Made by a program: the position numbers and the translations under genes. The notes under the pieces were generated by a model. The model saw only the letters and a program-made list of their open reading frames with translations. It searched no databases and had not been told where the DNA came from. From contig JAMPGX010000004.1 in assembly GCA_023663725.1 (NCBI GenBank), forward strand, positions 116,670 to 180,669: a stretch of 64,000 bases of DNA, in the 5' to 3' direction. The stretch comes from a bacterium. Its GTDB lineage: Bacteria; Bacillota; Clostridia; Lachnospirales; Lachnospiraceae. Every line of letters begins with the position of its first letter. Within the stretch, counting starts at the first letter, position 1. Shown piece by piece: positions 1 through 64,000 of the stretch.

Positions 1-273
1 CAGCGGGTTCCCAAGGAGTTGTTGGAGATGCCGGTCATTAAGAGTGAGGACACGGCGCTGTGGTGGAAGGTGCTCAGAAACGGCTACACTGCGTATGGGT
101 TGGATCGGAATCTGGTGCTGTACCGCAGGGCGGCAGGGTCTCTGTCCGCCAATAAGGTGGAGGCAGTTCGCCGTATCTGGAGGCTGTATCGGAGGGCGGA
201 GGGACTGTCGGTGCCCCGAAGCCTGTATTATTTCTGTTTCTGGGCGGTGAGGGCAGTGCGCAGAAGAGTGTGA
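1..273 (+). CDS. Glycosyltransferase family 2, C-terminal part (5' end outside window)
   Basis: The reading frame is open from base 1, so this is the 3' part of a gene that begins before the window. About 90 residues are visible. They include the segment SEDTALWWKVLRNG and then LVLYRR, which is the usual acceptor-side end of GT2 transferases (an E-D pair followed by W and a basic C-terminal tail). It is the first of several GT2 genes in this polysaccharide block and should transfer a sugar to a lipid-linked glycan at the inner face of the membrane. Donor and acceptor cannot be told from this fragment. The tail is very basic (RAVRRRV), which fits membrane association. Confidence 0.7.
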   Translation, partial: QRVPKELLEMPVIKSEDTALWWKVLRNGYTAYGLDRNLVLYRRAAGSLSANKVEAVRRIWRLYRRAEGLSVPRSLYYFCFWAVRAVRRRV

Positions 274-290
274 GAACGGATATGCCATAG

Positions 291-319
291 TGGACGAATT
301 ATGAAAAGTGTGGTATACT
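291..319 (+). promoter_or_regulatory. Candidate sigma-A promoter for the initiating transferase gene
   Basis: TGGACG (291-296), a 17-base spacer and TATACT (314-319), preceded by TG at the extended -10 position. It lies about 70 bases upstream of the ATG at 390, in the only gap of more than 100 bases at this end of the cluster. The -35 box matches the consensus at four of six bases. Confidence 0.4.
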
Positions 320-389
320 AATCATTTAATATGGCAGAATGTGAGATAAGCGCACAGCTGTGAGAGACAGATAGTGGGAAGGAATAAGA

Positions 390-1799
390 ATGCGTAAACT
401 GGAATCCTCTAGAAGAATCATTTTGTTGGCATTGTCCGGGGTGTGTATGGCCCTGGAGACGCTGGTGTTTGCCTATTACTGGAAGACGAATTTCAGCCCC
501 AGCATCACGGCCAGCACGGGTGTGCCGTATTATTGGAGGGCGGATGCGCTGCAGATCGCTTTTTATGTAGTGATGCTGTTTTTTCTGTCCCATATGTACG
601 GGGGCATGCGGATCGGATATCTGAAGAATGCGGAGGTAATATTTTCGCAGGCCTTTGCAAGCCTGGCGGCGGATGTGCTGCTGTATGGCCAGCTGTCCAT
701 CATGGCAAAGCAGTTTTTTGTAGTCACCTGCTTTGTCTATCTCCTGGTGTGGCAGCTGGTGATCATTCTGGTCTGGAACAACATTGCCTATTGGATATAT
801 AAATCCATCTTTCCCCCCCGCAAGATGCTGCTGATTCATGGGGACAGGCCGATTGAGAACATTGTAGCCAAATTTAAGAGCCGCAGCGACAAGTATGATA
901 TCGTAAAATATATTCATGTGGGCCAGGGATTGCCAAGTCTGTATCAGGAGATCACAGATGGATATGAGGCCAGGGAGTTCAATGCCGTAGTGATCTGGGA
1001 TATTTCCACCCAACAGCGAAATGATCTGATGAAGTTCTGCTATGCCCGCTCCATTCGGGTGTATATGATGCCCAAGATCACAGATGTCATAGTGAGGGGG
1101 ACGGACGAGCTGCATCTGTTTGACACCCCAATCCTGCTGACCAGAGAGTATAGTCTGACTGTGGAACAGCGATTTATTAAGCGCACTATCGATCTGGTAT
1201 TCGCGCTGCTGCTGTTTGTGATAGCTTCGCCGATTATGTTGCTTACCGCTGTGGCAATCAAGGTCTATGACGGGGGGCCAGTGCTGTATAAGCAGGTGCG
1301 CTGCACCCTGAATCAGCGCAGATTTAATATACTGAAGTTTCGGAGCATGCGGGTGGATGCAGAGAAGGACGGCGTGGCGAGGCTGGCCCAGAAAAATGAC
1401 GACCGCGTTACTCCAGTCGGCAGATTTATTCGCAAGGTGCGGATAGATGAGCTACCTCAGCTGATTAACATTATCAGAGGCGACATGTCGTTCATTGGCC
1501 CCAGGCCGGAGCGCCCCGAGATCATCGAGCAGTATATGGAGGTGATGCCGGAGTTCGCCTATCGGATGAAGGTGAAGGCCGGATTAGCGGGTTATGCGCA
1601 GGTATACGGCAAGTATAATACGACGCCCTATGACAAGCTGAAGTTGGATTTGACATACATCGAGAATTATTCCACCTGGTTGGACCTCCAGCTGATGCTG
1701 CTGACTCTGAAGGTATTGTTCTGGCCTGACAGCACCGAGGGGGTGGAGAGTGAGCAGATCACAGCGCTGCGGGAATACATCAAGAATGAGGACAAATAG
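390..1799 (+). CDS. Polyprenyl glycosylphosphotransferase (WcaJ/CpsE type), initiates polysaccharide synthesis
   Basis: Predicted to move a sugar-1-phosphate from a nucleotide sugar to undecaprenyl phosphate, the first step of exopolysaccharide assembly. The 469 residues show four N-terminal membrane segments (about 10-30, 52-70, 83-100, 110-130), a Rossmann-like middle domain (145-235), a further membrane-associated helix (266-290) and a full bacterial sugar transferase domain. The family core motifs are present: KFRSM (316-320), DELPQL (353-358) and GDMSFIGPRPERPE (364-377). The length matches the long WcaJ/CpsE class. The ATG at 390 follows GGAAGGAATAAGA. The sugar is not predictable from sequence. 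A second, short transferase of the same family lies at 8117. Confidence 0.92.
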   Translation: MRKLESSRRIILLALSGVCMALETLVFAYYWKTNFSPSITASTGVPYYWRADALQIAFYVVMLFFLSHMYGGMRIGYLKNAEVIFSQAFASLAADVLLYGQLSIMAKQFFVVTCFVYLLVWQLVIILVWNNIAYWIYKSIFPPRKMLLIHGDRPIENIVAKFKSRSDKYDIVKYIHVGQGLPSLYQEITDGYEAREFNAVVIWDISTQQRNDLMKFCYARSIRVYMMPKITDVIVRGTDELHLFDTPILLTREYSLTVEQRFIKRTIDLVFALLLFVIASPIMLLTAVAIKVYDGGPVLYKQVRCTLNQRRFNILKFRSMRVDAEKDGVARLAQKNDDRVTPVGRFIRKVRIDELPQLINIIRGDMSFIGPRPERPEIIEQYMEVMPEFAYRMKVKAGLAGYAQVYGKYNTTPYDKLKLDLTYIENYSTWLDLQLMLLTLKVLFWPDSTEGVESEQITALREYIKNEDK

Positions 1800-1858
1800 C
1801 GTGGGGATATCGGACATGGCATATGCCGGAGAGGACGCACGGAAGGGAAAGGCTGTAT

Positions 1859-2929
1859 ATGTGGCATTGTGATTACGCGAAGGAACCCTTTGATATGAGA
1901 TTGTTTGCGCTGCTGTGCATCAGGAGGCTGTGGGTCGCGCTGGCAGGCGCTGTAGCCGGACTAGCGCTGGTAGGCGGCGGTTATTATCTGAAAAATGTGA
2001 CTCTGGGCGGGGTGATTCCCTACAAGGTAGACAGTAAATTCTATCTGGAGTACGCGGTGGATCCCAGCGACCAGCAGCCATACTCTTACTTCGCGACCTT
2101 TACCTGGAATGATCTGTTAAAGAGTGATCAGGCGGTGGAGGATATGCTGAAAGGGCTGAAGATCCCGATGACAGCTCAGGAGCTGACAGACAGCTTTGAG
2201 GCGGAATTGATGTCCGATCTGCGCGTGTGTTATATTCACACTGTGCATGAGAATGCGGAGACGGCCAGAGAGATTGCCAGGGTTGCGGGACAAGCCATGT
2301 TTGATATTGGCAGGCAGCACAAGGAATTGGAGGCGATAAGCCTCGTCAGCGAGGGAGAGCCACAGCTTGTCACGCCAGATGTGCGCACTTTGCGGGCCTG
2401 TATACTGGGAGGCGTGCTGGGTATCTTTTTCTCCGTATTTGGCCTAGGTATCTATATGCTTGTGGAGGAGAAGGTGCATGTGCCAGGCACCCTGGCATGG
2501 CGGTATGACATCCCTGTGGCGGGATATGTGAGCAGAGAGGGGAAGCCCTCGGAGGAGTTGGCCTCACAGTTGGCTGTGCTGCTTGAGGGAAAACATAGCG
2601 TTGCGGTCACGGCTGTGGATGGGGAGTTGGACCTTGGCAGCATAGTACGGTTATTGGAGCAAGTGGGAAAAGAGCACTCTGGCGGTGAACTGTCACAAAG
2701 CTACACGGCTATCCCCAGCCTGTGGCAGGCTCCCGAGGCGGGAGAGGCAATGCTGGGCTATGAGGGCATCGTGCTGCTGGCGAAGGCGGACCATGACTGC
2801 GGCAAGGCCATCGAGGAGACACTGAGACTGTTTGGACAGCTGGAGAAGCCTGTGGATGCGATGGTGTTGGTAGGGGCTGATGACAGATTGATTCGGCATT
2901 ATAGAGGGATAAGGCAGCAGCGCGGGTGA
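1859..2929 (+). CDS. Wzz-like polysaccharide co-polymerase / kinase-modulator subunit
   Basis: Likely controls chain length or polymerase activity at the membrane. The 356 residues have a membrane segment near the N terminus (LWVALAGAVAGLALVGGGYY), a roughly 140-residue extracytoplasmic part and a second membrane segment (CILGGVLGIFFSVFGLGIYM). A cytoplasmic C-terminal domain of about 150 residues follows. This is the Wzz / CpsC topology with a kinase-like tail, but I see no Walker A motif and no tyrosine cluster, so the tail is probably not an active BY-kinase. The ATG at 1859 is chosen because GGAAGGGAAAGG lies 6-17 bases upstream; an in-frame ATG at 1823 has a weaker site. The stop overlaps the most upstream start of the next gene. 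Confidence 0.65.
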   Translation: MWHCDYAKEPFDMRLFALLCIRRLWVALAGAVAGLALVGGGYYLKNVTLGGVIPYKVDSKFYLEYAVDPSDQQPYSYFATFTWNDLLKSDQAVEDMLKGLKIPMTAQELTDSFEAELMSDLRVCYIHTVHENAETAREIARVAGQAMFDIGRQHKELEAISLVSEGEPQLVTPDVRTLRACILGGVLGIFFSVFGLGIYMLVEEKVHVPGTLAWRYDIPVAGYVSREGKPSEELASQLAVLLEGKHSVAVTAVDGELDLGSIVRLLEQVGKEHSGGELSQSYTAIPSLWQAPEAGEAMLGYEGIVLLAKADHDCGKAIEETLRLFGQLEKPVDAMVLVGADDRLIRHYRGIRQQRG

Positions 2930-2970
2930 TTGGCATGAGCCAGAACCGGTGGCGCGGGAATGGGGACAAT

Positions 2971-3846
2971 ATGAAGCGTATGACACTGCAATTATTGGTG
3001 GCTGCCGTGAACAAGGAGCCGCGGAAGCTGGCGGAGGAGATGCAAATCGGCAGTGATGCCATCATCGTCAGTCAGGGAGAACGATATGTGTATGAGGAGT
3101 TGAACTGGAATGGATATCATATATGTTATTACTCGATGGCGGAGCGCGGGGTGGGACTGAGCCGCAACCACAGCCTGATGCGGGCCACCGCGGATATCAG
3201 CCTGTTTGCGGATGAGGACATCGTCTATGAACCGGATTATGAGGAGAAGGTACTGGCGGCCTTTGAGGAGCATCCTCAGGCGGATATGCTGCTATTCAAC
3301 GTTCAGGCTATGCCCGGCAGGGAGACGTATCATAATGATTGCTTTGGCAGGGTCCGCTGGTATAACTGTGGGCGTTATCCCACTTACAGCTTTGCGGTGC
3401 GGACAGAGAGAATCCATCAGAGAAATATTACCTTTTCCCTGCTTTTTGGCGGTGGCGCCAGGTACAGCAACGGGGAGGACAGTCTGTTTATTCGGGATTG
3501 CCTGAAGGCTGGGCTTAAGGTGTACAAGGTGCCGGTGACCATCGGTCATGAGCGGGAGCGGGAGTCCACCTGGTTTACAGGTTATAACAGAAAGTTTTTC
3601 CTGGACAGGGGAATGCTATATGTATATCTGTATGGAAGACTGGCGGGAATCATGGCGCTGCGCTTTGTTCTTGCCCACAGGGAAGTCATATGTCGGGAGC
3701 TTTCCTGGAGAGCGGCGTATCAGCAGATGATGCAGGGGATAAGGTGCGGGAGATTTTCTCTCAAAAATTACGGGACGCAATATCGCGCACTGGATTGCGA
3801 TATGCGGGAAGGATGCGGTAATGATGATGAATTCTCCACTGATTAG
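2971..3846 (+). CDS. GT2-like glycosyltransferase
   Basis: The frame is open from a GTG at 2926 that overlaps the previous stop. The ATG at 2971, preceded by GGGGACAAT, is the better start; an ATG at 2935 is also possible. The 291 residues show a GT-A-like pattern: GLSRNHSLM followed by DISLFADEDI, where DED takes the place of the usual DXD metal site. A GEDSLFIRDCLKAGLKVYKVP segment is typical of the acceptor half of GT2 enzymes. It lacks the standard N-terminal SVIIPVYN motif (here LQLLVAAVNKEP), so it is a diverged member. It lies in the tight run of transferase genes and probably adds one residue of the repeat unit. Confidence 0.7.
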   Translation: MKRMTLQLLVAAVNKEPRKLAEEMQIGSDAIIVSQGERYVYEELNWNGYHICYYSMAERGVGLSRNHSLMRATADISLFADEDIVYEPDYEEKVLAAFEEHPQADMLLFNVQAMPGRETYHNDCFGRVRWYNCGRYPTYSFAVRTERIHQRNITFSLLFGGGARYSNGEDSLFIRDCLKAGLKVYKVPVTIGHERERESTWFTGYNRKFFLDRGMLYVYLYGRLAGIMALRFVLAHREVICRELSWRAAYQQMMQGIRCGRFSLKNYGTQYRALDCDMREGCGNDDEFSTD

Positions 3847-4675
3847 TATCCTCGTGGTGTCCCTGAACCCCGGCGAAAAACTGATGGAGACCATGAGGAG
3901 CATAGAAGAGCAGACTTATACGGACTATGAGGTTGTCGTTAAGGATGGCGGCTCCAGGGATGGAGCGTTGGAGGTACTTCGGCGCTTTCTGCAGGGACGA
4001 GCCCTTGCAGATCGGGTGCGGATACTTGAACAACCGGATACCGGAATCTATGACGCCATGAATCAGGCTGCAGCTTCAGCCAGAGGAGAATATTACTATT
4101 TTCTGAACTGTGGCGACGTATTTGCCACGCGGCAGGCGTTGGAGCAGGCGGCGCGGGAGATTGCGTGCCGCGCGGAGGCGGAGCCCTCGCTGATCTTCTA
4201 CGGAGATATCTACGATGCCCTGAGGAGGCAGACTGTGCCATCCAATCCGCATTTGGACGATTTTGCATGCTACCGCAATGTGCCCTGTCACCAGGCATGT
4301 ATCTATCACCGCAGCCTGTTTGGGGAGCGGGGCTATAACCCCGCGTATCGGGTGCGGGCGGACTATGAACATTTTCTCTGGTGCTATTTTCGTGGGAACG
4401 CACGGCCTCAGTATATGCCGGTGACGCTGGCCTCCTATGAGGGGGGCGGCTTTTCGGAGACGCCGGAGAACCGCAGGCGCGCCGCTCAGGAGCACAGAGA
4501 GATCACGGCGCTGTATATGGGAAAGGGACAACTGCTGAGATATCGTCTGATTCTGCTGATAACGCTGGCGCCCCTTCGGACCAGAATGTCCGAGAGTCCG
4601 GTGTGGTCAGGATTATACAACAGAGCTAAGAAGCTGCTCTACAGAAGGGGGCGTGCATCGGGAGCCGCCCGATGA
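3821..4675 (+). CDS. GT2 glycosyltransferase (WcaE-like)
   Basis: The 284 residues start PLISILVVSLNPGEKL, then have VVVKDGGSRDG and DTGIYDAMNQAAASARGEY, followed by FLNCGDVF. This is the classical GT2 layout with the nucleotide-binding DGGS and a GD-type metal motif, closest in style to colanic-acid WcaE transferases. The start overlaps the preceding gene by 26 bases, with three consecutive ATG codons at 3821-3829 behind GGGAAGGATGCGGTA, which points to translational coupling. The C terminus is basic (KKLLYRRGRASG). It should act on the lipid-linked intermediate on the cytoplasmic side; the sugar is unknown. Confidence 0.88.
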   Translation: MMMNSPLISILVVSLNPGEKLMETMRSIEEQTYTDYEVVVKDGGSRDGALEVLRRFLQGRALADRVRILEQPDTGIYDAMNQAAASARGEYYYFLNCGDVFATRQALEQAAREIACRAEAEPSLIFYGDIYDALRRQTVPSNPHLDDFACYRNVPCHQACIYHRSLFGERGYNPAYRVRADYEHFLWCYFRGNARPQYMPVTLASYEGGGFSETPENRRRAAQEHREITALYMGKGQLLRYRLILLITLAPLRTRMSESPVWSGLYNRAKKLLYRRGRASGAAR

Positions 4676-4691
4676 CAATGGAGACAGGGAA

Positions 4692-5819
4692 ATGATCTTG
4701 TTTGTGGGAGTGACAGCGCTGGTGCTGGCGACGGCTTTTTTCTGCAATACCAGCGAGAATGCACAACTGTATACGGAGGCGAACAGGCGAGTGAGGACTC
4801 GCGGAGGAATGACGAGGCAGCAGGCGTTGAACCTGTGGCTCTGCGCCGGAATCTATGTGGTGCTGTCGGCCCTGTCAGCCTGTCGGATTGCCAGCGGCAA
4901 CGATTACTGGGTCTACAGCCGTATGTTCAGCCTGATTGCCCAGGGTCGGCATGTGTCCTCAGAGTTTGGCTTCAATATGCTGGTGCGGGTCATGCAGTAT
5001 TTCTTTGGCACGCAGGGGTATAGCTACCTGCCTATATTCGGTCTGTTTTCCCTGTTGACGGTGTATTTCTTCCTGCGCGCCATCTATGAGCAGGGAGAAT
5101 GGTTCCTGGGGTCCATGTTTTTGTTCCTGATGAATGGGTACTATTTCTCCAGCTTTAACTCCGTGCGGTACTATCTGGTATTGGCCATAGCGCTGTACAG
5201 CACGAAATATGTGTTGAGAGGGGAGTATCTCAAGTTCCTCCTGTGGATCCTGACAGCGGCGACCTTTCACAAGTCCGTGCTCGTCGTGATCCCCATATAT
5301 CTGGGAGCAAAATGGCTGGCGGGGACCCGACTGCGGCTCTGGCATTACATCGCGGGAGCGTTGCTGATTCTGAGCCTATTGTTTGGCAGGGACATTTACC
5401 GCTATCTTATCTTTAAGATATATCCTTTTTATGAGAATTCCATGTTCGACACCGTGGACTATTCTCTGACCAATATCGGCAAATGTGGCGGCGCCCTGAT
5501 CCTGTCGCTGATCTGCTATCGGTCAGCCATAAAGGACAATGCGCGCAACCGCTTTTACTTTTTCCTGAATCTGGGCGGACTGGCGCTGTATACCTGCGGC
5601 GCGTTTATTCCAGAGGTGTCGCGGGTCGCCTATTATTTGATACTGCCGCAGATATTTCTGATTCCCAATCTGCTGCGAAGCATTGAGAAGCCGCTGTGGA
5701 GACGGCTGCTGACGGCGGGGACGGCGCTGGTGTTTGCCGCGTATTTTGCTCTGTTTCTGCGGTCCGCATATGATGTGAACATTCGTCTGCTGCCATATCT
5801 GAATTGGATATTTAACTGA
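4692..5819 (+). CDS. EpsG/Wzy-type polysaccharide polymerase, multi-pass membrane protein
   Basis: The 375 residues contain about ten hydrophobic segments and the EpsG-family pattern: an early SGNDYWVYSRMF-like motif, then FNMLVRVMQYFFG, and further on FNSVRYYLVLAIAL and TAATFHKSVLVVIPIY. The R-x-x-x-x-x-A and FH-S motifs are characteristic of this family. It should polymerise the repeat unit at the outer face of the membrane. The frame is open from a GTG at 4653, but the ATG at 4692 has GGAGACAGGGAA in front and directly precedes the first membrane helix. No Wzx flippase is seen in this block; it may lie upstream of the window. Confidence 0.82.
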   Translation: MILFVGVTALVLATAFFCNTSENAQLYTEANRRVRTRGGMTRQQALNLWLCAGIYVVLSALSACRIASGNDYWVYSRMFSLIAQGRHVSSEFGFNMLVRVMQYFFGTQGYSYLPIFGLFSLLTVYFFLRAIYEQGEWFLGSMFLFLMNGYYFSSFNSVRYYLVLAIALYSTKYVLRGEYLKFLLWILTAATFHKSVLVVIPIYLGAKWLAGTRLRLWHYIAGALLILSLLFGRDIYRYLIFKIYPFYENSMFDTVDYSLTNIGKCGGALILSLICYRSAIKDNARNRFYFFLNLGGLALYTCGAFIPEVSRVAYYLILPQIFLIPNLLRSIEKPLWRRLLTAGTALVFAAYFALFLRSAYDVNIRLLPYLNWIFN

Positions 5820-5880
5820 CGGAAAATCTTTGGATAAATGCAAAAGTAAGGCCCTGAAAAGCGGGAGGATAGGAGCTACA

Positions 5881-7758
5881 GTGAAAAAATTAAACGATAT
5901 CAGAATCGGAATACTAAAAGTCCCTGTCACCAGAATTATGCTGTTGGTGGTAACGGATATGTTTGCGGTGATGGCCTCCTCCGCGCTGAGTCTGTATGTG
6001 CGGTATGAGTTCAGCTTCAAGGACATAGAGCCGAAATTCTGGAACGCCATACAGGACGCCTATATCCTCAATATCTTAGTGACCTTGGCGGTATTCTATC
6101 TCTTCCGGTTATACAACAGCGTCTGGAGGTATGCCTCGGATACGGAGATGGTTAATATAGTCATGGCCGTAACAATCTGCGCCGCCATACAGCCGGTGAT
6201 ATTCTGGCTGCTGGGTACTTATGTGCCCAAGAGCTTTCCCTTTCTCTATGCGTTTTTCATGGCGATATTTACCGGCGGGGTGAGATTCAGCTACCGCTTT
6301 CTGCGGATGCTGCAGAACAGGCGGCTCAATCACTACAATGCCCCCGGGCGGCAGAATTATATGGTGGTGGGCGCCGGCGCTTCCGGCAACGCCATCCTGC
6401 AGGAGATTCAGTCCAGCAGATACCTGAGCATGCATGTAGCCTGCTTTATTGACGACAATCCGGGCTGTCAGGGCAAATACCTTCGCGGCGTGCCCATCGT
6501 GGGAGGCAGGGAGAAGATTGCGGAGAGCGTGACAAAGTATGACATCGACGAGATCATTATCGCCATTCCCTCCGCCAGCCGTTCCGCGTTGAAGCCACTG
6601 ATCGAGATATGTAAGGAGACGGGCTGTCGGATACAGATATTGCCGGGCATGTACCAGATTATCAAGGGGGATGTCAACGTATCCAATCTGCGGGAGGTGC
6701 AGATTGAGGATCTGCTGGGAAGAGATCCGATCGAGGTCAATACGGACGAGATCGCCGACTATGTGCAGAATAAGACGGTGCTGGTAACAGGCGGAGGCGG
6801 TTCCATCGGCAGCGAGCTGTGCAGGCAGGTCGCCCGCCATACTCCCAAACGCCTGGTAATCGTGGATATCTATGAAAATAATGCCTATGAGATCCAGCAG
6901 GAGCTGAAACAGAGCTTTCCGGAGCTGGAGCTGGTGGTGCTGATTGCCTCCGTGCGCAATACGCTGCGCATGGACAAAATATTCAGTGAATACCGGCCGG
7001 ATATCGTCTATCACGCGGCGGCGCACAAGCATGTGCCGCTGATGGAGGACAGCCCCACCGAGGCCATCAAAAACAATGTGTTTGGCACGCTCAAGGTGGC
7101 GGAGGCGGCGGACCGCTATGGAACCGGTAAATTCGTCATGATCTCCACGGACAAGGCCGTGAATCCGACCAATATCATGGGGGCTTCTAAGAGAATCTGC
7201 GAGATGGTGATTCAGAATATGAACCGCAGGTCGAAGACGGAGTATGTGGCGGTGCGGTTCGGCAATGTGCTGGGCAGCAACGGCAGCGTGGTGCCGCTGT
7301 TTAAAAAGCAGATCGAGCAGGGGGGGCCGGTGACGGTGACGCATCCCGACATCATCCGCTATTTTATGACCATACCCGAGGCGGTGTCTCTGGTTCTGCA
7401 GGCGGGCGCGTATGCCCGGGGCGGCGAGGTATTTGTTCTGGACATGGGGGAGCCCGTGAAGATACTGGACCTGGCCAGGAACATGATCAAGCTGTCCGGC
7501 TATCGCGTGGACGAGGATATCAAGATTGAGTTTACCGGTCTGCGTCCCGGGGAGAAGATGTATGAGGAGCTGCTGATGCGTGAGGAGGGACTGAAGGAGA
7601 CGGCTAACAGAATGATCTATATCGGCAATCCGATAGAGTATGATGATGAACGGTTTGCGGAACAGCTGGAGCGTCTGAGGGAGGCCTCAATGAATGAGTC
7701 GCAGGATATTCGGGCGCTGGTGCGGGAGATTGTTCCCAGCTATGAGTATGAGGGATAG
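5881..7758 (+). CDS. Membrane-bound nucleotide-sugar 4,6-dehydratase (CapD/WbpM/PglF family)
   Basis: Converts a UDP-HexNAc to its 4-keto-6-deoxy form, feeding deoxy-amino-sugar branches. The 625 residues carry about four N-terminal membrane segments and a Rossmann CoA-binding-like domain with VVGAGASGNAI. A full SDR domain follows, with VTGGGGSIGSEL and then HAAAHKHVPLMED, STDKAVNPTNIMGASKR and RFGNVLGSNGSV. The usual YxxxK is replaced by MxxxK, as is known for the large membrane members of this family (Ser-Met-Lys type). The frame is open from a TTG at 5830, but the GTG at 5881 has GGAGGATAGGAG just upstream and is preferred. It could supply 4-keto sugars to both the first block and the nonulosonate cassette further along. 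Confidence 0.9.
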   Translation: MKKLNDIRIGILKVPVTRIMLLVVTDMFAVMASSALSLYVRYEFSFKDIEPKFWNAIQDAYILNILVTLAVFYLFRLYNSVWRYASDTEMVNIVMAVTICAAIQPVIFWLLGTYVPKSFPFLYAFFMAIFTGGVRFSYRFLRMLQNRRLNHYNAPGRQNYMVVGAGASGNAILQEIQSSRYLSMHVACFIDDNPGCQGKYLRGVPIVGGREKIAESVTKYDIDEIIIAIPSASRSALKPLIEICKETGCRIQILPGMYQIIKGDVNVSNLREVQIEDLLGRDPIEVNTDEIADYVQNKTVLVTGGGGSIGSELCRQVARHTPKRLVIVDIYENNAYEIQQELKQSFPELELVVLIASVRNTLRMDKIFSEYRPDIVYHAAAHKHVPLMEDSPTEAIKNNVFGTLKVAEAADRYGTGKFVMISTDKAVNPTNIMGASKRICEMVIQNMNRRSKTEYVAVRFGNVLGSNGSVVPLFKKQIEQGGPVTVTHPDIIRYFMTIPEAVSLVLQAGAYARGGEVFVLDMGEPVKILDLARNMIKLSGYRVDEDIKIEFTGLRPGEKMYEELLMREEGLKETANRMIYIGNPIEYDDERFAEQLERLREASMNESQDIRALVREIVPSYEYEG

Positions 7759-7775
7759 GATGTTGTGCTAGTGTC

Positions 7776-7924
7776 ATTGTGTACATTGTATATTCCAACG
7801 CGGGCACGCTCTCGCTTCGTTCTCACCGTAGCGGTACTAAGCTCGTGCCGAATAAATTCGGCAAACCTCGCTAAGTACCGACGGTTCGAAAGAGCCCGCT
7901 TATGGAGTATACAATGTGCACAAT
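7776..7924. repeat. Long imperfect inverted repeat (149 bases)
   Basis: The outer arms 7776-7797 and 7903-7924 are 22 bases each and complementary at 20 positions (ATTGTGYACATTGTATAYTC type). Inside, the arms continue imperfectly: GCGGGC...CTCTCG pairs with CGAAAGAGCCCGC, and GCGGTACTAAGCTCG..TGCCGAA pairs with TTCGGCAAACCTCGCTAAGTACCG. The whole segment can fold into one long stem. It is not followed by a T run, so a simple terminator is unlikely. It resembles a miniature non-coding repeat element sitting between two polysaccharide genes. Confidence 0.7.
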
Positions 7925-7941
7925 TCGATACTGGCAGCTAT

Positions 7942-8041
7942 TATACTGACTAACGTCAAGATTATACATTTTCCGCACAGCATATGTTGCATAATCAGGC
8001 AACATGCATTGTGTGGGAAAATGTAATTGTTAGTGAGTATA
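7942..8041. repeat. Second imperfect inverted repeat (100 bases)
   Basis: Outer arms TATACTGACTAAC (7942-7954) and GTTAGTGAGTATA (8029-8041) are complementary at 12 of 13 bases. Inner arms run from ACATTTTCC at 7966 to GTTGC at 7990, and from GCAACATGC at 7999 to GGAAAATGT at 8024, with the small loop ATAATCAG between. It begins only 17 bases after the first inverted repeat and ends 75 bases before the GTG of the next gene. It may be a transcript-level hairpin or the relic of a small mobile element; the sequence does not decide. Confidence 0.65.
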
Positions 8042-8116
8042 ACGGATTAGCTGGTTGTGAAATAGTTGGTTAATGGGTATTATAGTTATCGAGGCGCAGA
8101 GAAGGAGAGTGGAAGC

Positions 8117-8785
8117 GTGTATGCTTATATAAAACGAGGTCTGGATTTTGTGTTGTCGCTTGTGGGACTGATTGTGCTGTCTCCGGTGTTTTTGGTGCTG
8201 ATTATCGCGATCAGGGTGGATTCCCCGGGGCCTATCCTGTTTCGGCAGAAAAGGGTTGGTATTCATAAAACTCATTTTATGATTCTGAAGTTCCGCACGA
8301 TGCGGATTGACACGCCCAAGGATGTGCCGACTCACCTGTTGTCCAATCCAGAGCAGTATATCACCAGGGTGGGGAGATTCCTGCGCAAGACCAGCTTGGA
8401 CGAGCTGCCGCAGATTCTCAATATTCTCAAGGGGGACATGGCTATTGTCGGCCCCAGGCCCGCTCTGTGGAATCAGTTTGATCTGATCGGGGAGAGGGAC
8501 AAGTACGGAGCCAATCAGATTCGTCCCGGTCTCACCGGCTGGGCGCAGATCAACGGCAGGGATGAGCTGGAGATTCCGGTAAAGGCGCGGCTCGACGGAG
8601 AGTATGTCGAGAAAATGGGTCTTATCATGGATCTGAGATGCTTTTTTGGCACGTTTATCAGTGTGCTTCGAGGGGACGGTGTCGTGGAGGGCGGCACCGG
8701 CGCCTTGCACGAGGCGGAGGCCAACGGTGGGATTAGTAACGACGGAAATAGCGATGATGATAAAAATGATGGGAACAGAGCATGA
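8117..8785 (+). CDS. Short initiating sugar-phosphate transferase (EpsL/RfbP-like)
   Basis: The 222 residues form a single bacterial sugar transferase domain. One N-terminal membrane helix (LDFVLSLVGLIVLSPVFLVL) is followed by GPILFRQKRVG, MILKFRTM, SLDELPQILNILKGDM, AIVGPRPAL and PGLTGWAQINGR. It is the minimal catalytic form of the family and should load a sugar phosphate onto undecaprenyl phosphate. The frame is open from 8066, but the GTG at 8117 lies behind AGAAGGAGAGTGGAAGC and just before the helix. The C terminus carries an unusual hydrophilic tail rich in G, N and D (about 30 residues). Its stop overlaps the next ATG by four bases, so it is coupled to the epimerase. Confidence 0.9.
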   Translation: MYAYIKRGLDFVLSLVGLIVLSPVFLVLIIAIRVDSPGPILFRQKRVGIHKTHFMILKFRTMRIDTPKDVPTHLLSNPEQYITRVGRFLRKTSLDELPQILNILKGDMAIVGPRPALWNQFDLIGERDKYGANQIRPGLTGWAQINGRDELEIPVKARLDGEYVEKMGLIMDLRCFFGTFISVLRGDGVVEGGTGALHEAEANGGISNDGNSDDDKNDGNRA

Positions 8786-9705
8786 AACGGATTTTGATTG
8801 CGGGCGCGAACAGTTATATTGGCACCAGTCTGGAGCACTATCTTGTGGAGTACAATGCGTCACGGGGCGAAGAGCGATACCGGGTGGAGACGATCTCCCA
8901 GCGCGATTCCCGATGGGAAGCGCATGATTTTCATGGGTATGACGCGATCTTTCAGGCCAGCGGGATAGCCCATGTGGATACGGGGACAGTGACGCAGGAG
9001 CTATACTATCAGGTCAACTGCGAGCTGGCGGTGGCGACTGCCAGAAAAGCGCAGGAGGCGGGAGTGGGCCTCTTTATCTATCCCAGCAGCATTATTGTCT
9101 ATGGGGACAGCGCTCCCTATGGGAAAAGTCGTATGATCACCGCGCAGACTCCGGCGGACAATCCGCATTTTTACGGCGGCAGTAAGATACGGGCGGAGGA
9201 GGAGCTGGGCAGGCTGACGGCCTGCGGTGGGAAGGCCCCCGTGTCTGGCGGCGTGAAAGAGACGCAATTGGCGATTCTGCGTCTGCCCATGGTCTATGGA
9301 CGGGGGAGCAGGGGGAATTATCCGCTGCTGGCAAAGCTGGCGGGCAGGCTTCCCTTTTTTCCTGATGTGCAGAATCAGCGCAGCATGATCTACATTGAGA
9401 ATCTCTGTGAATTTATCCGACAGCGGATCGAGGAGGGGGAGGGCGGATTGTTCTTTCCCCAGAATGCGGAGTATACCACCACCTCCCAGATGGTGCGGGA
9501 GATCGCGGCGGCCCATGGGAAAAAACTCCGCCTGTTGAGGATTATGAATCCTTTGGTGGCGCTGGCGGCGAGAATGCCGGGGAAGATTGGCGTCATGGCC
9601 AATAAAGCATTTGGCAGCCTGACTATCGATATGGAGCTGAGCGGGGATGTGAAGGGGTATTGCCTGTATGACCTGGAGGAGAGTATCCGGCGCACAGAGC
9701 AGTGA
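8782..9705 (+). CDS. NAD-dependent sugar epimerase/dehydratase (extended SDR)
   Basis: The 307 residues have the N-terminal GANSYIG dinucleotide motif (8-14), a YPSSIIVYGDS strand with the active-site serine region (100-110), and Y131-G-G-S-K135, the catalytic Tyr and Lys. RLPMVYGRGSRGNYPLL and QRSMIYIENL follow, as in the UDP-galactose 4-epimerase / WbpV-like group. It probably makes or reduces the nucleotide sugar used by the preceding short transferase, since the two genes overlap by four bases (ATGA). The exact substrate is not predictable. Confidence 0.85.
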   Translation: MKRILIAGANSYIGTSLEHYLVEYNASRGEERYRVETISQRDSRWEAHDFHGYDAIFQASGIAHVDTGTVTQELYYQVNCELAVATARKAQEAGVGLFIYPSSIIVYGDSAPYGKSRMITAQTPADNPHFYGGSKIRAEEELGRLTACGGKAPVSGGVKETQLAILRLPMVYGRGSRGNYPLLAKLAGRLPFFPDVQNQRSMIYIENLCEFIRQRIEEGEGGLFFPQNAEYTTTSQMVREIAAAHGKKLRLLRIMNPLVALAARMPGKIGVMANKAFGSLTIDMELSGDVKGYCLYDLEESIRRTEQ

Positions 9706-9743
9706 GGCAATACTGGCAAATATGCAATAGATAGGATACAAAT

Positions 9744-10493
9744 ATGAAACTTACAGTCATTACGATAGCGTATAACAGCGCAAAAGATATCGGCCGCACG
9801 ATAGAGTCGGTGCTGTCTCAGGAGCAGGGGGACAATCCGTTTACGATGGAGTATCTGATTATCGACGGAGCCAGCGCCGATGACACCGTGTCTATCGCGG
9901 AGAGCTATATCCCTGTCATGGAGGACAGGGGCATTACATACCGAATTATCAGTGAGCCGGACGGCGGCATCTATGATGCCATGAACAAGGGAATCCGTCA
10001 GTCCACGGGAGATATCACGGGCATCCTCAACAGCGGTGACTGGTATGAATCCAATGCGGCGGCAACAGCGGTGGATACCTTCACTGCGACGGGATGTGAT
10101 CTGATGTATGCCAATATCCGTATGCACAGAGCGGATGGCAGCACTTTTGTGAAGAAGGCCAGACAGCGTCGGTTCCAGACCTCCAGAGACTGGAACCACC
10201 CCACCACCTTTGTGCGGGGGGCGTTGCAGAGGCAGTATCCGTTTCGATGTCTGGGAATTCACGACGATTACGGTTTTTTCCTGCAGATGCGCCGGCAGGG
10301 GAGGAAGATTGTCACAGTGGACAGGACGCTGGCGGATTTCGTCATGGGAGGCGCAAGCAACCGCAAGAGCATACGGGAAGCAAAAAAGAGGGTTATGGAC
10401 CGATATCGGTACTGCTATCGAATCAACGGCTACAGCAGATGGTATATGCTTGAATGCGTGGCCATAGAAGCCGCCAAGTTGATTCTGGGATAA
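9744..10493 (+). CDS. GT2 glycosyltransferase (WcaE-like)
   Basis: The 249 residues begin MKLTVITIAYNSAKDIGRTI, followed by LIIDGASADDTV (DGAS at 41-44), SEPDGGIYDAMNKGI (70-84) and NSGDW (96-100), a textbook GT-A pattern. Later NHPTTFVRGAL and HDDYGFFLQM correspond to the acceptor side. The start ATG lies 38 bases after the epimerase stop. It is the last transferase of the GC-rich block and ends about 340 bases before the secreted hydrolase gene. Confidence 0.88.
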   Translation: MKLTVITIAYNSAKDIGRTIESVLSQEQGDNPFTMEYLIIDGASADDTVSIAESYIPVMEDRGITYRIISEPDGGIYDAMNKGIRQSTGDITGILNSGDWYESNAAATAVDTFTATGCDLMYANIRMHRADGSTFVKKARQRRFQTSRDWNHPTTFVRGALQRQYPFRCLGIHDDYGFFLQMRRQGRKIVTVDRTLADFVMGGASNRKSIREAKKRVMDRYRYCYRINGYSRWYMLECVAIEAAKLILG

Positions 10494-10833
10494 TCCTGTG
10501 GGAAGTAGCAGGTTGTCGTATGCAGAAACAGTGAAAATATGTAACCTGGCAATCGGTAATTCTTACCTATTGCTCAGAAGGTATTGTCAAACGAAAAATA
10601 TTACGATATTATTACGATGGCTGCAGGAGATGTGAGGTTGAAACAAATGTATCATATACGAATTAATTTTGCATAGCAGATTTCACTGGAGATGTGCAGA
10701 CAGAGTAAAGCACGAGACAGCTATTTTGTATACGGAATATTGCTGGCATGGTCAGCGATATGCAGGAACAGGAAAAGCTTGTATGCTATGTGTCATACAG
10801 GAAGTGATGTAAAAGGGAAGGTGGAGAATACGC
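10494..10833. other. 340-base intergenic region upstream of the GH73 gene
   Basis: No credible gene. The region holds one good promoter candidate (10584-10612). I see no strong terminator after the GT2 gene; CCTGTGGGAAGTAGCAGG just after its stop pairs only weakly. The drop in GC and the promoter suggest that the two following secreted-protein genes are transcribed on their own. Confidence 0.5.
10584..10612 (+). promoter_or_regulatory. Sigma-A-type promoter upstream of GH73 gene
   Basis: TTGTCA (10584-10589), a 17-base spacer and TATTAT (10607-10612); each box matches the consensus at five of six positions. It is about 220 bases before the ATG at 10834, leaving a long leader in which I see no clear structure. 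Confidence 0.5.
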
Positions 10834-12924
10834 ATGAAAAAGAGAATATGGCTTTTATGTGTGATATACGTATTCAGCCTGATATTTGGAGGCAGCCGAG
10901 TCTATGCTTTTACGGAAGAGGAGGATGCATATATACAGGAGGCGCGGGAGGCACTGCAGACTCTGCTTCAAGAGCAGCCAGTGATGGCGCTGATCTATCT
11001 GACGGATCACTATACCGTCCGCAGCGCGCCGGACGCGGCGAGTGCGGAGGTCATAACCGTACCCAGCGGTCAACAGGTGATGATTCAGGATATCGTGCTG
11101 ACGCAGGAGTATGAGCCCTGGGCGCAGGTGCAGCTGTACAGCCAGGATGTAGAATATACGGGCTATGTGGAGCGGTACTATCTGGCATGCTCGGATGAAC
11201 GTTTTCTGGAATGGGAGATGCTGACCGGCATGAATCCCCGCAGTATGCTGATGACGGCGGAGGAGGGCGCAGCCGCAGCCAATGGAGTGTCGTCGTTCCC
11301 GGAGAGCTACCAGGGAGCACTGGCGGCGCTGGCCCAGACTCATCCCAACTGGATATTTGTCAGGCAGGACACGAATCTGGACTGGGCGACTGTGGTGGCC
11401 AATGAGATGGGGGCGCGCAGCCTGATCCCCGTCTCTTTTCCGGCCTATATGCAGAACGGCCTGTACAGTAAAAACTGGGCTTACGCCTCGGAGGATACCT
11501 TAAAGTATTATCTTGATCCCCGCAACTGGCTTACGGAGTCGGGAATCTTTATGTTTGAACAACTGACCTACAATGCGTCCTACCAGACGCAGGATGGGGT
11601 GCAGAATTTTCTGAACGGTTCTTTTATGCAGGGCAATCTGCCGGACGAGGCAGTTACCTTTGCCGAGATCTTTCAGCAGACGGGCAGCGCTCTGAATGTA
11701 AGCCCGATTCATCTCGCCTGCCGGGTCTATCAGGAGCAGGGAAAAAATGGTACTTCGCCGCTGATATCGGGGACGTATCCGGGCTATGAAGGGTATTATA
11801 ATTATTTTAATATCGGTGCAAGCGGCTCCACAAATGAGCAGGTATACACTACTGGGCTGCAGAAGGCCAAGGAAAATGGATGGAACAGCGCAAGGGCATC
11901 CCTCACCGGAGGAGCAGATTTTATCTCAAACAAATATATTCGGAGAGGACAGGACACTCTGTATCTGCAGAAGTTTGATGTGGACAGCAGCTATGACGGT
12001 CTGTTCTGGCACCAGTATATGCAGAATATATGTGCTCCCAGCAGTGAGGGCTCCAATATCAGAAAGCTGTACGCGGAGGCGGGAGCGCTGGACAATGTCT
12101 TTATGTTCAGGATTCCGGTATATAACAATATGCCCGCGTCCGCCTGCGCGAAGCCCACGCAGTCCTTTGACATCGTGTTGACGCCGCCGGCGGGGTATAC
12201 CGATCCTCATGTGTATCTGGACGGCGTTTCCTATGATGCTGTTATCAGAGATGGGAACTATGTGATTACTGCACCGGACGGCAGCGCTCGTACAGCGATC
12301 ATGTATCAATATAATGAGTCCAATGTGCCCACAGGGATGAATGTATGGCAGTTGGACTACGATCAGACCGGCTACCGAATTACAGAGCTTCCAGAGCTGA
12401 GAGATCTGTTGACGTATCACGGATTCTCTATTCGGATTACCGGCAGGTCGGGGATACGGTACAAGACCGGCATAGCGGTGTCGAACCGCCAGAAGCTGCT
12501 GGGAGGCGGTATCTCGGGTTACACGTTGAAGGAATATGGAACACTGATTATGAACAATGCCAACCGTGGCGTTTACCCCATGGTGCTGGGTGGGCAGAAG
12601 GTCTCCAAGGGCGTCTCCTACGGACTGGACAGCAATGGACAGCATGTGGATACGATCTATGAGAAGGTGGATGACCGCTACCGTTACACAGCGGTGTTGG
12701 TGGGTCTGCCAGTGGAGCAATACAAGACAGAATTTGCTTTTCGGGGATATATGACGCTGACCAGGGATGGGCAGGATATAACCCTGTACGGGCCGATTGT
12801 GGCCAGAAGCATCTATGCGCTGTCCAGACAGCTTCTGGATATGGGTATGTATCCAGAAGGGTCCGAAACGGCTAATTTCCTACAGCAGTTGGTAAATGAT
12901 GCGGATGCTCTGGGACAGACATAA
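10834..12924 (+). CDS. Secreted peptidoglycan hydrolase: SH3-like domain plus GH73 glucosaminidase
   Basis: The 696 residues start with a signal peptide (MKKRIWLLCVIYVFSLIFGG, cleavage likely near VYA at 23-25). A bacterial SH3-like repeat follows (about 50-120; YTVRSAPDAASAEVITV). A glucosaminidase domain covers about 175-430, with FPESYQGALAALAQTHPNW, then NWLTESGIFMFEQL, PIHLACRVYQEQGKNG and GYYNYFNIGAS, as in LytD-type N-acetylglucosaminidases. A conserved C-terminal part of about 250 residues is unassigned (it includes a TPEL-like YRITELPELRDLLTYHGFSIR stretch). It should cleave glycan strands of the wall. Its place beside polysaccharide genes suggests a role in making room for or releasing surface polymer. 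The ATG is preceded by AAAGGGAAGGTGGAG. Confidence 0.85.
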   Translation: MKKRIWLLCVIYVFSLIFGGSRVYAFTEEEDAYIQEAREALQTLLQEQPVMALIYLTDHYTVRSAPDAASAEVITVPSGQQVMIQDIVLTQEYEPWAQVQLYSQDVEYTGYVERYYLACSDERFLEWEMLTGMNPRSMLMTAEEGAAAANGVSSFPESYQGALAALAQTHPNWIFVRQDTNLDWATVVANEMGARSLIPVSFPAYMQNGLYSKNWAYASEDTLKYYLDPRNWLTESGIFMFEQLTYNASYQTQDGVQNFLNGSFMQGNLPDEAVTFAEIFQQTGSALNVSPIHLACRVYQEQGKNGTSPLISGTYPGYEGYYNYFNIGASGSTNEQVYTTGLQKAKENGWNSARASLTGGADFISNKYIRRGQDTLYLQKFDVDSSYDGLFWHQYMQNICAPSSEGSNIRKLYAEAGALDNVFMFRIPVYNNMPASACAKPTQSFDIVLTPPAGYTDPHVYLDGVSYDAVIRDGNYVITAPDGSARTAIMYQYNESNVPTGMNVWQLDYDQTGYRITELPELRDLLTYHGFSIRITGRSGIRYKTGIAVSNRQKLLGGGISGYTLKEYGTLIMNNANRGVYPMVLGGQKVSKGVSYGLDSNGQHVDTIYEKVDDRYRYTAVLVGLPVEQYKTEFAFRGYMTLTRDGQDITLYGPIVARSIYALSRQLLDMGMYPEGSETANFLQQLVNDADALGQT

Positions 12925-12952
12925 GGATATAATTGATTCGAATCCCGTTCAC

Positions 12953-12978
12953 AGCATTTTGCTGGTCGAAATGCTTTT
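12953..12978 (+). terminator. Weak hairpin with T run between GH73 and lipoprotein genes
   Basis: AGCATTT (12953-12959) pairs with AAATGCT (12969-12975) around a nine-base loop and runs into TTTT. The stem is only seven pairs, so it may attenuate rather than stop transcription into the lipoprotein gene 25 bases later. Confidence 0.35.
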
Positions 12979-13002
12979 GAGATGAGAAAAGAGGATTGAT
13001 GC

Positions 13003-14655
13003 ATGAGAAACAAAAGGACGATATGGTTGATAATATCTGCCCTGGCTCTATGCATGACAGCCTGTGGCGATGGTTTGACTCCCGAGGAACGGGAGGCATC
13101 CGATCAGCAGTACGGCGGCATAGAGGTGGTGGGCATTCCTATAGATAACGATTCGGAAAAACAGCAGGATGAAGTCGGAGATCTGCATCCTGAAAAGACA
13201 GAGCTGGAACAACAGATACAGGAGCTGGAGCGCCGCTGCGGTACGCCGGATTTCGCTCAGGAGGAATATGTGACCCTCGCGAAGCTGTACAGTCAAAACG
13301 GCCAGGTCAGGAAACAGCGGGACACGCTGGAAATCTGCTATGCCCTGTATCGGGACAGCTCCGTTGAGGAAGAGCTGCAGCAGTTGACGGTAAATATATC
13401 GGAGGAGGAGGCCGGAGTACAGGAGCAGATGAATCTGCTCAGACAAAATATCTCCACCCAGGGTTATGTCAACGAGGCGGTGAGTATGCTCCACGGGGAG
13501 GAGTGGAAGAATACGATGATGCCCCGATTGACGCAGGGGAGCAGAAGCTATTATCAGGAGCAGGGGGAGAACTCCCTGTATGTGAGAACGGGCTATGATG
13601 CCAGCGGCGCCTTTTACACACAGGTTCAGTATCAGCAGGGAGATCAGATCACAGTGCTGCTCCAGACAGACGGAAGCGTACAGCTCCTGGAGACCAGCAT
13701 GGGAGATGCGCAATATGACGGCGTGTATGAGTGCTGGACTGTGCTGGCGGCCAACGGCGATGTCATCCGCGAGAACGGCAATCTGAGAGACGGCGTTATG
13801 GTGGGCGATTACACTGCCCAGATCCGCTGGGGAAAGGGAGAAAACGAATTATTGCCCCTGTGGAATATGCGGGAAGATATGGAGATGATCACCTATAACG
13901 GAAGCTTTGGCGAGGACGGCATTGCGAGTGCGGCTCAACTCGAGGAGAGCGGCATGATCATCTACGCCTACGACAGTGGAAAGCAGAACTACCTTTTTAT
14001 GAGCGCAGAGGGAGATGCATCGGCGAAGCAATTTGTGTTCCGTGCCGAGTCTATGGGTATGCCGGCTCCACAGGAATATGTCCCCTATGTGCCGCTGCGT
14101 GCGGAGGAGGATGCGAGTCAGACGGAGCAGGTTCAGCTTCAACTGCAGGTCAGAGTTTTTGACGGCAATATAGAGGTATATGACGGCACAGGCTGGGTCA
14201 ATATGGGACCGGCGCAGACATATATCGAGGCAGATCCGGTTGCCGCAGGCAACCAGGCAGCGGAGGGAGAAGCGCCCGCTGGAACGGAGGAGGGGCAGGG
14301 AATCGCCGCAGTCTATGCGAGACGGGGAGGCGGAGAGGTGAAGCCCCAGGCGACGCCCAAGCCCACCAGCAAGCCGCCGACGACTACAAGGCCGAACACG
14401 CCGGCACCGACGCCCAATCCCACGCCAGCGCCGCCGCCCAGCAATCCGAATCCGGAGCCGCAGCCCAGCAATCCTGCTCCGGGTCCGGAGCCAAGCAATC
14501 CTGATCCGGCGCCGCAGCCTACGCCGGAACCACCGGCGCCGCAGCCTACGCCGGAACCACCGGCGCCGCAGCCTACGCCGGAACCGCCAGCACCTACCGA
14601 CCCGCCCATCAATGGCGGTGACTCGGATGTGGAATGGTCTCCGGACTTGATGTAG
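13003..14655 (+). CDS. Lipoprotein with helical N-terminal part and proline-rich C-terminal tail
   Basis: I do not recognise the family. The 550 residues start with a lipoprotein signal (MRNKRTIWLIISALALCMTAC, with C21 as the likely lipidated cysteine). A charged helical region (60-160) includes one TPR-like stretch (EEYVTLAKLYSQNGQVRKQRDTLE). A beta-rich middle follows (170-400) with repeated G-x-Y/F strands. It ends in a linker of about 90 residues made of P, T, A, N and Q, with PTPEPPAPQ repeats. Proline-rich tails of this kind usually span the cell wall. It follows the GH73 gene by 78 bases, so it may be a partner or regulator of that hydrolase. The ATG at 13003 has GAGGATTGATGC upstream. 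Confidence 0.7.
   Translation: MRNKRTIWLIISALALCMTACGDGLTPEEREASDQQYGGIEVVGIPIDNDSEKQQDEVGDLHPEKTELEQQIQELERRCGTPDFAQEEYVTLAKLYSQNGQVRKQRDTLEICYALYRDSSVEEELQQLTVNISEEEAGVQEQMNLLRQNISTQGYVNEAVSMLHGEEWKNTMMPRLTQGSRSYYQEQGENSLYVRTGYDASGAFYTQVQYQQGDQITVLLQTDGSVQLLETSMGDAQYDGVYECWTVLAANGDVIRENGNLRDGVMVGDYTAQIRWGKGENELLPLWNMREDMEMITYNGSFGEDGIASAAQLEESGMIIYAYDSGKQNYLFMSAEGDASAKQFVFRAESMGMPAPQEYVPYVPLRAEEDASQTEQVQLQLQVRVFDGNIEVYDGTGWVNMGPAQTYIEADPVAAGNQAAEGEAPAGTEEGQGIAAVYARRGGGEVKPQATPKPTSKPPTTTRPNTPAPTPNPTPAPPPSNPNPEPQPSNPAPGPEPSNPDPAPQPTPEPPAPQPTPEPPAPQPTPEPPAPTDPPINGGDSDVEWSPDLM
14506..14601 (+). repeat. 27-base tandem repeat coding the proline-rich tail
   Basis: Two identical 27-base units at 14521-14547 and 14548-14574 (starting ACGCCGGAACCACCGGCGCC), a diverged third at 14575-14601 and a half unit at 14506-14520. 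Each unit codes TPEPPAPQP. Copy number could vary by slippage without breaking the frame. Confidence 0.85.
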
Positions 14656-14679
14656 GCGTAGTATGCACAGATAGTATAA

Positions 14680-14711
14680 CCAGGGCAGAGCAGATATCTT
14701 CTCTGCCCTGG
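14680..14711 (+). terminator. Hairpin terminator after lipoprotein gene
   Basis: CCAGGGCAGAG (14680-14690) pairs perfectly with CTCTGCCCTGG (14701-14711) around a ten-base loop. The tail is TCAGCCTATATTAT, not a clean T run, so its strength is uncertain. It marks the end of the GC-rich block. Confidence 0.55.
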
Positions 14712-14770
14712 TCAGCCTATATTATAGGGGAATCCTTGATGTGACACTCACTGAGAGAAATGAGGTAAAA

Positions 14771-15889
14771 ATGAAAATAGGTATAGATCTGTTGTGGGTT
14801 CGTCCCAAACGCTGTGGGGGAACTGAATCCTATATCAGAAATTTGCTGGATGGATTTGCGCAATATGATAAAAAGAACGAGTATATATTGCTGGCATCAA
14901 AGGATAACGGCGGCAGCTTTGAAGCATATGATAAATATCCCAATATGAAGAGAATGATAATGCCGATTGAGTCCGCCAGTCCACCCAAGCGAATTCTTTG
15001 GGAAAATCTCTATTTGGACAGGACTGCCAAGAGGCTGGAGGTCGACCTAATGTTTATACCGGTTTACAGTATGCCCGTGACATACGGTTGCGGGATACCG
15101 TATGTCAGCGTGATACATGATCTACAGGCGCTTCATTATCCACACTATTTTACATTGACCAAGCGGTTGTTCCTAAAATATATGTGGAAGCATACTTGCA
15201 GGGCCTCCGCATACGTAATTACCGGTTCGGAATATTGCAGAAAAGACTTAGAACTACATTATCCGGTAGCCGCAAAAAAAAGCTCTGTTATTTATGATCC
15301 GGTGGAGACAAACGAGTCACGGATGTCAGTCGAATCTATAAGGGAAAAATATAAAATTTGTGAAAATAATTATTTTTACTGTGTTAGCTCTTTGCTGCCT
15401 CATAAAAATCTGCAGACGCTGCTTGATGTGATGGCTTGCAGAAAACATGCAGGTCATGCGATTCCCCTTGTATTAAGCGGCGTGGGGGGCGATAAGACTG
15501 CATTTAAAGAGGCGGTGGCTGAGCGTGGGATAGGAGAGCTGGTGATCGATACAGGCTTTGTGTCCGATGAGGAGAGAGATTGTTTGTATGATAACTGTAA
15601 GCTTTTTTTGTTTCCCAGCGTGTTTGAAGGCTTTGGCATGCCTCCCATCGAGGCTATGCGCAGGGGAAAGAGAGTAGTAATGACGAGAAAGAGCTGTCTG
15701 GAGGAGGTGACTCAGGGGAAGGCAGTGTATGTGGAAGATCCTTATAGTGTAGATGAGTGGTCAGAGAAGATTGACAACGCGCTATTGTTGCCGCCAGCGC
15801 GGGAAGCGTTCGAGCAGTATGAGCTTGAGAATGTGGTGAAGGAGTATATCAGGGTGTTTGAGGAAAATGTGAAAGGCATATCTTACTAA
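14771..15889 (+). CDS. GT4 glycosyltransferase (GT-B fold)
   Basis: The 372 residues have the N-terminal MKIGIDLLWVRPKRCGGTESY with the GGTE-type glycine motif, VSVIHDLQALHYP, and a C-terminal nucleotide-sugar site: YFYCVSSLLPHKNLQTLL and FLFPSVFEGFGMPPIEAM, with the E-x7-E motif of retaining GT4 enzymes. The frame is open from a GTG at 14741, but the ATG at 14771 directly follows GAAATGAGGTAAAA and is the natural start. It is the first gene of the AT-richer block. It likely transfers a hexose or rhamnose from a nucleotide donor to the growing lipid-linked chain. Confidence 0.9.
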   Translation: MKIGIDLLWVRPKRCGGTESYIRNLLDGFAQYDKKNEYILLASKDNGGSFEAYDKYPNMKRMIMPIESASPPKRILWENLYLDRTAKRLEVDLMFIPVYSMPVTYGCGIPYVSVIHDLQALHYPHYFTLTKRLFLKYMWKHTCRASAYVITGSEYCRKDLELHYPVAAKKSSVIYDPVETNESRMSVESIREKYKICENNYFYCVSSLLPHKNLQTLLDVMACRKHAGHAIPLVLSGVGGDKTAFKEAVAERGIGELVIDTGFVSDEERDCLYDNCKLFLFPSVFEGFGMPPIEAMRRGKRVVMTRKSCLEEVTQGKAVYVEDPYSVDEWSEKIDNALLLPPAREAFEQYELENVVKEYIRVFEENVKGISY

Positions 15890-15925
15890 TTTTAAAGACC
15901 CTGATATGGAATGGAGAAAATGTAA

Positions 15926-16405
15926 ATGCATAATGATGTCGAAGTATATGCAAGATTATATGATGAGGTGTCGGCAAATCTTGCGAAAGCCGGAAAAGAG
16001 TATGGTTATAAAAGAACTACCTTCCTTTGTGATGTGATGAGTCATCCTCAGAAAATAGATGTGTCTAAATATTTGGATCTGTCAAATGAAGATTTTGTAG
16101 AAGCAATATATGTGGCAGCTCTAAAAAGGCTGCCTGAGGATAAGACAAGGGAATTTTGGGCTGCTAGATATCACTTGCCGACATCGCAATTTCAGAGGGA
16201 AGTATTAAAGTGTATTGCAAAATCCAGCACAGTGGCAATTAATGGGGTCTATCTGGAAAATAATCCATATTTTGAACATAAACGTGGATTGAAATATAAA
16301 GCCCTGGGGCAGCTATATGGTCTGACAGACAAAGCGAGCCTGCGTGAGTTTGGCAAGAAGCTTCCTATGCCCGTTCAGAAGATTATTAGGAAAATTTTTT
16401 TATAA
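15926..16405 (+). CDS. Small DUF4214-like protein
   Basis: The 159 residues show SNEDFVEAIYVAALKRLPED followed by FWAARY, which resembles the DUF4214 pattern (FV..LY...L.R.PD..G..FW) often fused to or encoded beside glycosyltransferases. The rest is basic and ends KIIRKIFL, so peripheral membrane binding is possible. It lies between two GT4 genes with gaps of 36 and 24 bases, so it is probably co-transcribed and may be an accessory subunit of one of them. Function is not known. Confidence 0.6.
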   Translation: MHNDVEVYARLYDEVSANLAKAGKEYGYKRTTFLCDVMSHPQKIDVSKYLDLSNEDFVEAIYVAALKRLPEDKTREFWAARYHLPTSQFQREVLKCIAKSSTVAINGVYLENNPYFEHKRGLKYKALGQLYGLTDKASLREFGKKLPMPVQKIIRKIFL

Positions 16406-16429
16406 AATAATATAAATGAGGATTATGCC

Positions 16430-17593
16430 ATGAAGATATATATTGATGTCAGTGTGCTTACATTAGCGACATTTGTTACGGGTATTCAGCGTGTGACAAG
16501 AGAAGTTGCCATAAGATTCATTGAAGCAGAGGGAGACAATATCATTCTTATGCACTACAATGCTAAAGAGGATGCTTATTATCGTATTTCAAATAAAAAA
16601 TTTTATGATTTTTACAAAAAGGGGAAGGGCATAAAAAATAGGATGATTACACCTTGTAAAATATCACTCAGTGATTTGAGAAAGGGTAATGTATTTTTTG
16701 ACTTGGATGCCGCGTGGATGTGCAGAATGAAGAGGAGCTATTTATTGCCAGTACTTAAAGAACAGGGCATCAGAATTGTAGCACATATATACGATGTTAT
16801 TTCTGTAACACATCCCCAGTATTGTCTGGAGCGTGGAGTATATAACTTTATGGACTTTATTGGTGCTCATCTACAGTATGCAGATGATATTATTGTAAAT
16901 GCACAGGCTACGGTAGATGAGTTGAAGAATTTGGCTGAGGTTATGCAAGTAAAGCTGCCATCATGCCATGTGGTACCTTTAGGAGCTAATTTTGGGGGAG
17001 AAAATGTCGTCCAGGACAGTCAGGTATCGGAGGAACTCAGACGGATTGCAAATGATAGGCCATATATTCTGATGGTAGGAACGATTGAACCCCGAAAAAA
17101 TCATAAGCTGGTTTTGAATGCATATAAGGCAGGGCTCAAAGATTTGGGATATAATATTATATATGCCGGATATATGGGGTGGAATATGGAGGATTTTGAC
17201 GCGGAATTAAAACGACATCCAGACTATAACAGACGTATATTTCACTTGACAGGCCAAGATGATCAAGCGATTGCATATCTTTACCAGCACGCTCGCTTTT
17301 TGGCTTTTTGTAGTTATACAGAGGGTTTTGGTTTACCACTGATAGAAGGGATCATGCGTGGAGCTTTGGTGATTGCATCAGATATTCCTGTTTCAAGGGA
17401 AGTAGCAGGGGAATATTGTGTCTGGTTCCCGCAGGATGATGCAAAGGCGTTGTGTGATCTCATACAATATTATCATGAGAATGAAGATGAGTATCTTAAG
17501 AGAAAGGCAATGCTTAAAAGCTTTAGACACACTACATGGGAGCAGTGTGGAGAGATGATGCGAAGAGTGGTTTTGGGAACTTCGAATAGTTAA
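16430..17593 (+). CDS. GT4 glycosyltransferase
   Basis: The 387 residues include MKIYIDVSVLTLATFVTGIQRV at the N terminus, HIYDVISVTHPQY, then PYILMVGTIEPRKNHKLVL and FCSYTEGFGLPLIEGIMRGALVIASD, the donor-binding half of GT4 enzymes with E-x7-E. The beginning (TGIQRVTREV) is typical of a mannosyl/rhamnosyltransferase-like subgroup that replaces the glycine-rich loop. The ATG has GAGGATTATGCC upstream. Together with the neighbours it should extend the lipid-linked glycan. Confidence 0.88.
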   Translation: MKIYIDVSVLTLATFVTGIQRVTREVAIRFIEAEGDNIILMHYNAKEDAYYRISNKKFYDFYKKGKGIKNRMITPCKISLSDLRKGNVFFDLDAAWMCRMKRSYLLPVLKEQGIRIVAHIYDVISVTHPQYCLERGVYNFMDFIGAHLQYADDIIVNAQATVDELKNLAEVMQVKLPSCHVVPLGANFGGENVVQDSQVSEELRRIANDRPYILMVGTIEPRKNHKLVLNAYKAGLKDLGYNIIYAGYMGWNMEDFDAELKRHPDYNRRIFHLTGQDDQAIAYLYQHARFLAFCSYTEGFGLPLIEGIMRGALVIASDIPVSREVAGEYCVWFPQDDAKALCDLIQYYHENEDEYLKRKAMLKSFRHTTWEQCGEMMRRVVLGTSNS

Positions 17594-17686
17594 TGGGATA
17601 AGACATAGTTCTTGGAGAAAGAAGGGATATTGTATGGAAAAATAGGAAAATTTCAACGACTACTTGGCTAAACCAAGGGGTTATTC

Positions 17687-17715
17687 TTGCATTCTGCCAA
17701 TTTATATGTTATATT
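17687..17715 (+). promoter_or_regulatory. Candidate promoter (CTTGC type) before GT2 gene
   Basis: TTGCAT (17687-17692), a 17-base spacer and TATATT (17710-17715) in a 200-base gap. The -35 region shares CTTGC plus a nearby GCC with promoters at 27933 and 35047. The first in-frame ATG behind a ribosome site is at 17795. Confidence 0.45.
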
Positions 17716-17794
17716 ATCTTCTATATAGTGTTCAATTTATATACAAATTATTATGTGGCAAAATAAGCCAGTGATAAAGACTAAGGGTTTTGTT

Positions 17795-18601
17795 ATGGCA
17801 AAAAAAGTTGGAATTGTAATACCTAGTTACAATCAGATAAAGTATTTAGAAATAGCGATTAAGAGTGTTCTGGAAAATAAACGGCATGCAGATATTGAAG
17901 TCGTGGTAATAGATGGCGGCTCTACTGATGGGAGCACAGATATTATACAAAAGTATGAGACAGAACTGAAGATGTGGTGTTCTGAATCAGATGGTGGTCA
18001 GGCTAATGCAATCAATAAGGGAATTGCCGCATTGTCAGAGTGCGACTACTATATGTGGCTGAATTCCGATGATGTGTATGAGGATGAATACTCTATACAA
18101 AAACTTGTGGATTATATGGACGAACAACAATTGGATGTGTGTTATGGGCTTTCCCATTTTGTAGATCAATGCGGCGAGATTATAGGTGAGTACCCTGTTG
18201 AGGAGTTTGGTTATAAGAAATTGGGGAATCGATGCTTTCTGAGTCAGCCTAGCGTGATGTTCAGTAGAAAAGCATATGAAGAAACCGGACCAATCAATGA
18301 ATCATTGAAGATGTGTCTGGATTATGAGTACTGGATGCGTCTTGCGCAGAGATATAGTTTCGGATTTCTGCGAGAGTACATTGGAAATACTCGTATATAT
18401 AATGAAACGAAGACTGCTACTATGCAGCAAAAGCATTTGGAAGAGGCATTTAGCATTTTGAAAATATATTATGGGAAAATACCGATGCATTGGGTGGTAA
18501 CGAAATATTTATATGAGCATCCTGACAGCGTATTACAGAAGTTTCCAAGACGTATTCTGATGCTTTTACTGTTGCCGTATAAGTGGAAAATAATTAGATG
18601 A
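17795..18601 (+). CDS. GT2 glycosyltransferase
   Basis: The 268 residues start MAKKVGIVIPSYNQIKYLE, then VVVIDGGSTDGSTDII, SDGGQANAINKGI and WLNSDDVY, the standard GT2 nucleotide and metal motifs (DGGS, N-S-D-D). FLSQPSVMFSRKAYEETG and CLDYEYWMRLA mark the acceptor half. The frame is open from 17753, but the ATG at 17795 has AAGGG upstream and begins directly before the first beta strand. The stop at 18601 is almost contiguous with the cupin gene. Confidence 0.9.
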   Translation: MAKKVGIVIPSYNQIKYLEIAIKSVLENKRHADIEVVVIDGGSTDGSTDIIQKYETELKMWCSESDGGQANAINKGIAALSECDYYMWLNSDDVYEDEYSIQKLVDYMDEQQLDVCYGLSHFVDQCGEIIGEYPVEEFGYKKLGNRCFLSQPSVMFSRKAYEETGPINESLKMCLDYEYWMRLAQRYSFGFLREYIGNTRIYNETKTATMQQKHLEEAFSILKIYYGKIPMHWVVTKYLYEHPDSVLQKFPRRILMLLLLPYKWKIIR

Positions 18602-18617
18602 TATGGAGGACATATTT

Positions 18618-18974
18618 ATGTTGATCGAAATGCTACAACCAGATTTTAAATTTGCAAACGAAACAGGTTTGCTGGTACAACTGGTTCATGAAGGATGGGA
18701 ACAGGTGAATGTTTTGGTGTCCAAGGCTGGGGCAACCAGAGGGGGGCATTATCATAAGGTAAGCAAAGAGGTGTTTTATGTTGTCAGTGGCGAAGTAAAA
18801 CTTGTATTGGAGACTGACACAGAGAAAGAAGAGTATACTTTGAAAGAGGATGATATGTTTTTGATTTCGCCATACCAGAGGCATACATTTTCTTTTGTCA
18901 AGGATACAGTAATGGTATCTATGTATGATATCTGCGTAGAGAGAGAAGACGGCAGTAAGGACATATATAAATAG
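18618..18974 (+). CDS. Cupin-domain sugar-modifying enzyme (CapF C-terminal-like)
   Basis: The 118 residues form a single cupin: RGGHYHKVSKEVFYVVSGEV (first cupin motif with two His and a Glu) and ISPYQRHTF (second motif with His). The pattern is close to the C-terminal cupin half of CapF-like bifunctional enzymes, which acts on a 4-keto nucleotide sugar. An SDR gene lies a little downstream (21496), so the two halves of a CapF-like enzyme may be encoded separately here. The ATG at 18618 is chosen because GGAGG lies at 18605-18609; the in-frame ATG at 18603 would sit on top of that site. Confidence 0.75.
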   Translation: MLIEMLQPDFKFANETGLLVQLVHEGWEQVNVLVSKAGATRGGHYHKVSKEVFYVVSGEVKLVLETDTEKEEYTLKEDDMFLISPYQRHTFSFVKDTVMVSMYDICVEREDGSKDIYK

Positions 18975-18992
18975 TTTGAATGGAGAAGGTGT

Positions 18993-21494
18993 ATGTTCAA
19001 CATAGGGAAAAGCACAAAAAATGCAGCTTTTTTTACAGTATTAGGACAACGTTGCCCCATGGCGCTATGCCAGGAATTAGAAAAGCTGTTTGATAATGTT
19101 GACACAGAGAATGTGACATATTGGGAAAAATTTGGATATAAGTACTTGGGAATGCTTTCGCTGTTTCCGTGGGAAAAGATATCAGAAATACTAAAGCAAC
19201 AGGGAATCTCCAATGTATTGTATGCTGAAAGCGTTCTGCAACTATATTATGGTGAAAAAATTCCGCAGAACAAAGACATTATTGGGGAGATTGACGCGGG
19301 AATACAAAGCTTTTTGTCTGACGTCGAGGAATTAAAGGAACAGATAACCTTAGAGATTGCAATAAGCGGGATAATATATCTGGCTGATTATGTAAGCTCA
19401 TATGATGAAAAGAATATATATCAGGCGGTAAAAAAAGTGATAATAAGCGGCGAAGAACATTTCTTGCCAATTATTCCCCGTTCAAAATACTCTTTTGGAA
19501 TAGTTTATCCATGGCCGGGAACGGACACAGCAGAGACGGAGCTTTTGGCGAGAACGACAAAGGCCGCTGAAAATATTGGATTTGAGTGTGTTATGTTGTC
19601 CGATTTTGGACAGGTTTTGGACGAAACGCAGCATGAAACAGAGGAGTATGTAAACGCCGAAAAATTAATGTATGTGATGACTACCCATTATGAGTCACAC
19701 AAAACGATTGATGGATATTACTACCATTTATTGTGGAATCCTCCCGACATACCGTTAGACACAGCGTATTACGAGGGAAAAGTATTAAATAATTATTTGA
19801 TGAATGATGATTATTTGATCTATGATTTTGGTGGAATGTCAAATCATCTTAAGAGCATGCTGATTCATAAGCCCAGAACTCTGGAGAATGCGTCTACCTT
19901 TGTGGGATCTTTTCCCAAAAGTGCAGTGATGTCACCTAATCTTGACGATCCCAAAATCTTTTATTGCGGTATGAATTGGGAGAAGGCGCTGGGAAATAAT
20001 GACAGACATGCAGGCTTATTTGAACTCCTGGACAAAACAGGAAATGTTAAATTTTATGGGCCGGATGTAGTAGAGTCATGGGGGGGCATACGTCCTTGGG
20101 AGGGATATGAGTGTTATCAATATTCGATTCCATTTGACGGATTCTCTATATTGAAGGAAATCAATTCGTGTGGAATATGTCTGGCGATCTCTTCTGATGC
20201 ACATAGGCGTGCGGGCGCAGTTACAAACAGGGCATATGAAGCGTGTGCAGCCGGCGCAGTGATTATCTCAGACAATAATGTATTTATGGAAGAGTATTTT
20301 GGAGACTCCGTATTGTATGTTACATACAATAAATTAAATCCTCAGGATACTTTTCAGCAAATCATGGAAAAATATCAATGGATAGTGGAGCATAAAGAGG
20401 AAGCTCTGGAAATGGCAAAAAGGTCTCAGAAAATTTTCACTGAGAAATTTTGTATGGAAAAGGGTATTCTTGATGTCACAAAAAACCACTATGGAAGGTT
20501 TAAAACCATTGAGAAAGATTTGTTTGCACAAGATGACCAGAAAACGGTACTTGTCACATGTGTATTAAACACACAGGATGAAGGGGATATTGATGAATTG
20601 TTGCAAGACAGAGTTCGCAATGTATCCGAGCAATATTATGGCAATATCATTCTGGGGGTGGCTTGCGATGTCTCTATGGAAGTGGCAGTATGCGAATATG
20701 CAAAGAAGGCATCTGCGAATATTGCCGTGGTTCCAATGGAGCTTTTTGATGAAAAAGGCTCCAGATGCGTTACAGATGCACAGGCGATTTTTGTATTGCA
20801 ACACAAGTTACCGCATGACTACTATATGAATTTGAGGGAGGATGAACTGTGGTTTTATGACCATGTGACAACTCTGGTGCGAACCGTAGAGGATTCTTCG
20901 GGAGCAATGGGAGCGTTTGCCGGTATGCTGAGTGAGGATCCCAAGGGGATTCGCCGTACCTATACGTATGAAAATCTGACTTACGAAAAGGTGTACTATA
21001 TGAAGCATCCCAACAATCTGCCTATGGCTGGACAATTTCTGTTTAAGGCGGAAAGCGAGGAATTGATTCCTGAGTATATGCTGGGATGTGTTGATGGAAT
21101 GGAGCATGCTCTATATGCGGCAATACTTTGGATAAAGGGGCACAAGGAAATTGCTTTTTCAAAAAGAATGACCTGCGTCTGGCAATACGAGCACAAAAAT
21201 TCTGCTTTTACCATTCTGGATGTAGACCGTCAGATAAGATTTATACGGGGATTGGTAAAGTTCGATCTGCCGAGTACGGGACTGGGAAGAGGTTTATACG
21301 AATTGGAGAACAGAAGAAGTCGGAGGGATTTCATGCTGACTATGCCGTTGATGCAGTCCCTCAGCGTCAGATTTTGGAGAAAATTGTCCTGCCATATGAA
21401 TAATAAGAGAGGACTGGGCAGGATAGTATATAATAAGTTTCGAAAGAAGCTGGCGGCGTATGATGAATTAATGGAGAAATTGCAGGAGGATTAA
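18993..21494 (+). CDS. Large two-domain glycosyltransferase (CgeB-like GT-B plus C-terminal GT2-like domain)
   Basis: The 833 residues divide into an N-terminal helical part (1-160) and a GT-B region (about 165-500). The latter contains KFYGPDV, SIPFDGFSILKEINSCGICL and TNRAYEACAAGAVIISDNN, like the CgeB / glycosyl-transferase-family-1 group. The C-terminal part (about 515-780) has VLVTCVLNTQDEG at its start and looks like a diverged GT2 domain (MNLREDELWFYDHV), but I see no clean DXD. Two transferases in one chain often add two successive residues. It lies between the cupin and SDR genes, with ribosome site GGAGAAGGTGT before the ATG. Confidence 0.72.
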   Translation: MFNIGKSTKNAAFFTVLGQRCPMALCQELEKLFDNVDTENVTYWEKFGYKYLGMLSLFPWEKISEILKQQGISNVLYAESVLQLYYGEKIPQNKDIIGEIDAGIQSFLSDVEELKEQITLEIAISGIIYLADYVSSYDEKNIYQAVKKVIISGEEHFLPIIPRSKYSFGIVYPWPGTDTAETELLARTTKAAENIGFECVMLSDFGQVLDETQHETEEYVNAEKLMYVMTTHYESHKTIDGYYYHLLWNPPDIPLDTAYYEGKVLNNYLMNDDYLIYDFGGMSNHLKSMLIHKPRTLENASTFVGSFPKSAVMSPNLDDPKIFYCGMNWEKALGNNDRHAGLFELLDKTGNVKFYGPDVVESWGGIRPWEGYECYQYSIPFDGFSILKEINSCGICLAISSDAHRRAGAVTNRAYEACAAGAVIISDNNVFMEEYFGDSVLYVTYNKLNPQDTFQQIMEKYQWIVEHKEEALEMAKRSQKIFTEKFCMEKGILDVTKNHYGRFKTIEKDLFAQDDQKTVLVTCVLNTQDEGDIDELLQDRVRNVSEQYYGNIILGVACDVSMEVAVCEYAKKASANIAVVPMELFDEKGSRCVTDAQAIFVLQHKLPHDYYMNLREDELWFYDHVTTLVRTVEDSSGAMGAFAGMLSEDPKGIRRTYTYENLTYEKVYYMKHPNNLPMAGQFLFKAESEELIPEYMLGCVDGMEHALYAAILWIKGHKEIAFSKRMTCVWQYEHKNSAFTILDVDRQIRFIRGLVKFDLPSTGLGRGLYELENRRSRRDFMLTMPLMQSLSVRFWRKLSCHMNNKRGLGRIVYNKFRKKLAAYDELMEKLQED

Positions 21495-21495
21495 A

Positions 21496-22380
21496 ATGTA
21501 TCTTATTGTTGGAGCGAGCGGGTTTGTGGGGTCATATGCAATTCGGGAGATTCTTTCAAAAACTAAGGAAAATATTTTGGCGGCGGATAAAAATGTAGAG
21601 GGTCAGGAAGATACTGAGAGAATTCAGTGGATTTCCTGTGATATTACAGCGCATGAAGAATTGTGTGCGCTCAATGAACGACTGAAGGGTCAAAAACAGA
21701 TAAAGGTGATATATCTGGCAGCGTATCACCATCCGGATTTGGTACTCGCCAATCCGCATTTAGCTTGGAATATCAATATTACATCGCTGTCCGATTTTTT
21801 GAATACCATTGAAAATGTGGAATGCCTGTTTTACTCTTCGACGGAAATGGTATATAAGCCAGGTGAAATGAATGTCTTTTTTAAGGAGGATGCAGAGAAA
21901 GACCCAATCAATGCATATGGCAGGCATAAGGTGGTAGCGGAACAGCTTGTGGTGGGATATGGGTATAACGTAGTACGGTTCCCCTTTATGATCGGTCCCA
22001 GTATTCTATCAGGGAAAAAGCATTTTTATGATGTGATTGTTGAGACGATTCAGGCGGGGAATTCCATTGAAATGTTTGAAGACAATTATAAAACGGCGTT
22101 GGATTTTGGAACGGCAGTGTCAACGCTAGTTGCTTTGATGGAAAACTATACATCCAGTATGCCCAAAATATTGAATATTGCAGGCGACGAGGTCCTTTCG
22201 AAATATGACATTGGCATAAAGATTGCCGATAAATACGGATGTTCAAGAGAGCTTATCGTTCCGATCTCCATGAAGGAGGACACAAAAATATTCACAGAAA
22301 AGCGTGCGGATTGTACTTTGTTGGACAATTCTGCTGTGAAAAAGGTACTGGGATTAAAAGAACTGAAACTGCATTTCTGA
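21496..22380 (+). CDS. NAD(P)-dependent nucleotide-sugar reductase/epimerase (extended SDR)
   Basis: The 294 residues begin MYLIVGASGFVGSYAIREI with the SDR glycine motif, then VIYLAAYHHPDL, LFYSSTEMVY (serine) and NAYGRHKVVAEQL, where Y-G-R-H-K is the catalytic YxxxK. VVRFPFMIGPS follows. It resembles RmlD/CapF-N-type sugar reductases. The start ATG has a perfect AGGAGG seven bases upstream and lies one base after the preceding stop. With the cupin protein at 18618 it could form the reduction step of a 6-deoxy sugar branch. Confidence 0.8.
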   Translation: MYLIVGASGFVGSYAIREILSKTKENILAADKNVEGQEDTERIQWISCDITAHEELCALNERLKGQKQIKVIYLAAYHHPDLVLANPHLAWNINITSLSDFLNTIENVECLFYSSTEMVYKPGEMNVFFKEDAEKDPINAYGRHKVVAEQLVVGYGYNVVRFPFMIGPSILSGKKHFYDVIVETIQAGNSIEMFEDNYKTALDFGTAVSTLVALMENYTSSMPKILNIAGDEVLSKYDIGIKIADKYGCSRELIVPISMKEDTKIFTEKRADCTLLDNSAVKKVLGLKELKLHF

Positions 22381-22393
22381 TGGGAGAGATGTT

Positions 22394-23170
22394 TTGAAAA
22401 CAGTAAAAGAAATATTTGATTACAGAGAAATGGTTTACAGTTTGATAAGGCAAGACTTACGCGGAAGATATAAAGGTTCTGTGCTGGGATTTTTGTGGAC
22501 GTTTTTAAATCCGCTGTTGCAATTGATAGTTTATACATTTGTTTTTTCTGCAATAATGAAACAGGGAATAGAAGACTTTTACCTGTTTTTGTTTGTGGCG
22601 TTTGTGCCATGGCTCTTTTTTAGTACGTCTGTTTCTGGTGGAGCCAGGGCAGTGATAAATCGGCAGGATCTGGTTAAAAAAATGTATTTTCCAAGGCAGA
22701 TTTTGCCGATTGCTTTTGTCACAGGTAATTTTATCAATATGTTGTTTAGCTTTGTTATAGTTTTTTTGGCTTTAGCGGTGTCCGGGAGAGGAATTGCGTT
22801 TGATAAACTGTATTTCTTGATACCGACAATGTTTGTCGAATATGTGCTTGCGTTGGGTATCACAATGTTGACAGCTGGACTGACAGTTTTCTTTCGAGAT
22901 CTGGAATATATTCTTGGCATTATAACTATGGCGTGGATGTATATAACTCCGATTATGTATCCAGAGTCCATTGTTCCTGATAAATACAGGGTAATATTCA
23001 GTGCAAATCCAATAACTCCCATTATCAGATGCTACCGTACCGTGCTGTACTATAAAGAGACCCCCAAACTTTTGGATATGGGGATATCACTATTGATCGC
23101 ACTGGTTATTTTGGTGATTGGGAATCTTGTTTTTGGAAAGGTGCAGCGAAGATTTGCTGAGGAATTATGA
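22394..23170 (+). CDS. wzm: ABC-2 polysaccharide exporter permease (Wzm/TagG-like)
   Basis: The 258 residues contain six hydrophobic segments. They start with YSLIRQDLRGRYKGSVLGFLW, the conserved N-terminal amphipathic motif of ABC-2 polysaccharide permeases, and include FVPWLFFSTSVSGGARAVI and YITPIMYPESIVP. With the next gene it forms an exporter that moves lipid-linked glycan across the membrane. The start is a TTG (22394) behind GGGAGAG; there is no nearby in-frame ATG. It overlaps the ATPase gene by four bases (ATGA), which suggests translational coupling. Confidence 0.92.
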   Translation: MKTVKEIFDYREMVYSLIRQDLRGRYKGSVLGFLWTFLNPLLQLIVYTFVFSAIMKQGIEDFYLFLFVAFVPWLFFSTSVSGGARAVINRQDLVKKMYFPRQILPIAFVTGNFINMLFSFVIVFLALAVSGRGIAFDKLYFLIPTMFVEYVLALGITMLTAGLTVFFRDLEYILGIITMAWMYITPIMYPESIVPDKYRVIFSANPITPIIRCYRTVLYYKETPKLLDMGISLLIALVILVIGNLVFGKVQRRFAEEL

Positions 23171-24411
23171 TGAGTGAAGATTATGCGATCAGAGTAAAAG
23201 ATGTAAAAAAGGCGTATAGAGTATTTTTCGATAAGAGTAATACCATTAAAGAGCGCACCTTACAGATGAGGCGGAATCGTTATGAGGAGCACAGTGTCTT
23301 AAATGGCCTTACCTTCGATATCTATAAAGGTGAATCAGTGGGATTGATCGGAGAAAATGGATGTGGAAAAAGCACAACATTGAAGCTACTCACCAAGATT
23401 ATATTTCCGGATTCTGGCACAATAGAAATAAATGGCAGAGTTTCCAGTCTACTTGAGTTGGGGGCAGGGTTTCATCCAGATATGAGCGGACGTGAAAATA
23501 TATATACGAATGCTGCGATTTTTGGATTAAAGCGAAAGGAGATAGATGAACGGATAGATTCTATTATTGAGTTTTCAGAACTACAGGACTGCATTGACAA
23601 TCCAGTAAGGACTTACTCGTCGGGAATGTATATGCGGTTGGCCTTTTCTGTGGCGATCAATGTGAATGCGGATATTCTTCTTATTGACGAGATACTGGCG
23701 GTAGGGGATGTAAGTTTTCAAAAAAAATGTATGGATAAGATTAAGGAGATAAAAGGAGAAGGTACTACTATAGTGCTTGTATCGCACTCAGGAGGGCAGA
23801 TTGAGAGTATCTGCGATAAAGTGGTTTGGCTCGACAATGGCATGGTAAAAGAGATCGGAAATGCCAAAGAGATAAATGCCCGTTACAACAATTGGATGGA
23901 AGAGAGAAGGCTTGAGAAAGTAAGAGCGTTGCAGAGAGAAAAAAAGGGAGAGTCTGAGCTTGATAATGTGGCTGAGGTTTTTAACAAACTGACTATACGC
24001 CATGGAAATGGAAAGATACGTTTTACTAAGGTATGGTTGGAAGACGACGAGGGGAAACAACAGGAGATATTGGGAATTGGAAATAATTTTAGGATAAAGG
24101 CGGAGTATAACAGCGATATTCCCAATCCCGCTGTTATCATGAGTGTTGCTATTACAAGGCAGGATGGTGTGTTGTGTTATGCAACCAACAATGTTAATGC
24201 AGGAAAAGCTTTTCTGCAGCTTGGTGAAAATGGAACAGTAACGGTCACAGTTAGAGATTGTAAGCTGCTGAGCGGAACCTATATGATAAACGTTGCTTTT
24301 GTCTCATCAGAGGGAGAGATTTATGACGATTTGCAGAGAGTACTGTTTTTCTCTGTAGATTCGCCTAGCCATGAACAAGGCATATGCCGATTGGAATGCG
24401 AATGGCAGTGA
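23167..24411 (+). CDS. wzt: ABC polysaccharide exporter ATPase with Wzt-type substrate-binding domain
   Basis: The 414 residues have an ATPase domain with Walker A GENGCGKST (62-70), signature YSSGM (150-154), Walker B ILLIDEIL (170-177) and the H-loop SH (206-207). A long N-terminal extension loop with LQMRRNRYE is typical of the TagH/Wzt group. Residues from about 270 on form a separate beta-rich domain (RFTKVWLEDDEGK...) like the Wzt C-terminal domain, which in known systems recognises the non-reducing end of the glycan. This suggests that the block 2 glycan is exported by the ABC route and is capped. Confidence 0.93.
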   Translation: MMSEDYAIRVKDVKKAYRVFFDKSNTIKERTLQMRRNRYEEHSVLNGLTFDIYKGESVGLIGENGCGKSTTLKLLTKIIFPDSGTIEINGRVSSLLELGAGFHPDMSGRENIYTNAAIFGLKRKEIDERIDSIIEFSELQDCIDNPVRTYSSGMYMRLAFSVAINVNADILLIDEILAVGDVSFQKKCMDKIKEIKGEGTTIVLVSHSGGQIESICDKVVWLDNGMVKEIGNAKEINARYNNWMEERRLEKVRALQREKKGESELDNVAEVFNKLTIRHGNGKIRFTKVWLEDDEGKQQEILGIGNNFRIKAEYNSDIPNPAVIMSVAITRQDGVLCYATNNVNAGKAFLQLGENGTVTVTVRDCKLLSGTYMINVAFVSSEGEIYDDLQRVLFFSVDSPSHEQGICRLECEWQ

Positions 24412-24432
24412 ATGAATCGGGCGGAGGCAAAT

Positions 24433-25755
24433 ATGCAGATTGTGTTATTGGCAGGGGGCAGTGGGAAAAGGCTTTGGCCTCTTTCTAATTCCTTACGATC
24501 AAAACAATTTTTATATACGGGTTATTCCTCAGGTGGAAATAGTGGAACCATGATTTCGAGGGTTTTTCAGCAGGTGAAAAAGGCATGTCCTGATAGTGGT
24601 ATACTCATTGCCACGAATGAAAAAAGTGTTGCCATGCTTGAAACGATAGTGGAAGATACCGATTTTTGTATTGAACCGGAGCAGAAAGACACTTTTCCAG
24701 CGATTTGCCTGGCTCTTGCATATCTAAAAGAGAAGAAAAAGGTAGCAGAAAGTGAAGTGGTAGTTCTTTGTCCAGTCGATGTGGATGCGGAATTGCGCTT
24801 TTTTGAAACATTTAGAGAATTGGAGCGGCTGATAAGAGATGGTGCACATCTCGCATTGATTGCAGTCCAACCTGATCATCCCAGTAATCAATTTGCCTAT
24901 ATGCTGCCGGAGGATAAAAGCAGGTGTTCACCTTGCTATTGGTATAGGGAAAAGCCTGAAATTAAGGATGCAGAAGAATATATTGAACAGGGAGCTCTTT
25001 GGAGCGGAGGCGTATATGCCTTCGAATTGGGATATATGCTTCATCGCGTAAAACAAATCGCTAAGTTTGAGGATTATTGTGATCTTTATCGCAATTATCA
25101 TGTGATGGAGAAAAGAAGCTTTGCCTGTACTGTGGCGGAAAAAGAACAGAATGTGTGGCTGATCAGGTATAATGGTCAATGGGCTGATCGGGGCAATTGG
25201 TTTACTTTTTCAGAAGCAGGGGGATGGGAGAGCTCGGAATATAATATTGTTTCGGAAAACAGTAAAAATGTGCGAGTGATAAATGAGCTTAACATGCCGA
25301 TTCTGTGTATGGGGTGTGACAATATTGTGATTGCTGCCAGCGCGGGAGGCATATTAGTGTCCGATTTAAAAAAATGTACAGATATAAAACCATATGTAGA
25401 CACTCTTACAGAAAAAGTAATGTTTGCTGAACGGACATGGGGAAATTTTTTGATTTTAGATGTACAAAAAAATAGCCTTACGATAAAAATCACATTGCGG
25501 AAAGGGCATCGGATGAATTATCATAGCCATGACCACAGAAGTGAAATATGGACAATTGTTAGTGGAAAGGGAACCACTATTGTTGATGGTGAGAGCAGAG
25601 AGGTAACAGTGGGGGATGTTATTAAATTGCCCATAGGATGTAAACATACTGTGTATGCGACAACGGATCTACATTTGGTGGAAGTTCAATTGGGAGAAGA
25701 CATATCAAGCGCGGATAAGAAAATCTTTGAACAGCCGAGATTGTATGATCTGTAG
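24433..25755 (+). CDS. Diverged mannose-1-phosphate guanylyltransferase / phosphomannose isomerase-type protein
   Basis: The 440 residues have the nucleotidyltransferase start MQIVLLAGGSGKRLWPLS and a C-terminal cupin with MNYHSHDHRSEIWTIVSGKG, the two-domain ManC layout. It is a paralogue of the gene at 49037 but has lost several conserved positions. VEPCRRDTFPA is IEPEQKDTFPA here, FDYAVVEKE is FACTVAEKE, and DLGTW is DRGNW. It may act on a different sugar phosphate or have reduced activity. The ATG at 24433 sits behind GGCGGAGGCAAAT; an ATG at 24412, one base after the previous stop, has no ribosome site. Confidence 0.75.
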   Translation: MQIVLLAGGSGKRLWPLSNSLRSKQFLYTGYSSGGNSGTMISRVFQQVKKACPDSGILIATNEKSVAMLETIVEDTDFCIEPEQKDTFPAICLALAYLKEKKKVAESEVVVLCPVDVDAELRFFETFRELERLIRDGAHLALIAVQPDHPSNQFAYMLPEDKSRCSPCYWYREKPEIKDAEEYIEQGALWSGGVYAFELGYMLHRVKQIAKFEDYCDLYRNYHVMEKRSFACTVAEKEQNVWLIRYNGQWADRGNWFTFSEAGGWESSEYNIVSENSKNVRVINELNMPILCMGCDNIVIAASAGGILVSDLKKCTDIKPYVDTLTEKVMFAERTWGNFLILDVQKNSLTIKITLRKGHRMNYHSHDHRSEIWTIVSGKGTTIVDGESREVTVGDVIKLPIGCKHTVYATTDLHLVEVQLGEDISSADKKIFEQPRLYDL

Positions 25756-25786
25756 TGTGATATGAGGGAGTTAAGGGGCGATAAAC

Positions 25787-27781
25787 ATGAACATTTTTTT
25801 CTGTTGTACCAGTATGGCGCATTTGTTTACAGCTGCATATATTGCTGAAAAATATCATAAGCAAGCTTCCAGAAAATATTTGATTCTGCTAAGCCAGATG
25901 AAAGAAATGATAAAATTGATTCCAAATATTATGCGGGCAGAGGTTTGGAATGATATTAGAGTGATTGACAATGAGGCCAAAGAGATTGCCTTTATTCAAG
26001 AGCAAATCGAGGCGCTCTTAAGAGAAGATAAAAGCAAATTCTATCTATTCGGTTTTGAAAATGTCAGTTTTTCGATTGTACACATGTCATCACGAGACGA
26101 TATGGTGGCCTATGTGGATGATGGCGGAATGAGCTATAATTTTCGAGAAGGGCTTCGAAAAACCTATCATAAGGAACTATTTGCAGATAGAGAGTTTCCG
26201 GTGGAAAAGATTCAAGAGTTATGGCTGACAGAGCCCAAGATGCTGGTGGATGATTTTGGGGCAATCTGCAGGGAGCTACAAATAGGCGTTGATTTGCATA
26301 ACAAAACGTTTTATGGGGACTTTCTCAATAAACTCAAAATTATTTTTGACATTCATGACGTGCATGAATCGGACTATAATATTGTATATTTTGATACCTA
26401 TTTGGCTTCGATAGGTTGGATTTCCATAGAATTTGAAGAATTTATGCTGCAAGAAATAGTAGGGCTCGTAGGGAATTCCAGAATAGCAATGAAGGCACAC
26501 CCCAATGAAACGTATTGGGAAAAATATTCTAAGCTTAATTTATCACTGTTGGAGAATAGTATTGTTCCGTGGGAGGTGACAGCTCTACTTCAGAATAAGG
26601 TATCGACAGGACTGCGGATATATATGACCAATGTATCATCTGTAGTACTAAAGCAAAGACTTGTGTTGGGCGATAATGAGTCATATATCATCTTTCTATA
26701 TCGTATCTATGAAAAATATTGCCCTGGCTTAAAAGATAAATTAGAGACGGCATCTGTAGACAGATATATGGAGGTTACGGGGGATAATAGAATGTTTTTT
26801 CCTCAGGATTTTGAGGAATTGAGGAAAGTATTGGAGCAAATAGGCTTTAAAAAGCCTGATGAGGGAGATGTTAAACGGGAGGCAGAGGAATTTTTCATAG
26901 AAAAATATTGGGATTTGTGGAAAGAGACGCCAAGTCACTTTAATTTTTCGACTATTTATTATAAAGGCAAAGAAAAAAAGTTACCGATAGTTTTAAACAG
27001 CAGATCGCTGAAGGTATCTTTGGAATTTGATTTGCAGACGGCAGAGAATACAACCTATAAAACAGAAGGAGTTGGCCTGTTTTGGTATGTATTAAGAGGA
27101 ATTGCGGTTAGAGTACGCATCGAACATATTGTTTATGAAAGTGAGGGAGGAAAAAAGCGGGATATCACCATTAATGAAATTTCTCAAATAGGAGAAAAAG
27201 ATGAAAGGGGATATTTTGTACAGTATAATCTTGACGCTGTCTATAAGCTTCCGATTGTAGATTGGGACATTACAAAAATAACGATTGATGCAGAGATATG
27301 TGTTTTAGATACATATGAGGAAGTAGGTAATGTTTTCAGAGAAAGAATGCGGGTAGACAGTGAAGACAAGGTAGGATTGTTGAAGAAATTAGAAGAGGAG
27401 CAGAGAACTGTCAGGAAATTGCTGGATGATATTGAGGTTAGAGACAAAGTATGTGAGCAATCAAAGTGCGATATAGAAGACAGGGACAAAATATGTGAGC
27501 AATTGATGAGAGATATAGAAGACAGGGACAAAGTATGTGAGCAATTGATGAGAGATATAGAAGATAGAGATAGTATACATAATCACTTAGTAAGAGATAT
27601 AGAGGACAGGGATGCAGTACTGAGACAATTGCTGGATGACATAAGTGGACGGGACTCTTTGATAAGGCAGCTAGAGGAAGATAAGAGAGGGAAAGAACAG
27701 TATATATCTGACCTGGAGGGAAGGATTACAGATTTTCAGAATAGTTTCTGGGGGCGCATATATGGCAAGTGTAAGCGTTAA
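25787..27781 (+). CDS. Sialyltransferase-like GT-B enzyme with C-terminal coiled-coil repeats
   Basis: The 664 residues are not a close match to any family I know, but carry the three hallmarks of bacterial GT-B sialyltransferases in order. There is an N-terminal MNIFFCCTSMAHLFTAAYI strand, a DDG motif (111-113, in YVDDGGMSY), an HP motif (H238-P239, in MKAHPNE) and an SS motif (S284-S285, in YMTNVSSVVL). Residues 390-520 form a beta-rich domain. From 548 a 14-residue repeat (DIEDRDKVCEQLMR type) occurs six times and predicts a coiled coil, followed by a basic end. The next transcription unit makes a CMP-nonulosonate, which makes this the best candidate for its transferase. Confidence 0.6.
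   Translation: MNIFFCCTSMAHLFTAAYIAEKYHKQASRKYLILLSQMKEMIKLIPNIMRAEVWNDIRVIDNEAKEIAFIQEQIEALLREDKSKFYLFGFENVSFSIVHMSSRDDMVAYVDDGGMSYNFREGLRKTYHKELFADREFPVEKIQELWLTEPKMLVDDFGAICRELQIGVDLHNKTFYGDFLNKLKIIFDIHDVHESDYNIVYFDTYLASIGWISIEFEEFMLQEIVGLVGNSRIAMKAHPNETYWEKYSKLNLSLLENSIVPWEVTALLQNKVSTGLRIYMTNVSSVVLKQRLVLGDNESYIIFLYRIYEKYCPGLKDKLETASVDRYMEVTGDNRMFFPQDFEELRKVLEQIGFKKPDEGDVKREAEEFFIEKYWDLWKETPSHFNFSTIYYKGKEKKLPIVLNSRSLKVSLEFDLQTAENTTYKTEGVGLFWYVLRGIAVRVRIEHIVYESEGGKKRDITINEISQIGEKDERGYFVQYNLDAVYKLPIVDWDITKITIDAEICVLDTYEEVGNVFRERMRVDSEDKVGLLKKLEEEQRTVRKLLDDIEVRDKVCEQSKCDIEDRDKICEQLMRDIEDRDKVCEQLMRDIEDRDSIHNHLVRDIEDRDAVLRQLLDDISGRDSLIRQLEEDKRGKEQYISDLEGRITDFQNSFWGRIYGKCKR
27428..27679 (+). repeat. 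Six 42-base tandem repeats coding a coiled coil
   Basis: Units begin at 27428, 27470, 27512, 27554, 27596 and 27638, each starting GAYATAGARGAC or close to it. Units 2 and 3 are nearly identical; the outer ones are diverged. Each codes 14 residues, two heptads, so unit gain or loss keeps both frame and coiled-coil register. Confidence 0.9.
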
Positions 27782-27890
27782 ATTGAGATATTAGCTGCTG
27801 TGGCCCAAGATTTGGCTCCAATATCTCTGATGATAATATTTGTTATTTCATGTTGATGGAAGAGGGTATAGATACTCGCGTACAAATAGA

Positions 27891-27923
27891 TGAGACTGAC
27901 CGAATGGTTGGTCTCATTTTTTT
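27891..27923 (+). terminator. Rho-independent terminator after the sialyltransferase-like gene
   Basis: TGAGACTGACC (27891-27901) pairs with GGTTGGTCTCA (27906-27916), using two G-U pairs and a GAAT loop, and is followed by TTTTTTT. It is one of the clearest terminators in the window and separates the upstream genes from the nonulosonate unit. Confidence 0.85.
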
Positions 27924-27932
27924 ATGTTTTTC

Positions 27933-27961
27933 TTGCAGATTCGCCCCTTTTACTATATAAT
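27933..27961 (+). promoter_or_regulatory. Promoter of the nonulosonate transcription unit
   Basis: TTGCAG (27933-27938), exactly 17 bases, then a perfect TATAAT (27956-27961), starting ten bases after the terminator T run. The ATG of the first gene is at 28054. The region from the -35 box through about 25 bases past the -10 box resembles the region at 35047-35095. Confidence 0.7.
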
Positions 27962-28053
27962 GAAGAAATAAATACTGTAAATTTGTTATATAGATATCAA
28001 AAGAATTTGCATTCTCCCAGATAATGGTTGATAGGGGCGGGAAGGATATAGAT

Positions 28054-29472
28054 ATGAATATAAAAGCAATGTCATGTACGCCCAATACTACACTGCGGGA
28101 AGTATTGGAAATTATTGATAGGACTGCCAAGGGGATTGCTTTTGTCACAGATTCTGCAGAAAAGTTGGTAGGTGTAGTGACGGATGGTGATATTCGGCGA
28201 GGACTTATTTACAAAAATATCTCTCTCAACAGTCCGATCAGTCTATGCATGAATACAGAGTTTATATATGCATTTACTACAGATGACATAGATGAGATTG
28301 CAAAACGGTTTGACAGAAAAATCGCGTATATCCCTATTTTAGATGATGCGGCACGGTTGATTGACTGTTATGAGTGTAAAATGTCTGTAAATATTCCTAT
28401 TGCGAGACCGGAGCTTGGTGGGAATGAGTTAAAATACTTAACAGATGCGTTTGTGTCTACCTGGATCTCAAGTACGGGAAAATACATAAATCAATTTGAG
28501 GAAAAGTTCTCATCATATTGTGGAACTACATATGGAGTGGCGGTATCTAACGGGACTACAGCGTTGCATTTAGCGCTGGCAGCATTAGGAATCAAGGAAG
28601 GGGACGAAGTGATCGTTCCAGACCTGACTTTTGCAGCAACAATTAATGCAGTACTGTATACCGGAGCCACCCCGGTAATCGTGGATATTGAAGAGGACAG
28701 CTGGTGCATTGATCCAAGCGAAATTGAAAAGGCTATCAATTCCAGAACGAAAGCGATTATTCCTGTACATTTATATGGACAACCATGTGATATGGACAGA
28801 ATCATGGAGATAGCAGAAAAGAATAATTTATATGTGATTGAAGATTGTGCAGAGGCACATGGAGCGGAATACAAAGAAAAAAGGGTCGGCGGTTTTGGAA
28901 CCATAGGATGTTTTTCTTTTTACGCAAATAAAGTGATTACTACCGGAGAGGGAGGAATGTGCCTTACGAATGACGCTGCGCTTAATGAACGAATGCGTTT
29001 ACTCAGGGATCATGGGATGAGTAAGCAACGTAAATATTACCATGCCATGGTAGGCTACAATTACCGGATGACCAATATGCAGGCTGCGATTGGCGTCGCT
29101 CAGTTAGAGAGAATAGAGGAGATGCATAGATGGAGAAATGGGTTGGAGGAAAAGTACAGGGCGGCAATTAGGGCGATTAAAGACATAGAGATGCAGAGAA
29201 ACGATCTGCCGAATCGAAAGAAAGCAACATGGCTGATTTCAGCGCTTATGCCAGAAGAAAAGCGAGAACAATTTATCGAAAGAATGAAGGAAAAAGGCAT
29301 TGACATTAGACCCTTTTTTATTCCGCTTAGTCATATGGAGATCTATGAGAAGTATGCTTTTTCAAACGCAGTAAGCACAAGAATTTCACGTCGAGGGATT
29401 AATTTCCCGACAATAAGTACTGTGACAGAAAGTACAATTCAGATAATAACACAAGCGTTAGGAGAAATATGA
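28054..29472 (+). CDS. PLP-dependent sugar aminotransferase (DegT/PseC/LegC family) with N-terminal CBS pair
   Basis: The 472 residues consist of a CBS-domain pair (about 1-115; GIAFVTDSAEKLVGVVTDGD is typical) and a complete DegT/DnrJ/EryC1/StrS aminotransferase (about 120-472). The latter has SSTGKYINQFEE, VSNGTTALHLAL, VIEDCAEAHGA and FYANKVITTGEGG with the PLP lysine at 293. It should put an amino group on a 4-keto sugar nucleotide, the PseC/LegC step. The CBS part may sense a nucleotide and regulate flux. CBS domains are known on the guanylyltransferase PtmE of legionaminate clusters; on the aminotransferase this is unusual. The ATG at 28054 has GGAAGGATATAGAT upstream; an ATG at 28024 is less likely. 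Confidence 0.88.
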   Translation: MNIKAMSCTPNTTLREVLEIIDRTAKGIAFVTDSAEKLVGVVTDGDIRRGLIYKNISLNSPISLCMNTEFIYAFTTDDIDEIAKRFDRKIAYIPILDDAARLIDCYECKMSVNIPIARPELGGNELKYLTDAFVSTWISSTGKYINQFEEKFSSYCGTTYGVAVSNGTTALHLALAALGIKEGDEVIVPDLTFAATINAVLYTGATPVIVDIEEDSWCIDPSEIEKAINSRTKAIIPVHLYGQPCDMDRIMEIAEKNNLYVIEDCAEAHGAEYKEKRVGGFGTIGCFSFYANKVITTGEGGMCLTNDAALNERMRLLRDHGMSKQRKYYHAMVGYNYRMTNMQAAIGVAQLERIEEMHRWRNGLEEKYRAAIRAIKDIEMQRNDLPNRKKATWLISALMPEEKREQFIERMKEKGIDIRPFFIPLSHMEIYEKYAFSNAVSTRISRRGINFPTISTVTESTIQIITQALGEI

Positions 29473-29473
29473 T

Positions 29474-30451
29474 ATGAATAAAAGGCAATCTCCGTTTCTG
29501 GATATCTATAAGAGCTGCAATAGAGGGGAAAATGGTCAAAAATACTCTTGTGCATTGGAAATGAAAACACCAGTGTGTATAGATGTGGAATTGACAAATA
29601 ATTGTAATCTAAATTGCTACATGTGTCCCGTTGGAACAGGAGCAATGAGACGTGAAAAAGGTTTCATTTCCATGGAAACTGTCGAGCGCATTTGTGCGGA
29701 ACTGGCGCGGGAGAAGGATATTTTAGGCGTCAGATTGATTAGATGGGGAGAGCCAACGCTACATCCACAATTTATAGATATTATCAAAAGATTTAAGGAT
29801 ACAGGGAAGAAGGTACATTTTAATACAAATGGTATACTGATTACGCAAGAGCAAATAGAAAAAATTGTCGCGTATGAGATTGATAGCGTGAAGTTTTCGT
29901 TTCAGGGAGTTGACAGGTATACCTACGAGGAGATGCGGCATGGCAGCTCGTGGGATATAATAATGGACAGGGTGCGGATGCTTCATGAAATACGCGGAGA
30001 TAGAGAGTTCCCGTTTATTCAAATATCTACCACTACTACCTATGAGACAGATGAGCAGATAGAAAATTTTAAAAAAGAAATGGAGCCATATTGTGATAGT
30101 TGCAGTGTGGGACGCACAAAGCTGTCACATCTGGAAGTGGAGAAGATGAATCTCTCAGAGGAAGGTAAGCAAAGGTTTTTACGGCTTCTACAGATGGAAT
30201 CGTTGGAAAAACGCCATTTGCACAGCTGTCCAGAGGTGTTTAACAAGTTGTCAGTCAACTGGGATGGAACGGTCACGGCCTGCACATCAGATTACGACAA
30301 CGAAATGAAGCTAGGAAGTATTTGGGAGTATTCTCTTGCAGAGCTTTATCACAGTGAACGTTTAGACAAAATCAGAAAAGAGATTTTGGCAGAGAGATAT
30401 GATGAAATGGAACCTTGTAAGAATTGTTTTGAGTATATCAAATTAACCTAA
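29474..30451 (+). CDS. Radical SAM enzyme with SPASM-like C-terminal cysteines (1 of 2)
   Basis: The 325 residues have the radical SAM cluster motif C44-NLN-C48-YM-C51, preceded by the strand PVCIDVELTNN. RLIRWGEPTLHP (the GGE-like SAM motif) and HFNTNGIL follow. The C-terminal part contains CPEVFNKLSVNWDGTVTACTS and CKNCFEY, the cysteine arrangement of SPASM domains that bind further Fe-S clusters. It starts two bases after the aminotransferase gene. Possible roles are radical dehydration, deamination or epimerisation of an amino sugar; the sequence does not tell which. Confidence 0.88.
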   Translation: MNKRQSPFLDIYKSCNRGENGQKYSCALEMKTPVCIDVELTNNCNLNCYMCPVGTGAMRREKGFISMETVERICAELAREKDILGVRLIRWGEPTLHPQFIDIIKRFKDTGKKVHFNTNGILITQEQIEKIVAYEIDSVKFSFQGVDRYTYEEMRHGSSWDIIMDRVRMLHEIRGDREFPFIQISTTTTYETDEQIENFKKEMEPYCDSCSVGRTKLSHLEVEKMNLSEEGKQRFLRLLQMESLEKRHLHSCPEVFNKLSVNWDGTVTACTSDYDNEMKLGSIWEYSLAELYHSERLDKIRKEILAERYDEMEPCKNCFEYIKLT

Positions 30452-30474
30452 AGATTAAAGAAGGGAGAGTATTG

Positions 30475-31518
30475 ATGAAACAAAAAGTAAATATCACAAT
30501 TAACCCTACACATCCAGATTCCTTAGAAATTAATGGCGGAATTTATGAAAAGTGGAGGGCAAACAGAGCAAAGGATTATGATATTTACCGGAAAAAGTGG
30601 GAGAATAATCCTTTCGATTTTACAGTGGAGAAGTATCCGCTTAATTTGGATATAGAGCCTACAAATCTATGTAACTTGAAGTGCCCTATGTGTCCCAGAA
30701 CTTTGGCGCTTAAACAGGATAAGGATAGTTTAGGGAAGGGGGAGGTGATGCCCTTCTCCATGTACCAGAAGTTGCTAGATGAGGTGTCTGATGAAAATGG
30801 CTGTAATGTATATGCCATAAAGTTGACCCATCGGGGCGAGCCTTTAATCAATTCTGATCTTCCTAAAATGATCGCGTATGCAAAGGAAAAGGGTGCAATT
30901 GATGTTATGACGAATACAAATGCCACCCTGCTTAATTCCAAATTATCAGAAGAAATTTTAGATGCAGGAATTGATAGAATGCTCTTCTCCTTTGACGCTG
31001 CTTCTAAAGAGAAATATGAGGCTATAAGAATCGGAGCTGTCTACGAAGAGGTCCTTGAAAATATAAGAGAGTTTGTCGCTTTGAGGAATAAGAAAAAAGC
31101 ATGGAATACTTTGGTGCGAGTTACAATGGTCATGAATGATGAGACATTGGATGAAATAGAGGCATATAAAAGACTCTTTTCTGGTGTTGCAGATGTTATT
31201 GGCTTTAACCGCTTGCTGAAGGAACCGCAATTTGTATCTGAATGCGAGGTGAAGATTGACGGAAAGGTTAAGAATGTTAACCAATGCTTATTTGCCTGCA
31301 GTCAGCTCTGGCAAAGGCTGATTATAAACAGTGATGGCAATGTGGAGGTCTGCTGCCCTAACTTTAAAGAAGAATATGTGATTGGCAATGTCAGAGATAG
31401 CAGTATTGAAGAGCTTTGGCATTGTGATAAACTGAATGCAATTAGAGAGTTACATAAAAATGGTGAATGGCATAAAATTCCCATGTGCAGGAAATGCAAT
31501 GTGGCGTGGATGAATTAA
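30475..31518 (+). CDS. Radical SAM enzyme with SPASM-like C-terminal cysteines (2 of 2)
   Basis: The 347 residues carry C66-NLK-C70-PM-C73 after NLDIEPTN, then IKLTHRGEPLINSDLP and DVMTNTNATLLN. The end has CSQLWQRLIINSDGNVEVCC, then CRKCNVAW, again SPASM-like. It is related to, but clearly different from, the enzyme just upstream (gap 23 bases). The in-frame TTG at 30472 is skipped in favour of the ATG at 30475, behind GAAGGGAGAGT. Two successive radical SAM enzymes inside a nonulosonate operon suggest unusual chemistry on the sugar precursor. Confidence 0.88.
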   Translation: MKQKVNITINPTHPDSLEINGGIYEKWRANRAKDYDIYRKKWENNPFDFTVEKYPLNLDIEPTNLCNLKCPMCPRTLALKQDKDSLGKGEVMPFSMYQKLLDEVSDENGCNVYAIKLTHRGEPLINSDLPKMIAYAKEKGAIDVMTNTNATLLNSKLSEEILDAGIDRMLFSFDAASKEKYEAIRIGAVYEEVLENIREFVALRNKKKAWNTLVRVTMVMNDETLDEIEAYKRLFSGVADVIGFNRLLKEPQFVSECEVKIDGKVKNVNQCLFACSQLWQRLIINSDGNVEVCCPNFKEEYVIGNVRDSSIEELWHCDKLNAIRELHKNGEWHKIPMCRKCNVAWMN

Positions 31519-31531
31519 GGGAGTTGATTAT

Positions 31532-32581
31532 ATGAATTTTACTTCTCAGATAAGAATAGGCACAAAAGAGGTGTCCGAATCAGGAAAGGTTTTTGTCATT
31601 GCGGAGGCAGGGGTAAATCATGGTGGAGATATGGCGCTTGCTAAAGAGATGATAGATGTGGCTGCTGAAGCGGGTGCAGATGCAGTTAAATTTCAAAATT
31701 TTAAGGCACATGGGCTGATCTTGCAAGGCGTGGATAAAGCGCCCTACCAAAAAAAGACAAGTGCTGCCAGTGAAACACAATACGATATGTTGAGACGCCT
31801 TGAAGTGAAGTATAGCGAAAATATTATGCTTCAGAAATACTGTGAGCGGAGGGGAATCCTCTTTTTATCTACACCCTTTGAGGAAGAAAGTTTGCACGAA
31901 TTATGTGATATGGACATTCCTGCTATTAAGATTGCGGCAACAGATATTACCAATATACAATTTTTACGGCAGGTGGCAAGGAAAGGGAAACCGATCATCC
32001 TTTCTGCGGGAATGTGTTATTTGGAGGAAATTTCCAAGGCGCTTGAAGCGATTAGTGAGTTTAATCGAGATGTTATTTTGCTGCAGTGTACGGCAAATTA
32101 TCCAATCAGGGATTTTGAGGTGAATCTTAGGGTAATCAGGACTTTGCAAAAAGAATTTAATATTTTAACCGGATATTCAGACCATTCGGTTGGAATAGGC
32201 GCGGCGCCTTATGCTGTTGCAGCTGGAGCTCGATTGATTGAAAAGCATTTTACATTGAGTCGGAAACTGGAAGGACCGGATCAAAAGGCATCTGTCGAAC
32301 CGGATGAACTGAGAGAAATGATTGTAAGGATCAGGCAAGTGGAAGAATTTTTGGGAAATGCAGTAAAAACGCCTACTTTGTCGGAACAATTTACAAGAAA
32401 ATCCCTGCAGAAATGCATTGTGGCGAAAAGCAGGATAAAATGTGGAGAGAGATTTACAGAGGACAATTTGACGGCAAAGAGAACGAATGGAGTGGGAATC
32501 TCCGCGATATATTTCGATGATGTGGTGGGAAAACAGGCTACTCGAGATTATGAAGTAGATGCCATAATAGAGGTGGAATAG
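31532..32581 (+). CDS. N-acetylneuraminate synthase family protein (NeuB/LegI/PseI type)
   Basis: Condenses a six-carbon (often N-acylated) sugar with phosphoenolpyruvate to give a nine-carbon ulosonic acid. The 349 residues have VFVIAEAGVNHGGDMALAKEM, the family opening, then ADAVKFQNF, FLSTPFEEESL, KPIILSAGM and LLQCTANYP. SDHSVGIGAAPYAVAAGARLIEKHFTL follows in two parts. The last 60 residues are an antifreeze-like SAF domain (SLQKCIVAKSRIKCGERFTEDNLTAKR). The family members cannot be told apart by eye, so the product (Neu5Ac-, Leg- or Pse-like) is open. It follows the second radical SAM gene by 13 bases. Confidence 0.93.
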   Translation: MNFTSQIRIGTKEVSESGKVFVIAEAGVNHGGDMALAKEMIDVAAEAGADAVKFQNFKAHGLILQGVDKAPYQKKTSAASETQYDMLRRLEVKYSENIMLQKYCERRGILFLSTPFEEESLHELCDMDIPAIKIAATDITNIQFLRQVARKGKPIILSAGMCYLEEISKALEAISEFNRDVILLQCTANYPIRDFEVNLRVIRTLQKEFNILTGYSDHSVGIGAAPYAVAAGARLIEKHFTLSRKLEGPDQKASVEPDELREMIVRIRQVEEFLGNAVKTPTLSEQFTRKSLQKCIVAKSRIKCGERFTEDNLTAKRTNGVGISAIYFDDVVGKQATRDYEVDAIIEVE

Positions 32582-33448
32582 ATGATCTATGTATCGTCGG
32601 CGTGTATAGCAAAGGAAAAAATTAATGAGATAATTGGGACATATGTTCAAAACGGGATTAAAGACATAGAATTGTCTGGAGGTACAAAATATTATCCGGA
32701 TATAGAATATGATCTAGTAGAGGGGAAGAAAAAATATGGCTTGCAATATGCCTGTCACGCATATTTTCCTCCAGCGCAGGAAGACTTTGTAGTTAATCTT
32801 GCGTCTTGCAATGATAAGATATATGATCAGTCAAGAGAGCATTATCGTAGATGCATCAAGTTATTGACGCGTTTGGAGTGTAAAACCTTATCTGTACATG
32901 CAGGTTTTTTGGTGGAGATAAACAGTGAACAGATAGGGAAAAGCCTTAACAGCGCTATTATCTATGACAAACAGGAGGCATATGACAGATTTTGCAATGC
33001 GTACCAGGAACTTGTAGCAGAGGCGCAGAAGGAACAAATAACGGTATATCTTGAAAATAACGTTATTAACGCCAGAAATTACCAAAATTTTGGTTATAAG
33101 AATTATTTCATGATGACTGACTGGAAGTCAATATGTGAAATGCGAGAGAAAATAAACTTTAATTTGCTGTTGGATCTTGGGCATTTATATGTTTCTTCTC
33201 ACACATTAATGCTGGATTACAAACAGCAGGTGAAAATGCTGTGCGATCAAGTGGAGTGGATACATATCAGTGACAATGACGGCATTACAGATCAGCATTA
33301 TCCTTTAAAAGAGGGAAGCGATATTGTTTGGGCTCTGAGTTATCTGAAGCACAAGCACCCGGAAACAAATCTTACGTTGGAAACAACGGGTGATATTTCG
33401 GGAATTCTTTCCAGCTACAATATAGTGAAGAATATGGGGGAAGTATGA
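32582..33448 (+). CDS. TIM-barrel sugar isomerase/epimerase-like protein (xylose-isomerase-like)
   Basis: The 288 residues resemble the sugar phosphate isomerase/epimerase (AP endonuclease family 2) fold. GIKDIELSGGTKYYPD, CKTLSVHAGF, ITVYLENNVI, FNLLLDLGHLYVSS and VEWIHISDNDG carry the spaced H, E, D-x-G-H and H-x-x-D metal ligands expected for the family. NLTLETTGD holds the final Glu. It starts directly after the synthase stop. In this cassette it could stand in for the missing LegG/PseG-type step by epimerising or isomerising the hexose before condensation. Confidence 0.8.
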   Translation: MIYVSSACIAKEKINEIIGTYVQNGIKDIELSGGTKYYPDIEYDLVEGKKKYGLQYACHAYFPPAQEDFVVNLASCNDKIYDQSREHYRRCIKLLTRLECKTLSVHAGFLVEINSEQIGKSLNSAIIYDKQEAYDRFCNAYQELVAEAQKEQITVYLENNVINARNYQNFGYKNYFMMTDWKSICEMREKINFNLLLDLGHLYVSSHTLMLDYKQQVKMLCDQVEWIHISDNDGITDQHYPLKEGSDIVWALSYLKHKHPETNLTLETTGDISGILSSYNIVKNMGEV

Positions 33449-34176
33449 AAGTAATTTTGTGCGGCTATAATTGGACGGGAGCGAAGGCATTAAAAATATT
33501 AAAAGATAAGGGACATGATGTCTTTGTATATACTCATAAAATGGAGAATTATTGCGTTGATGTGGAAGGAATGTGTATTCGGCAAAATATTCCATATACT
33601 TTGGAAAAAATACGATTGGATAACATGCCCTTTGTCCCTGATGTTATCTGTTCTGTCTATTATAGGTATATAATAGGAGCAGATGTGATAGAAGCAGTCC
33701 AAGGTAGAATTTTTAATTTGCATCCGGCATTGCTCCCTAAATATAGAGGATGTAGCAGCTTGACATGGGCAATGATTAACGGAGAAGAGAAAAGTGGTTT
33801 TACATATCATTATATTGATAATAATTGTGACACCGGAGATATTATTATCCAGAGAGAAGTGATGATAGAGCCATTTGACACTCAGAGTACATTGTATAAC
33901 CGCGTTATGTTTGAGGCGATGGATTACTTTTATGAAGCATTCGAGAAAGTAGTTGCAAATGCATCTGGAACACCGCAGTCAGGAGAGAGTAGCCTGTATA
34001 AGCGAGGTTGTCCACTGGGGGGAATTCTTGAAAGGGACAGCTCAGTGCCATATGCGGACAGGTTTATTCGTGCGATGATTAATCCGCCATATAAACCGGC
34101 TCAATGCGAAGGAAAATATATCTATACATTAAGCGAATTCCTGGAACTGAAGGATAGTTATGAGGGAGGACGGTAA
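33445..34176 (+). CDS. Sugar N-formyltransferase
   Basis: The 243 residues form a formyltransferase catalytic domain. FNLHPALLPKYRGCSSLTWA carries N91 and H93, and IDNNCDTGDIII carries D129, the Asn-His-Asp triad known from methionyl-tRNA and sugar N-formyltransferases that use N10-formyl-tetrahydrofolate. The protein is shorter than methionyl-tRNA formyltransferase and lacks its C-terminal tRNA-binding domain, so a sugar amine is the likely acceptor. The gene overlaps the previous stop by four bases (ATGA) and is followed with no gap by the CMP-sugar synthetase. The finished nonulosonate is therefore predicted to carry an N-formyl group. Confidence 0.88.
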   Translation: MKVILCGYNWTGAKALKILKDKGHDVFVYTHKMENYCVDVEGMCIRQNIPYTLEKIRLDNMPFVPDVICSVYYRYIIGADVIEAVQGRIFNLHPALLPKYRGCSSLTWAMINGEEKSGFTYHYIDNNCDTGDIIIQREVMIEPFDTQSTLYNRVMFEAMDYFYEAFEKVVANASGTPQSGESSLYKRGCPLGGILERDSSVPYADRFIRAMINPPYKPAQCEGKYIYTLSEFLELKDSYEGGR

Positions 34177-34860
34177 ATGATTGCAGTAATTCCAGCACGG
34201 GGGGGCTCCAAGGGAGTCCCCCAAAAAAATATAAGACTCTTAAGTGGGCGGCCCTTGATTGAGTATACTATTGCAGCTGCAAAAGAAAGCTGTCTATTTG
34301 AAAAGATTGTGGTATCTACGGACAGCGAACAAATTGCGGCAGTGGCAGTGCAGGCGGGTGCTGAAGTGCCTTTTTTGAGACCAATGGAAATTTCGGGAGA
34401 TAGCGCATCATCGGATGATGCAGTTCTTCATGCGTTGGATTTCTATGAAAAGCGAGGGGAGTATTTTGACAAGGTGTGCAAGCTCCAACCAACTTCCCCA
34501 TTGAGGAGGGCTAATCATATCATAGACGCATATAAGTTAATGCACGACAAAAAGGCTACTTTTTTGGTTAGTATATGTGAATGTGAGCATTCGCCATTGT
34601 GGTGTGGGACAATTGATATGGAAACTCTTCGAATGGATGAATTTATTCGGGAAGAGGCAAAGCGGGCGTGCAGACAGGAACTACCGCAGTATTATAGATT
34701 GAATGGAGCAATTTATATGGGATGGACCGATGCGTATAAAGAAAATAGGAGCTTTTTGGGAAAAAATTGTGTGGGATATATTATGAGCCAGGAGGAGTCG
34801 GTGGATATTGATACTAGTTTGGATTTTTCTTTTGCGGAGCTAATCATGAAACAGAAATAG
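34177..34860 (+). CDS. CMP-nonulosonate synthetase (acylneuraminate cytidylyltransferase, NeuA/LegF/PseF type)
   Basis: Activates the nine-carbon sugar with CTP. The 227 residues start MIAVIPARGGSKGVPQKNIR, the conserved nucleotide loop, then VVSTDSEQIAAVA, DSASSDDAVLHAL, LQPTSPLRRANHI and YRLNGAIYMG, and end with ESVDIDTSLDF, which holds the metal-binding D-I-D motif. The ATG follows GGGAGGACGGTAA and lies directly after the formyltransferase stop. It is the last gene of the unit and is followed by a terminator. CMP activation fits the sialyltransferase-like protein at 25787. Confidence 0.94.
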   Translation: MIAVIPARGGSKGVPQKNIRLLSGRPLIEYTIAAAKESCLFEKIVVSTDSEQIAAVAVQAGAEVPFLRPMEISGDSASSDDAVLHALDFYEKRGEYFDKVCKLQPTSPLRRANHIIDAYKLMHDKKATFLVSICECEHSPLWCGTIDMETLRMDEFIREEAKRACRQELPQYYRLNGAIYMGWTDAYKENRSFLGKNCVGYIMSQEESVDIDTSLDFSFAELIMKQK

Positions 34861-34893
34861 CGAGAGTGAAAAAATTTTTTAAATAGTGTTTTG

Positions 34894-34939
34894 AAGGTCT
34901 TCTACTAAAAATTGAAAATTGTAGAGGGCCTTTTATTAT
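34894..34939 (+). terminator. Terminator of the nonulosonate unit
   Basis: AAGGTCTTCTAC (34894-34905) pairs with GTAGAGGGCCTT (34921-34932), with one G-U pair and one mismatch, around a 15-base loop, followed by TTTATTA. The bases just before and into the stem (AAATAGTGTTTTGAAGGTCT) recur at 52393 in front of another terminator. Confidence 0.7.
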
Positions 34940-35046
34940 GGCAAGAAATCAGTTTACAGAGTACAAATGACAAAGAGGAAATACAAAACAGCTGTTGACA
35001 TATTGAGCTGATAAGGTTCCATTATTTTGCAGAAGGTATATTTCTC

Positions 35047-35075
35047 TTGCGGAGCTGCCTCCTTTGATATATAAT
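35047..35075 (+). promoter_or_regulatory. Promoter (CTTGC type) upstream of acyltransferase gene
   Basis: TTGCGG (35047-35052), 17 bases, TATAAT (35070-35075). The spacer (GCTGCCTCCTTT) and about 25 downstream bases (AAAAAATACAGCAAATTT) match the promoter region at 27933 closely. The acyltransferase ATG is 230 bases further on. Confidence 0.6.
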
Positions 35076-35305
35076 ATAATAAAAAATACAGCAAATTTAT
35101 GCATTGATTATTAGTTTAAAATAGACCAGCGAAGGCTTATATATAAAAGCATTTATTTTTTACATTCCTATCAGTATATTTTAGGATATAGAGTTTAAGC
35201 GTGTTTATGCGAAACATTGAAACTATTTTGTGAATGTAGGCGGTAAAGAATAGTATACTTTTAAATAGGTTATAATGTTATAGGATAAATAAAGAGAGGC
35301 ACGGT

Positions 35306-36370
35306 ATGGAAGCGAAGAGGAATGACTATGTTGACATATGGAGAATCGTATTTACTGTTGTGATTATGAGCCATCATATGTACATGATTGGAATAGGGGG
35401 GGCATATCCATTTAGTACAGGGTGGCTGGCTGTGGAATTCTTTTTTATTTTATCGGGGTATTATACTGTCAAACATTTTGACTCACAATGGACACCAGCT
35501 ATTCCGGCTAAAGCGGCAGTATTGTATACTATACATAAATATAAAAAAATACTTCCATATACAACATTAGCGATTTGTGCGGAATATATGATAGAAAATA
35601 TTTATTCGGCTTACAACAATCATCTTGAATTAAGAGATTTTGCTCAAATGTTTGAAGATATGCCTTATGAAATCTTGATGCTTTCAGCGAGCGGAATTGT
35701 TCCTGAAAGATTGGTGCCAGTGTGGTATCTTTCTGCCATGTTTCTTGTACTTCCACTTCTTTGCTATTTATTGGTTACGAAACGTGAATGGATGTATTAT
35801 TTGGCATGGATTTTCCCAGTTATTTATTACGGCTGGGCGGGAATAGTATCGGCAGGGGATCGTTATAATGAGGTTTTAAGGGCATTTGCTGGACTGATGC
35901 TTGGAGTGCTTGTTTATTTAGTAAGTAGTGCGATCAGTAAATTGAAGCTGGGAAAGGCTATCCGGTGTTGTATAACAGCTATAGATGTTGGGTGTCTTGG
36001 TGTGACGGTCTGGTTAATGTGGGGAGGTCGCGGCCACTACAAGACAATATTGCTGCTCTTTATAATTGGTGCCTGTGCGATGCTATCCGGAAAAAGTTAT
36101 ACTGAACGGATCAATATATGGAAGGGGAGAGTTGGTAAGATTTTGGGCAAAATAAGTTTAGCCATGTATTCGATACATTGGTGTGTTGGAAGTATGTTAC
36201 GATTGTGGTTTCCTCAGTTGGATATAAAAGCCAAATTGCTGATTTTTTATGTGGGGACTTTTCTGGTGGCTTGTATTATTGTATTTTTGTTTATGACAAC
36301 ATGTAATTTATTACAAAAAAATAGATATTTCCAGGGTGTTAGGCGCCATAGTTTAGAAAGCGCTGAATAA
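35306..36370 (+). CDS. Acyltransferase 3 family membrane protein (OafA-like, 1 of 2)
   Basis: Likely O-acylates a surface sugar. The 354 residues contain about ten membrane segments. The family start is RNDYVDIWRIVFTVVIMSHHM, where the paired H belongs to the catalytic motif, then GWLAVEFFFILSGYYTVKHF, which holds the conserved F-F-x-x-S-G-Y. There is no extracellular SGNH domain, so it is the short form. A strong GAGAGGCACGGT precedes the ATG at 35306. It sits alone between a terminator and a 290-base gap, so it may be regulated separately. Confidence 0.85.
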   Translation: MEAKRNDYVDIWRIVFTVVIMSHHMYMIGIGGAYPFSTGWLAVEFFFILSGYYTVKHFDSQWTPAIPAKAAVLYTIHKYKKILPYTTLAICAEYMIENIYSAYNNHLELRDFAQMFEDMPYEILMLSASGIVPERLVPVWYLSAMFLVLPLLCYLLVTKREWMYYLAWIFPVIYYGWAGIVSAGDRYNEVLRAFAGLMLGVLVYLVSSAISKLKLGKAIRCCITAIDVGCLGVTVWLMWGGRGHYKTILLLFIIGACAMLSGKSYTERINIWKGRVGKILGKISLAMYSIHWCVGSMLRLWFPQLDIKAKLLIFYVGTFLVACIIVFLFMTTCNLLQKNRYFQGVRRHSLESAE

Positions 36371-36662
36371 TGTGTTGGTAAATGTTCCCAATTATCCTAT
36401 TGGATTGTTTACCCAAATTCCCATCTCTTGTATTCATATTAGAGTGAGTTTTATCCCATGATTTCATTTGCCGCTCTTTATAGTATGATGAATTTTCAGG
36501 TCTCGTTTGCAATTTAATACCTATTTGTCGATTTGGTTATCTGTGATACTGATTTGATTAGCGTTGCGCAAAGCTGTTAGATAGTTAAGAAATATTTTTT
36601 GTTGCACAAAATTGATAAATGTAGTATCTTTATATAGATGACTTATTTAGAAAGGGATTTTA
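36371..36662. other. Intergenic region of 292 bases
   Basis: AT-rich, no gene, no clear terminator. It contains the promoter candidate at 36602-36630 just before the YfhO-like gene. Confidence 0.4.
36602..36630 (+). promoter_or_regulatory. Promoter candidate for YfhO-like gene
   Basis: TTGCAC (36602-36607), 17-base spacer, TATCTT (36625-36630), about 33 bases before the ATG at 36663. The -10 box matches the consensus at four of six bases. Confidence 0.45.
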
Positions 36663-38957
36663 ATGAAAAGAATATTGCGGAATATTAGAAAAAGCGAAGT
36701 GGGAATAGAAATTTTGTTTGCGCTGATTTGTACAGTACTTGCATTTTCAATTTATGCAGGTCAATATTTTGGCTCTGATTCAGTGACGTTTGGTAAGATA
36801 GGAGACCATATCCTTTCTTGTTTCCCAGCATTTAGAAAAATATGTCAGTTCTTTACATCCGAACAGGTAATAGTTGGAGTTGATAATGGGACCCTTAATG
36901 GGGCTTCAGAATTTTTTTTGCGTCCTAACATGCCTGTTATTTATGTACCATTGTATATATTTGCATGGCTTACAAAGTTTTTTCATTCTAGGGCGATGTA
37001 CATTGCTTTTTTTGCTGTACATATGTTTTTTTCCGTGTTTTTTGCGCAGAGATTGGCAAAAAAGTATTTTGGCATAGGCCGATATTTGGCATTTGTATAC
37101 AGTTCCTTGATTATTTATCTTTTGAGTGTTGAATCGTGGTGCATCAGCTTTTATATTGTGACAGCGTTGATGCCAGTACTATTGTATTTTTCACTTGAGA
37201 GTGTGTATAATTCAAATGTGGGAACCATAGGGTCATGTGTATTGGTCATGGTATTGTCGCTCACCAGTGGATATATAACGTTGTCTTTGGCAATGGTAGT
37301 GGTAGATGTGCTGTTTACTATTTTTTATCTTAGTGTGCGTGAAAAGAAATTTGATTTGAAGAGATGCCTCTTTTTCCTGATCTGTCCGGCTGTGGCAGGA
37401 GCCATATGTTTACCATATTATCTTCAGGTTTTAATATATGTTAAAAGGGTTGTGCAAAGCCCAATGGCGTTTATAGATGCGATTTACTACAAGCTTTCAC
37501 TGAGCGACCTTTTGAATGTGTTGACAAACTATTCAATTCCTGCGGGGTCAGGAATTGAACAGCTATGGGCGCTTTCATTTGGCTTTGTAGCTTGTTTGGC
37601 CATTGCGATGGGCATAAAGGAAAAAGTGTTTGATAAAATGAAGGCTGTGGAGCGGTGGACCTGTTATTTGGGGTTTGGCGCTTATTTGCTGATAGTGTTT
37701 TGGGCGAATGAGACGGCATTACCGTTTTCGGCGTGGCTGTATACTTTTGTACCGATTTTGGGAGGAATGCATATCCCTCTCCGCTATTTAATGATTGTTC
37801 TGCCGGTAACATATATGGGGATTATGTTGATTTATAAATATTTAAATGCTGAGAAGTGCAGGAAATCACTTAAATATATTGGTTGGTGTGTGTCTGGCAT
37901 TTTGGTATTTTATTTGATTGCGTATAGGGCAGGAGTGCCCATGCCATTGGTAAGCAGAGATGCTTTTATATTTGAAATGCTGGTATTTACATGGTTTCTA
38001 TATGAGGCGTGGAAGGATGGGCTAAATCATTATAGAACACAGTTAATTTGGGTAGTGGCGATTTTTGTTCCTGCAGTTTCGTTTCTCTATCAGACAACAG
38101 ATGTATATGTTGATGGAAACACTTTGAGGAATCGCAGCATTGTATATGATGAAGACGCTATAAATAACATCGACAAATTCATTTCCACTCTAAATGAAAA
38201 AGAATTATATCGCTATGTTGCTTATGATAGCGAGGAAAGTGTTCCTCAATATCTGCTTTCGAATTACGAATGGTATGGATATTCGGATTATAAACTTTGT
38301 AATTATTATGGATATGAATTATCATTAGGAACCCCGCGAGACTATTTAGAAAAAAATCCATTTTTTAATGTGATTAACTGGGAATATGTAGCAGATACCC
38401 GAGCAGATTTTATTATGTTGGACTCTTCAATTTTAGAAAATGAAGAAATGATTTCCACAATGATTGATTGGAATAAGGGAGTAGCTTATGTGGGGAATGG
38501 ACGTTTGATCTGTGCGTTAAATAAATTCATTCCGTCTGTCATTTGTGGGGAAAAGTTCGTTTTTGATAGTGATAGTTCATATGACAATGGGTATTTTTAT
38601 TCATTAGATTTGACTAATGATGATGTAGTTGACTTTGAAACAAATTCAAGTACTTATTATAGGTTAACTTTAAATTCGAGAAGAGATTCTATAATAGCAT
38701 TTTTGCCATATGCCAATAGGAATTATCATTATTTTATAGACGGAAAAGAGATTGATCCGGAAATATATGATACGCAGGCCATTTTTAGGGTTTCAGGGGG
38801 AAATCATACGATTAGCGTAGAGTATAGGAATGCTATGGGTAAGATGGGGGTAATAGCAATATTTGTAGCATGTATTATGTTGCCGGCGGTACTGATTATA
38901 TATGGAGTGCTGGTAAATATAGTGAAGAGGGAAGACAAAAAGGAGAAATGCGTATGA
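36663..38957 (+). CDS. YfhO/GT-C-like polytopic membrane protein
   Basis: The 764 residues have about twelve membrane segments in the first 470 residues, then a soluble extracytoplasmic part of about 230 residues and a last membrane segment near the C terminus (MGVIAIFVACIMLPAVLIIYGVL). An acidic pair sits in the first outer loop (FGSDSVTF) and an amphipathic GGMHIPLRYLMIVLP segment follows, as in YfhO / GT-C glycosyltransferases that use polyprenyl-phosphate sugars. It may glycosylate wall polymer or the exported glycan, using lipid-linked sugar from the GtrB-like protein at 43891. The ATG follows AAAGGGATTTTA. Confidence 0.72.
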   Translation: MKRILRNIRKSEVGIEILFALICTVLAFSIYAGQYFGSDSVTFGKIGDHILSCFPAFRKICQFFTSEQVIVGVDNGTLNGASEFFLRPNMPVIYVPLYIFAWLTKFFHSRAMYIAFFAVHMFFSVFFAQRLAKKYFGIGRYLAFVYSSLIIYLLSVESWCISFYIVTALMPVLLYFSLESVYNSNVGTIGSCVLVMVLSLTSGYITLSLAMVVVDVLFTIFYLSVREKKFDLKRCLFFLICPAVAGAICLPYYLQVLIYVKRVVQSPMAFIDAIYYKLSLSDLLNVLTNYSIPAGSGIEQLWALSFGFVACLAIAMGIKEKVFDKMKAVERWTCYLGFGAYLLIVFWANETALPFSAWLYTFVPILGGMHIPLRYLMIVLPVTYMGIMLIYKYLNAEKCRKSLKYIGWCVSGILVFYLIAYRAGVPMPLVSRDAFIFEMLVFTWFLYEAWKDGLNHYRTQLIWVVAIFVPAVSFLYQTTDVYVDGNTLRNRSIVYDEDAINNIDKFISTLNEKELYRYVAYDSEESVPQYLLSNYEWYGYSDYKLCNYYGYELSLGTPRDYLEKNPFFNVINWEYVADTRADFIMLDSSILENEEMISTMIDWNKGVAYVGNGRLICALNKFIPSVICGEKFVFDSDSSYDNGYFYSLDLTNDDVVDFETNSSTYYRLTLNSRRDSIIAFLPYANRNYHYFIDGKEIDPEIYDTQAIFRVSGGNHTISVEYRNAMGKMGVIAIFVACIMLPAVLIIYGVLVNIVKREDKKEKCV

Positions 38958-39733
38958 AAGTAGTACTATTAGCTGGCGGATTTGGCACACGTATTAGTGA
39001 GGAGAGCCATTTAAAACCAAAGCCAATGCTCGAAATTGGTGGGAAACCTATTCTCTGGCATATAATGAAGGAGTATTCTCACTATGGATATAACGATTTT
39101 GTTATTTGTTGTGGATATAAACAACATGTGATCAAAGAATGGTTTGCGGACTATTATCTCTATAACAGTGATGTGACTTTCGATTTTAAATGCAACAACA
39201 AGATGATGATCCACAACAATGTTTCTGAGCCATGGAAAGTGACTCTTGTTGACACAGGATTGTATACAATGACAGGAGGAAGGATAAAACGTATACAGAA
39301 ATATATAGGAAAAGAAACTTTTATGTTGACATATGGGGATGGAGTATGTGATATCAATATTGAAGAATTGATAAAGTACCATAAATCTCATGGTAAGATA
39401 GCGACATTGACGGCCGCCTTGGTAGAGCAACGTTTCGGGGTACTGGATATTTCAGACCAAAAAAATATTATTTCTTTCAGAGAAAAAGGCAAGGGTGATG
39501 GTTCTCGAATTAATGCGGGTTATATGGTGTTTCAGCCAGAAATATTTGATTATATTGACGGCGATGCTACTGTGCTTGAAAAGGAACCGTTGGAGATGTT
39601 GGCTGCTAAAGGAGAGTTAATGGCATACATGTTTGACGGGTATTGGCAGTGCATGGATACTAAACGCGAAATGGATAAGCTAAATGAACTTTGGAATTCA
39701 AACAAGGCACCGTGGAAAACATGGGATAATTAG
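38954..39733 (+). CDS. rfbF: Glucose-1-phosphate cytidylyltransferase
   Basis: Makes CDP-glucose, the entry to CDP-3,6-dideoxyhexoses. The 259 residues are the family's length: MKVVLLAGGFGTRISEESHL, KPKPMLEIGGKPILWHIMK, FVICCGYKQHVIKEWF, TYGDGVCDINIEEL, INAGYMVFQPEIFDYI and EKEPLEML are all conserved RfbF segments. The start overlaps the previous stop by four bases (ATGA frame overlap) with GGAG nine bases upstream. The next gene is RfbH, and RfbG is five genes on, so the first three enzymes of the pathway are present. Confidence 0.95.
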   Translation: MKVVLLAGGFGTRISEESHLKPKPMLEIGGKPILWHIMKEYSHYGYNDFVICCGYKQHVIKEWFADYYLYNSDVTFDFKCNNKMMIHNNVSEPWKVTLVDTGLYTMTGGRIKRIQKYIGKETFMLTYGDGVCDINIEELIKYHKSHGKIATLTAALVEQRFGVLDISDQKNIISFREKGKGDGSRINAGYMVFQPEIFDYIDGDATVLEKEPLEMLAAKGELMAYMFDGYWQCMDTKREMDKLNELWNSNKAPWKTWDN

Positions 39734-39749
39734 AAAAAGGAGAGTAAAA

Positions 39750-41090
39750 ATGTTTGAGAATAAGACAGAAAAACAAGCTAAAGAAGAAATTTTGGGCTTG
39801 GTAAAAGAGTATGCGGAGCGGTTTCATAATCAAAAAAAAGATTTTGTTGAGGGCCAGAGAATACCTTACGCATCCCGCGTGTATGACAGTGCAGAGATGG
39901 TTAATCTTGTTGACAGTTCGCTGGAGTTCTGGCTTACTTCAGGCAGATATACAGAAGAATTTGAGAAAAAATTGGCGAATTATTTGGGTGTAAAATATTG
40001 CTCGCTTGTGAATTCAGGTTCTTCAGCAAACTTGAATGCTTTTATGGCTTTAACTTCTCCACTTTTGGGGGACAGAAGGATTAAGCGCGGCGATGAAATG
40101 ATAACCGTGGCGGCAGGGTTTCCCACAACAATTACGCCAGCTATTCAGTTTGGGGTTACCCCAGTGTTTGTTGATGTTACCATTCCGCAATATAATATAG
40201 ACACTACAAAGCTAGAGGATGCAATATCAGAAAAGACAAAAGCCGTGATGATAGCGCATACATTAGGGAATCCTTTTGACTTGGCGGCTGTGAGAGCTTT
40301 CTGTGATAAGTATGACTTATGGCTCGTTGAGGATAATTGTGATGCTTTAGGCTCTAAATATACGATTGACGGACAGGAGAAGTTTACTGGTACCATTGGG
40401 GATATTGGAACCTCTAGCTTTTATCCACCGCATCACATGACAATGGGAGAAGGGGGTGCAGTGTATACAAATAATGCAATTCTAAACAAGGCAATTCGTT
40501 CTTTCAGGGATTGGGGAAGAGATTGTGTTTGCCCTTCGGGACATGATAACTTGTGCGGGCATCGCTTTGATAAGCAGTATGGAGAATTGCCGCTTGGATA
40601 TGACCATAAATATGTATACTCTCATTTTGGCTATAACTTAAAAGCCACAGACATGCAGGCGGCAATTGGTTGTGCCCAATTGGAGAAATTTCCTTCTTTT
40701 GTAGAAAAAAGGAAACATAATTTTGTCAGACTAAAAAAGGCCTTGGCTGGAACAGAAGATAAATTGATTTTGCCAGTTGCGTGTACGAATGCGGATCCTA
40801 GTTGGTTTGGATTCTTAATTACATGTAAAGAGGGGGTTGACCGAAATGCTGTGGTGCAGTATGTGGAATCAAAGGGGATTCAGACCAGAATGCTTTTTGC
40901 TGGAAATTTAATTAAGCACCCTTGCTTTGATGAAATGCGAGCTAGTGGAACTGGATACCGTGTGGTTGGCGAACTGACTAATACAGATAGGATTATGAAG
41001 GATACTTTTTGGGTAGGTGTATATCCTGGTATGACTGATGAGATGATTGATTATATGGCAAAAGTAATTATTGAAGCTCTAAACAATTAA
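39750..41090 (+). CDS. rfbH: CDP-4-keto-6-deoxyglucose 3-dehydrase (E1)
   Basis: Removes the C3 hydroxyl of CDP-4-keto-6-deoxyglucose with PMP and an iron-sulfur cluster. The 446 residues have the aminotransferase fold, but the usual PLP lysine is a histidine (H228 in FYPPHHMTMGEGG), the known signature of this enzyme. C259, C261 and C269 (CVCPSGHDNLCG) with C197 (EDNCD) match the spacing expected for [2Fe-2S] ligands. The ATG at 39750 lies behind AAGGAGAGTAAAA. The reductase partner (RfbI/E3, flavin-ferredoxin type) is not seen in the window. Confidence 0.95.
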   Translation: MFENKTEKQAKEEILGLVKEYAERFHNQKKDFVEGQRIPYASRVYDSAEMVNLVDSSLEFWLTSGRYTEEFEKKLANYLGVKYCSLVNSGSSANLNAFMALTSPLLGDRRIKRGDEMITVAAGFPTTITPAIQFGVTPVFVDVTIPQYNIDTTKLEDAISEKTKAVMIAHTLGNPFDLAAVRAFCDKYDLWLVEDNCDALGSKYTIDGQEKFTGTIGDIGTSSFYPPHHMTMGEGGAVYTNNAILNKAIRSFRDWGRDCVCPSGHDNLCGHRFDKQYGELPLGYDHKYVYSHFGYNLKATDMQAAIGCAQLEKFPSFVEKRKHNFVRLKKALAGTEDKLILPVACTNADPSWFGFLITCKEGVDRNAVVQYVESKGIQTRMLFAGNLIKHPCFDEMRASGTGYRVVGELTNTDRIMKDTFWVGVYPGMTDEMIDYMAKVIIEALNN

Positions 41091-41101
41091 AGGGGATTTA
41101 T

Positions 41102-41950
41102 ATGGTTTCAAGTATTAAGCAATTGGAAAGGGCGGCACTGGAGATTAGGAAGGACCTACTGAAGCTTTGTGCTAAAGAAGTGATTCACATTGGGGGAGAT
41201 TTATCCATTACTGACGTAATGACGGTTTTATGGCAATATCAGATGAGATATGATCCTCATAATATTCATATGGAGACTAGGGATAGATTTGTTTTGTCAA
41301 AAGGACATGCTTCTGCCGTAACAAGCTTTTGCCAGGCGGCAATTGGCTGTTTTAGTAAAAATGAAGTTTTAGCAGAATATGCTACAGATGGCGGAAGGTT
41401 TTCCATGCACTCGTGTAATCTAGTAAATCCTTATGTAGAGGTTTCTACAGGAAGCTTGGGGCATGGCTTCCCAGTTGCCTGTGGTATGGCGGCGGCTCTC
41501 AGATTAAAAGGGAATCTTGAGAGTAGGGTTTATGTTGTAATGGGAGATGGAGAGCAATCAGAAGGTTCCATATGGGAGGCTGCAATGAATGCTGTTCATT
41601 GCAAATTAGGAAATTTGGTTGCTATTGTGGATCATAACGGTTTAGAGGCAGATGGGACGATTGAGTCGGTTACAGCACTAGGAAATATAGCAGATAAATA
41701 TCACGCATTTGGATGGAATGTGAAAGAGATTGACGGTAATAACATATCGGAAATAAAAAAAGGATTTGACGATTTACCTGAACCAGATTCGGAGATTCCT
41801 ACAATATTTATTTGTCACACTATAAAAGGAAAGGGTATTCCTTTTATGGAAGGGCAAGTGAGATGGCATGCTGGTAAGATTTCCCAAGAACAATATCAAG
41901 AATGTGTGTTAAAGTTAGAAAGGGATTTTGAGGATAAATGGATGGACTAG
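41102..41950 (+). CDS. Transketolase, N-terminal (ThDP-binding) subunit
   Basis: The 282 residues contain IHIGGDLSITDVMTVLW, RFVLSKGHASA, STGSLGHGFPVACGMA and VVMGDGEQSEGSIWEAAMNA, ending in VDHNG. These are the ThDP/Mg motif GDG...N and the substrate loop of transketolase N halves. Split transketolases act as a pair with the next gene. The position inside a CDP-dideoxyhexose cassette, rather than among pentose-phosphate genes, suggests a two-carbon transfer to a keto sugar, giving a branched sugar; this is inference. It starts 11 bases after RfbH with AAAGGGGATTTAT. Confidence 0.9.
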   Translation: MVSSIKQLERAALEIRKDLLKLCAKEVIHIGGDLSITDVMTVLWQYQMRYDPHNIHMETRDRFVLSKGHASAVTSFCQAAIGCFSKNEVLAEYATDGGRFSMHSCNLVNPYVEVSTGSLGHGFPVACGMAAALRLKGNLESRVYVVMGDGEQSEGSIWEAAMNAVHCKLGNLVAIVDHNGLEADGTIESVTALGNIADKYHAFGWNVKEIDGNNISEIKKGFDDLPEPDSEIPTIFICHTIKGKGIPFMEGQVRWHAGKISQEQYQECVLKLERDFEDKWMD

Positions 41951-42903
41951 CAATGAACAATACAGAGCCGAAGTTTTTAAGAAACATTATAGGCGAATAT
42001 ATGACAGAGCTTGGAGAAAAAAGTGCTAAAGTGGTAATGGTAAATGCAGATTTAATGGGAACCTGCAGAAACAGAGCCTTTCTTGAAAAGTATCCGCAGC
42101 GTACTTTCAATGTGGGTATAGCGGAGCAAAATCTTGTCAGCTTTTCGGCTGGGTTAGCACATGAAGGGTTCATTGTATATGCTTTTTCGATGGCCCCCTT
42201 TATCAGTATGAGAGCGTGTGAACAATGCCGTACAGATGTTGCGTATGGAGATTTGAATGTTCGCTTAGTGGCAACCTATGCGGGCTGTTCAGGAGGAATA
42301 TCGGGTGCAACCCATTGGGGTATAGAAGATTGTGCAATTATGAATAGCATACCTAATATGACGATTATGGAACCATGTGATGCAGTTCAGGCAAGAAAAA
42401 TGATGGAGGCAACGCTCAAATATAATGGACCAATCTATCTCAGGAGTAGCGTGGAACCAGTGAAAAGGGATTTATATGATGAAAATTATGAATATGAAAT
42501 AGGAAAGGCTTCTGTGTTGAAGATGGGTGAGGATGGTGCATTTATTTGTTCGGGTGTGATTGTACAATATGCATTTGAGGCAGCAATGCGGATACAGAAA
42601 GATAGGGGTAAAAATATTCGCGTTGTTGATATGCATACAATCAAGCCACTAGATCGTGATGCGGTAATTTCAGCTGCGGAAACAGGAAATTTAGTGGTTG
42701 CGCAAGATCACAATATTATGGGAGGGCTAGGGTATTGTGTTGCAGAAGTGCTTGCCGAGGAAGGCATTTCAGTTAAGTACTTAAATGTAGGAATTAAGGA
42801 TGAATTTTCGGCTATGGCACATGCACCGTATTTGTATCATCAATATGGCATTGATGTGGAAGGGCTTGAAAATAGAATGTTATCGTTGATTGATGGGAAA
42901 TAA
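41938..42903 (+). CDS. Transketolase, C-terminal subunit
   Basis: The 321 residues have the pyrimidine-binding and C-terminal domains: KVVMVNADLMGTCRN, FNVGIAEQNLVSFSAGLA (with the catalytic Glu that activates ThDP), FSMAPFISMRACEQCRTDV, GGISGATHWGIED, and IRVVDMHTIKPLDRDAV near the end. The start overlaps the N-half gene by 13 bases, with TTGAGGATAA before the ATG at 41938; an in-frame ATG at 41953 is the alternative. The two must work as a complex. Confidence 0.9.
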   Translation: MDGLAMNNTEPKFLRNIIGEYMTELGEKSAKVVMVNADLMGTCRNRAFLEKYPQRTFNVGIAEQNLVSFSAGLAHEGFIVYAFSMAPFISMRACEQCRTDVAYGDLNVRLVATYAGCSGGISGATHWGIEDCAIMNSIPNMTIMEPCDAVQARKMMEATLKYNGPIYLRSSVEPVKRDLYDENYEYEIGKASVLKMGEDGAFICSGVIVQYAFEAAMRIQKDRGKNIRVVDMHTIKPLDRDAVISAAETGNLVVAQDHNIMGGLGYCVAEVLAEEGISVKYLNVGIKDEFSAMAHAPYLYHQYGIDVEGLENRMLSLIDGK

Positions 42904-42945
42904 TTGTTTTGGATGAGATAAAATGTCGGAGTTAGAGAATACGTT

Positions 42946-43863
42946 ATGAGAATATTGATTACAGGGGCAACTAGTATGATAGGGTTGTCGCTCTGCGAAA
43001 GGCTAAGTAAAGGAAATAACCAAATTATTGCAGTTGTGAGGAAAAATTCTCTCAAGGCGAATAAACTGCCCCAAACAGATAATATGAAAATTGTTAAGTG
43101 TGACATGAAGGATTATTCCCTTTTGAGTGAAATGAATATAGAAAAACTTGATTCTGCTGTTTTGTTGGCGTGGAATGGAACTAGAGGTTCTGAGCGAAAC
43201 AATGTAGATCTGCAACGAAGTAATTATGAAGCAAGTATGACTGTTTTACAGCAGTTGGTGCAGATGAAATGCAAAAGTATTATTACAGCAGGTTCTCAAG
43301 CAGAGTATGGGCCATGGCATAGCCCAGAAAAGTTGAAAGAAACAGCAAAAGCCACCCCTAATACTGAATATGGAAAGAGTAAGCTAAAGTTTTACGAGGA
43401 TGCTAAAGAAATTTGTAATGCAAATGGAGTGAGATTGACGGAACCCAGATTTTTTAGTTTATATGGTCCCAATGATTTTGAGGGAACAATGGTTATATCA
43501 ATATTAAAGAAGATGCTGGCGGGGGAAAGCTGCGATTTGACACAATGTGTTCAACTGTGGGATTTCTTGTACATTGATGATGCTATTGAAGGACTAATAA
43601 AATTGATTGAAACCCAAGAAGCATTTGGCATTTATAATTTTGGTTACGGAGAGAAGGAATCTGTTTCCCTGAAGAAATATATTCAAAAGATGTATCAAAT
43701 CACGAACAGCACTAGTGTATTGAATTATGGCACAATACCATACCCTGAGTCGGGAATAGTTAATGCTAACCCTTGTGTGGATAAGCTGAAAAGTCTTGGC
43801 TGGGAACCACGAGTCAGCTTTGAAGAGGGGATACAAGAGATTATTAAGACACTTAAAGTATAA
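42946..43863 (+). CDS. Nucleotide-sugar reductase/epimerase (extended SDR)
   Basis: The 305 residues start MRILITGATSMIGLSLCERL (SDR glycine motif), then SIITAGSQAEYGPWHSPEKL and NTEYGKSKLKFYEDA, with Y-G-K-S-K as YxxxK, RFFSLYGPNDFEG and DFLYIDDAIEG. It resembles the RfbJ/abequose-synthase or tyvelose-pathway reductases that finish CDP-dideoxyhexoses. It follows the transketolase pair and is followed by a GT2. It may reduce the keto product left by the dehydrase or transketolase step. Confidence 0.82.
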   Translation: MRILITGATSMIGLSLCERLSKGNNQIIAVVRKNSLKANKLPQTDNMKIVKCDMKDYSLLSEMNIEKLDSAVLLAWNGTRGSERNNVDLQRSNYEASMTVLQQLVQMKCKSIITAGSQAEYGPWHSPEKLKETAKATPNTEYGKSKLKFYEDAKEICNANGVRLTEPRFFSLYGPNDFEGTMVISILKKMLAGESCDLTQCVQLWDFLYIDDAIEGLIKLIETQEAFGIYNFGYGEKESVSLKKYIQKMYQITNSTSVLNYGTIPYPESGIVNANPCVDKLKSLGWEPRVSFEEGIQEIIKTLKV

Positions 43864-43890
43864 TGACTTGCGAATGTATAGGTGGAGGAC

Positions 43891-44841
43891 ATGAAAAAAA
43901 TAAGCATACTAATACCTTGCTATAATGAAGAAGAAAATGTGGAGCCAATGAGTGTAGCGATAGAGAGTATTTTTACGCAAGCGCTTCCACAGTATAAATA
44001 TGAATTGGTTTTTATTGACAATGATTCGACAGATGGAACAAGAGATAAGCTGCGAACGATATGTAGTAACAATAAGAAGGTAAAAGTGATATTTAATGTG
44101 AAAAACTTTGGACAATTTAATTCGCCTTATTATGGTATGCTCCAGACAACTGGAGATTGCACGATATTTATGTGTTGCGACTTTCAGGATCCGGTAGAAA
44201 TGATTCCGGAATTTGTAGAAAAATGGGAAAGTGGATATAAAATAGTATGTGCAATAAAAAAGACCAGTAAAGAAAATAAAGTAATGCGCTTTTTGAGGAC
44301 GTGTTACTATAAGCTGATCAGAAAATTCTCAGATATTGAGCAGATTGAGCATTTTACAGGATTTGGCTTATATGATAAAAGTTTTATAAACGTGTTGCGC
44401 GAATTGGGGGATTCCACACCTTTTTTAAGAGGTATTGTGGCTGAATTGGGCTTTAAGAGAATAGACATACCATATGAACAGCAAAAGCGTAGAGCAGGGA
44501 AGACACATAATAATTGGGCAACACTTTATGATGCGGCAATGTTGAGTTTTACATCCTACACAAAGGTTGGCTTGAGAATTGCAACCATTATGGGATTTAT
44601 AATAGCAAGTATAAGTATTGGCTTGGCTATAGTGTATCTGATTTTAAAGTTAATTTACTGGGACAGATTTGTAGCAGGGATGACGCCGCTCTTGCTGGCG
44701 GTTTTGATATTAGGGTCGTTGCAACTATTTTTTATTGGTTTTTTAGGCGAGTATGTGTTAAGTATAAACAAGAGGGTCATGAATAGGCCATTGGTTATCG
44801 AGGAAGAACGATTGAACTTTGATATGGAGCAGGAGGAATAA
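43891..44841 (+). CDS. Polyprenyl-phosphate glycosyltransferase (GtrB/DPM1-like GT2)
   Basis: The 316 residues have MKKISILIPCYNEEENVEPM, FIDNDSTDGTRDKL, CCDFQDPVEMIPEF (D-x-x-D type metal site) and ERAGKTHNN-like KRRAGKTHNNWATLYDAA, then two C-terminal membrane helices (IMGFIIASISIGLAIVYLIL and PLLLAVLILGSLQLFFIGFL). This is the GtrB/ArnC layout: it loads a sugar on undecaprenyl phosphate for transfer outside the membrane. GtrA (51509) and the GT-C-like protein (36663) could be the flippase and final transferase. The ATG is preceded by AGGTGGAGGAC. Confidence 0.9.
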   Translation: MKKISILIPCYNEEENVEPMSVAIESIFTQALPQYKYELVFIDNDSTDGTRDKLRTICSNNKKVKVIFNVKNFGQFNSPYYGMLQTTGDCTIFMCCDFQDPVEMIPEFVEKWESGYKIVCAIKKTSKENKVMRFLRTCYYKLIRKFSDIEQIEHFTGFGLYDKSFINVLRELGDSTPFLRGIVAELGFKRIDIPYEQQKRRAGKTHNNWATLYDAAMLSFTSYTKVGLRIATIMGFIIASISIGLAIVYLILKLIYWDRFVAGMTPLLLAVLILGSLQLFFIGFLGEYVLSINKRVMNRPLVIEEERLNFDMEQEE

Positions 44842-44842
44842 T

Positions 44843-45907
44843 ATGTTGGATCTTACTTTTTATTGTGGGAAACGAGTTTTGGTTACCGGACATACAGGTT
44901 TTAAGGGATCATGGATGTGTCAGTTGTTGCTAATGGCGGGGGCATCTGTGACAGGTTATGCGTTGGCCGCTCCTACAACTCCGAGCCTGTATGATATGTG
45001 TCGTCTGGGAGAGCAGATGAATTCTGTAATTGGTGATATCCGTGATCTGCAACATATGAAGTCTGTATTTGCCGACATACAGCCAGAGATTGTAATACAC
45101 ATGGCAGCACAGCCGATTGTGCGTGAATCCTACAAAGATCCGGTATATACTTATGAAACTAATGTTATGGGAACAGTAAATGTGCTGGAGTGTGTTAGAA
45201 GTATATCTTCTGTAAGCTCTTTTCTGAATGTAACTACTGACAAGGTATATCTGAACAGGGAGTGGGAATGGGGCTATCGCGAAAACGAGGAATTGAACGG
45301 CTATGATCCATATTCCAATTCAAAATCGTGCTCTGAGTTAGTGACCAGCAGCTATAAAAATTCTTTCTTTTTGGATAGCAATGTGAGAATCTCTACTGCG
45401 AGGGCAGGAAATGTTATTGGTGGAGGAGATTTTGCTACAGATAGGATTATTCCTGACTGTGTGCGCGCTGCGCAAAAGGGCGAGAATATTATTGTGAGGA
45501 ATCCTTTTTCCACACGACCGTATGAGCATGTACTTGAACCGATTGCCGCATATCTGTTAATTGCTCAGGCACAATATCAAGACAGAATATATGAGGGAAG
45601 TTATAATGTAGGTCCGGATGATGCCGATTGTTGGACTACTGGCAATCTGGTAGATTTATTTTGCGAAAAATGGAACAGGGCTACGGGACAAAACCTTAAG
45701 CGTATTGATCAATATGATGGTGGTCCCCATGAAGCTAATTTTTTAAAACTGGACTGCTCTAAACTAAAGTCGGTATTAGGCTGGAGGCCCAGATGGAATG
45801 TGGAGACTGCGATGGAGAAGATTGTGGAATGGTCACAGGTATATTTGGAGAATGGAGATGTCTCAGCTTGCATGAGAAAACAGATTGGAGAATTTCTTGG
45901 TGTATAG
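44843..45907 (+). CDS. rfbG: CDP-glucose 4,6-dehydratase
   Basis: The 354 residues carry KRVLVTGHTGFKGSWMCQLL, the CDP-glucose 4,6-dehydratase opening, then HMAAQPIVRESYKDP, NVTTDKVYLNREWEWGYREN and PYSNSKSCSEL (Y-S-N-S-K is YxxxK). RAGNVIGGGDFATDRIIPD follows. It converts CDP-glucose from RfbF to CDP-4-keto-6-deoxyglucose, the substrate of RfbH. In most clusters rfbG lies between rfbF and rfbH; here it is five genes downstream of rfbF. The ATG has AGGAGGAATAAT upstream and overlaps no other gene. Confidence 0.95.
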   Translation: MLDLTFYCGKRVLVTGHTGFKGSWMCQLLLMAGASVTGYALAAPTTPSLYDMCRLGEQMNSVIGDIRDLQHMKSVFADIQPEIVIHMAAQPIVRESYKDPVYTYETNVMGTVNVLECVRSISSVSSFLNVTTDKVYLNREWEWGYRENEELNGYDPYSNSKSCSELVTSSYKNSFFLDSNVRISTARAGNVIGGGDFATDRIIPDCVRAAQKGENIIVRNPFSTRPYEHVLEPIAAYLLIAQAQYQDRIYEGSYNVGPDDADCWTTGNLVDLFCEKWNRATGQNLKRIDQYDGGPHEANFLKLDCSKLKSVLGWRPRWNVETAMEKIVEWSQVYLENGDVSACMRKQIGEFLGV

Positions 45908-45950
45908 ATATTTTTTGAATAAGATTTAGCACGGAAAAATCTTGCTTTTT

Positions 45951-45960
45951 TGTGTATAAT
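45951..45960 (+). promoter_or_regulatory. Extended -10 promoter candidate for gmd
   Basis: TGTGTATAAT with the TATAAT at 45955-45960, 52 bases before the gmd ATG. No good -35 box at 16-18 bases (CGGAAA at 45932); the TG at the extended position may compensate. Confidence 0.35.
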
Positions 45961-46012
45961 AGTATATGATATAGTCGTGTTTACACAATATTCACAGGAA
46001 AGGCGATTTGTT

Positions 46013-47065
46013 ATGAAAAAAGCACTTATAACAGGTATTACAGGCCAGGACGGATCTTATTTAGCGGAGTTTTTGCTTGAAAAAGGCTATGAAGTCCATG
46101 GAATTACGAGGAGAGCATCAATCTCAAATACTTCAAGAATTGATCATTTACTGGCAAACAACTCGATCACTCTTCATGATGGAGATTTATCTGACACTTC
46201 TTCTATTACAAACATTATTGCCTTGGTTCAGCCAGATGAGATATATAATCTTGCAGCGCAGTCCCATGTTCAGGTATCTTTTGATGTACCAGAGTATTCG
46301 GGAGATGTGGATGCGATCGGTGTTTTGCGTATTTTGGAGGCGGTGCGAATCCTTGGACTTGCCTCCAAAACCAAGATATATCAGGCATCTACATCGGAAC
46401 TGTATGGTAAAGTTGAGGAAGTACCTCAAAAGGAGACAACGCCGTTTCATCCGTACAGTCCCTATGCTGTCGCGAAGCAATATGGATTTTGGATTGTCAA
46501 GGAGTATCGTGAAGCGTATGGAATGTTTGCGGTGAATGGTATTTTATTTAATCATGAATCGGAAAGACGCGGCGAGAATTTTGTGACTAGAAAAATTACT
46601 CTCGCAGCGGGTAGGATTGCGGAAGGCATTCAGGATCATCTTGAGTTAGGAAACATGGATTCTCTTCGGGACTGGGGATATGCTAAAGATTACGTGGAGT
46701 GTATGTGGATGATTTTGCAGCATGACACACCGGAAGACTTTGTGATTGCGACTGGCGAGCAGCATACAGTTAGAGATTTTACAGAGAGAGCATTTCAGGC
46801 TAATGGTATTGAGATTCGATGGGAAGGCTCTGGAGTGGATGAGAAGGGATATGATAAATCTACTGGAAAGATGCTTGTATGTGTTAATCCAGCTTGGTTT
46901 AGACCTACAGATGTAGACAATCTCTGGGGAGATCCTACAAAGGCCAAGACCATTCTGGGGTGGAATCCGCAGAAGACCACATATGCGGAACTGGTAGAGA
47001 TTATGGCAAAACATGACAGGGCCTTGGCTAAAAGGGAAGCTGCATTAGGGGCTGTACAGAAATAA
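46013..47065 (+). CDS. gmd: GDP-mannose 4,6-dehydratase
   Basis: The 350 residues match the usual length and motifs: [77 protein letters not shown] (catalytic Y-x-x-x-K), [20 protein letters not shown] and [20 protein letters not shown]. It makes GDP-4-keto-6-deoxymannose from GDP-mannose, supplied by ManC at 49037. The frame is open from 45950, but the ATG at 46013 follows AGGAAAGGCGATTTGTT and begins the first strand. Confidence 0.97.
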
Positions 47066-47080
47066 TTGTATTATAGGATA

Positions 47081-47111
47081 AAAGGGATTCATTTTGGGAA
47101 TCCCTTTTTTG
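47081..47111 (+). terminator. Rho-independent terminator after gmd
   Basis: AAAGGGATTC (47081-47090) pairs perfectly with GAATCCCTTT (47098-47107) around a seven-base loop and ends in TTT. It lies between gmd and rmd, so the two may be partly uncoupled. Confidence 0.85.
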
Positions 47112-47180
47112 CAATAGCGTAGTTGGATATGGTTTCCTAGTAGTATCGCAAGCTGGCTCGCGATATGCAGGGGTATAAAG

Positions 47181-48128
47181 ATGAAAAAAGCACTTGTCAT
47201 TGGTGCGGCGGGTTTTGTGGGAAATTATTTGATTCGTGAGTTATATGCGAATGAAATAGAAGTATATGCCACGAAACTCTCACGCAATAAATTTGATACA
47301 CCATATGCGAAGATATTTGAACTGGATATTATGGACAAAGAAGCTATCGCTAACCTACTGTTCAAAATACAGCCGGACTATATTTTTCATCTTGCTGCTC
47401 AAAGTTCGGGAGGACTGGCATGGAAAAATCCAACACTTACAGTAGACGTAAATATTAAAGGTAGCATTAATGTCATGGATGCTGTGCGGGAACTGTTTTA
47501 TAAGCCCAGACTCCTGCTAACTGGTTCGGGAGAAGAATATGGCCATATTCTTCCAGGTGAGACTCCAATAGGTGAAGATAACGCTTTGCGCCCAGGAAAT
47601 ATATATGCTGCTACCAAGGCATGCCAGAACATGATAGGAAACATCTATTCTAAAGCCTATGATATGGAACTGATGATGGTGCGCGCTTTTAACCATATTG
47701 GTCCTGGCCAGGAACCATTATTTGTAGTTTCCGATTTCTGTAAACAGGTTGCGGAGATCGAAAAGGGGATACGTGAACCCGTTATGTTAGTCGGAAACCT
47801 GGCGGCAAAGCGTGATTTTACAGATGTGCGGGATGTGGTTAGAGCATATGTGATGTTGATTTCGCGTGGGGTGGCAGGTGAGACATACAATGTGGGAAGT
47901 GGCAATGCTATTGAAATCCGTCAGATACTTGATTTGATTATTTCCATGTCAAATAAGACAATCAGGGTTGAGATTGATCCAAATAAGATCAGGCCTGTAG
48001 ATGCACCGATTATTGAGGCTGATATAACAAAGATAAATCAATTAACTGGATGGAAACCACAGATACCTTTGGAGCAAACTATAAGTGAGACGTTGGATTA
48101 TTGGCGAGAACGTGTGCAGGGGGTGTGA
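47181..48128 (+). CDS. rmd: GDP-6-deoxy-D-mannose (GDP-D-rhamnose) reductase
   Basis: The 315 residues start MKKALVIGAAGFVGNYLIRE, then YIFHLAAQSSGGLAWKNP, LLTGSGEEYGHI, NIYAATKACQNM (Y-A-A-T-K), RAFNHIGPGQEP and AKRDFTDVRDVVRAYVML. This is the Rmd group, which reduces GDP-4-keto-6-deoxymannose to GDP-D-rhamnose. It follows gmd by 115 bases across a terminator. GDP-fucose synthase would look different, so D-rhamnose is the more likely product. Its stop overlaps the start of the AraC-type gene (TGATG). Confidence 0.85.
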   Translation: MKKALVIGAAGFVGNYLIRELYANEIEVYATKLSRNKFDTPYAKIFELDIMDKEAIANLLFKIQPDYIFHLAAQSSGGLAWKNPTLTVDVNIKGSINVMDAVRELFYKPRLLLTGSGEEYGHILPGETPIGEDNALRPGNIYAATKACQNMIGNIYSKAYDMELMMVRAFNHIGPGQEPLFVVSDFCKQVAEIEKGIREPVMLVGNLAAKRDFTDVRDVVRAYVMLISRGVAGETYNVGSGNAIEIRQILDLIISMSNKTIRVEIDPNKIRPVDAPIIEADITKINQLTGWKPQIPLEQTISETLDYWRERVQGV

Positions 48129-49021
48129 TGCTTGTGGAGAAAGATAATTTGTTTTGGACAAATGAGATGACTGAATCAAACAGAAAGCTGCATTCTCCCA
48201 GTTGTTTTGCAAGGCAGAACCTGCTATATGTACAAGAGGCGGGGACGCTGCAGAGTTTGCAACCTCATAGATGTATTAGGGAAGGTTTGGACTCTTTTCT
48301 GATTATGGCAGTACTTGAGGGAGAAGGTACACTTGATATAGCTGGAGAAAAAATCCATATTAAAGCAGGAGACTGTGCATGGATCGATTGTATGCAGCAT
48401 TATGAGCATATTAGTGATGAGTCTGCGGCGTGGCGTCTTGCGTGGGTGCATTTTAATGGGCAGAGCGCAAGGAGTTTTTATAACCTATATCTAAAATACA
48501 ACAGGAACCAGAATGTTGTGTCAATATCGGATCTGGAAGAAGTGGAAAAGATTATCATAGAACTGAGAGAGAAACAGCAGGAGAGGAATCCGCTGACGGA
48601 ATTGGGGTGCGGCGAGTTGCTCCTACACTTAGTAAATGTGGTGCTGGGGAAGGTTGCCAATGTTTTTTCGCTAAATAGTGATAGTGAGAGACAGACAGCA
48701 GGAGAGCTTAGGAACTTTATCAATGATCAATATGTGGAAGCGAATATAATTGGGCTTTTAACAGATGAATTTTCTGGGAATGTCAATGAATTGAATGAGA
48801 TATTTAACAAGGAGTACGGCATAAATGTGGAAGAATATATAGACAATCGCCGATATAATGCTGCGAAAGAGTTGCTTCGTTTTAGTGTAAAACCAATGGA
48901 AGACATTGCCAGAGAATCTGGTCTTGGAGATATAACCACAATGCAAAAGCTGTTCTGTGAGAATGAGGGGATGCCAGCGGAGGAATATCGCCGAAAATGG
49001 GCCGGCTGGGTCAGAAACTAA
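48128..49021 (+). CDS. AraC-family transcriptional regulator with N-terminal cupin
   Basis: The 297 residues have a cupin-like sensor half (IMAVLEGEGTLDIAGEKIHI and GDCAWIDCMQHYEHISDE) and a C-terminal AraC DNA-binding domain with two HTH units. These are FNKEYGINVEEYIDNRRYNAAKELL in two parts, and DIARESGLGDITTMQKLFCE with EYRRKW at the end. The first HTH is somewhat diverged from typical AraC proteins. It overlaps rmd by one base (TGATG) and precedes manC by 15 bases, so it is co-transcribed with the GDP-rhamnose genes. It may respond to a sugar and regulate this locus. Confidence 0.85.
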   Translation: MLVEKDNLFWTNEMTESNRKLHSPSCFARQNLLYVQEAGTLQSLQPHRCIREGLDSFLIMAVLEGEGTLDIAGEKIHIKAGDCAWIDCMQHYEHISDESAAWRLAWVHFNGQSARSFYNLYLKYNRNQNVVSISDLEEVEKIIIELREKQQERNPLTELGCGELLLHLVNVVLGKVANVFSLNSDSERQTAGELRNFINDQYVEANIIGLLTDEFSGNVNELNEIFNKEYGINVEEYIDNRRYNAAKELLRFSVKPMEDIARESGLGDITTMQKLFCENEGMPAEEYRRKWAGWVRN

Positions 49022-49036
49022 TTGGAGGAAGAGATA

Positions 49037-50353
49037 ATGAATATAATTTTACTGTCGGGTGGAAGTGGAAAGAGGTTATGGCCTCTGTCTAATGATATTC
49101 GTTCTAAACAATTTATAAAAATATTTAAGTCTGAAAATAATGAATATGAGTCTATGGTACAGCGGGTTTATAGACAGATTAAGAAAATAGATGCAGGGGC
49201 AAATATTATTATTGCTACGGCTAAAACGCAAGTATCGGCTATTCATAATCAATTGGGCGATGATGTGGGTGTCAGCGTAGAACCCTGTCGAAGAGATACC
49301 TTTCCGGCGATTGCACTGGCAACGGCATATCTGCATGATATACAGGGGATACCGGAGGAGGATACAGTGGTAGTATGCCCTGTAGATCCCTTTGTGGGCG
49401 AAGATTATTTTGAGGCCTTAAAAAGATTGGATGAGCAGGCGGCAATGGGGAGGACAAATCTGGCCCTATTGGGTATTGAGCCTACTTATCCAAGTGAAAA
49501 ATACGGATATATAATCCCTTGCGGCAAAGAGCTTGTGAGCGGGGTCAGCACCTTTAAGGAGAAACCGGACAAAGAAACAGCCCAAAAATATATTTTGCAG
49601 GGGGCGCTGTGGAACGGTGGGGTTTTTGCTTACAAGCTGAAGTATGTATTGGATAAGGCACAGGAATTGATCGGTATTAAAAGGTATGAGGATATCCTTG
49701 AAAAATATGAAACATTGGAGAAAATTAGTTTTGACTATGCTGTGGTAGAGAAAGAAACAAAAATTCAGGTAATGCGTTTTGGTGGACATTGGAAAGATTT
49801 AGGCACTTGGAACACGTTTACAGAGGCTATGGATGAAAATACAATCGGTAATGTTATTCCAAATAATACTTGTGAAGATGTTCATGTTATAAACGAGTTG
49901 GACATGCCCATCTTATGTATGGGTTTAAAAAGTGTAATTGTTTCTGCCAGTCCAGAAGGAATACTTGTGGCTGATAAAGAGCAGTCGTCGTATATCAAGC
50001 CGTATGTGGATAGGCTTAATAATCAGATTATGTTTGCAGAAAAATCCTGGGGGAGTTTTCGGGTGTTGGATGTAACCATGGACAGCATGACTATTAAGGT
50101 GACTTTAAATCCGGGGCACAGGATGAATTATCATAGTCATAAATATCGAGATGAGATCTGGAATGTGATTGCTGGGCGAGGAACCGTGATTATAGATGGA
50201 GTGAAACAATCTGTGCAGTCTGGAGATGTAATTACTATGAAAGCGGGATGTAAACATACCATTATTGCTGAAACAGAGCTAAAGGTGATAGAGGCGCAGC
50301 TTGGGAGGGAGATCAGTATTCATGATAAACAGAAATTTTCATTGGATGATTGA
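49037..50353 (+). CDS. manC: Mannose-1-phosphate guanylyltransferase with cupin domain (ManC/type II)
   Basis: Makes GDP-mannose for gmd and rmd. The 438 residues have the full nucleotidyltransferase set: MNIILLSGGSGKRLWPLSND, VEPCRRDTFPAIALA, VVVCPVDPFVG, YPSEKYGYIIP, FKEKPDKETA, GALWNGGVFAY, SFDYAVVEKE and WKDLGTWNTF. The C-terminal cupin MNYHSHKYRDEIWNVIAGRG follows, corresponding to the isomerase-type half. All key positions are kept, in contrast to the paralogue at 24433. The ATG is chosen behind TTGGAGGAAGAGATA. Confidence 0.92.
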   Translation: MNIILLSGGSGKRLWPLSNDIRSKQFIKIFKSENNEYESMVQRVYRQIKKIDAGANIIIATAKTQVSAIHNQLGDDVGVSVEPCRRDTFPAIALATAYLHDIQGIPEEDTVVVCPVDPFVGEDYFEALKRLDEQAAMGRTNLALLGIEPTYPSEKYGYIIPCGKELVSGVSTFKEKPDKETAQKYILQGALWNGGVFAYKLKYVLDKAQELIGIKRYEDILEKYETLEKISFDYAVVEKETKIQVMRFGGHWKDLGTWNTFTEAMDENTIGNVIPNNTCEDVHVINELDMPILCMGLKSVIVSASPEGILVADKEQSSYIKPYVDRLNNQIMFAEKSWGSFRVLDVTMDSMTIKVTLNPGHRMNYHSHKYRDEIWNVIAGRGTVIIDGVKQSVQSGDVITMKAGCKHTIIAETELKVIEAQLGREISIHDKQKFSLDD

Positions 50354-50431
50354 TACTGGAACGGAAAAGCGCGAATGGAAGGAAATGGATTACGAAGCAA
50401 ATACCGCAACGGGGAATGAACATAATAAAAT

Positions 50432-51493
50432 GTGGGGGGGGGGCGAAACGCCGAACTTGATGTAATAAAGATTATTGCATGTTGTGCAGTTATTTGCCTT
50501 CATTATTCTACTGCTTTTTGCGGTCGCAGCATATTTAAAGGCGGTTCGGTTGCCTGTGAAGTGTTTTTTATGATTTCCGGATATCTCATGATGCCAAGTA
50601 TTAAGCCAGAAAACACAGGTATAGATGCAGTGCGGTTTATAGCGAGTAAATTAAAAAAAATATTTCCTCTATTTTTTGCATCTGCAATCATATATTATAT
50701 ACTGTATTATTGTATTAATGTTGAACAGAACACGTTTTCTTTAGCGGAAGAGTTTGAGAAAATATTTTGGGGAGGCATATTTTTAAGTGAGATTGGAATG
50801 GGAGTAGCGATAGGACCTACATGGTATATTTCGGCAATGCTTATTGGAATGTTCATTTTGTTTCCTATATTGTCAAAGACTGCTAATAACAGGTTTTTTG
50901 CATGTGTTTATGCCCCGATTATTTCTGGGTTAATATATGCCTTTTTGAAGGCCAGGTATGGGATGACACAGACTGATACATATATTATGACTGCAGATTC
51001 TGTTTTCATTGTACTTCCAAGCTTAATGAGAGGCTTAGCCGGATTAATGTTGGGGTGTTTTATATATTGCATTTCAGATTATTATCGTTTAAATTTTGAT
51101 GGATATGGATGTAAACGGAAAAGAACGTTTTTGAAATTATTGCAGTTTTTTCTGGCTTTAGTGGTTTTTGGCGGCCTTATGCAGAAAACATGTTGGTCCA
51201 GGTGGGACTTTGTGGAAATTTTTTGCTTTGTTATCATTCTTCTTATTGCAGGCATTTGTCCCTATAATATTAAGCACCAAGGTGTAAAGGAGATAATATC
51301 GTATTTAGGAAGACTTACGTTGCCTATGTACTTGTTTCAGGACGTATCGGGATATATAATGAAGATATTAGATGCTAAAGGCGTGCATAGTTATTTATTT
51401 CGCACGGTAATATTTTGGATAACACTTGTGATGATGTCGGTAATTGGTATGTACTTGACACAGAGGTGCACTGCTTGGCGAAGAAAGCTTTGA
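50432..51493 (+). CDS. Acyltransferase 3 family membrane protein (2 of 2), 5' end in a G10 tract
   Basis: The 353 residues show RNAELDVIKIIACCAVICLHY, then CEVFFMISGYLMMPSI and about ten membrane helices, the OafA-like acyltransferase 3 pattern. It probably acylates a surface sugar. The only start in this frame is a GTG (50432) at the edge of a run of ten G (50434-50443). The in-frame upstream ATGs at 50385 and 50430, with GGAAGGAA before the first, read through the tract in another frame and stop 12 codons after 50430. With eight or eleven G the ATG-started frame would join the acyltransferase. As sequenced the gene may be phase-off or weakly started. Confidence 0.82.
   Translation: MGGGRNAELDVIKIIACCAVICLHYSTAFCGRSIFKGGSVACEVFFMISGYLMMPSIKPENTGIDAVRFIASKLKKIFPLFFASAIIYYILYYCINVEQNTFSLAEEFEKIFWGGIFLSEIGMGVAIGPTWYISAMLIGMFILFPILSKTANNRFFACVYAPIISGLIYAFLKARYGMTQTDTYIMTADSVFIVLPSLMRGLAGLMLGCFIYCISDYYRLNFDGYGCKRKRTFLKLLQFFLALVVFGGLMQKTCWSRWDFVEIFCFVIILLIAGICPYNIKHQGVKEIISYLGRLTLPMYLFQDVSGYIMKILDAKGVHSYLFRTVIFWITLVMMSVIGMYLTQRCTAWRRKL
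50434..50443 (+). repeat. Homopolymer G10 tract, possible phase-variation switch
   Basis: Ten consecutive G at the very start of the acyltransferase reading frame. ATG codons at 50385 and 50430 are in frame with the enzyme only if the tract has eight or eleven G, and the ATG at 50416 only with nine or twelve. Such tracts are classic slipped-strand switches; a homopolymer sequencing error is the alternative. Confidence 0.8.
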
Positions 51494-51508
51494 TGTAGTA
51501 GAGGGATT

Positions 51509-51991
51509 ATGAACAATTTAATTAGAAAAATGCTATTGAAAATAGCAAAAATATTAGGAAAAGATATTAGTGAACAAACCATAGCAAGCCTTACTCAATT
51601 TGTGATGTTTGGTATCGTGGGAGTGACTAATACTATTATTAGTTATGTGCTTAATATCCTTGTGCTGGCAATGCTGCAACCCTTCGAGTTTGCCTGGGAC
51701 TATGTTGCTGGTAATATCGTTGCATTTATACTCAGTGTTCTGTGGTCATTTTACTGGAATAATCGCGTAGTGTTTATTCAAAAAGAAGGGCAGCATCGCA
51801 GCTTGTGGAAAGCTCTGCTAAAAGCATATGCTGCTTATGGATTCACAGGAATTGTATTAAACAATATTATGTCCTGGATGTGGATAACTGTTTTCTCTAT
51901 TTCTAAATTTATTGCGCCTTTGATCAATCTGCTTATTAGTGTACCTTTAAACTTCGTGATTAATAAGCTATGGACTTTCAAAGCAGATTAA
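51509..51991 (+). CDS. GtrA-family membrane protein
   Basis: The 160 residues contain four membrane helices with the family pattern: LTQFVMFGIVGVTNTIISYV at the first, AGNIVAFILSVLWSFYWNNRVVF at the second and third, and SVPLNFVINKLWTFK at the end. GtrA proteins are thought to flip polyprenyl-phosphate-linked sugars. Its natural partners here are the GtrB-like transferase (43891) and a GT-C enzyme such as 36663. GTAGAGGGATT precedes the ATG. It is the last gene of the polysaccharide block. Confidence 0.88.
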   Translation: MNNLIRKMLLKIAKILGKDISEQTIASLTQFVMFGIVGVTNTIISYVLNILVLAMLQPFEFAWDYVAGNIVAFILSVLWSFYWNNRVVFIQKEGQHRSLWKALLKAYAAYGFTGIVLNNIMSWMWITVFSISKFIAPLINLLISVPLNFVINKLWTFKAD

Positions 51992-52020
51992 CTGTAGAGG
52001 GGCATAAATTTTATTTTTGC

Positions 52021-52048
52021 TTGACATGGTATTAATATTATGTATTAT
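52021..52048 (+). promoter_or_regulatory. Strong promoter for the 94-aa acidic protein gene
   Basis: Perfect TTGACA (52021-52026), a 16-base spacer and TATTAT (52043-52048), about 36 bases before the chosen ATG. Confidence 0.65.
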
Positions 52049-52083
52049 ATATACATAATCTAGTAGAGATGGAGGAAATGCAT

Positions 52084-52368
52084 ATGGAACATTCAGTGGA
52101 TATTAGTGTAGTTAAAGAGAATAAAAAAGAAGATACTGTTGAAGTATATTTTGATATTGATAAGTTTAATGATTTATTGGACAATGATGAAAAAATTGAC
52201 TATATTAAAAGTTTGACGAAAAAGCAATACAAGGATGTTAGGAGAGTCTGTTTTAAAAAAAAGGACTTGAAAGAATTACAAGGGGAATTGGATGATCTAT
52301 TTGACGTATCAAGTATGATTCCCAATGAATCCTATGAAGAATATTTGGAGCATGAAAATTTTGATTGA
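52084..52368 (+). CDS. Small acidic protein of unknown function
   Basis: I do not recognise it. The 94 residues are highly charged and free of membrane segments, with VEVYFDIDKFNDLLDNDEKIDYIKSL and a terminal YEEYLEHENFD rich in acidic and aromatic residues. The ATG at 52084 is picked because GGAGG lies eight bases upstream; the ATG at 52069 would cover that site. It has its own near-consensus promoter and a terminator after it, so it is monocistronic. It sits at the junction between the glycan locus and the membrane module. An antitoxin-like or regulatory role is possible but unsupported. Confidence 0.65.
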   Translation: MEHSVDISVVKENKKEDTVEVYFDIDKFNDLLDNDEKIDYIKSLTKKQYKDVRRVCFKKKDLKELQGELDDLFDVSSMIPNESYEEYLEHENFD

Positions 52369-52407
52369 AATGAGAGTATAAAACTTTTCTGTAAATAGTG
52401 TTTTGAA

Positions 52408-52451
52408 AGGTCTTCTATGATAAAATAAATTATCATAAGGAGATCTTTTTA
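52408..52451 (+). terminator. Hairpin terminator after the small acidic protein gene
   Basis: AGGTCTTCTATGATAA pairs with TTATCATAAGGAGATCT with one bulge, followed by TTTTATTT. The preceding AAATAGTGTTTTGAA is identical to bases before the terminator at 34894. Confidence 0.7.
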
Positions 52452-52452
52452 T

Positions 52453-52620
52453 TTAATCATGACCAGTTTTTCCCGACACAGAATCCCCGAACCGATTGTT
52501 TTGCTGTTGACAGCGCATGTACTGCCTCGCTAAACCCGCGCCTCGTGTGGACCAGCATCTGGCAATCAGCAGGTCTTCCTGTTCATTTTCGATGGTGTGG
52601 TAGACCTTATCTTCTGACAT
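52453..52620 (-). pseudogene. Possible small gene or gene remnant on minus strand
   Basis: A 55-residue frame starting MSEDKVYHTIENEQEDLLIA and ending with a stop at 52453. It is the only stretch here with the GC level of the first block. I do not recognise the protein and see no clear ribosome site, so it may be a fragment of transferred DNA rather than a working gene. Confidence 0.2.
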
Positions 52621-52792
52621 CTGTGATAGAAATATATTCTATTGTTACACATTTTCCTTTGACAGCCGAGATACGTACTATTTATTGTTCATGTTTACGT
52701 CTGAATATTTTAAGAATGTTCTTTTCCATTAATAAAAAATTTTATTAATTATATGTACTGTTTACAGTATTCGACAAAAATCTACATTTTGA

Positions 52793-52821
52793 TTGACAGT
52801 AAGTAATAAATATTATATGCT
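52793..52821 (+). promoter_or_regulatory. Promoter of the three-gene membrane module
   Basis: Perfect TTGACA (52793-52798), 17-base spacer, TATGCT (52816-52821), about 105 bases upstream of the first ATG of the module. No other promoter-like sequence is seen until after the third gene. Confidence 0.65.
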
Positions 52822-52925
52822 AAATTTAGGAAAGTACTTAAGTACTATATATTGACTTAAAGAATTATATAATATATAAAACATATGTATTTTTTGATTG
52901 TTACAGTTTAGGAGATGAGTATTTA

Positions 52926-54020
52926 ATGAAAAAGATATATAGAGAAGGAAGTCCGGCGTTTCTGGCAGCAGTACTCTTTATAGTTGTTGAGGGAATAAAT
53001 ATTTTGGATATCATATCTTCCCCGAAACACTTTGAAATTTTTAGTAATGCTATTATGATCATAATTGCAATATATGGGTTTTTATGTATAGGGATACCTG
53101 CTAAAAATAGTGGAGTGGGCAATCTAATAAGTATATTGAGTAATGTAGCTGTTTCAGCAATTGCCTTTCCCATGAATATTGATGTATTTAAACATGTAAT
53201 TCATCCTGACCAGATATTGAGTGATTTGTGGGGATGGCATACATGGTGGATATTTTGTGCTATTGTGCAAATATTGGTCCTGTCGAGACTGGGGGAGAAC
53301 TTGCTGGAACTAGTTGAGGAACTTTTGGCGGGGGGAAAGAAAGCAATTAAATCATTTGGAGACTCTATCTCAACTTTAAAGAAGCAAATTGAGGAGGAAA
53401 TTGAAAAGAGTGATAAGGGTGTGGTTATTACTATATTAATAGGATTTATTATTTGGGCTATTTATTTTGGAGCTTGGATTTGGGATAGAGGAATATATAT
53501 TGCGCTTGCCGACAAAAATTTCTGGTGGGGAAGTATAAAACTATGGGTGGGCTGTATTGCAATATGCTTCTTGATAAGCATTGCTTCTCCGCTGTTGAAA
53601 AAAATGAAAGAAGCAATTAAGAACATGGAAAGCAAAAGTTTATTTCTTTTTGCATTATTCGCAGTTATGACCATAATAATATTCTATACATCTTCGATTT
53701 TGCAAGGAGGTTTGGGTGAGCTACTTAAAATATTGATTTATATATTGTCAATATCACTAATATGTGTTAGAGCCTTAAAAGAGTGGAAAAAGAAAAGTGA
53801 ATCAAATTGTAAAGAGTATGATGGGGATAGGATGTCCCCTATTGATAAGGTTTTTTATGCAGCTGTTTTTTACGTAATACCATTGAGCATTGTTTTCCTG
53901 TTAGCATTATTTTTTTATGGAGGTGAAGAAATTATCAATACAAATGACCTGTCTGATTTTACTACCTGGGTAGAGCTTTGGGGAACAGTGTTGAATGCAG
54001 TAAATGATCTATTGAAATAA
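52926..54020 (+). CDS. Unknown polytopic membrane protein, module gene A
   Basis: Not recognised. The 364 residues hold about nine hydrophobic segments, among them FLAAVLFIVVEGINILDII, AIMIIIAIYGFLCIGI, VVITILIGFIIWAIYFGAWI and VFYAAVFYVIPLSIVFLLAL. A charged, helical cytoplasmic loop at about 125-165 (LLELVEELLAGGKKAIKSFG) lies between two membrane parts. The loop-then-helix layout (KKQIEEEIEKSDKGVVITIL) resembles that of gene B (SKKLGEILRTPIIIYVIT), so A and B may be distant paralogues. It opens a run of three genes with gaps of 51 and 10 bases. No catalytic motif is visible. Confidence 0.8.
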   Translation: MKKIYREGSPAFLAAVLFIVVEGINILDIISSPKHFEIFSNAIMIIIAIYGFLCIGIPAKNSGVGNLISILSNVAVSAIAFPMNIDVFKHVIHPDQILSDLWGWHTWWIFCAIVQILVLSRLGENLLELVEELLAGGKKAIKSFGDSISTLKKQIEEEIEKSDKGVVITILIGFIIWAIYFGAWIWDRGIYIALADKNFWWGSIKLWVGCIAICFLISIASPLLKKMKEAIKNMESKSLFLFALFAVMTIIIFYTSSILQGGLGELLKILIYILSISLICVRALKEWKKKSESNCKEYDGDRMSPIDKVFYAAVFYVIPLSIVFLLALFFYGGEEIINTNDLSDFTTWVELWGTVLNAVNDLLK

Positions 54021-54071
54021 TTTATAATATAAATATACAGTATAAAACAAAAGAATGGATGGTATACAGAT

Positions 54072-55358
54072 ATGGAAGGGATTACAAATATTCTCATATT
54101 TTGCTTTGGTTTTGGAATACAGATTTTATGTGCCATATTGGTGATGAGGGGTGTTTGGAACTGGTTTAAAAGAGGAAAGACTCAAATAGATCGACAATCT
54201 AATATGGCATTTTGGATTTCATTAATAGTACTTGTAATTTTATCTATTATCAATAATTCTGATATATTAAATCTGTTAAAGGATGAACAGGGTAATAAAG
54301 AGATTACTACTATTTTCATTAATACGTCAAAAATCATGGTAAAGGTTTTGATGTTGGGGACTGTTGTAGTGGCCGCAATTATGTTGCTGTTTTTTGCTGT
54401 TTATTTCATGTATAAAGTAATTGCAATTGTAGCTAGCAAAAGAAATACATTAGAAAATGATCTGGCAGAAACAAGTAAAAAGCTCGGCGAGATATTAAGG
54501 ACTCCTATAATAATATATGTAATTACTTGGGGAATTATGGCAATATTTGTTGTTTTGCCGCTTCTTATGGGGAATCAAGGAAATCAAGATGGAATGGCCA
54601 ATGCCTGGAAAAGAGGAGTAGTTAGGATCGCATGTTTTGTTGAATCGGAAACAGTGCAGGTAAAAGATAGTGGAGATGTAGAGATTGGTAACGCAAAGGA
54701 TATATTAGAGGAAGTAGATTTAGAAAATAATGAGGTTGAAAATACAACCGTTTTAGAGAATGTTGGCGAGTCCTTTTATCAAGCATTGGTAAAATATATT
54801 TTGATATTTATTGTAGTATTAGGGCTGGGATTTGCAACTGTTCGCATTTTGTATTCCATTATAGATAATACTTTTTCAACTAAAAATTCGAATGTACTTA
54901 TAGATGAATATTCTGGCTCTATGGGTGTTTTGGTTGTGGGCGTTTCAATATTATGGACTATTCAGGATAAAGAATTTTTTCAGCAGCCTCCGCTTGATAT
55001 GTTAGCTGACTGTATTAAATCTTTTGGCTTTGTAATCTTTATAGTGGCAATGACTATTTTAACTTTAGAGATAATACGTCTTTTAATGGATATGAAAGAG
55101 ACACTTATCCGGAAAGAAGCGAGATATATTTTTATTTCTCTGGTAGGACAGGTTGCAATATTGCTGTTGGAGGTAATGAACTCTATTTGCAAGGCAGTTA
55201 ATGGTGCTGTTGGTAATCCTGAAAATGAAAATATGGATCAGATTGAGGTGAGGATGAAGAAAAAAATGATATTCATTATGGATCAAGAGAGTGGGAACAT
55301 AAAAAATGAAGAGAACATGATGTTTCCTAGTTTTTCCAAAAAAATAACAAAGAAATGA
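54072..55358 (+). CDS. Unknown polytopic membrane protein, module gene B
   Basis: Not recognised. The 428 residues have about eight membrane segments: ILIFCFGFGIQILCAILVM, FWISLIVLVILSII, VLMLGTVVVAAIMLLFFAVY, IIIYVITWGIMAIFVVLPLL, YILIFIVVLGLGFATVRILY and FVIFIVAMTILTLEIIRLL are the clearest. A hydrophilic stretch rich in E, D, V and N at 175-235 probably lies outside or in a loop, and the C terminus is charged and cytoplasmic-looking (KKMIFIMDQESGNIKNEEN). It lies between genes A and C and must share their role. It could be a channel- or sensor-like subunit; this is guesswork. Confidence 0.8.
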   Translation: MEGITNILIFCFGFGIQILCAILVMRGVWNWFKRGKTQIDRQSNMAFWISLIVLVILSIINNSDILNLLKDEQGNKEITTIFINTSKIMVKVLMLGTVVVAAIMLLFFAVYFMYKVIAIVASKRNTLENDLAETSKKLGEILRTPIIIYVITWGIMAIFVVLPLLMGNQGNQDGMANAWKRGVVRIACFVESETVQVKDSGDVEIGNAKDILEEVDLENNEVENTTVLENVGESFYQALVKYILIFIVVLGLGFATVRILYSIIDNTFSTKNSNVLIDEYSGSMGVLVVGVSILWTIQDKEFFQQPPLDMLADCIKSFGFVIFIVAMTILTLEIIRLLMDMKETLIRKEARYIFISLVGQVAILLLEVMNSICKAVNGAVGNPENENMDQIEVRMKKKMIFIMDQESGNIKNEENMMFPSFSKKITKK

Positions 55359-55368
55359 GGTAATATAT

Positions 55369-57735
55369 ATGAAAGAGGAAAAAAACAATTACATAAACAA
55401 TAACGGAACTTTACATGGTAATACGTCACTTTTACAGATTGGTGTAATTTTTTTGGCGGTAGTTTCCTTTTTTACTACTGCAAATGGAATGAATAAATAT
55501 ATATTTCCGGATGAAAAGTTTGTTGCTTATGCTGCTTCGGCCGCTATACAATGTATATTGTTGGCTTTGAGCATGAATCTTCCGAAATATCTGAGAAGTA
55601 TACTTGAGCATGGTAAGAATTGGTTTACTAAATTCCTTATGTGTTTCGCTACTATAGTTTTAACCATTGTTGCAATTTTCTGTTCCTCCTGGTTCAGTTA
55701 TGTTTTTATTGCAGAAACGCTTCATCAGGATTCCTGGGATGTTGACAGCGAATTGCTGGTACAACAAAACTATCGGACGGAATTATATGATGCTTGGGAT
55801 TATGCCCAGACATATCGCATTTATCTAGAAGAAAATATGGGAGAGAAAATTTTACTGATCGAAAACCAAGCCAGGCAACTATCTGATAACAGTATGGACT
55901 CTACTGTGGTTTGGGAAGAGGAAAGAGAAAATTATGTTGAAAATGGGGGAATGACAGCAGCTAGTTATATGAGTACTGTGATAGATGCCATGCAAAAAGC
56001 AATGCAAAATTCTTCACAAGATGAGAGGGATTTTGCCGCGACAGCGGTAGCGGATGCTAAAGAAAATATTGCTGCCAGAATGGAGACTATTCAGCAAAAT
56101 TTAGATATACTTGATGCGAATGTTACAAATTATAATAATCGGATTGCAGATTTGACCAGACGAATTGACAATGCTACTGAAGATACAAATACGGCAGAAT
56201 TATCAGCATCAATTAATAGCTATACACAGTTAATTAATCGGGTGACACAACAACAAGTGAACTTACAGACTGAATCCATGCAACTAGACAATGCGTTATT
56301 GCGACTTTCGTTCTATGAAAGTCTTTTGGGATTAAGCAGTTCAACCAGTGCAATTTCTGTGCGTAGCAAATTAATGCAGTTGCAATCGGAGTTTTTTCAA
56401 CAAAATCCCGATGAAGCAAAAATGCTGGATATTGCAGAAGATATTTTTAATATGCTCCGTAATGCGTCTCACTCATCCACTACCGCAGAGGGGAATGCCA
56501 TTGGTATAGATGAGGAGCTTACGTATACAAATTTATTAATACAGATGAATCAGTTGATAAGAAATTTGACAGATTATTCCAAGATTAAAATAATAGAGGC
56601 TAATTTGGATAATTTGATCAGTCAGCTGAGCCAAATAGATGCAGATATTGAATCGGGGATAGATGTTTCGGAGCCTGTAAATATGGTTTCGGAATCAGAA
56701 GATGATTCTATGGAATTTGCAGATGAATCCTCAGAAGCTTCGGAGGTTGAAACTCAACCGTCGGGAGAAGACGATATAGTATTTGAAGAAAATAATGAAA
56801 TTATAGATACCAGCCGGGAAACTGTGGAATCCGATATGGAATCCAATAATGATAATTTGGAGCCCGTTGATACCAATAACACTTTCAGTCAATGGAGAAA
56901 AAATTTGGATACGCTGAAAGCACAAATCAGTGCCTTGCCTGTGTATAATATATCTGAGGAAGTATTAAGTGGGACGACAGGCGCACTGTCAGAAGCGCAG
57001 ATAAATATTCTGCAAAGTTATAATCGGAATGAATCCAGTAGGCATTTAGATGATATCATTCGTCGATATGTTATAAGTCATAATGCGATATATGAAGGAA
57101 TTATATATTTGCAGAGCCCATACCGTTCACTGGCAATATTTGCATTGATTCTTGCATTTTCTTTTGATATAGCAGGATTTATATTTGGCGTAGTCATACA
57201 GAAAGAGAGTTCACAGCAAACTTTGCCTGATGGGGATAATGGTGCAGAGTGGGGAATTGTTAAGACATTAAACCATTATAGAGTATTGACGGGAGACTTT
57301 GAAAACAGGGACGGAGTATATTATTACAAGGTCTTTGACAATGGCATTTTAGAATCATGGGTGGTACATGATGAAGTACCATATAAAAGGGGAATATATG
57401 CGCAGGATGAACAGGATCCGCATAAGGGAAAATTTGTTGGTGATAACCAAAAGCCACTGCTGTTTGCAGAACAATCTGGCGGACCAGTAGACGGCATATA
57501 TATGAATTGTCGGCTTGTATTTAATGAAGGAAGCGTAATTTCAGAGCAGAATGGAGCACAACGGCAATTCATTGCCAATGCTAATGAATATGTGCCAGTT
57601 CACAGCTATAACCCTCAAAAGGGTGAAAATCAGACTCTGCCAGCAAAAGAAATGGATATCGAAGCAAATGTGGCAGTGATAGCGTTGAATACAAAAGGGA
57701 CCAGAATATGTGCAATATATATTATTGAACAGTAA
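55369..57735 (+). CDS. Large membrane-anchored coiled-coil protein, module gene C
   Basis: Not recognised. The 788 residues begin with a short polar head, then three or four membrane segments up to about 125 (LLQIGVIFLAVVSFFTTANG; FLMCFATIVLTIVAIFCSSW). A long helical, coiled-coil region rich in Q, N and D runs from about 130 to 430. An acidic low-complexity stretch follows (about 430-520, SESEDDSMEFADESSEASEV), then another helical part. One further membrane segment (YRSLAIFALILAFSFDIAGF) leads into a soluble C-terminal domain of about 160 residues with many Y, W and G. The ATG has GAGGTAATATAT upstream. The layout suggests a sensor or scaffold reaching across the membrane for genes A and B. 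Confidence 0.8.
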   Translation: MKEEKNNYINNNGTLHGNTSLLQIGVIFLAVVSFFTTANGMNKYIFPDEKFVAYAASAAIQCILLALSMNLPKYLRSILEHGKNWFTKFLMCFATIVLTIVAIFCSSWFSYVFIAETLHQDSWDVDSELLVQQNYRTELYDAWDYAQTYRIYLEENMGEKILLIENQARQLSDNSMDSTVVWEEERENYVENGGMTAASYMSTVIDAMQKAMQNSSQDERDFAATAVADAKENIAARMETIQQNLDILDANVTNYNNRIADLTRRIDNATEDTNTAELSASINSYTQLINRVTQQQVNLQTESMQLDNALLRLSFYESLLGLSSSTSAISVRSKLMQLQSEFFQQNPDEAKMLDIAEDIFNMLRNASHSSTTAEGNAIGIDEELTYTNLLIQMNQLIRNLTDYSKIKIIEANLDNLISQLSQIDADIESGIDVSEPVNMVSESEDDSMEFADESSEASEVETQPSGEDDIVFEENNEIIDTSRETVESDMESNNDNLEPVDTNNTFSQWRKNLDTLKAQISALPVYNISEEVLSGTTGALSEAQINILQSYNRNESSRHLDDIIRRYVISHNAIYEGIIYLQSPYRSLAIFALILAFSFDIAGFIFGVVIQKESSQQTLPDGDNGAEWGIVKTLNHYRVLTGDFENRDGVYYYKVFDNGILESWVVHDEVPYKRGIYAQDEQDPHKGKFVGDNQKPLLFAEQSGGPVDGIYMNCRLVFNEGSVISEQNGAQRQFIANANEYVPVHSYNPQKGENQTLPAKEMDIEANVAVIALNTKGTRICAIYIIEQ

Positions 57736-57819
57736 CTGACTCAATATAATAACAACGAGTTTAAAGTGAAACTATTGCGCTGCATCACGCTGGAGAAGTA
57801 CAAAGAAAGGGGAATCCCA

Positions 57820-58992
57820 ATGAACAACGGTATCAGGGTACGACAAATTATCTTTGAGGAGTTAATGAAAAAGCAGCTAGGTGACAATGAAAAAATACTG
57901 AGAGATGCTCTGCTGCTCCAACAAGCCGTGATTCCGTTAATTGGAGCGGGTATTCCCGCCTGGTGTTATCCCACATGGACGGGCCTGCTGAAAAAGGTGG
58001 TAGGTGATATCATATCCTGAGAAATGCCTGAATGTTGTCACACGAGCGCTCAGCTGTAAAAAGAAGCCTACATTTGAAGGGAATAATGAGGAAAAGCAAA
58101 AGAATTTCTACTGGATGTAGGAGATTGCGGAATGCATCTTTGATGACGGTGAAGTCCATTCAAAAAACAGAAAAGAGTTCAAATTGGCTGCCGACTCGCA
58201 AAAAAACAGTGAAAATGTTATCTGTCAGCAGCTGAGAGACTATGTTGGCAATGAAGGAATCAATACCAAGAGGGACGCGGTGAAAGCATTATATGCGGCC
58301 TTTGACATCTTATATTCCTAACTACGCATCCCTTTTCATGCGTCAGCTTTTGGACATCATGGAACATCTGAATGATATGCCGGTCTACAAATTGGCAAAT
58401 ATTTATCATATTATGGGGGACATTCAGAGGCTGCTGGGGAAGAAAAAGGAGGCGATGGACTGTTACAGAAAAACCTAGGATATGTGTAACGAGGAGCTGC
58501 TGTCAAGGTTTGATTCAGACCACCTGTCAGGATGAGACAGTGGAAGCTTTGATGGAATATGAAAGGTCTGTGCCGGTGAAGGATATGGTATGTACGCCAT
58601 ACATTCTGACAACGGCTCAGGAGTGGTATAGCGGGAATATGCATGCTCTGATCAAACTGTATGGGAGCTGTACAGACTCGCAGAGGATGCTGCTGTCGGA
58701 ACAGGATTTTCAGGAATATTATCCCGCGGAACCGTCAAAGAAGCCAACGACTTCGGAGCCCAAGACTGTAAGCTTTTTGAGAGAGATATTCCACAGAAAA
58801 AATCTGCTTTTTCTGGGTATGAATCCAATGCAGGACGGCCAACTGTTTGTGGGATTGAGCACTTGCCATATCAATCTTATAAAATGCAGAAATACGGTAT
58901 CAGGAATCCATGAGTTTGTGAAGGAACTGCGGAGTGTGGTAGAAAAGAGGGAGAGCGGAGAGGAGCGCAGTGATCAGGGATATGAGGCGTAG
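57820..58992 (+). pseudogene. Decayed SIR2-like gene
   Basis: The first 66 codons from the ATG at 57820 (AAAGGGGAATCCC upstream) read MNNGIRVRQIIFEELMKKQ and then VIPLIGAGIPAWCYPTWTGLL, the N-terminal NAD-binding motif of SIR2-like proteins. A stop follows at 58018. Another frame continues at about 58100-58320 (FDDGEVHSKNRKEFKLAADS), a third at 58293-58476 has a TPR-like segment (MGDIQRLLGKKKEAMDCYRK), and from about 58530 to 58992 a frame reads YILTTAQEWYSG, then LIKLYGSCTDSQRMLLSEQDF and FLREIFHRKNLLFLGMNPMQD. These resemble the LTTN, KLHGS and LFLGYS motifs of SIR2 domains. At least three disruptions make a working product unlikely. SIR2-like proteins are common in phage defence. Confidence 0.7.
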
Positions 58993-59658
58993 GAGAAGGT
59001 CTTGAAATTTCTCTGCTGCTGTTTATTTTCAGAAGTACTGTTATAACTACCTTTCTTGCCCATATTAACTGCAGAAGATATTACAGATTGGTATTTCTCT
59101 ATTACCAGCTTAATTGCAGTTATATTTTTCCAATTAGACGTGTCTTCACCGTGGGATTCTTTACTTTTTTTTGCCATACCTAGCGGGATCTGGAGACCAA
59201 ATTTTATCATTATGATTCTCGCAAATATACCTCACCATCGCAAAACAATTCAAAGTTTCTGGAGGTATATTTTCTGGCTCGATGGCACAGCTTTCAGAAA
59301 TAATATACGCTTCAAGATAGTCATCAAGCTCAAGATCAAGCAATCGTATTGCGCTTAAATCGGCATAAATTTCTTTGAAAACTTTCTTTATATTGTGCAA
59401 AATATTTTGCGTTTCACCACTGTAAAAAACATACTCAGCATTATTTATAATTTCTTTTTGTACTTCAATAATTATATGAAAAAGAATGAAGTCAGCACTT
59501 GAATCAGGCATTTTCTCAATGGTATCTTTGTCTATATTATGAACCGGATTTGACAAAATATGATATTCATCATAATAAATATGATGGCAGATATCACATA
59601 CTTTATTAATTAGATTATTTAATCGATATTTGTTGGGATCACTGTCATTTACTTCCAA
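58974..59658 (-). pseudogene. Minus-strand gene of unknown function, frameshifted at an A8 tract and lacking a clear start
   Basis: The frame 59658 down to 59161 codes 165 residues from a TTG (LEVNDSDPNKYRLNNLINKV, ending SPDPARYGKKK). It stops in a run of eight T on the + strand (59165-59172). With one base fewer the frame would run on through SKESHGEDTSNWKNITAIKL and end at 58974, adding about 65 residues. The core (FKEIYADLSAIRLLDLELDD) looks like real protein, and the + strand here has no convincing gene. There is no ATG in frame before an upstream stop. I cannot name the family. Confidence 0.5.
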
Positions 59659-59676
59659 TTTTTCATACAGTATATT

Positions 59677-59826
59677 TTATACATAGCGTTGTATTCGGAG
59701 GATTAAATTCTGCATATAGGTGGTTAAAACAGGAAAATCCTCTTCATCCTTGCCGGCAAGGGCTTTGTCCAGACAACCTGAGATCAAAAGAGAGGTAACT
59801 ATATGTTCTGCTACATCGTCTATATT
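59677..59826 (-). pseudogene. C-terminal remnant of an unknown minus-strand gene
   Basis: Reading the minus strand from about 59826 to the stop at 59677 gives SKNIDDVAEHIVTSLLISGC and then FPVLTTYMQNLILRIQRYV. This ordinary-looking protein tail follows a stop codon and has no start. It lies 18 bases upstream (minus strand) of the 165-residue frame, so the two may have been adjacent genes or parts of one. Confidence 0.3.
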
Positions 59827-60134
59827 TTTGCTTCATGTTGCATTATATGGGAAGCGCAAAATAAAGCAACAAGGGGAAAATGCATAAAATTTCTATTGCA
59901 TTGCACTTATAAATATGCTACTCTATTTACAGAGCATAAATTTCTTATCACTTTTTGTAAAGCTATTCACTTTTCAGAATATCAGAAAATCTTATGCTTT
60001 AAATTCAAGACAAACAATTGAAGAGAAGCAGGGGATATTCGGGAAAGTGCTGGAGAAACAGGTTGCTTTATGCATATCTTCTGCTGCGGCATATTGTGGC
60101 ATTGCAATATGGCAGAACTACAGGAGGTATCGAA

Positions 60135-61079
60135 TTGAACAGAAGGAAAAGGACAACGGATTTTATTCCCCCAAAATCAGATGTCGTATTCAAGGAGTTG
60201 ATGCGTAACGAAGAGGTGCGCAGGTATTTCATTAGCGATGCGCTGAGTATACCGCCAGAGGCGATTAAATCAGTGCGTCTGGAGAATCCTTTCTTGAGCA
60301 GACGGTCATTGCAGGAGAAGCAATGTATTTTGGACGTAAGGATGCAGCTGAATGACGACAGCAGGATTAACGTGGAGTTGCAGATTCGGCGGTTGGCTTA
60401 CTGGGATAAGCGCAGCTTGTATTATCTGGCTAAGATGTATGTGGACAACCTGTTTAGTGGACAGCGGTATGACCGACTGAAGAAGTGTATTGTTATTGCT
60501 ATCCTTGACTTTGCTTGGGATGAGAATTCCGGATATCACAAGGTATATCACTTGAGGGACAAGGAGGGGCAGCTGTACTCAGATCAGTTTGAGGTACATA
60601 TCGTAGAACTGAATAAAAAACTCATTGGAGACAGGTTGGATGACTGGATCCGATTGCTGCGGGTAGAGAGCGGAGAGGAGTTGGAGCGTATGCATAGCGG
60701 TAACGCAGGAGTGGTAAAGGCGATTGATGAGGTGAAGATGATGAATCTGGGTAGGAGGCTGAAAGCATGGTATGATCTTCGACAGCGTGACCAGCGTGAC
60801 CGTTGGGCATTAGAGGATGCTATCAAGGAAGATGCATATAAAGAAGGCCATGAGGAAGGGCTTGAAAGGGGAATCGAGAAGGGAATCGAGAAAGGAATCG
60901 AGGAGGGAATCGAAAGAGCGCGGAGACAAAATATTCTGGAATTGTTGGAGGAGTGCGGAACTGTGCCAGAAGATATTTGTGCTCGGATTCATGCTGAGAA
61001 AGATTCGGATGTACTGAGAAGATGGCTTAAGCTTGCTGCCCACACGTCAAATCTGGATGATTTTCGTACAAAGATGTAG
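60135..61079 (+). CDS. Rpn family recombination-promoting nuclease / PD-(D/E)XK transposase-like protein
   Basis: The 314 residues have SDVVFKELMRNEEVRRYFIS, then ILDVRMQLNDDSRINVELQI, the D...(E/D)xQ core of the PD-(D/E)XK nuclease in Rpn proteins, and LSGQRYDRL-like NLFSGQRYDRLKKCIVIAIL. The C-terminal tail is the family's GxExGxE repeat (GLERGIEKGIEKGIEEGIER). The start is a TTG at 60135 with a perfect AGGAGG seven bases upstream; the frame is open further up to 60018, but those residues do not look conserved. It is probably a multi-copy accessory gene and not part of the glycan pathway. Confidence 0.88.
   Translation: MNRRKRTTDFIPPKSDVVFKELMRNEEVRRYFISDALSIPPEAIKSVRLENPFLSRRSLQEKQCILDVRMQLNDDSRINVELQIRRLAYWDKRSLYYLAKMYVDNLFSGQRYDRLKKCIVIAILDFAWDENSGYHKVYHLRDKEGQLYSDQFEVHIVELNKKLIGDRLDDWIRLLRVESGEELERMHSGNAGVVKAIDEVKMMNLGRRLKAWYDLRQRDQRDRWALEDAIKEDAYKEGHEEGLERGIEKGIEKGIEEGIERARRQNILELLEECGTVPEDICARIHAEKDSDVLRRWLKLAAHTSNLDDFRTKM
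60870..60917 (+). repeat. Four 12-base tandem repeats in the Rpn gene tail
   Basis: GGAATCGAGAAG at 60870, 60882, 60894 and 60906 with one to four changes in the later units, coding GIEK/GIEE/GIER. Copy number can vary in steps of four residues, a usual feature of this family. Confidence 0.8.
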
Positions 61080-61114
61080 CAATGTTCATAGGGTATATAT
61101 AATATATAATGTTC

Positions 61115-61159
61115 TATATTAGGATGTCAAAAAAATCGTATTTTTGACATCCTAATATA
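61115..61159. terminator. Strong, probably bidirectional terminator
   Basis: A 19-base perfect inverted repeat, with arms at 61115-61133 and 61141-61159 (TATATTAGGATGTC followed by AAAAA, and TTTTT followed by GACATCCTAATATA) and a seven-base loop. The A run before and T run inside the arms allow it to work from either strand. Confidence 0.85.
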
Positions 61160-61411
61160 TCTTTTAACACCTTAACAAAAGCTATTTGCAGCCAGCTTGT
61201 ATTAGCGTGAAAGGCGTGATAATTACCGCGTTGATGAAATGTTACAGTGTACGGAAATAAGGCTTTTATGGCGTAAATATCAGCATTATTAGAAAAACGT
61301 CAGGACAAATGGCGGGCTTTTGATGGATCAAAAATGACATCATACAGACATGATTAATCCCTAACACAATAAAGATACGATAAAAAAAAAGAAAAAATTT
61401 ATCACAATATC

Positions 61412-61440
61412 TTGCGAAATGTTGAATGGGGCATTATAAT
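61412..61440 (+). promoter_or_regulatory. Promoter and likely operator of the first BlaI-like/M56 module
   Basis: TTGCGA (61412-61417), 17 bases, TATAAT (61435-61440). The surrounding bases AAAAAATTTRTC...ATATCTTGCGAAA...TTGAA are shared with the promoter at 63464. Conserved bases outside the -35 and -10 boxes suggest a binding site for the repressor encoded downstream. Confidence 0.75.
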
Positions 61441-61478
61441 GTTGTTTATATAAGAAATAAGAGAAGGGAGTGGTCACC

Positions 61479-61862
61479 ATGAAACTGAATCCACGAGAGC
61501 TGGAAGTCCTGAAGGTTATACATGAATCCGGCAGGGCTTTGACCTCCTCAGAGATAGTTAATTTGGGTACGGGACTAACTCAGAGCACGGTCCAGGCAGT
61601 TCTCAGAAAGCTACTGGCGGCTGGGATGGTTGATGTGCAGGGCATCACCCACAGCGGCAAAGTGCTGAGCCGGAATTTCGGCACTACCGCAAAGGCAAAT
61701 GAGGCAGTGCTTCGCAAATTCCTGGACGAGTATCGATGTTTCCGTACCATTATCAGCAAGAGGGCGATTGTTGCCAGCATGTTCGAGACGGATGACAATG
61801 CTTCACGAGGGATAGAAGACATTGAGGAAATGGAACAACTGCTGGTCAGCATGAAACAATGA
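61479..61862 (+). CDS. BlaI/MecI-like winged-helix repressor (copy 1)
   Basis: The 127 residues start MKLNPRELEVLKVIHESGRA, then LTSSEIVNLGTGLTQSTVQAVLRKLLAAGMVDVQ in two parts, which is a winged-helix of the BlaI/MecI sort with the recognition helix at STVQAVLRKL. A helical dimerisation part follows (FLDEYRCFRTIISKRAIVAS). It is encoded directly before an M56 peptidase gene, the typical BlaI-BlaR1 order. The start ATG is at 61479 behind GAAGGGAGTGGTCACC; the GTG at 61470 falls on the site. It probably represses its own promoter until the peptidase is triggered. Confidence 0.82.
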   Translation: MKLNPRELEVLKVIHESGRALTSSEIVNLGTGLTQSTVQAVLRKLLAAGMVDVQGITHSGKVLSRNFGTTAKANEAVLRKFLDEYRCFRTIISKRAIVASMFETDDNASRGIEDIEEMEQLLVSMKQ

Positions 61863-61878
61863 AAAATAGGAGTTGGGG

Positions 61879-63042
61879 ATGATTCACTTTAGCTTTTCAT
61901 CAGTTCTTATGACGGTTCTCATGAGCAATGTACTGCTGATTGTTATTACTGTGTGTTTTCGCAACGATAGGTTGCTGATGAATATCGGCTACAAATTGAT
62001 GGCGGTCTTTTGCCTGGTGACTTCACTGAGGTTGTTGCTTCCGTTCGAATTGCCAATTACGAAGACGTTGCCATTGCCTGAGGCGATAACTAATATAGTA
62101 GGCAACATCAGGCATTCTTATGGTACTGTGCTGGGAGTCGAAGTATCCTTTTGGACGGGGTTCTGCGTGGTATGGATTGCTGGCATAATTCTACAGATAA
62201 TAATATATGTGAATGAATATTTGTCAGTTAAGAATTATATCCAAAAGTATGGCGTTGATGTCACGGGGAACGAGCCATATGCTTCCACGCTGAAAGAACT
62301 GTGTTCCGAAAAACAGCTCAGTCAAGTCAGGGTACTGATGGTTAAAGGAATAAATGCTCCTATGATTTTCGGCCTGCGGCGCGCTAAAATATTGTTGCCA
62401 GCGGAAGCGGTTGTATCGGATTCCAATGCGCAGAATGCATTGGAACATGAGATATATCATTATATGCACCATGACCTGTGGGTTAAGATGGCAGTATGTT
62501 GTCTGGTAACGGTATATTGGTGGAACCCATGTAGCCATCTGTTGAAGCGTCAGATCGACATATTAATGGAAATGCGGATTGATGATCATATTATGAGCAA
62601 GGGACCGGAGGAGGCTCTGGCCTACGTAGCTAGCCTGCATAGTTATGCTGTCAATGTGAGGGACAAGCAGAAGGGGAAGCAGGAGACTGCGCCATTGTTT
62701 GGTCTCAGGAACCATTCCATTCACTACCGCCTGTGCGTGATGCGGAGACGCTACAGTAAGGCAAATTATGGGGTTTGCGCCTGTATGCTGATACTTATGC
62801 TCGTCCTGTACATAGGCTCGTACATGTTTATAGGGGAAGCATTGGGATATAAACCGGAAGTTGAAAAATCTTTTGTTACCATGACAGAAGAGAATATATC
62901 AGCCATACAAAATAAAGAAGGAACATACGATATTTATTTAGATGGTGGGATTTATCTAGAAACCACGGATACATTGGAGTTTTACCCTGCAGACGTCAAA
63001 ATTTATTTAAGTGAGGATGAATATCATGAAAAAAATAAGTAA
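61879..63042 (+). CDS. BlaR1-like M56 family membrane metallopeptidase (copy 1)
   Basis: The 387 residues contain four membrane segments (about 7-25, 38-55, 92-112, 305-322) and the zinc site H190-E-I-Y-H194 in ALEHEIYHYMHHDLW, followed by the family's WWNP (214-217). After the last membrane segment only about 65 residues remain outside the cell. The penicillin-binding sensor domain of true BlaR1 is therefore missing and another signal must be sensed. The ATG at 61879 follows AGGAGTTGGGG. The gene overlaps the secreted-peptide gene by 17 bases. Confidence 0.85.
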   Translation: MIHFSFSSVLMTVLMSNVLLIVITVCFRNDRLLMNIGYKLMAVFCLVTSLRLLLPFELPITKTLPLPEAITNIVGNIRHSYGTVLGVEVSFWTGFCVVWIAGIILQIIIYVNEYLSVKNYIQKYGVDVTGNEPYASTLKELCSEKQLSQVRVLMVKGINAPMIFGLRRAKILLPAEAVVSDSNAQNALEHEIYHYMHHDLWVKMAVCCLVTVYWWNPCSHLLKRQIDILMEMRIDDHIMSKGPEEALAYVASLHSYAVNVRDKQKGKQETAPLFGLRNHSIHYRLCVMRRRYSKANYGVCACMLILMLVLYIGSYMFIGEALGYKPEVEKSFVTMTEENISAIQNKEGTYDIYLDGGIYLETTDTLEFYPADVKIYLSEDEYHEKNK

Positions 63043-63289
63043 GATTACAATTATGACCCTGTTATGCTCTATGGCGTTGTTTTTTGCGGCACCGGAGTTT
63101 GGCATTTCAGCAAGTGCGGCTACACCGCCTAAGGAGGAAACAGTACAGCCCTGCGCTGACATACTGAGGTGGGTGTATGACTTCAGAAAATCAGACAATA
63201 AGCTTTATAAGCGCCTGTATAATACATCGACCTTCAACTGGGTTGGTGACTGGATATATGTGCGTGATCTGGATGAGAATGGCCGATAA
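63026..63289 (+). CDS. Small secreted protein
   Basis: The 87 residues have a clear signal peptide (MKKISKITIMTLLCSMALFF, cleavage near ASAA at 29-32) and a mature part of about 55 residues ending KLYKRLYNTSTFNWVGDWIY. I know this KRLYN...W.GDWI pattern only from small secreted proteins of gut Clostridia; the function is not established. It overlaps the M56 gene, so the repressor, peptidase and peptide are one operon. The peptide may be the output or the ligand of the signalling pair. GAGGATGAATATC precedes the ATG at 63026. Confidence 0.7.
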   Translation: MKKISKITIMTLLCSMALFFAAPEFGISASAATPPKEETVQPCADILRWVYDFRKSDNKLYKRLYNTSTFNWVGDWIYVRDLDENGR

Positions 63290-63300
63290 GATGACTAGCG

Positions 63301-63328
63301 GGGCAGCGTGTGATAGCGCTGCCTCATT
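63301..63328 (+). terminator. Terminator after the secreted-peptide gene
   Basis: GGCAGCG (63302-63308) pairs with CGCTGCC (63317-63323) around an eight-base loop, followed by TCATTTTACTA. The seven-pair GC-rich stem is adequate but the T run is short. Confidence 0.6.
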
Positions 63329-63463
63329 TTACTACCCCTTTTTGTGCTGCTCAGATAATTTTATCTCTAACTATTTTCCCAAATTTGTCATATGATTCAC
63401 AATAGCAACTCCATTTTATTATATAAACTTTAAAAAAACTTTTAAAAAATTTGTCGTTATATC

Positions 63464-63492
63464 TTGCGAAAAATTGAACAATGGATTATAAT
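63464..63492 (+). promoter_or_regulatory. Promoter and likely operator of the second BlaI-like/M56 module
   Basis: TTGCGA (63464-63469), 17 bases, TATAAT (63487-63492), with the same flanking bases as at 61412 (AAAAAATTTGTC upstream and TTGAA in the spacer). Confidence 0.75.
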
Positions 63493-63533
63493 GTTCTTGG
63501 TACTAAAAAAACTGTCCAAAAGGAGTGCTAATT

Positions 63534-63923
63534 ATGAAACTGAATCCAAGAGAACTAGAAGTCCTGAAAATCTTACATGAATCCAGTCGGGCGCTGACCT
63601 CTACTGAGATTGTCAATGCTGGCGCAGGGTTGACGCAGAGTACTGTGCAGGCGGTTCTGCGTAAGCTGCTGGCGGCTGAGATGGTTGACGTGCAGGGCGT
63701 AACCCACAGCGGTAATGTGCTGAGCCGTACCTTTGGCGCTACTGAGAGATCCAAGGAGGTCCTGACGCAGAAATTCCTGAATGATTACAGATGCTTCCGT
63801 ACCATTATCAGCAAGAAAGCGGCAGTTGCCGGTATGTTTGAGATGGATGAGGACGATACCAAGCGTGCCGAGGAGATTAAAGAGCTCGAACAACTGCTGG
63901 CGGATATGAAGAAAAAGAAGTAA
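63534..63923 (+). CDS. BlaI/MecI-like winged-helix repressor (copy 2)
   Basis: The 129 residues align over their whole length with copy 1 at 61479: MKLNPRELEVLKILHESSRA, then LTQSTVQAVLRKLLAAEMVD and CFRTIISKKAAVAGMFEMDE. Most differences are in the linker and the C-terminal end, which here finishes ADMKKKK. The ATG at 63534 lies behind AAAAGGAGTGCTAATT. It comes from a tandem duplication of the module and is followed by another M56 gene start. Confidence 0.82.
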   Translation: MKLNPRELEVLKILHESSRALTSTEIVNAGAGLTQSTVQAVLRKLLAAEMVDVQGVTHSGNVLSRTFGATERSKEVLTQKFLNDYRCFRTIISKKAAVAGMFEMDEDDTKRAEEIKELEQLLADMKKKK

Positions 63924-63935
63924 CTGGAGTCAGTG

Positions 63936-64000
63936 ATGATTCACTTTGGCTTTTCATCAGTGCTTATGACGGTCCTCATGAGTAATATACTGTTGGTTGT
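63936..64000 (+). CDS. BlaR1-like M56 metallopeptidase, N-terminal part (copy 2, runs off the window)
   Basis: From the ATG at 63936, behind TGGAGTCAGTG, the 21 complete codons read MIHFGFSSVLMTVLMSNILL followed by V. This is identical to copy 1 at 18 of the first 20 residues. The frame is open at the window edge. Confidence 0.8.
   Translation, partial: MIHFGFSSVLMTVLMSNILLV

Follow-up and report, generated by a model that had tools for sequence, protein, structure and literature searches.

What does a seven-gene operon make that combines a NeuB-type synthase with a formyltransferase and two radical SAM enzymes, and from which precursor? Bacteria frequently coat themselves with sialic-acid-like sugars, which influence recognition by hosts. 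To our knowledge, those known from bacteria start from GlcNAc nucleotides; Kdn starts from mannose phosphate. We examined the question in a window of 64,000 nucleotides, the whole stretch of Lachnospiraceae DNA analysed here. The operon and domains proposed in a sequence-only reading were borne out by ORF calls (28054-34860, all on the forward strand) and Pfam models: g01 (28054..29472) carries CBS (PF00571, 51.2 bits) and DegT (PF01041, 422.5 bits) domains; g02 (29474..30451) and g03 (30475..31518 from its ATG, with a TTG start at 30472) carry Radical_SAM and SPASM; g04 (31532..32581) NeuB and SAF; g05 (32582..33448) AP_endonuc_2; g06 (33445..34176) Formyl_trans_N; and g07 (34177..34860), which family models also identify as a CMP-nonulosonate synthetase, CTP_transf_3. 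From g01 to g07, the intergenic gaps measure 1, 20 (23 from the g03 ATG), 13, 0, -4 and 0 bases.

The single promoter placed at 27933 is a candidate read from the sequence (27933..27961, forward strand: TTGCAG, a 17-nt spacer, TATAAT). Its -10 element (27956-27961) is perfect, but TTGCAG at 27933 has only three of six consensus matches at -35, and a consensus promoter scan did not list it. A hairpin scan found a terminator-like hairpin upstream of the operon (27888-27919). The terminator predicted at 34894 held up well: the hairpin with its U-rich tail (34893..34937, forward strand) has 13 pairs and -17.5 kcal/mol (z -5.19), equalled by none of 200 shuffles; it was missed by a first hairpin scan, which allowed only loops of 3-8.

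Judged from its proteins, the operon does not encode one of the usual legionaminate, pseudaminate or sialate sets: g01 stays below the cut-offs of LegC and PseC, and the 96%-complete genome yielded no Epimerase_2 gene. LegC (TIGR04181) is the best NCBIfam match of g01, with 367 bits for a cut-off of 420; PseC gives 285.2 for 423.5. All five CBS-aminotransferases compared (g01, L144, L145, L147, L142) score 342.0-368.9 against the LegC model, the presumed LegC proteins of five canonical loci all score 438.8-491.6, and a sixth comparison row, the second DegT protein of L130, scores 241.9. A perosamine synthetase, at 322.7 bits, and 7b0m, a 'sugar aminotransferase', at 322.4, are tied as the solved chains nearest to g01; further chains are 4ztc (195.8) and 2fn6 (143.8), which we take to be PglE and PseC. 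In a tree of 32 rows, the CBS-aminotransferases and perosamine synthetase 3bn1 both stand outside the LegC-like clade (100/99) and 7b0m stands on the LegC side; whether 3bn1 joins the CBS enzymes is not settled. From these nearest relatives, g01 is a candidate GDP-perosamine synthase.

The reported lack of an acetyltransferase and a nucleotide-sugar hydrolase was confirmed, as none of the seven operon proteins matched these families of the known pathways, PseG included. Epimerase_2 (PF02350, LegG/NeuC) had no match in this bacterium's own genome, which is 96% complete, with control matches in 11 of 14. Of the eight genomes in the module set (own included), seven have Epimerase_2, so that only the own genome speaks for its dispensability. 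A PseG elsewhere, named beforehand as a possible objection, does exist: a separate cluster about 47-58 kb downstream holds PseC, PseI, PseG (203.3, cut-off 153.55) and PseF over their cut-offs together with a formyltransferase. Because this pseudaminate cluster comes with a synthase and a cytidylyltransferase of its own, the window operon looks like a second pathway. The pseudaminic acid route with a PseJ-type formyltransferase resembles it in yielding an N-formylated nonulosonate, but besides g01, also g04 (PseI, 259.4, cut-off 340.25) and g07 (PseF, 191.2, cut-off 205.7) fall below the models of that route.

A likelier starting point is GDP-mannose. A GDP-mannose 4,6-dehydratase gene, gmd (45950..47065, forward strand; TIGR01472 513.8, cut-off 415), lies 11 kb downstream of the operon, and the same strand encodes two mannose-1-phosphate guanylyltransferase-like proteins, the first of which may supply GDP-mannose (24412..25755, best match TIGR01479 with 147.3, and 49022..50353, TIGR01479 183; both below the cut-off of 372.95). 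A CapD/PseB-like membrane dehydratase at 5881 (5830-7758) had been suggested as a possible source of the 4-keto precursor; we consider GDP-4-keto-6-deoxymannose from the downstream dehydratase more likely. Gmd is over cut-off in seven of eight genomes (own and those of L144-L150, L149's being without it), whereas across the class, with the own genome counted, 18 of 245 have it. Counting against the GDP-mannose route, gmd at its distance may serve a neighbouring SDR, and among the relatives none of the gmd matches examined as loci lies inside a module locus. The formyltransferase g06 is nearest to the solved GDP-4-amino-4,6-dideoxymannose (GDP-perosamine) formyltransferase (138.8; the next kind, at 77.8, is 61 bits lower) and has all of the predicted residues N91, H93 and D129. 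A class-wide g06 search was left unused, since most of the matches listed were open frames some 310-340 residues long.

We therefore tentatively propose, at somewhat less than even confidence, that GDP-mannose, and not a GlcNAc nucleotide, is the starting point from which the operon builds an N-formylated nonulosonate activated with CMP. An undescribed CMP-activated, N-formylated ulosonate, as first suggested, thus remains the best reading, with its precursor source corrected. The dehydratase, assigned by family, would convert GDP-mannose into GDP-4-keto-6-deoxymannose, from which g01 would form GDP-perosamine; g06 would formylate the 4-amino group, and after nucleotide release, possibly by g05, g04 would condense N-formylperosamine with PEP. 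As perosamine is already manno-configured at C2, a 2-epimerase would be unnecessary. Addition of CMP by g07, in keeping with its family, would give a 7-formamido-3,7,9-trideoxy-nonulosonate skeleton with a 5-hydroxyl. The weakest step concerns g02 and g03, which were seen in no other version of the module; their probable role would be to oxidise a carbinol of the sugar precursor or to epimerise it. The solved enzymes nearest to g01 (tied) and g06 come from the GDP-N-formylperosamine pathway, and a dehydratase over cut-off lies in the cluster; the window operon adds the NeuB, the CMP-synthetase, the TIM barrel and the radical SAM pair, and a CBS domain on the aminotransferase. Further points against the GDP-mannose route include the 7b0m tie and its LegC side, the g05 fold and the lack of g02/g03 in other module loci.

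Nucleotide release is given to g05 by elimination. This AP_endonuc_2 TIM-barrel metalloenzyme (PF01261 81.1, cut-off 31.1), a candidate nucleotide-sugar hydrolase or isomerase, stays far from the Endo IV equivalog model (22.0, cut-off 244), and its fold is nearest to sugar epimerases and isomerases, of the sugar 3-epimerase/xylose isomerase type. The earlier label of TIM-barrel isomerase is uncertain, as the fold looks epimerase-like but the sequence profiles are mixed. We rate it somewhat less likely than not that g05 works as an aldose-ketose isomerase or epimerase on the free or phosphorylated sugar and that a housekeeping enzyme frees the nucleotide, which is compatible with the GDP-mannose proposal except for the release step. 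Against this, a profile search placed Endo IV twice (1.8e-5, only 50 residues) after 3wqo, followed at lower ranks by isomerase Art22 (0.45), APN1 (0.66) and another Endo IV (2.3). The CbiR phosphodiesterase model, moreover, matches six of six g05-family members and the epimerase model one of six, all far below cut-offs, and H59, H106 and D237, presumably the residues expected for Endo IV-like sites, are invariant in alignment A6. A profile-profile comparison with one Endo IV reached a probability of only 1.8%; positions from H106 on, which we take to be Endo IV ligand positions, are nonetheless in register. In genome contigs, a single-sequence g05 search gave nine pattern matches and no relatives, and a two-sequence alignment seven relatives among 31 pattern matches; the same alignment found no relatives among 73 pattern matches in viral contigs. 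No g05 relative was found in phages, and searches of 61 and 391 genomes returned the own match and otherwise only weak partial ones. One relative (L143) sits on a cyanobacterial plasmid, with neighbours mostly named hypothetical or unknown.

A modified legionaminate route, which we regard as rather unlikely, would run from UDP-GlcNAc through the membrane dehydratase, g01 amination and g06 formylation, the radical SAM pair and TIM barrel replacing LegG, to an N-formyl legionaminate variant. The known pathway (LegB, C, H, G, I, F) has a NeuB-type synthase and CMP synthetase in common with the operon, as well as the logic of 4-amination, N-acylation, PEP condensation and CMP activation. The presence of the CapD/PseB-like dehydratase, LegC as best family match of g01 and the grouping of 7b0m would fit, and g04 narrowly passes the NnaB model (TIGR03569, 402.2, cut-off 399.65), which places it among LegI/NeuB synthases, and shares 42-49% identity with the NeuB proteins from the 19 class loci compared. 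In a NeuB tree of 26 rows, however, g04 stands outside both main groups of LegI-type rows, in a clade with L144, L145 and L146 (100/99; 94/92 when Azospirillum is added). These five share the active-site motif A(A/S)TD, where the 19 LegI-type rows have SGE, SGD, SSD or SSE; all but Azospirillum (four of five) also have QC for HC and KRT for KRP. Counting against the GDP-mannose reading, an Asp in the Glu134 position is by itself found in several LegI-type rows as well. The operon further differs from the legionaminate set in its formyltransferase, TIM barrel and radical SAM genes; for LegB (TIGR04180), the best of the ten window proteins tested reaches 131.2 (cut-off 475). The clear closeness of g06 to the perosamine enzyme argues against this route, as does the absence of Epimerase_2 from module loci without radical SAM genes (12 of 14 Epimerase_2 matches examined). 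In Helicobacter cinaedi, three Epimerase_2 matches lie within 12 kb of one another; if G451:C49 is the contig in question, as we infer, their distance to the module may be 24-36 kb.

The operon core is not unique, as a neighbourhood search suggested beforehand for the seven-gene order showed: Azospirillum and two Clostridia MAGs, one of them from the Lachnospiraceae, have NeuB, CBS-aminotransferase and TIM barrel side by side, and Bacteroidetes, Helicobacter and Desulfococcus have part of the set, but relatives of g02 and g03 were not found in these loci. Such cohesion in distant bacteria counts against an improbable alternative in which g01 and g06 make GDP-N-formylperosamine as a glycan unit and g04 and g07, with g02, g03 and g05, a separate CMP-nonulosonate. 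N-formylperosamine is a known glycan unit, named in an O-polysaccharide in the abstract of PMC2698832. Two products sit poorly with the tight packing of the seven genes, g06 lying between g05 and g07, and no other operon gene obviously supplies a NeuB substrate.

Radical chemistry on a sugar precursor, as originally suggested, is a candidate role of the pair and consistent with their relatives. Both g02 and g03 have CX3CX2C and auxiliary-cluster cysteines (in g02, CX3CX2C at 44, C252-X17-C270 and C315-X2-C318). Their nearest solved chain is BtrN, presumably a cyclitol dehydrogenase, with the best-matching stretch in the auxiliary domain; we take C-X17-C plus C-X2-C to be the BtrN pattern. They share these cysteines with BtrN and other twitch/SPASM enzymes and differ in standing inside a nonulosonate operon. 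Six of eight class loci around radical SAM relatives have a sugar-nucleotide or glycosyltransferase-like match (four of these Pfam-confirmed; L055 and L060 have none). For g03, the best two of 22 plasmid records, among 15 listed, lie directly (L177) or one gene (L176) before NeuB in two Rhizobiaceae; within the flanks examined, none of 17 viral loci with g03 relatives has a NeuB match. These settings, the closeness to BtrN, and operon gaps that leave no room for a precursor peptide gene make it very improbable that the pair are peptide or metal-cofactor maturases with no tie to sugar, even though a tungsten-cofactor maturase model is their best NCBIfam match (104.5 and 95.8 bits, far below its cut-off of 380).

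The Rhizobiaceae loci differ from the window operon in having no g01-like gene between and no TIM barrel match. L176, from Neorhizobium, has LegB over cut-off, a PseG-like protein below it (103.0, cut-off 153.55) and no NeuC match among its ten proteins scanned, which lends the legionaminate route some support. A radical SAM tree, which has long branches and seven open forks, groups g03 with both Rhizobiaceae proteins (91/91) and places g02 elsewhere. More doubtful is the wider proposal of a separate nonulosonic acid class (5-hydroxy-7-acylamido-3,7,9-trideoxy), made from GDP-mannose via GDP-perosamine by a NeuB, CBS-aminotransferase and TIM barrel module in several phyla, with radical SAM editing of the precursor here and, by separate recruitment, in Rhizobiaceae; as far as we know, no radical chemistry has been described before in the synthesis of sialic-acid-like sugars. 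In the open-licence literature, we found nothing joining radical SAM with nonulosonic or legionaminic acid, or formyltransferase with NeuB and aminotransferase; titles for radical SAM with pseudaminic acid were on other subjects, and no such pathway was named among the matches listed. The formyltransferase of the related locus L144 carries a fused PglD-like domain. If true, a route from GDP-mannose by way of an amino sugar would extend this sugar family by a further branch, account for the supply of NeuB where a 2-epimerase is lacking, and offer a testable use for the radical SAM genes of surface-sugar loci.

The seven genes that the sequence-only reading had described as one operon lie on a single strand (window 28054-34860) with intergenic gaps of at most 23 bases, and the proteins carry the domains named there: a CBS-aminotransferase (g01, CBS plus DegT), two radical SAM enzymes (g02, g03), a NeuB-type synthase (g04), an AP_endonuc_2 TIM barrel (g05), an N-formyltransferase (g06) and a CMP-nonulosonate synthetase (g07). 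A hairpin terminator follows g07, and a terminator-like hairpin also lies 5' of g01. The operon is part of a sugar-gene-rich stretch of about 36-42% G+C starting near 16 kb of the window, and at about position 16000, the start of this sugar cluster, G+C drops from about 51% to 38%. Ahead of the operon, a 664-residue protein without Pfam match (window 25787-27781) contains, towards its C-terminus, repeats of a motif close to DIEDRDxxxEQLMR. Behind it, CDP-sugar genes (RfbF, RfbH, CDP-glucose 4,6-dehydratase over cut-off; window 38870-45907) are accompanied by two genes (41102 and 41938) that by eye resemble the halves of a split transketolase; relatives of this CDP-sugar set adjoin a radical SAM gene in another locus, L058.

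Sequence comparisons suggest that the operon probably makes an unusual, perosamine-derived N-formyl nonulosonate. The nearest solved structure to the aminotransferase part of g01 is perosamine synthetase (322.7 bits), in a tie with the "sugar aminotransferase" 7b0m (322.4) and followed by 4ztc (195.8) and 2fn6 (143.8). A 32-protein tree places the CBS-aminotransferases, and likewise the perosamine synthetase 3bn1, outside the clade of LegC-like rows (100/99), without resolving how these two branch relative to each other; 7b0m is placed inside the LegC-side clade. For g06, the nearest solved structure is a GDP-4-amino-4,6-dideoxymannose formyltransferase (138.8; next kind 77.8), and a GDP-mannose 4,6-dehydratase (Gmd) is encoded 11 kb downstream of the operon (513.8, cut-off 415). 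Perosamine has the manno configuration, and NeuB could therefore take a perosamine-type sugar directly, with no 2-epimerase step.

The core of this operon, NeuB with CBS-aminotransferase and TIM barrel, recurs as a module in other bacteria, and we found no description of it in the open-licence literature searched. We compared 20 NeuB neighbourhoods, namely the Pse cluster of the same genome and 19 loci from other genomes of the class; a g01-like gene was present in 16 of these 19 loci, as was a g07-like gene. In Azospirillum sp. TSA2s, one plasmid carries, as direct neighbours, genes for a CMP synthetase, a TIM barrel and a CBS-aminotransferase with 48% identity to g01; NeuB lies about 3.4 kb away on the opposite strand. 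A search of genome_contigs with an alignment of the g05 and Azospirillum TIM barrels yielded seven further loci (L144-L150). One, from Lachnospiraceae UBA7086 (L144), encodes NeuB (63%), a TylF-like methyltransferase, TIM barrel (54%) and CBS-aminotransferase (59%), as well as a fusion of a formyltransferase (60%) with a PglD-like domain, an oxidoreductase, a class III aminotransferase and CMP synthetase (42%). A Clostridia MAG (L145) has NeuB (65%), a TylF-like protein, TIM barrel (52%), CBS-aminotransferase (57%), an oxidoreductase and CMP synthetase (35%), and its locus contains no g06-like gene. Two contigs end behind the TIM barrel, one from Bacteroidetes (L146: NeuB 56%, PglD-like, TIM barrel 40%) and one from Desulfococcus (L150: NeuB 42%, TIM barrel 28%). 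Two Helicobacter loci (L147, L148) combine CBS-aminotransferase (56-57%) and TIM barrel (35%) with no NeuB match within 10 kb, and an Omnitrophica MAG (L149) has the TIM barrel with neither NeuB nor CBS-aminotransferase. In the latter (L149 1278-3638), the TIM-barrel relative adjoins a 503-residue protein that by eye resembles a B12-binding radical SAM enzyme.

Among eight genomes, namely the one with the window operon and the seven behind L144-L150, Gmd exceeds the cut-off in all but that of L149 (352.3). By comparison, 18 of 245 genomes of the class (own included) exceed it, a purely descriptive contrast that involves phyla of differing background. None of the Gmd matches mapped as loci lies inside a module locus. 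Epimerase_2 proteins (LegG/NeuC family) occur in seven of the eight genomes, the exception being the genome of the window operon (96% complete), where none was found; among the 12 of 14 matches mapped as loci, none is inside a module locus.

In a tree of 26 synthases, the window sequence groups with those of L144-L146 (100/99); Azospirillum joins this clade at 94/92, and L150 falls outside it. The four clade members and Azospirillum all carry A(A/S)TD at a place where the 19 LegI-type rows read SGE, SGD, SSD or SSE. The window and L144-L146 further show QC versus HC in the 19 LegI-type rows, and KRT versus KRP (KRC in L141); Azospirillum has HC and KRP. Aligned to the meningococcal enzyme, with numbering counted by hand, D138 of g04 corresponds to Glu134 and R317 to Arg314, the residue that, according to PMC6795526, helps to position the N-acetyl group. 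Such motif changes are compatible with a different substrate, without proving one.

Measured against the known Leg and Pse pathways, g01 stays below the cut-offs of the LegC (367 versus 420) and PseC models (285.2 versus 423.5) and g07 below that of PseF (191.2 versus 205.7), while g04 narrowly passes NnaB (402.2 versus 399.65). The sequence-only reading had counted PseG genes that lie elsewhere and serve this set as evidence against its interpretation. A PseG gene is indeed present about 47-58 kb downstream of the operon, in a further nonulosonate cluster (G000:C44:192500-212400, L122 6496-17199), but it stands there among its own partners, with PseC (473.5), PseI (432.5), PseG (203.3) and PseF (283.2) all over cut-off. 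The window operon is therefore probably an extra pathway beside this cluster. A formyltransferase sits between PseI and PseG, and this gene content suggests that N-formyl pseudaminate may be made in the same cell.

Nothing else in the operon is as odd, or as poorly explained, as the two added radical SAM enzymes. At E 1e-4, no match to g02 or g03 was found in L144-L150 or in the Azospirillum module stretch; a match on the Azospirillum plasmid lies about 80 kb away. In both enzymes the cluster cysteines are intact and spaced much as in BtrN, which is also the nearest solved chain of each. Around relatives of the pair, six of eight class loci contained sugar-type matches, four of them confirmed by Pfam. 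For the pair, we infer a role in sugar carbinol oxidation or epimerisation. The best two of 22 plasmid records for g03 came from Neorhizobium galegae (2e-39) and Rhizobium sp. WYJ-E13 (7e-32), and g03 groups with both Rhizobiaceae proteins in the radical SAM tree (91/91). In these operons, the radical SAM gene lies one gene before NeuB (L176 9409-17538) or directly before it (L177 9388-17057), and no g01-like gene stands between the two. The neighbours in L176 include LegB (over cut-off), an SDR and hexapeptide acetyltransferase-like, cytidylyltransferase-like and PseG-like proteins, and the product of both operons may perhaps be a 5-acetamido-3,5,9-trideoxy (fusaminate-like) nonulosonate. Among 17 viral loci that contain a g03 relative, the flanks covered gave no NeuB match; two of these loci (L181, L182) carry g03-like genes (30-32% identity) together with SDR sugar genes. 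In one sugar locus (L054 8173-14913), a stretch of 7 kb contains four radical SAM/SPASM genes, which lie among glycosyltransferases.
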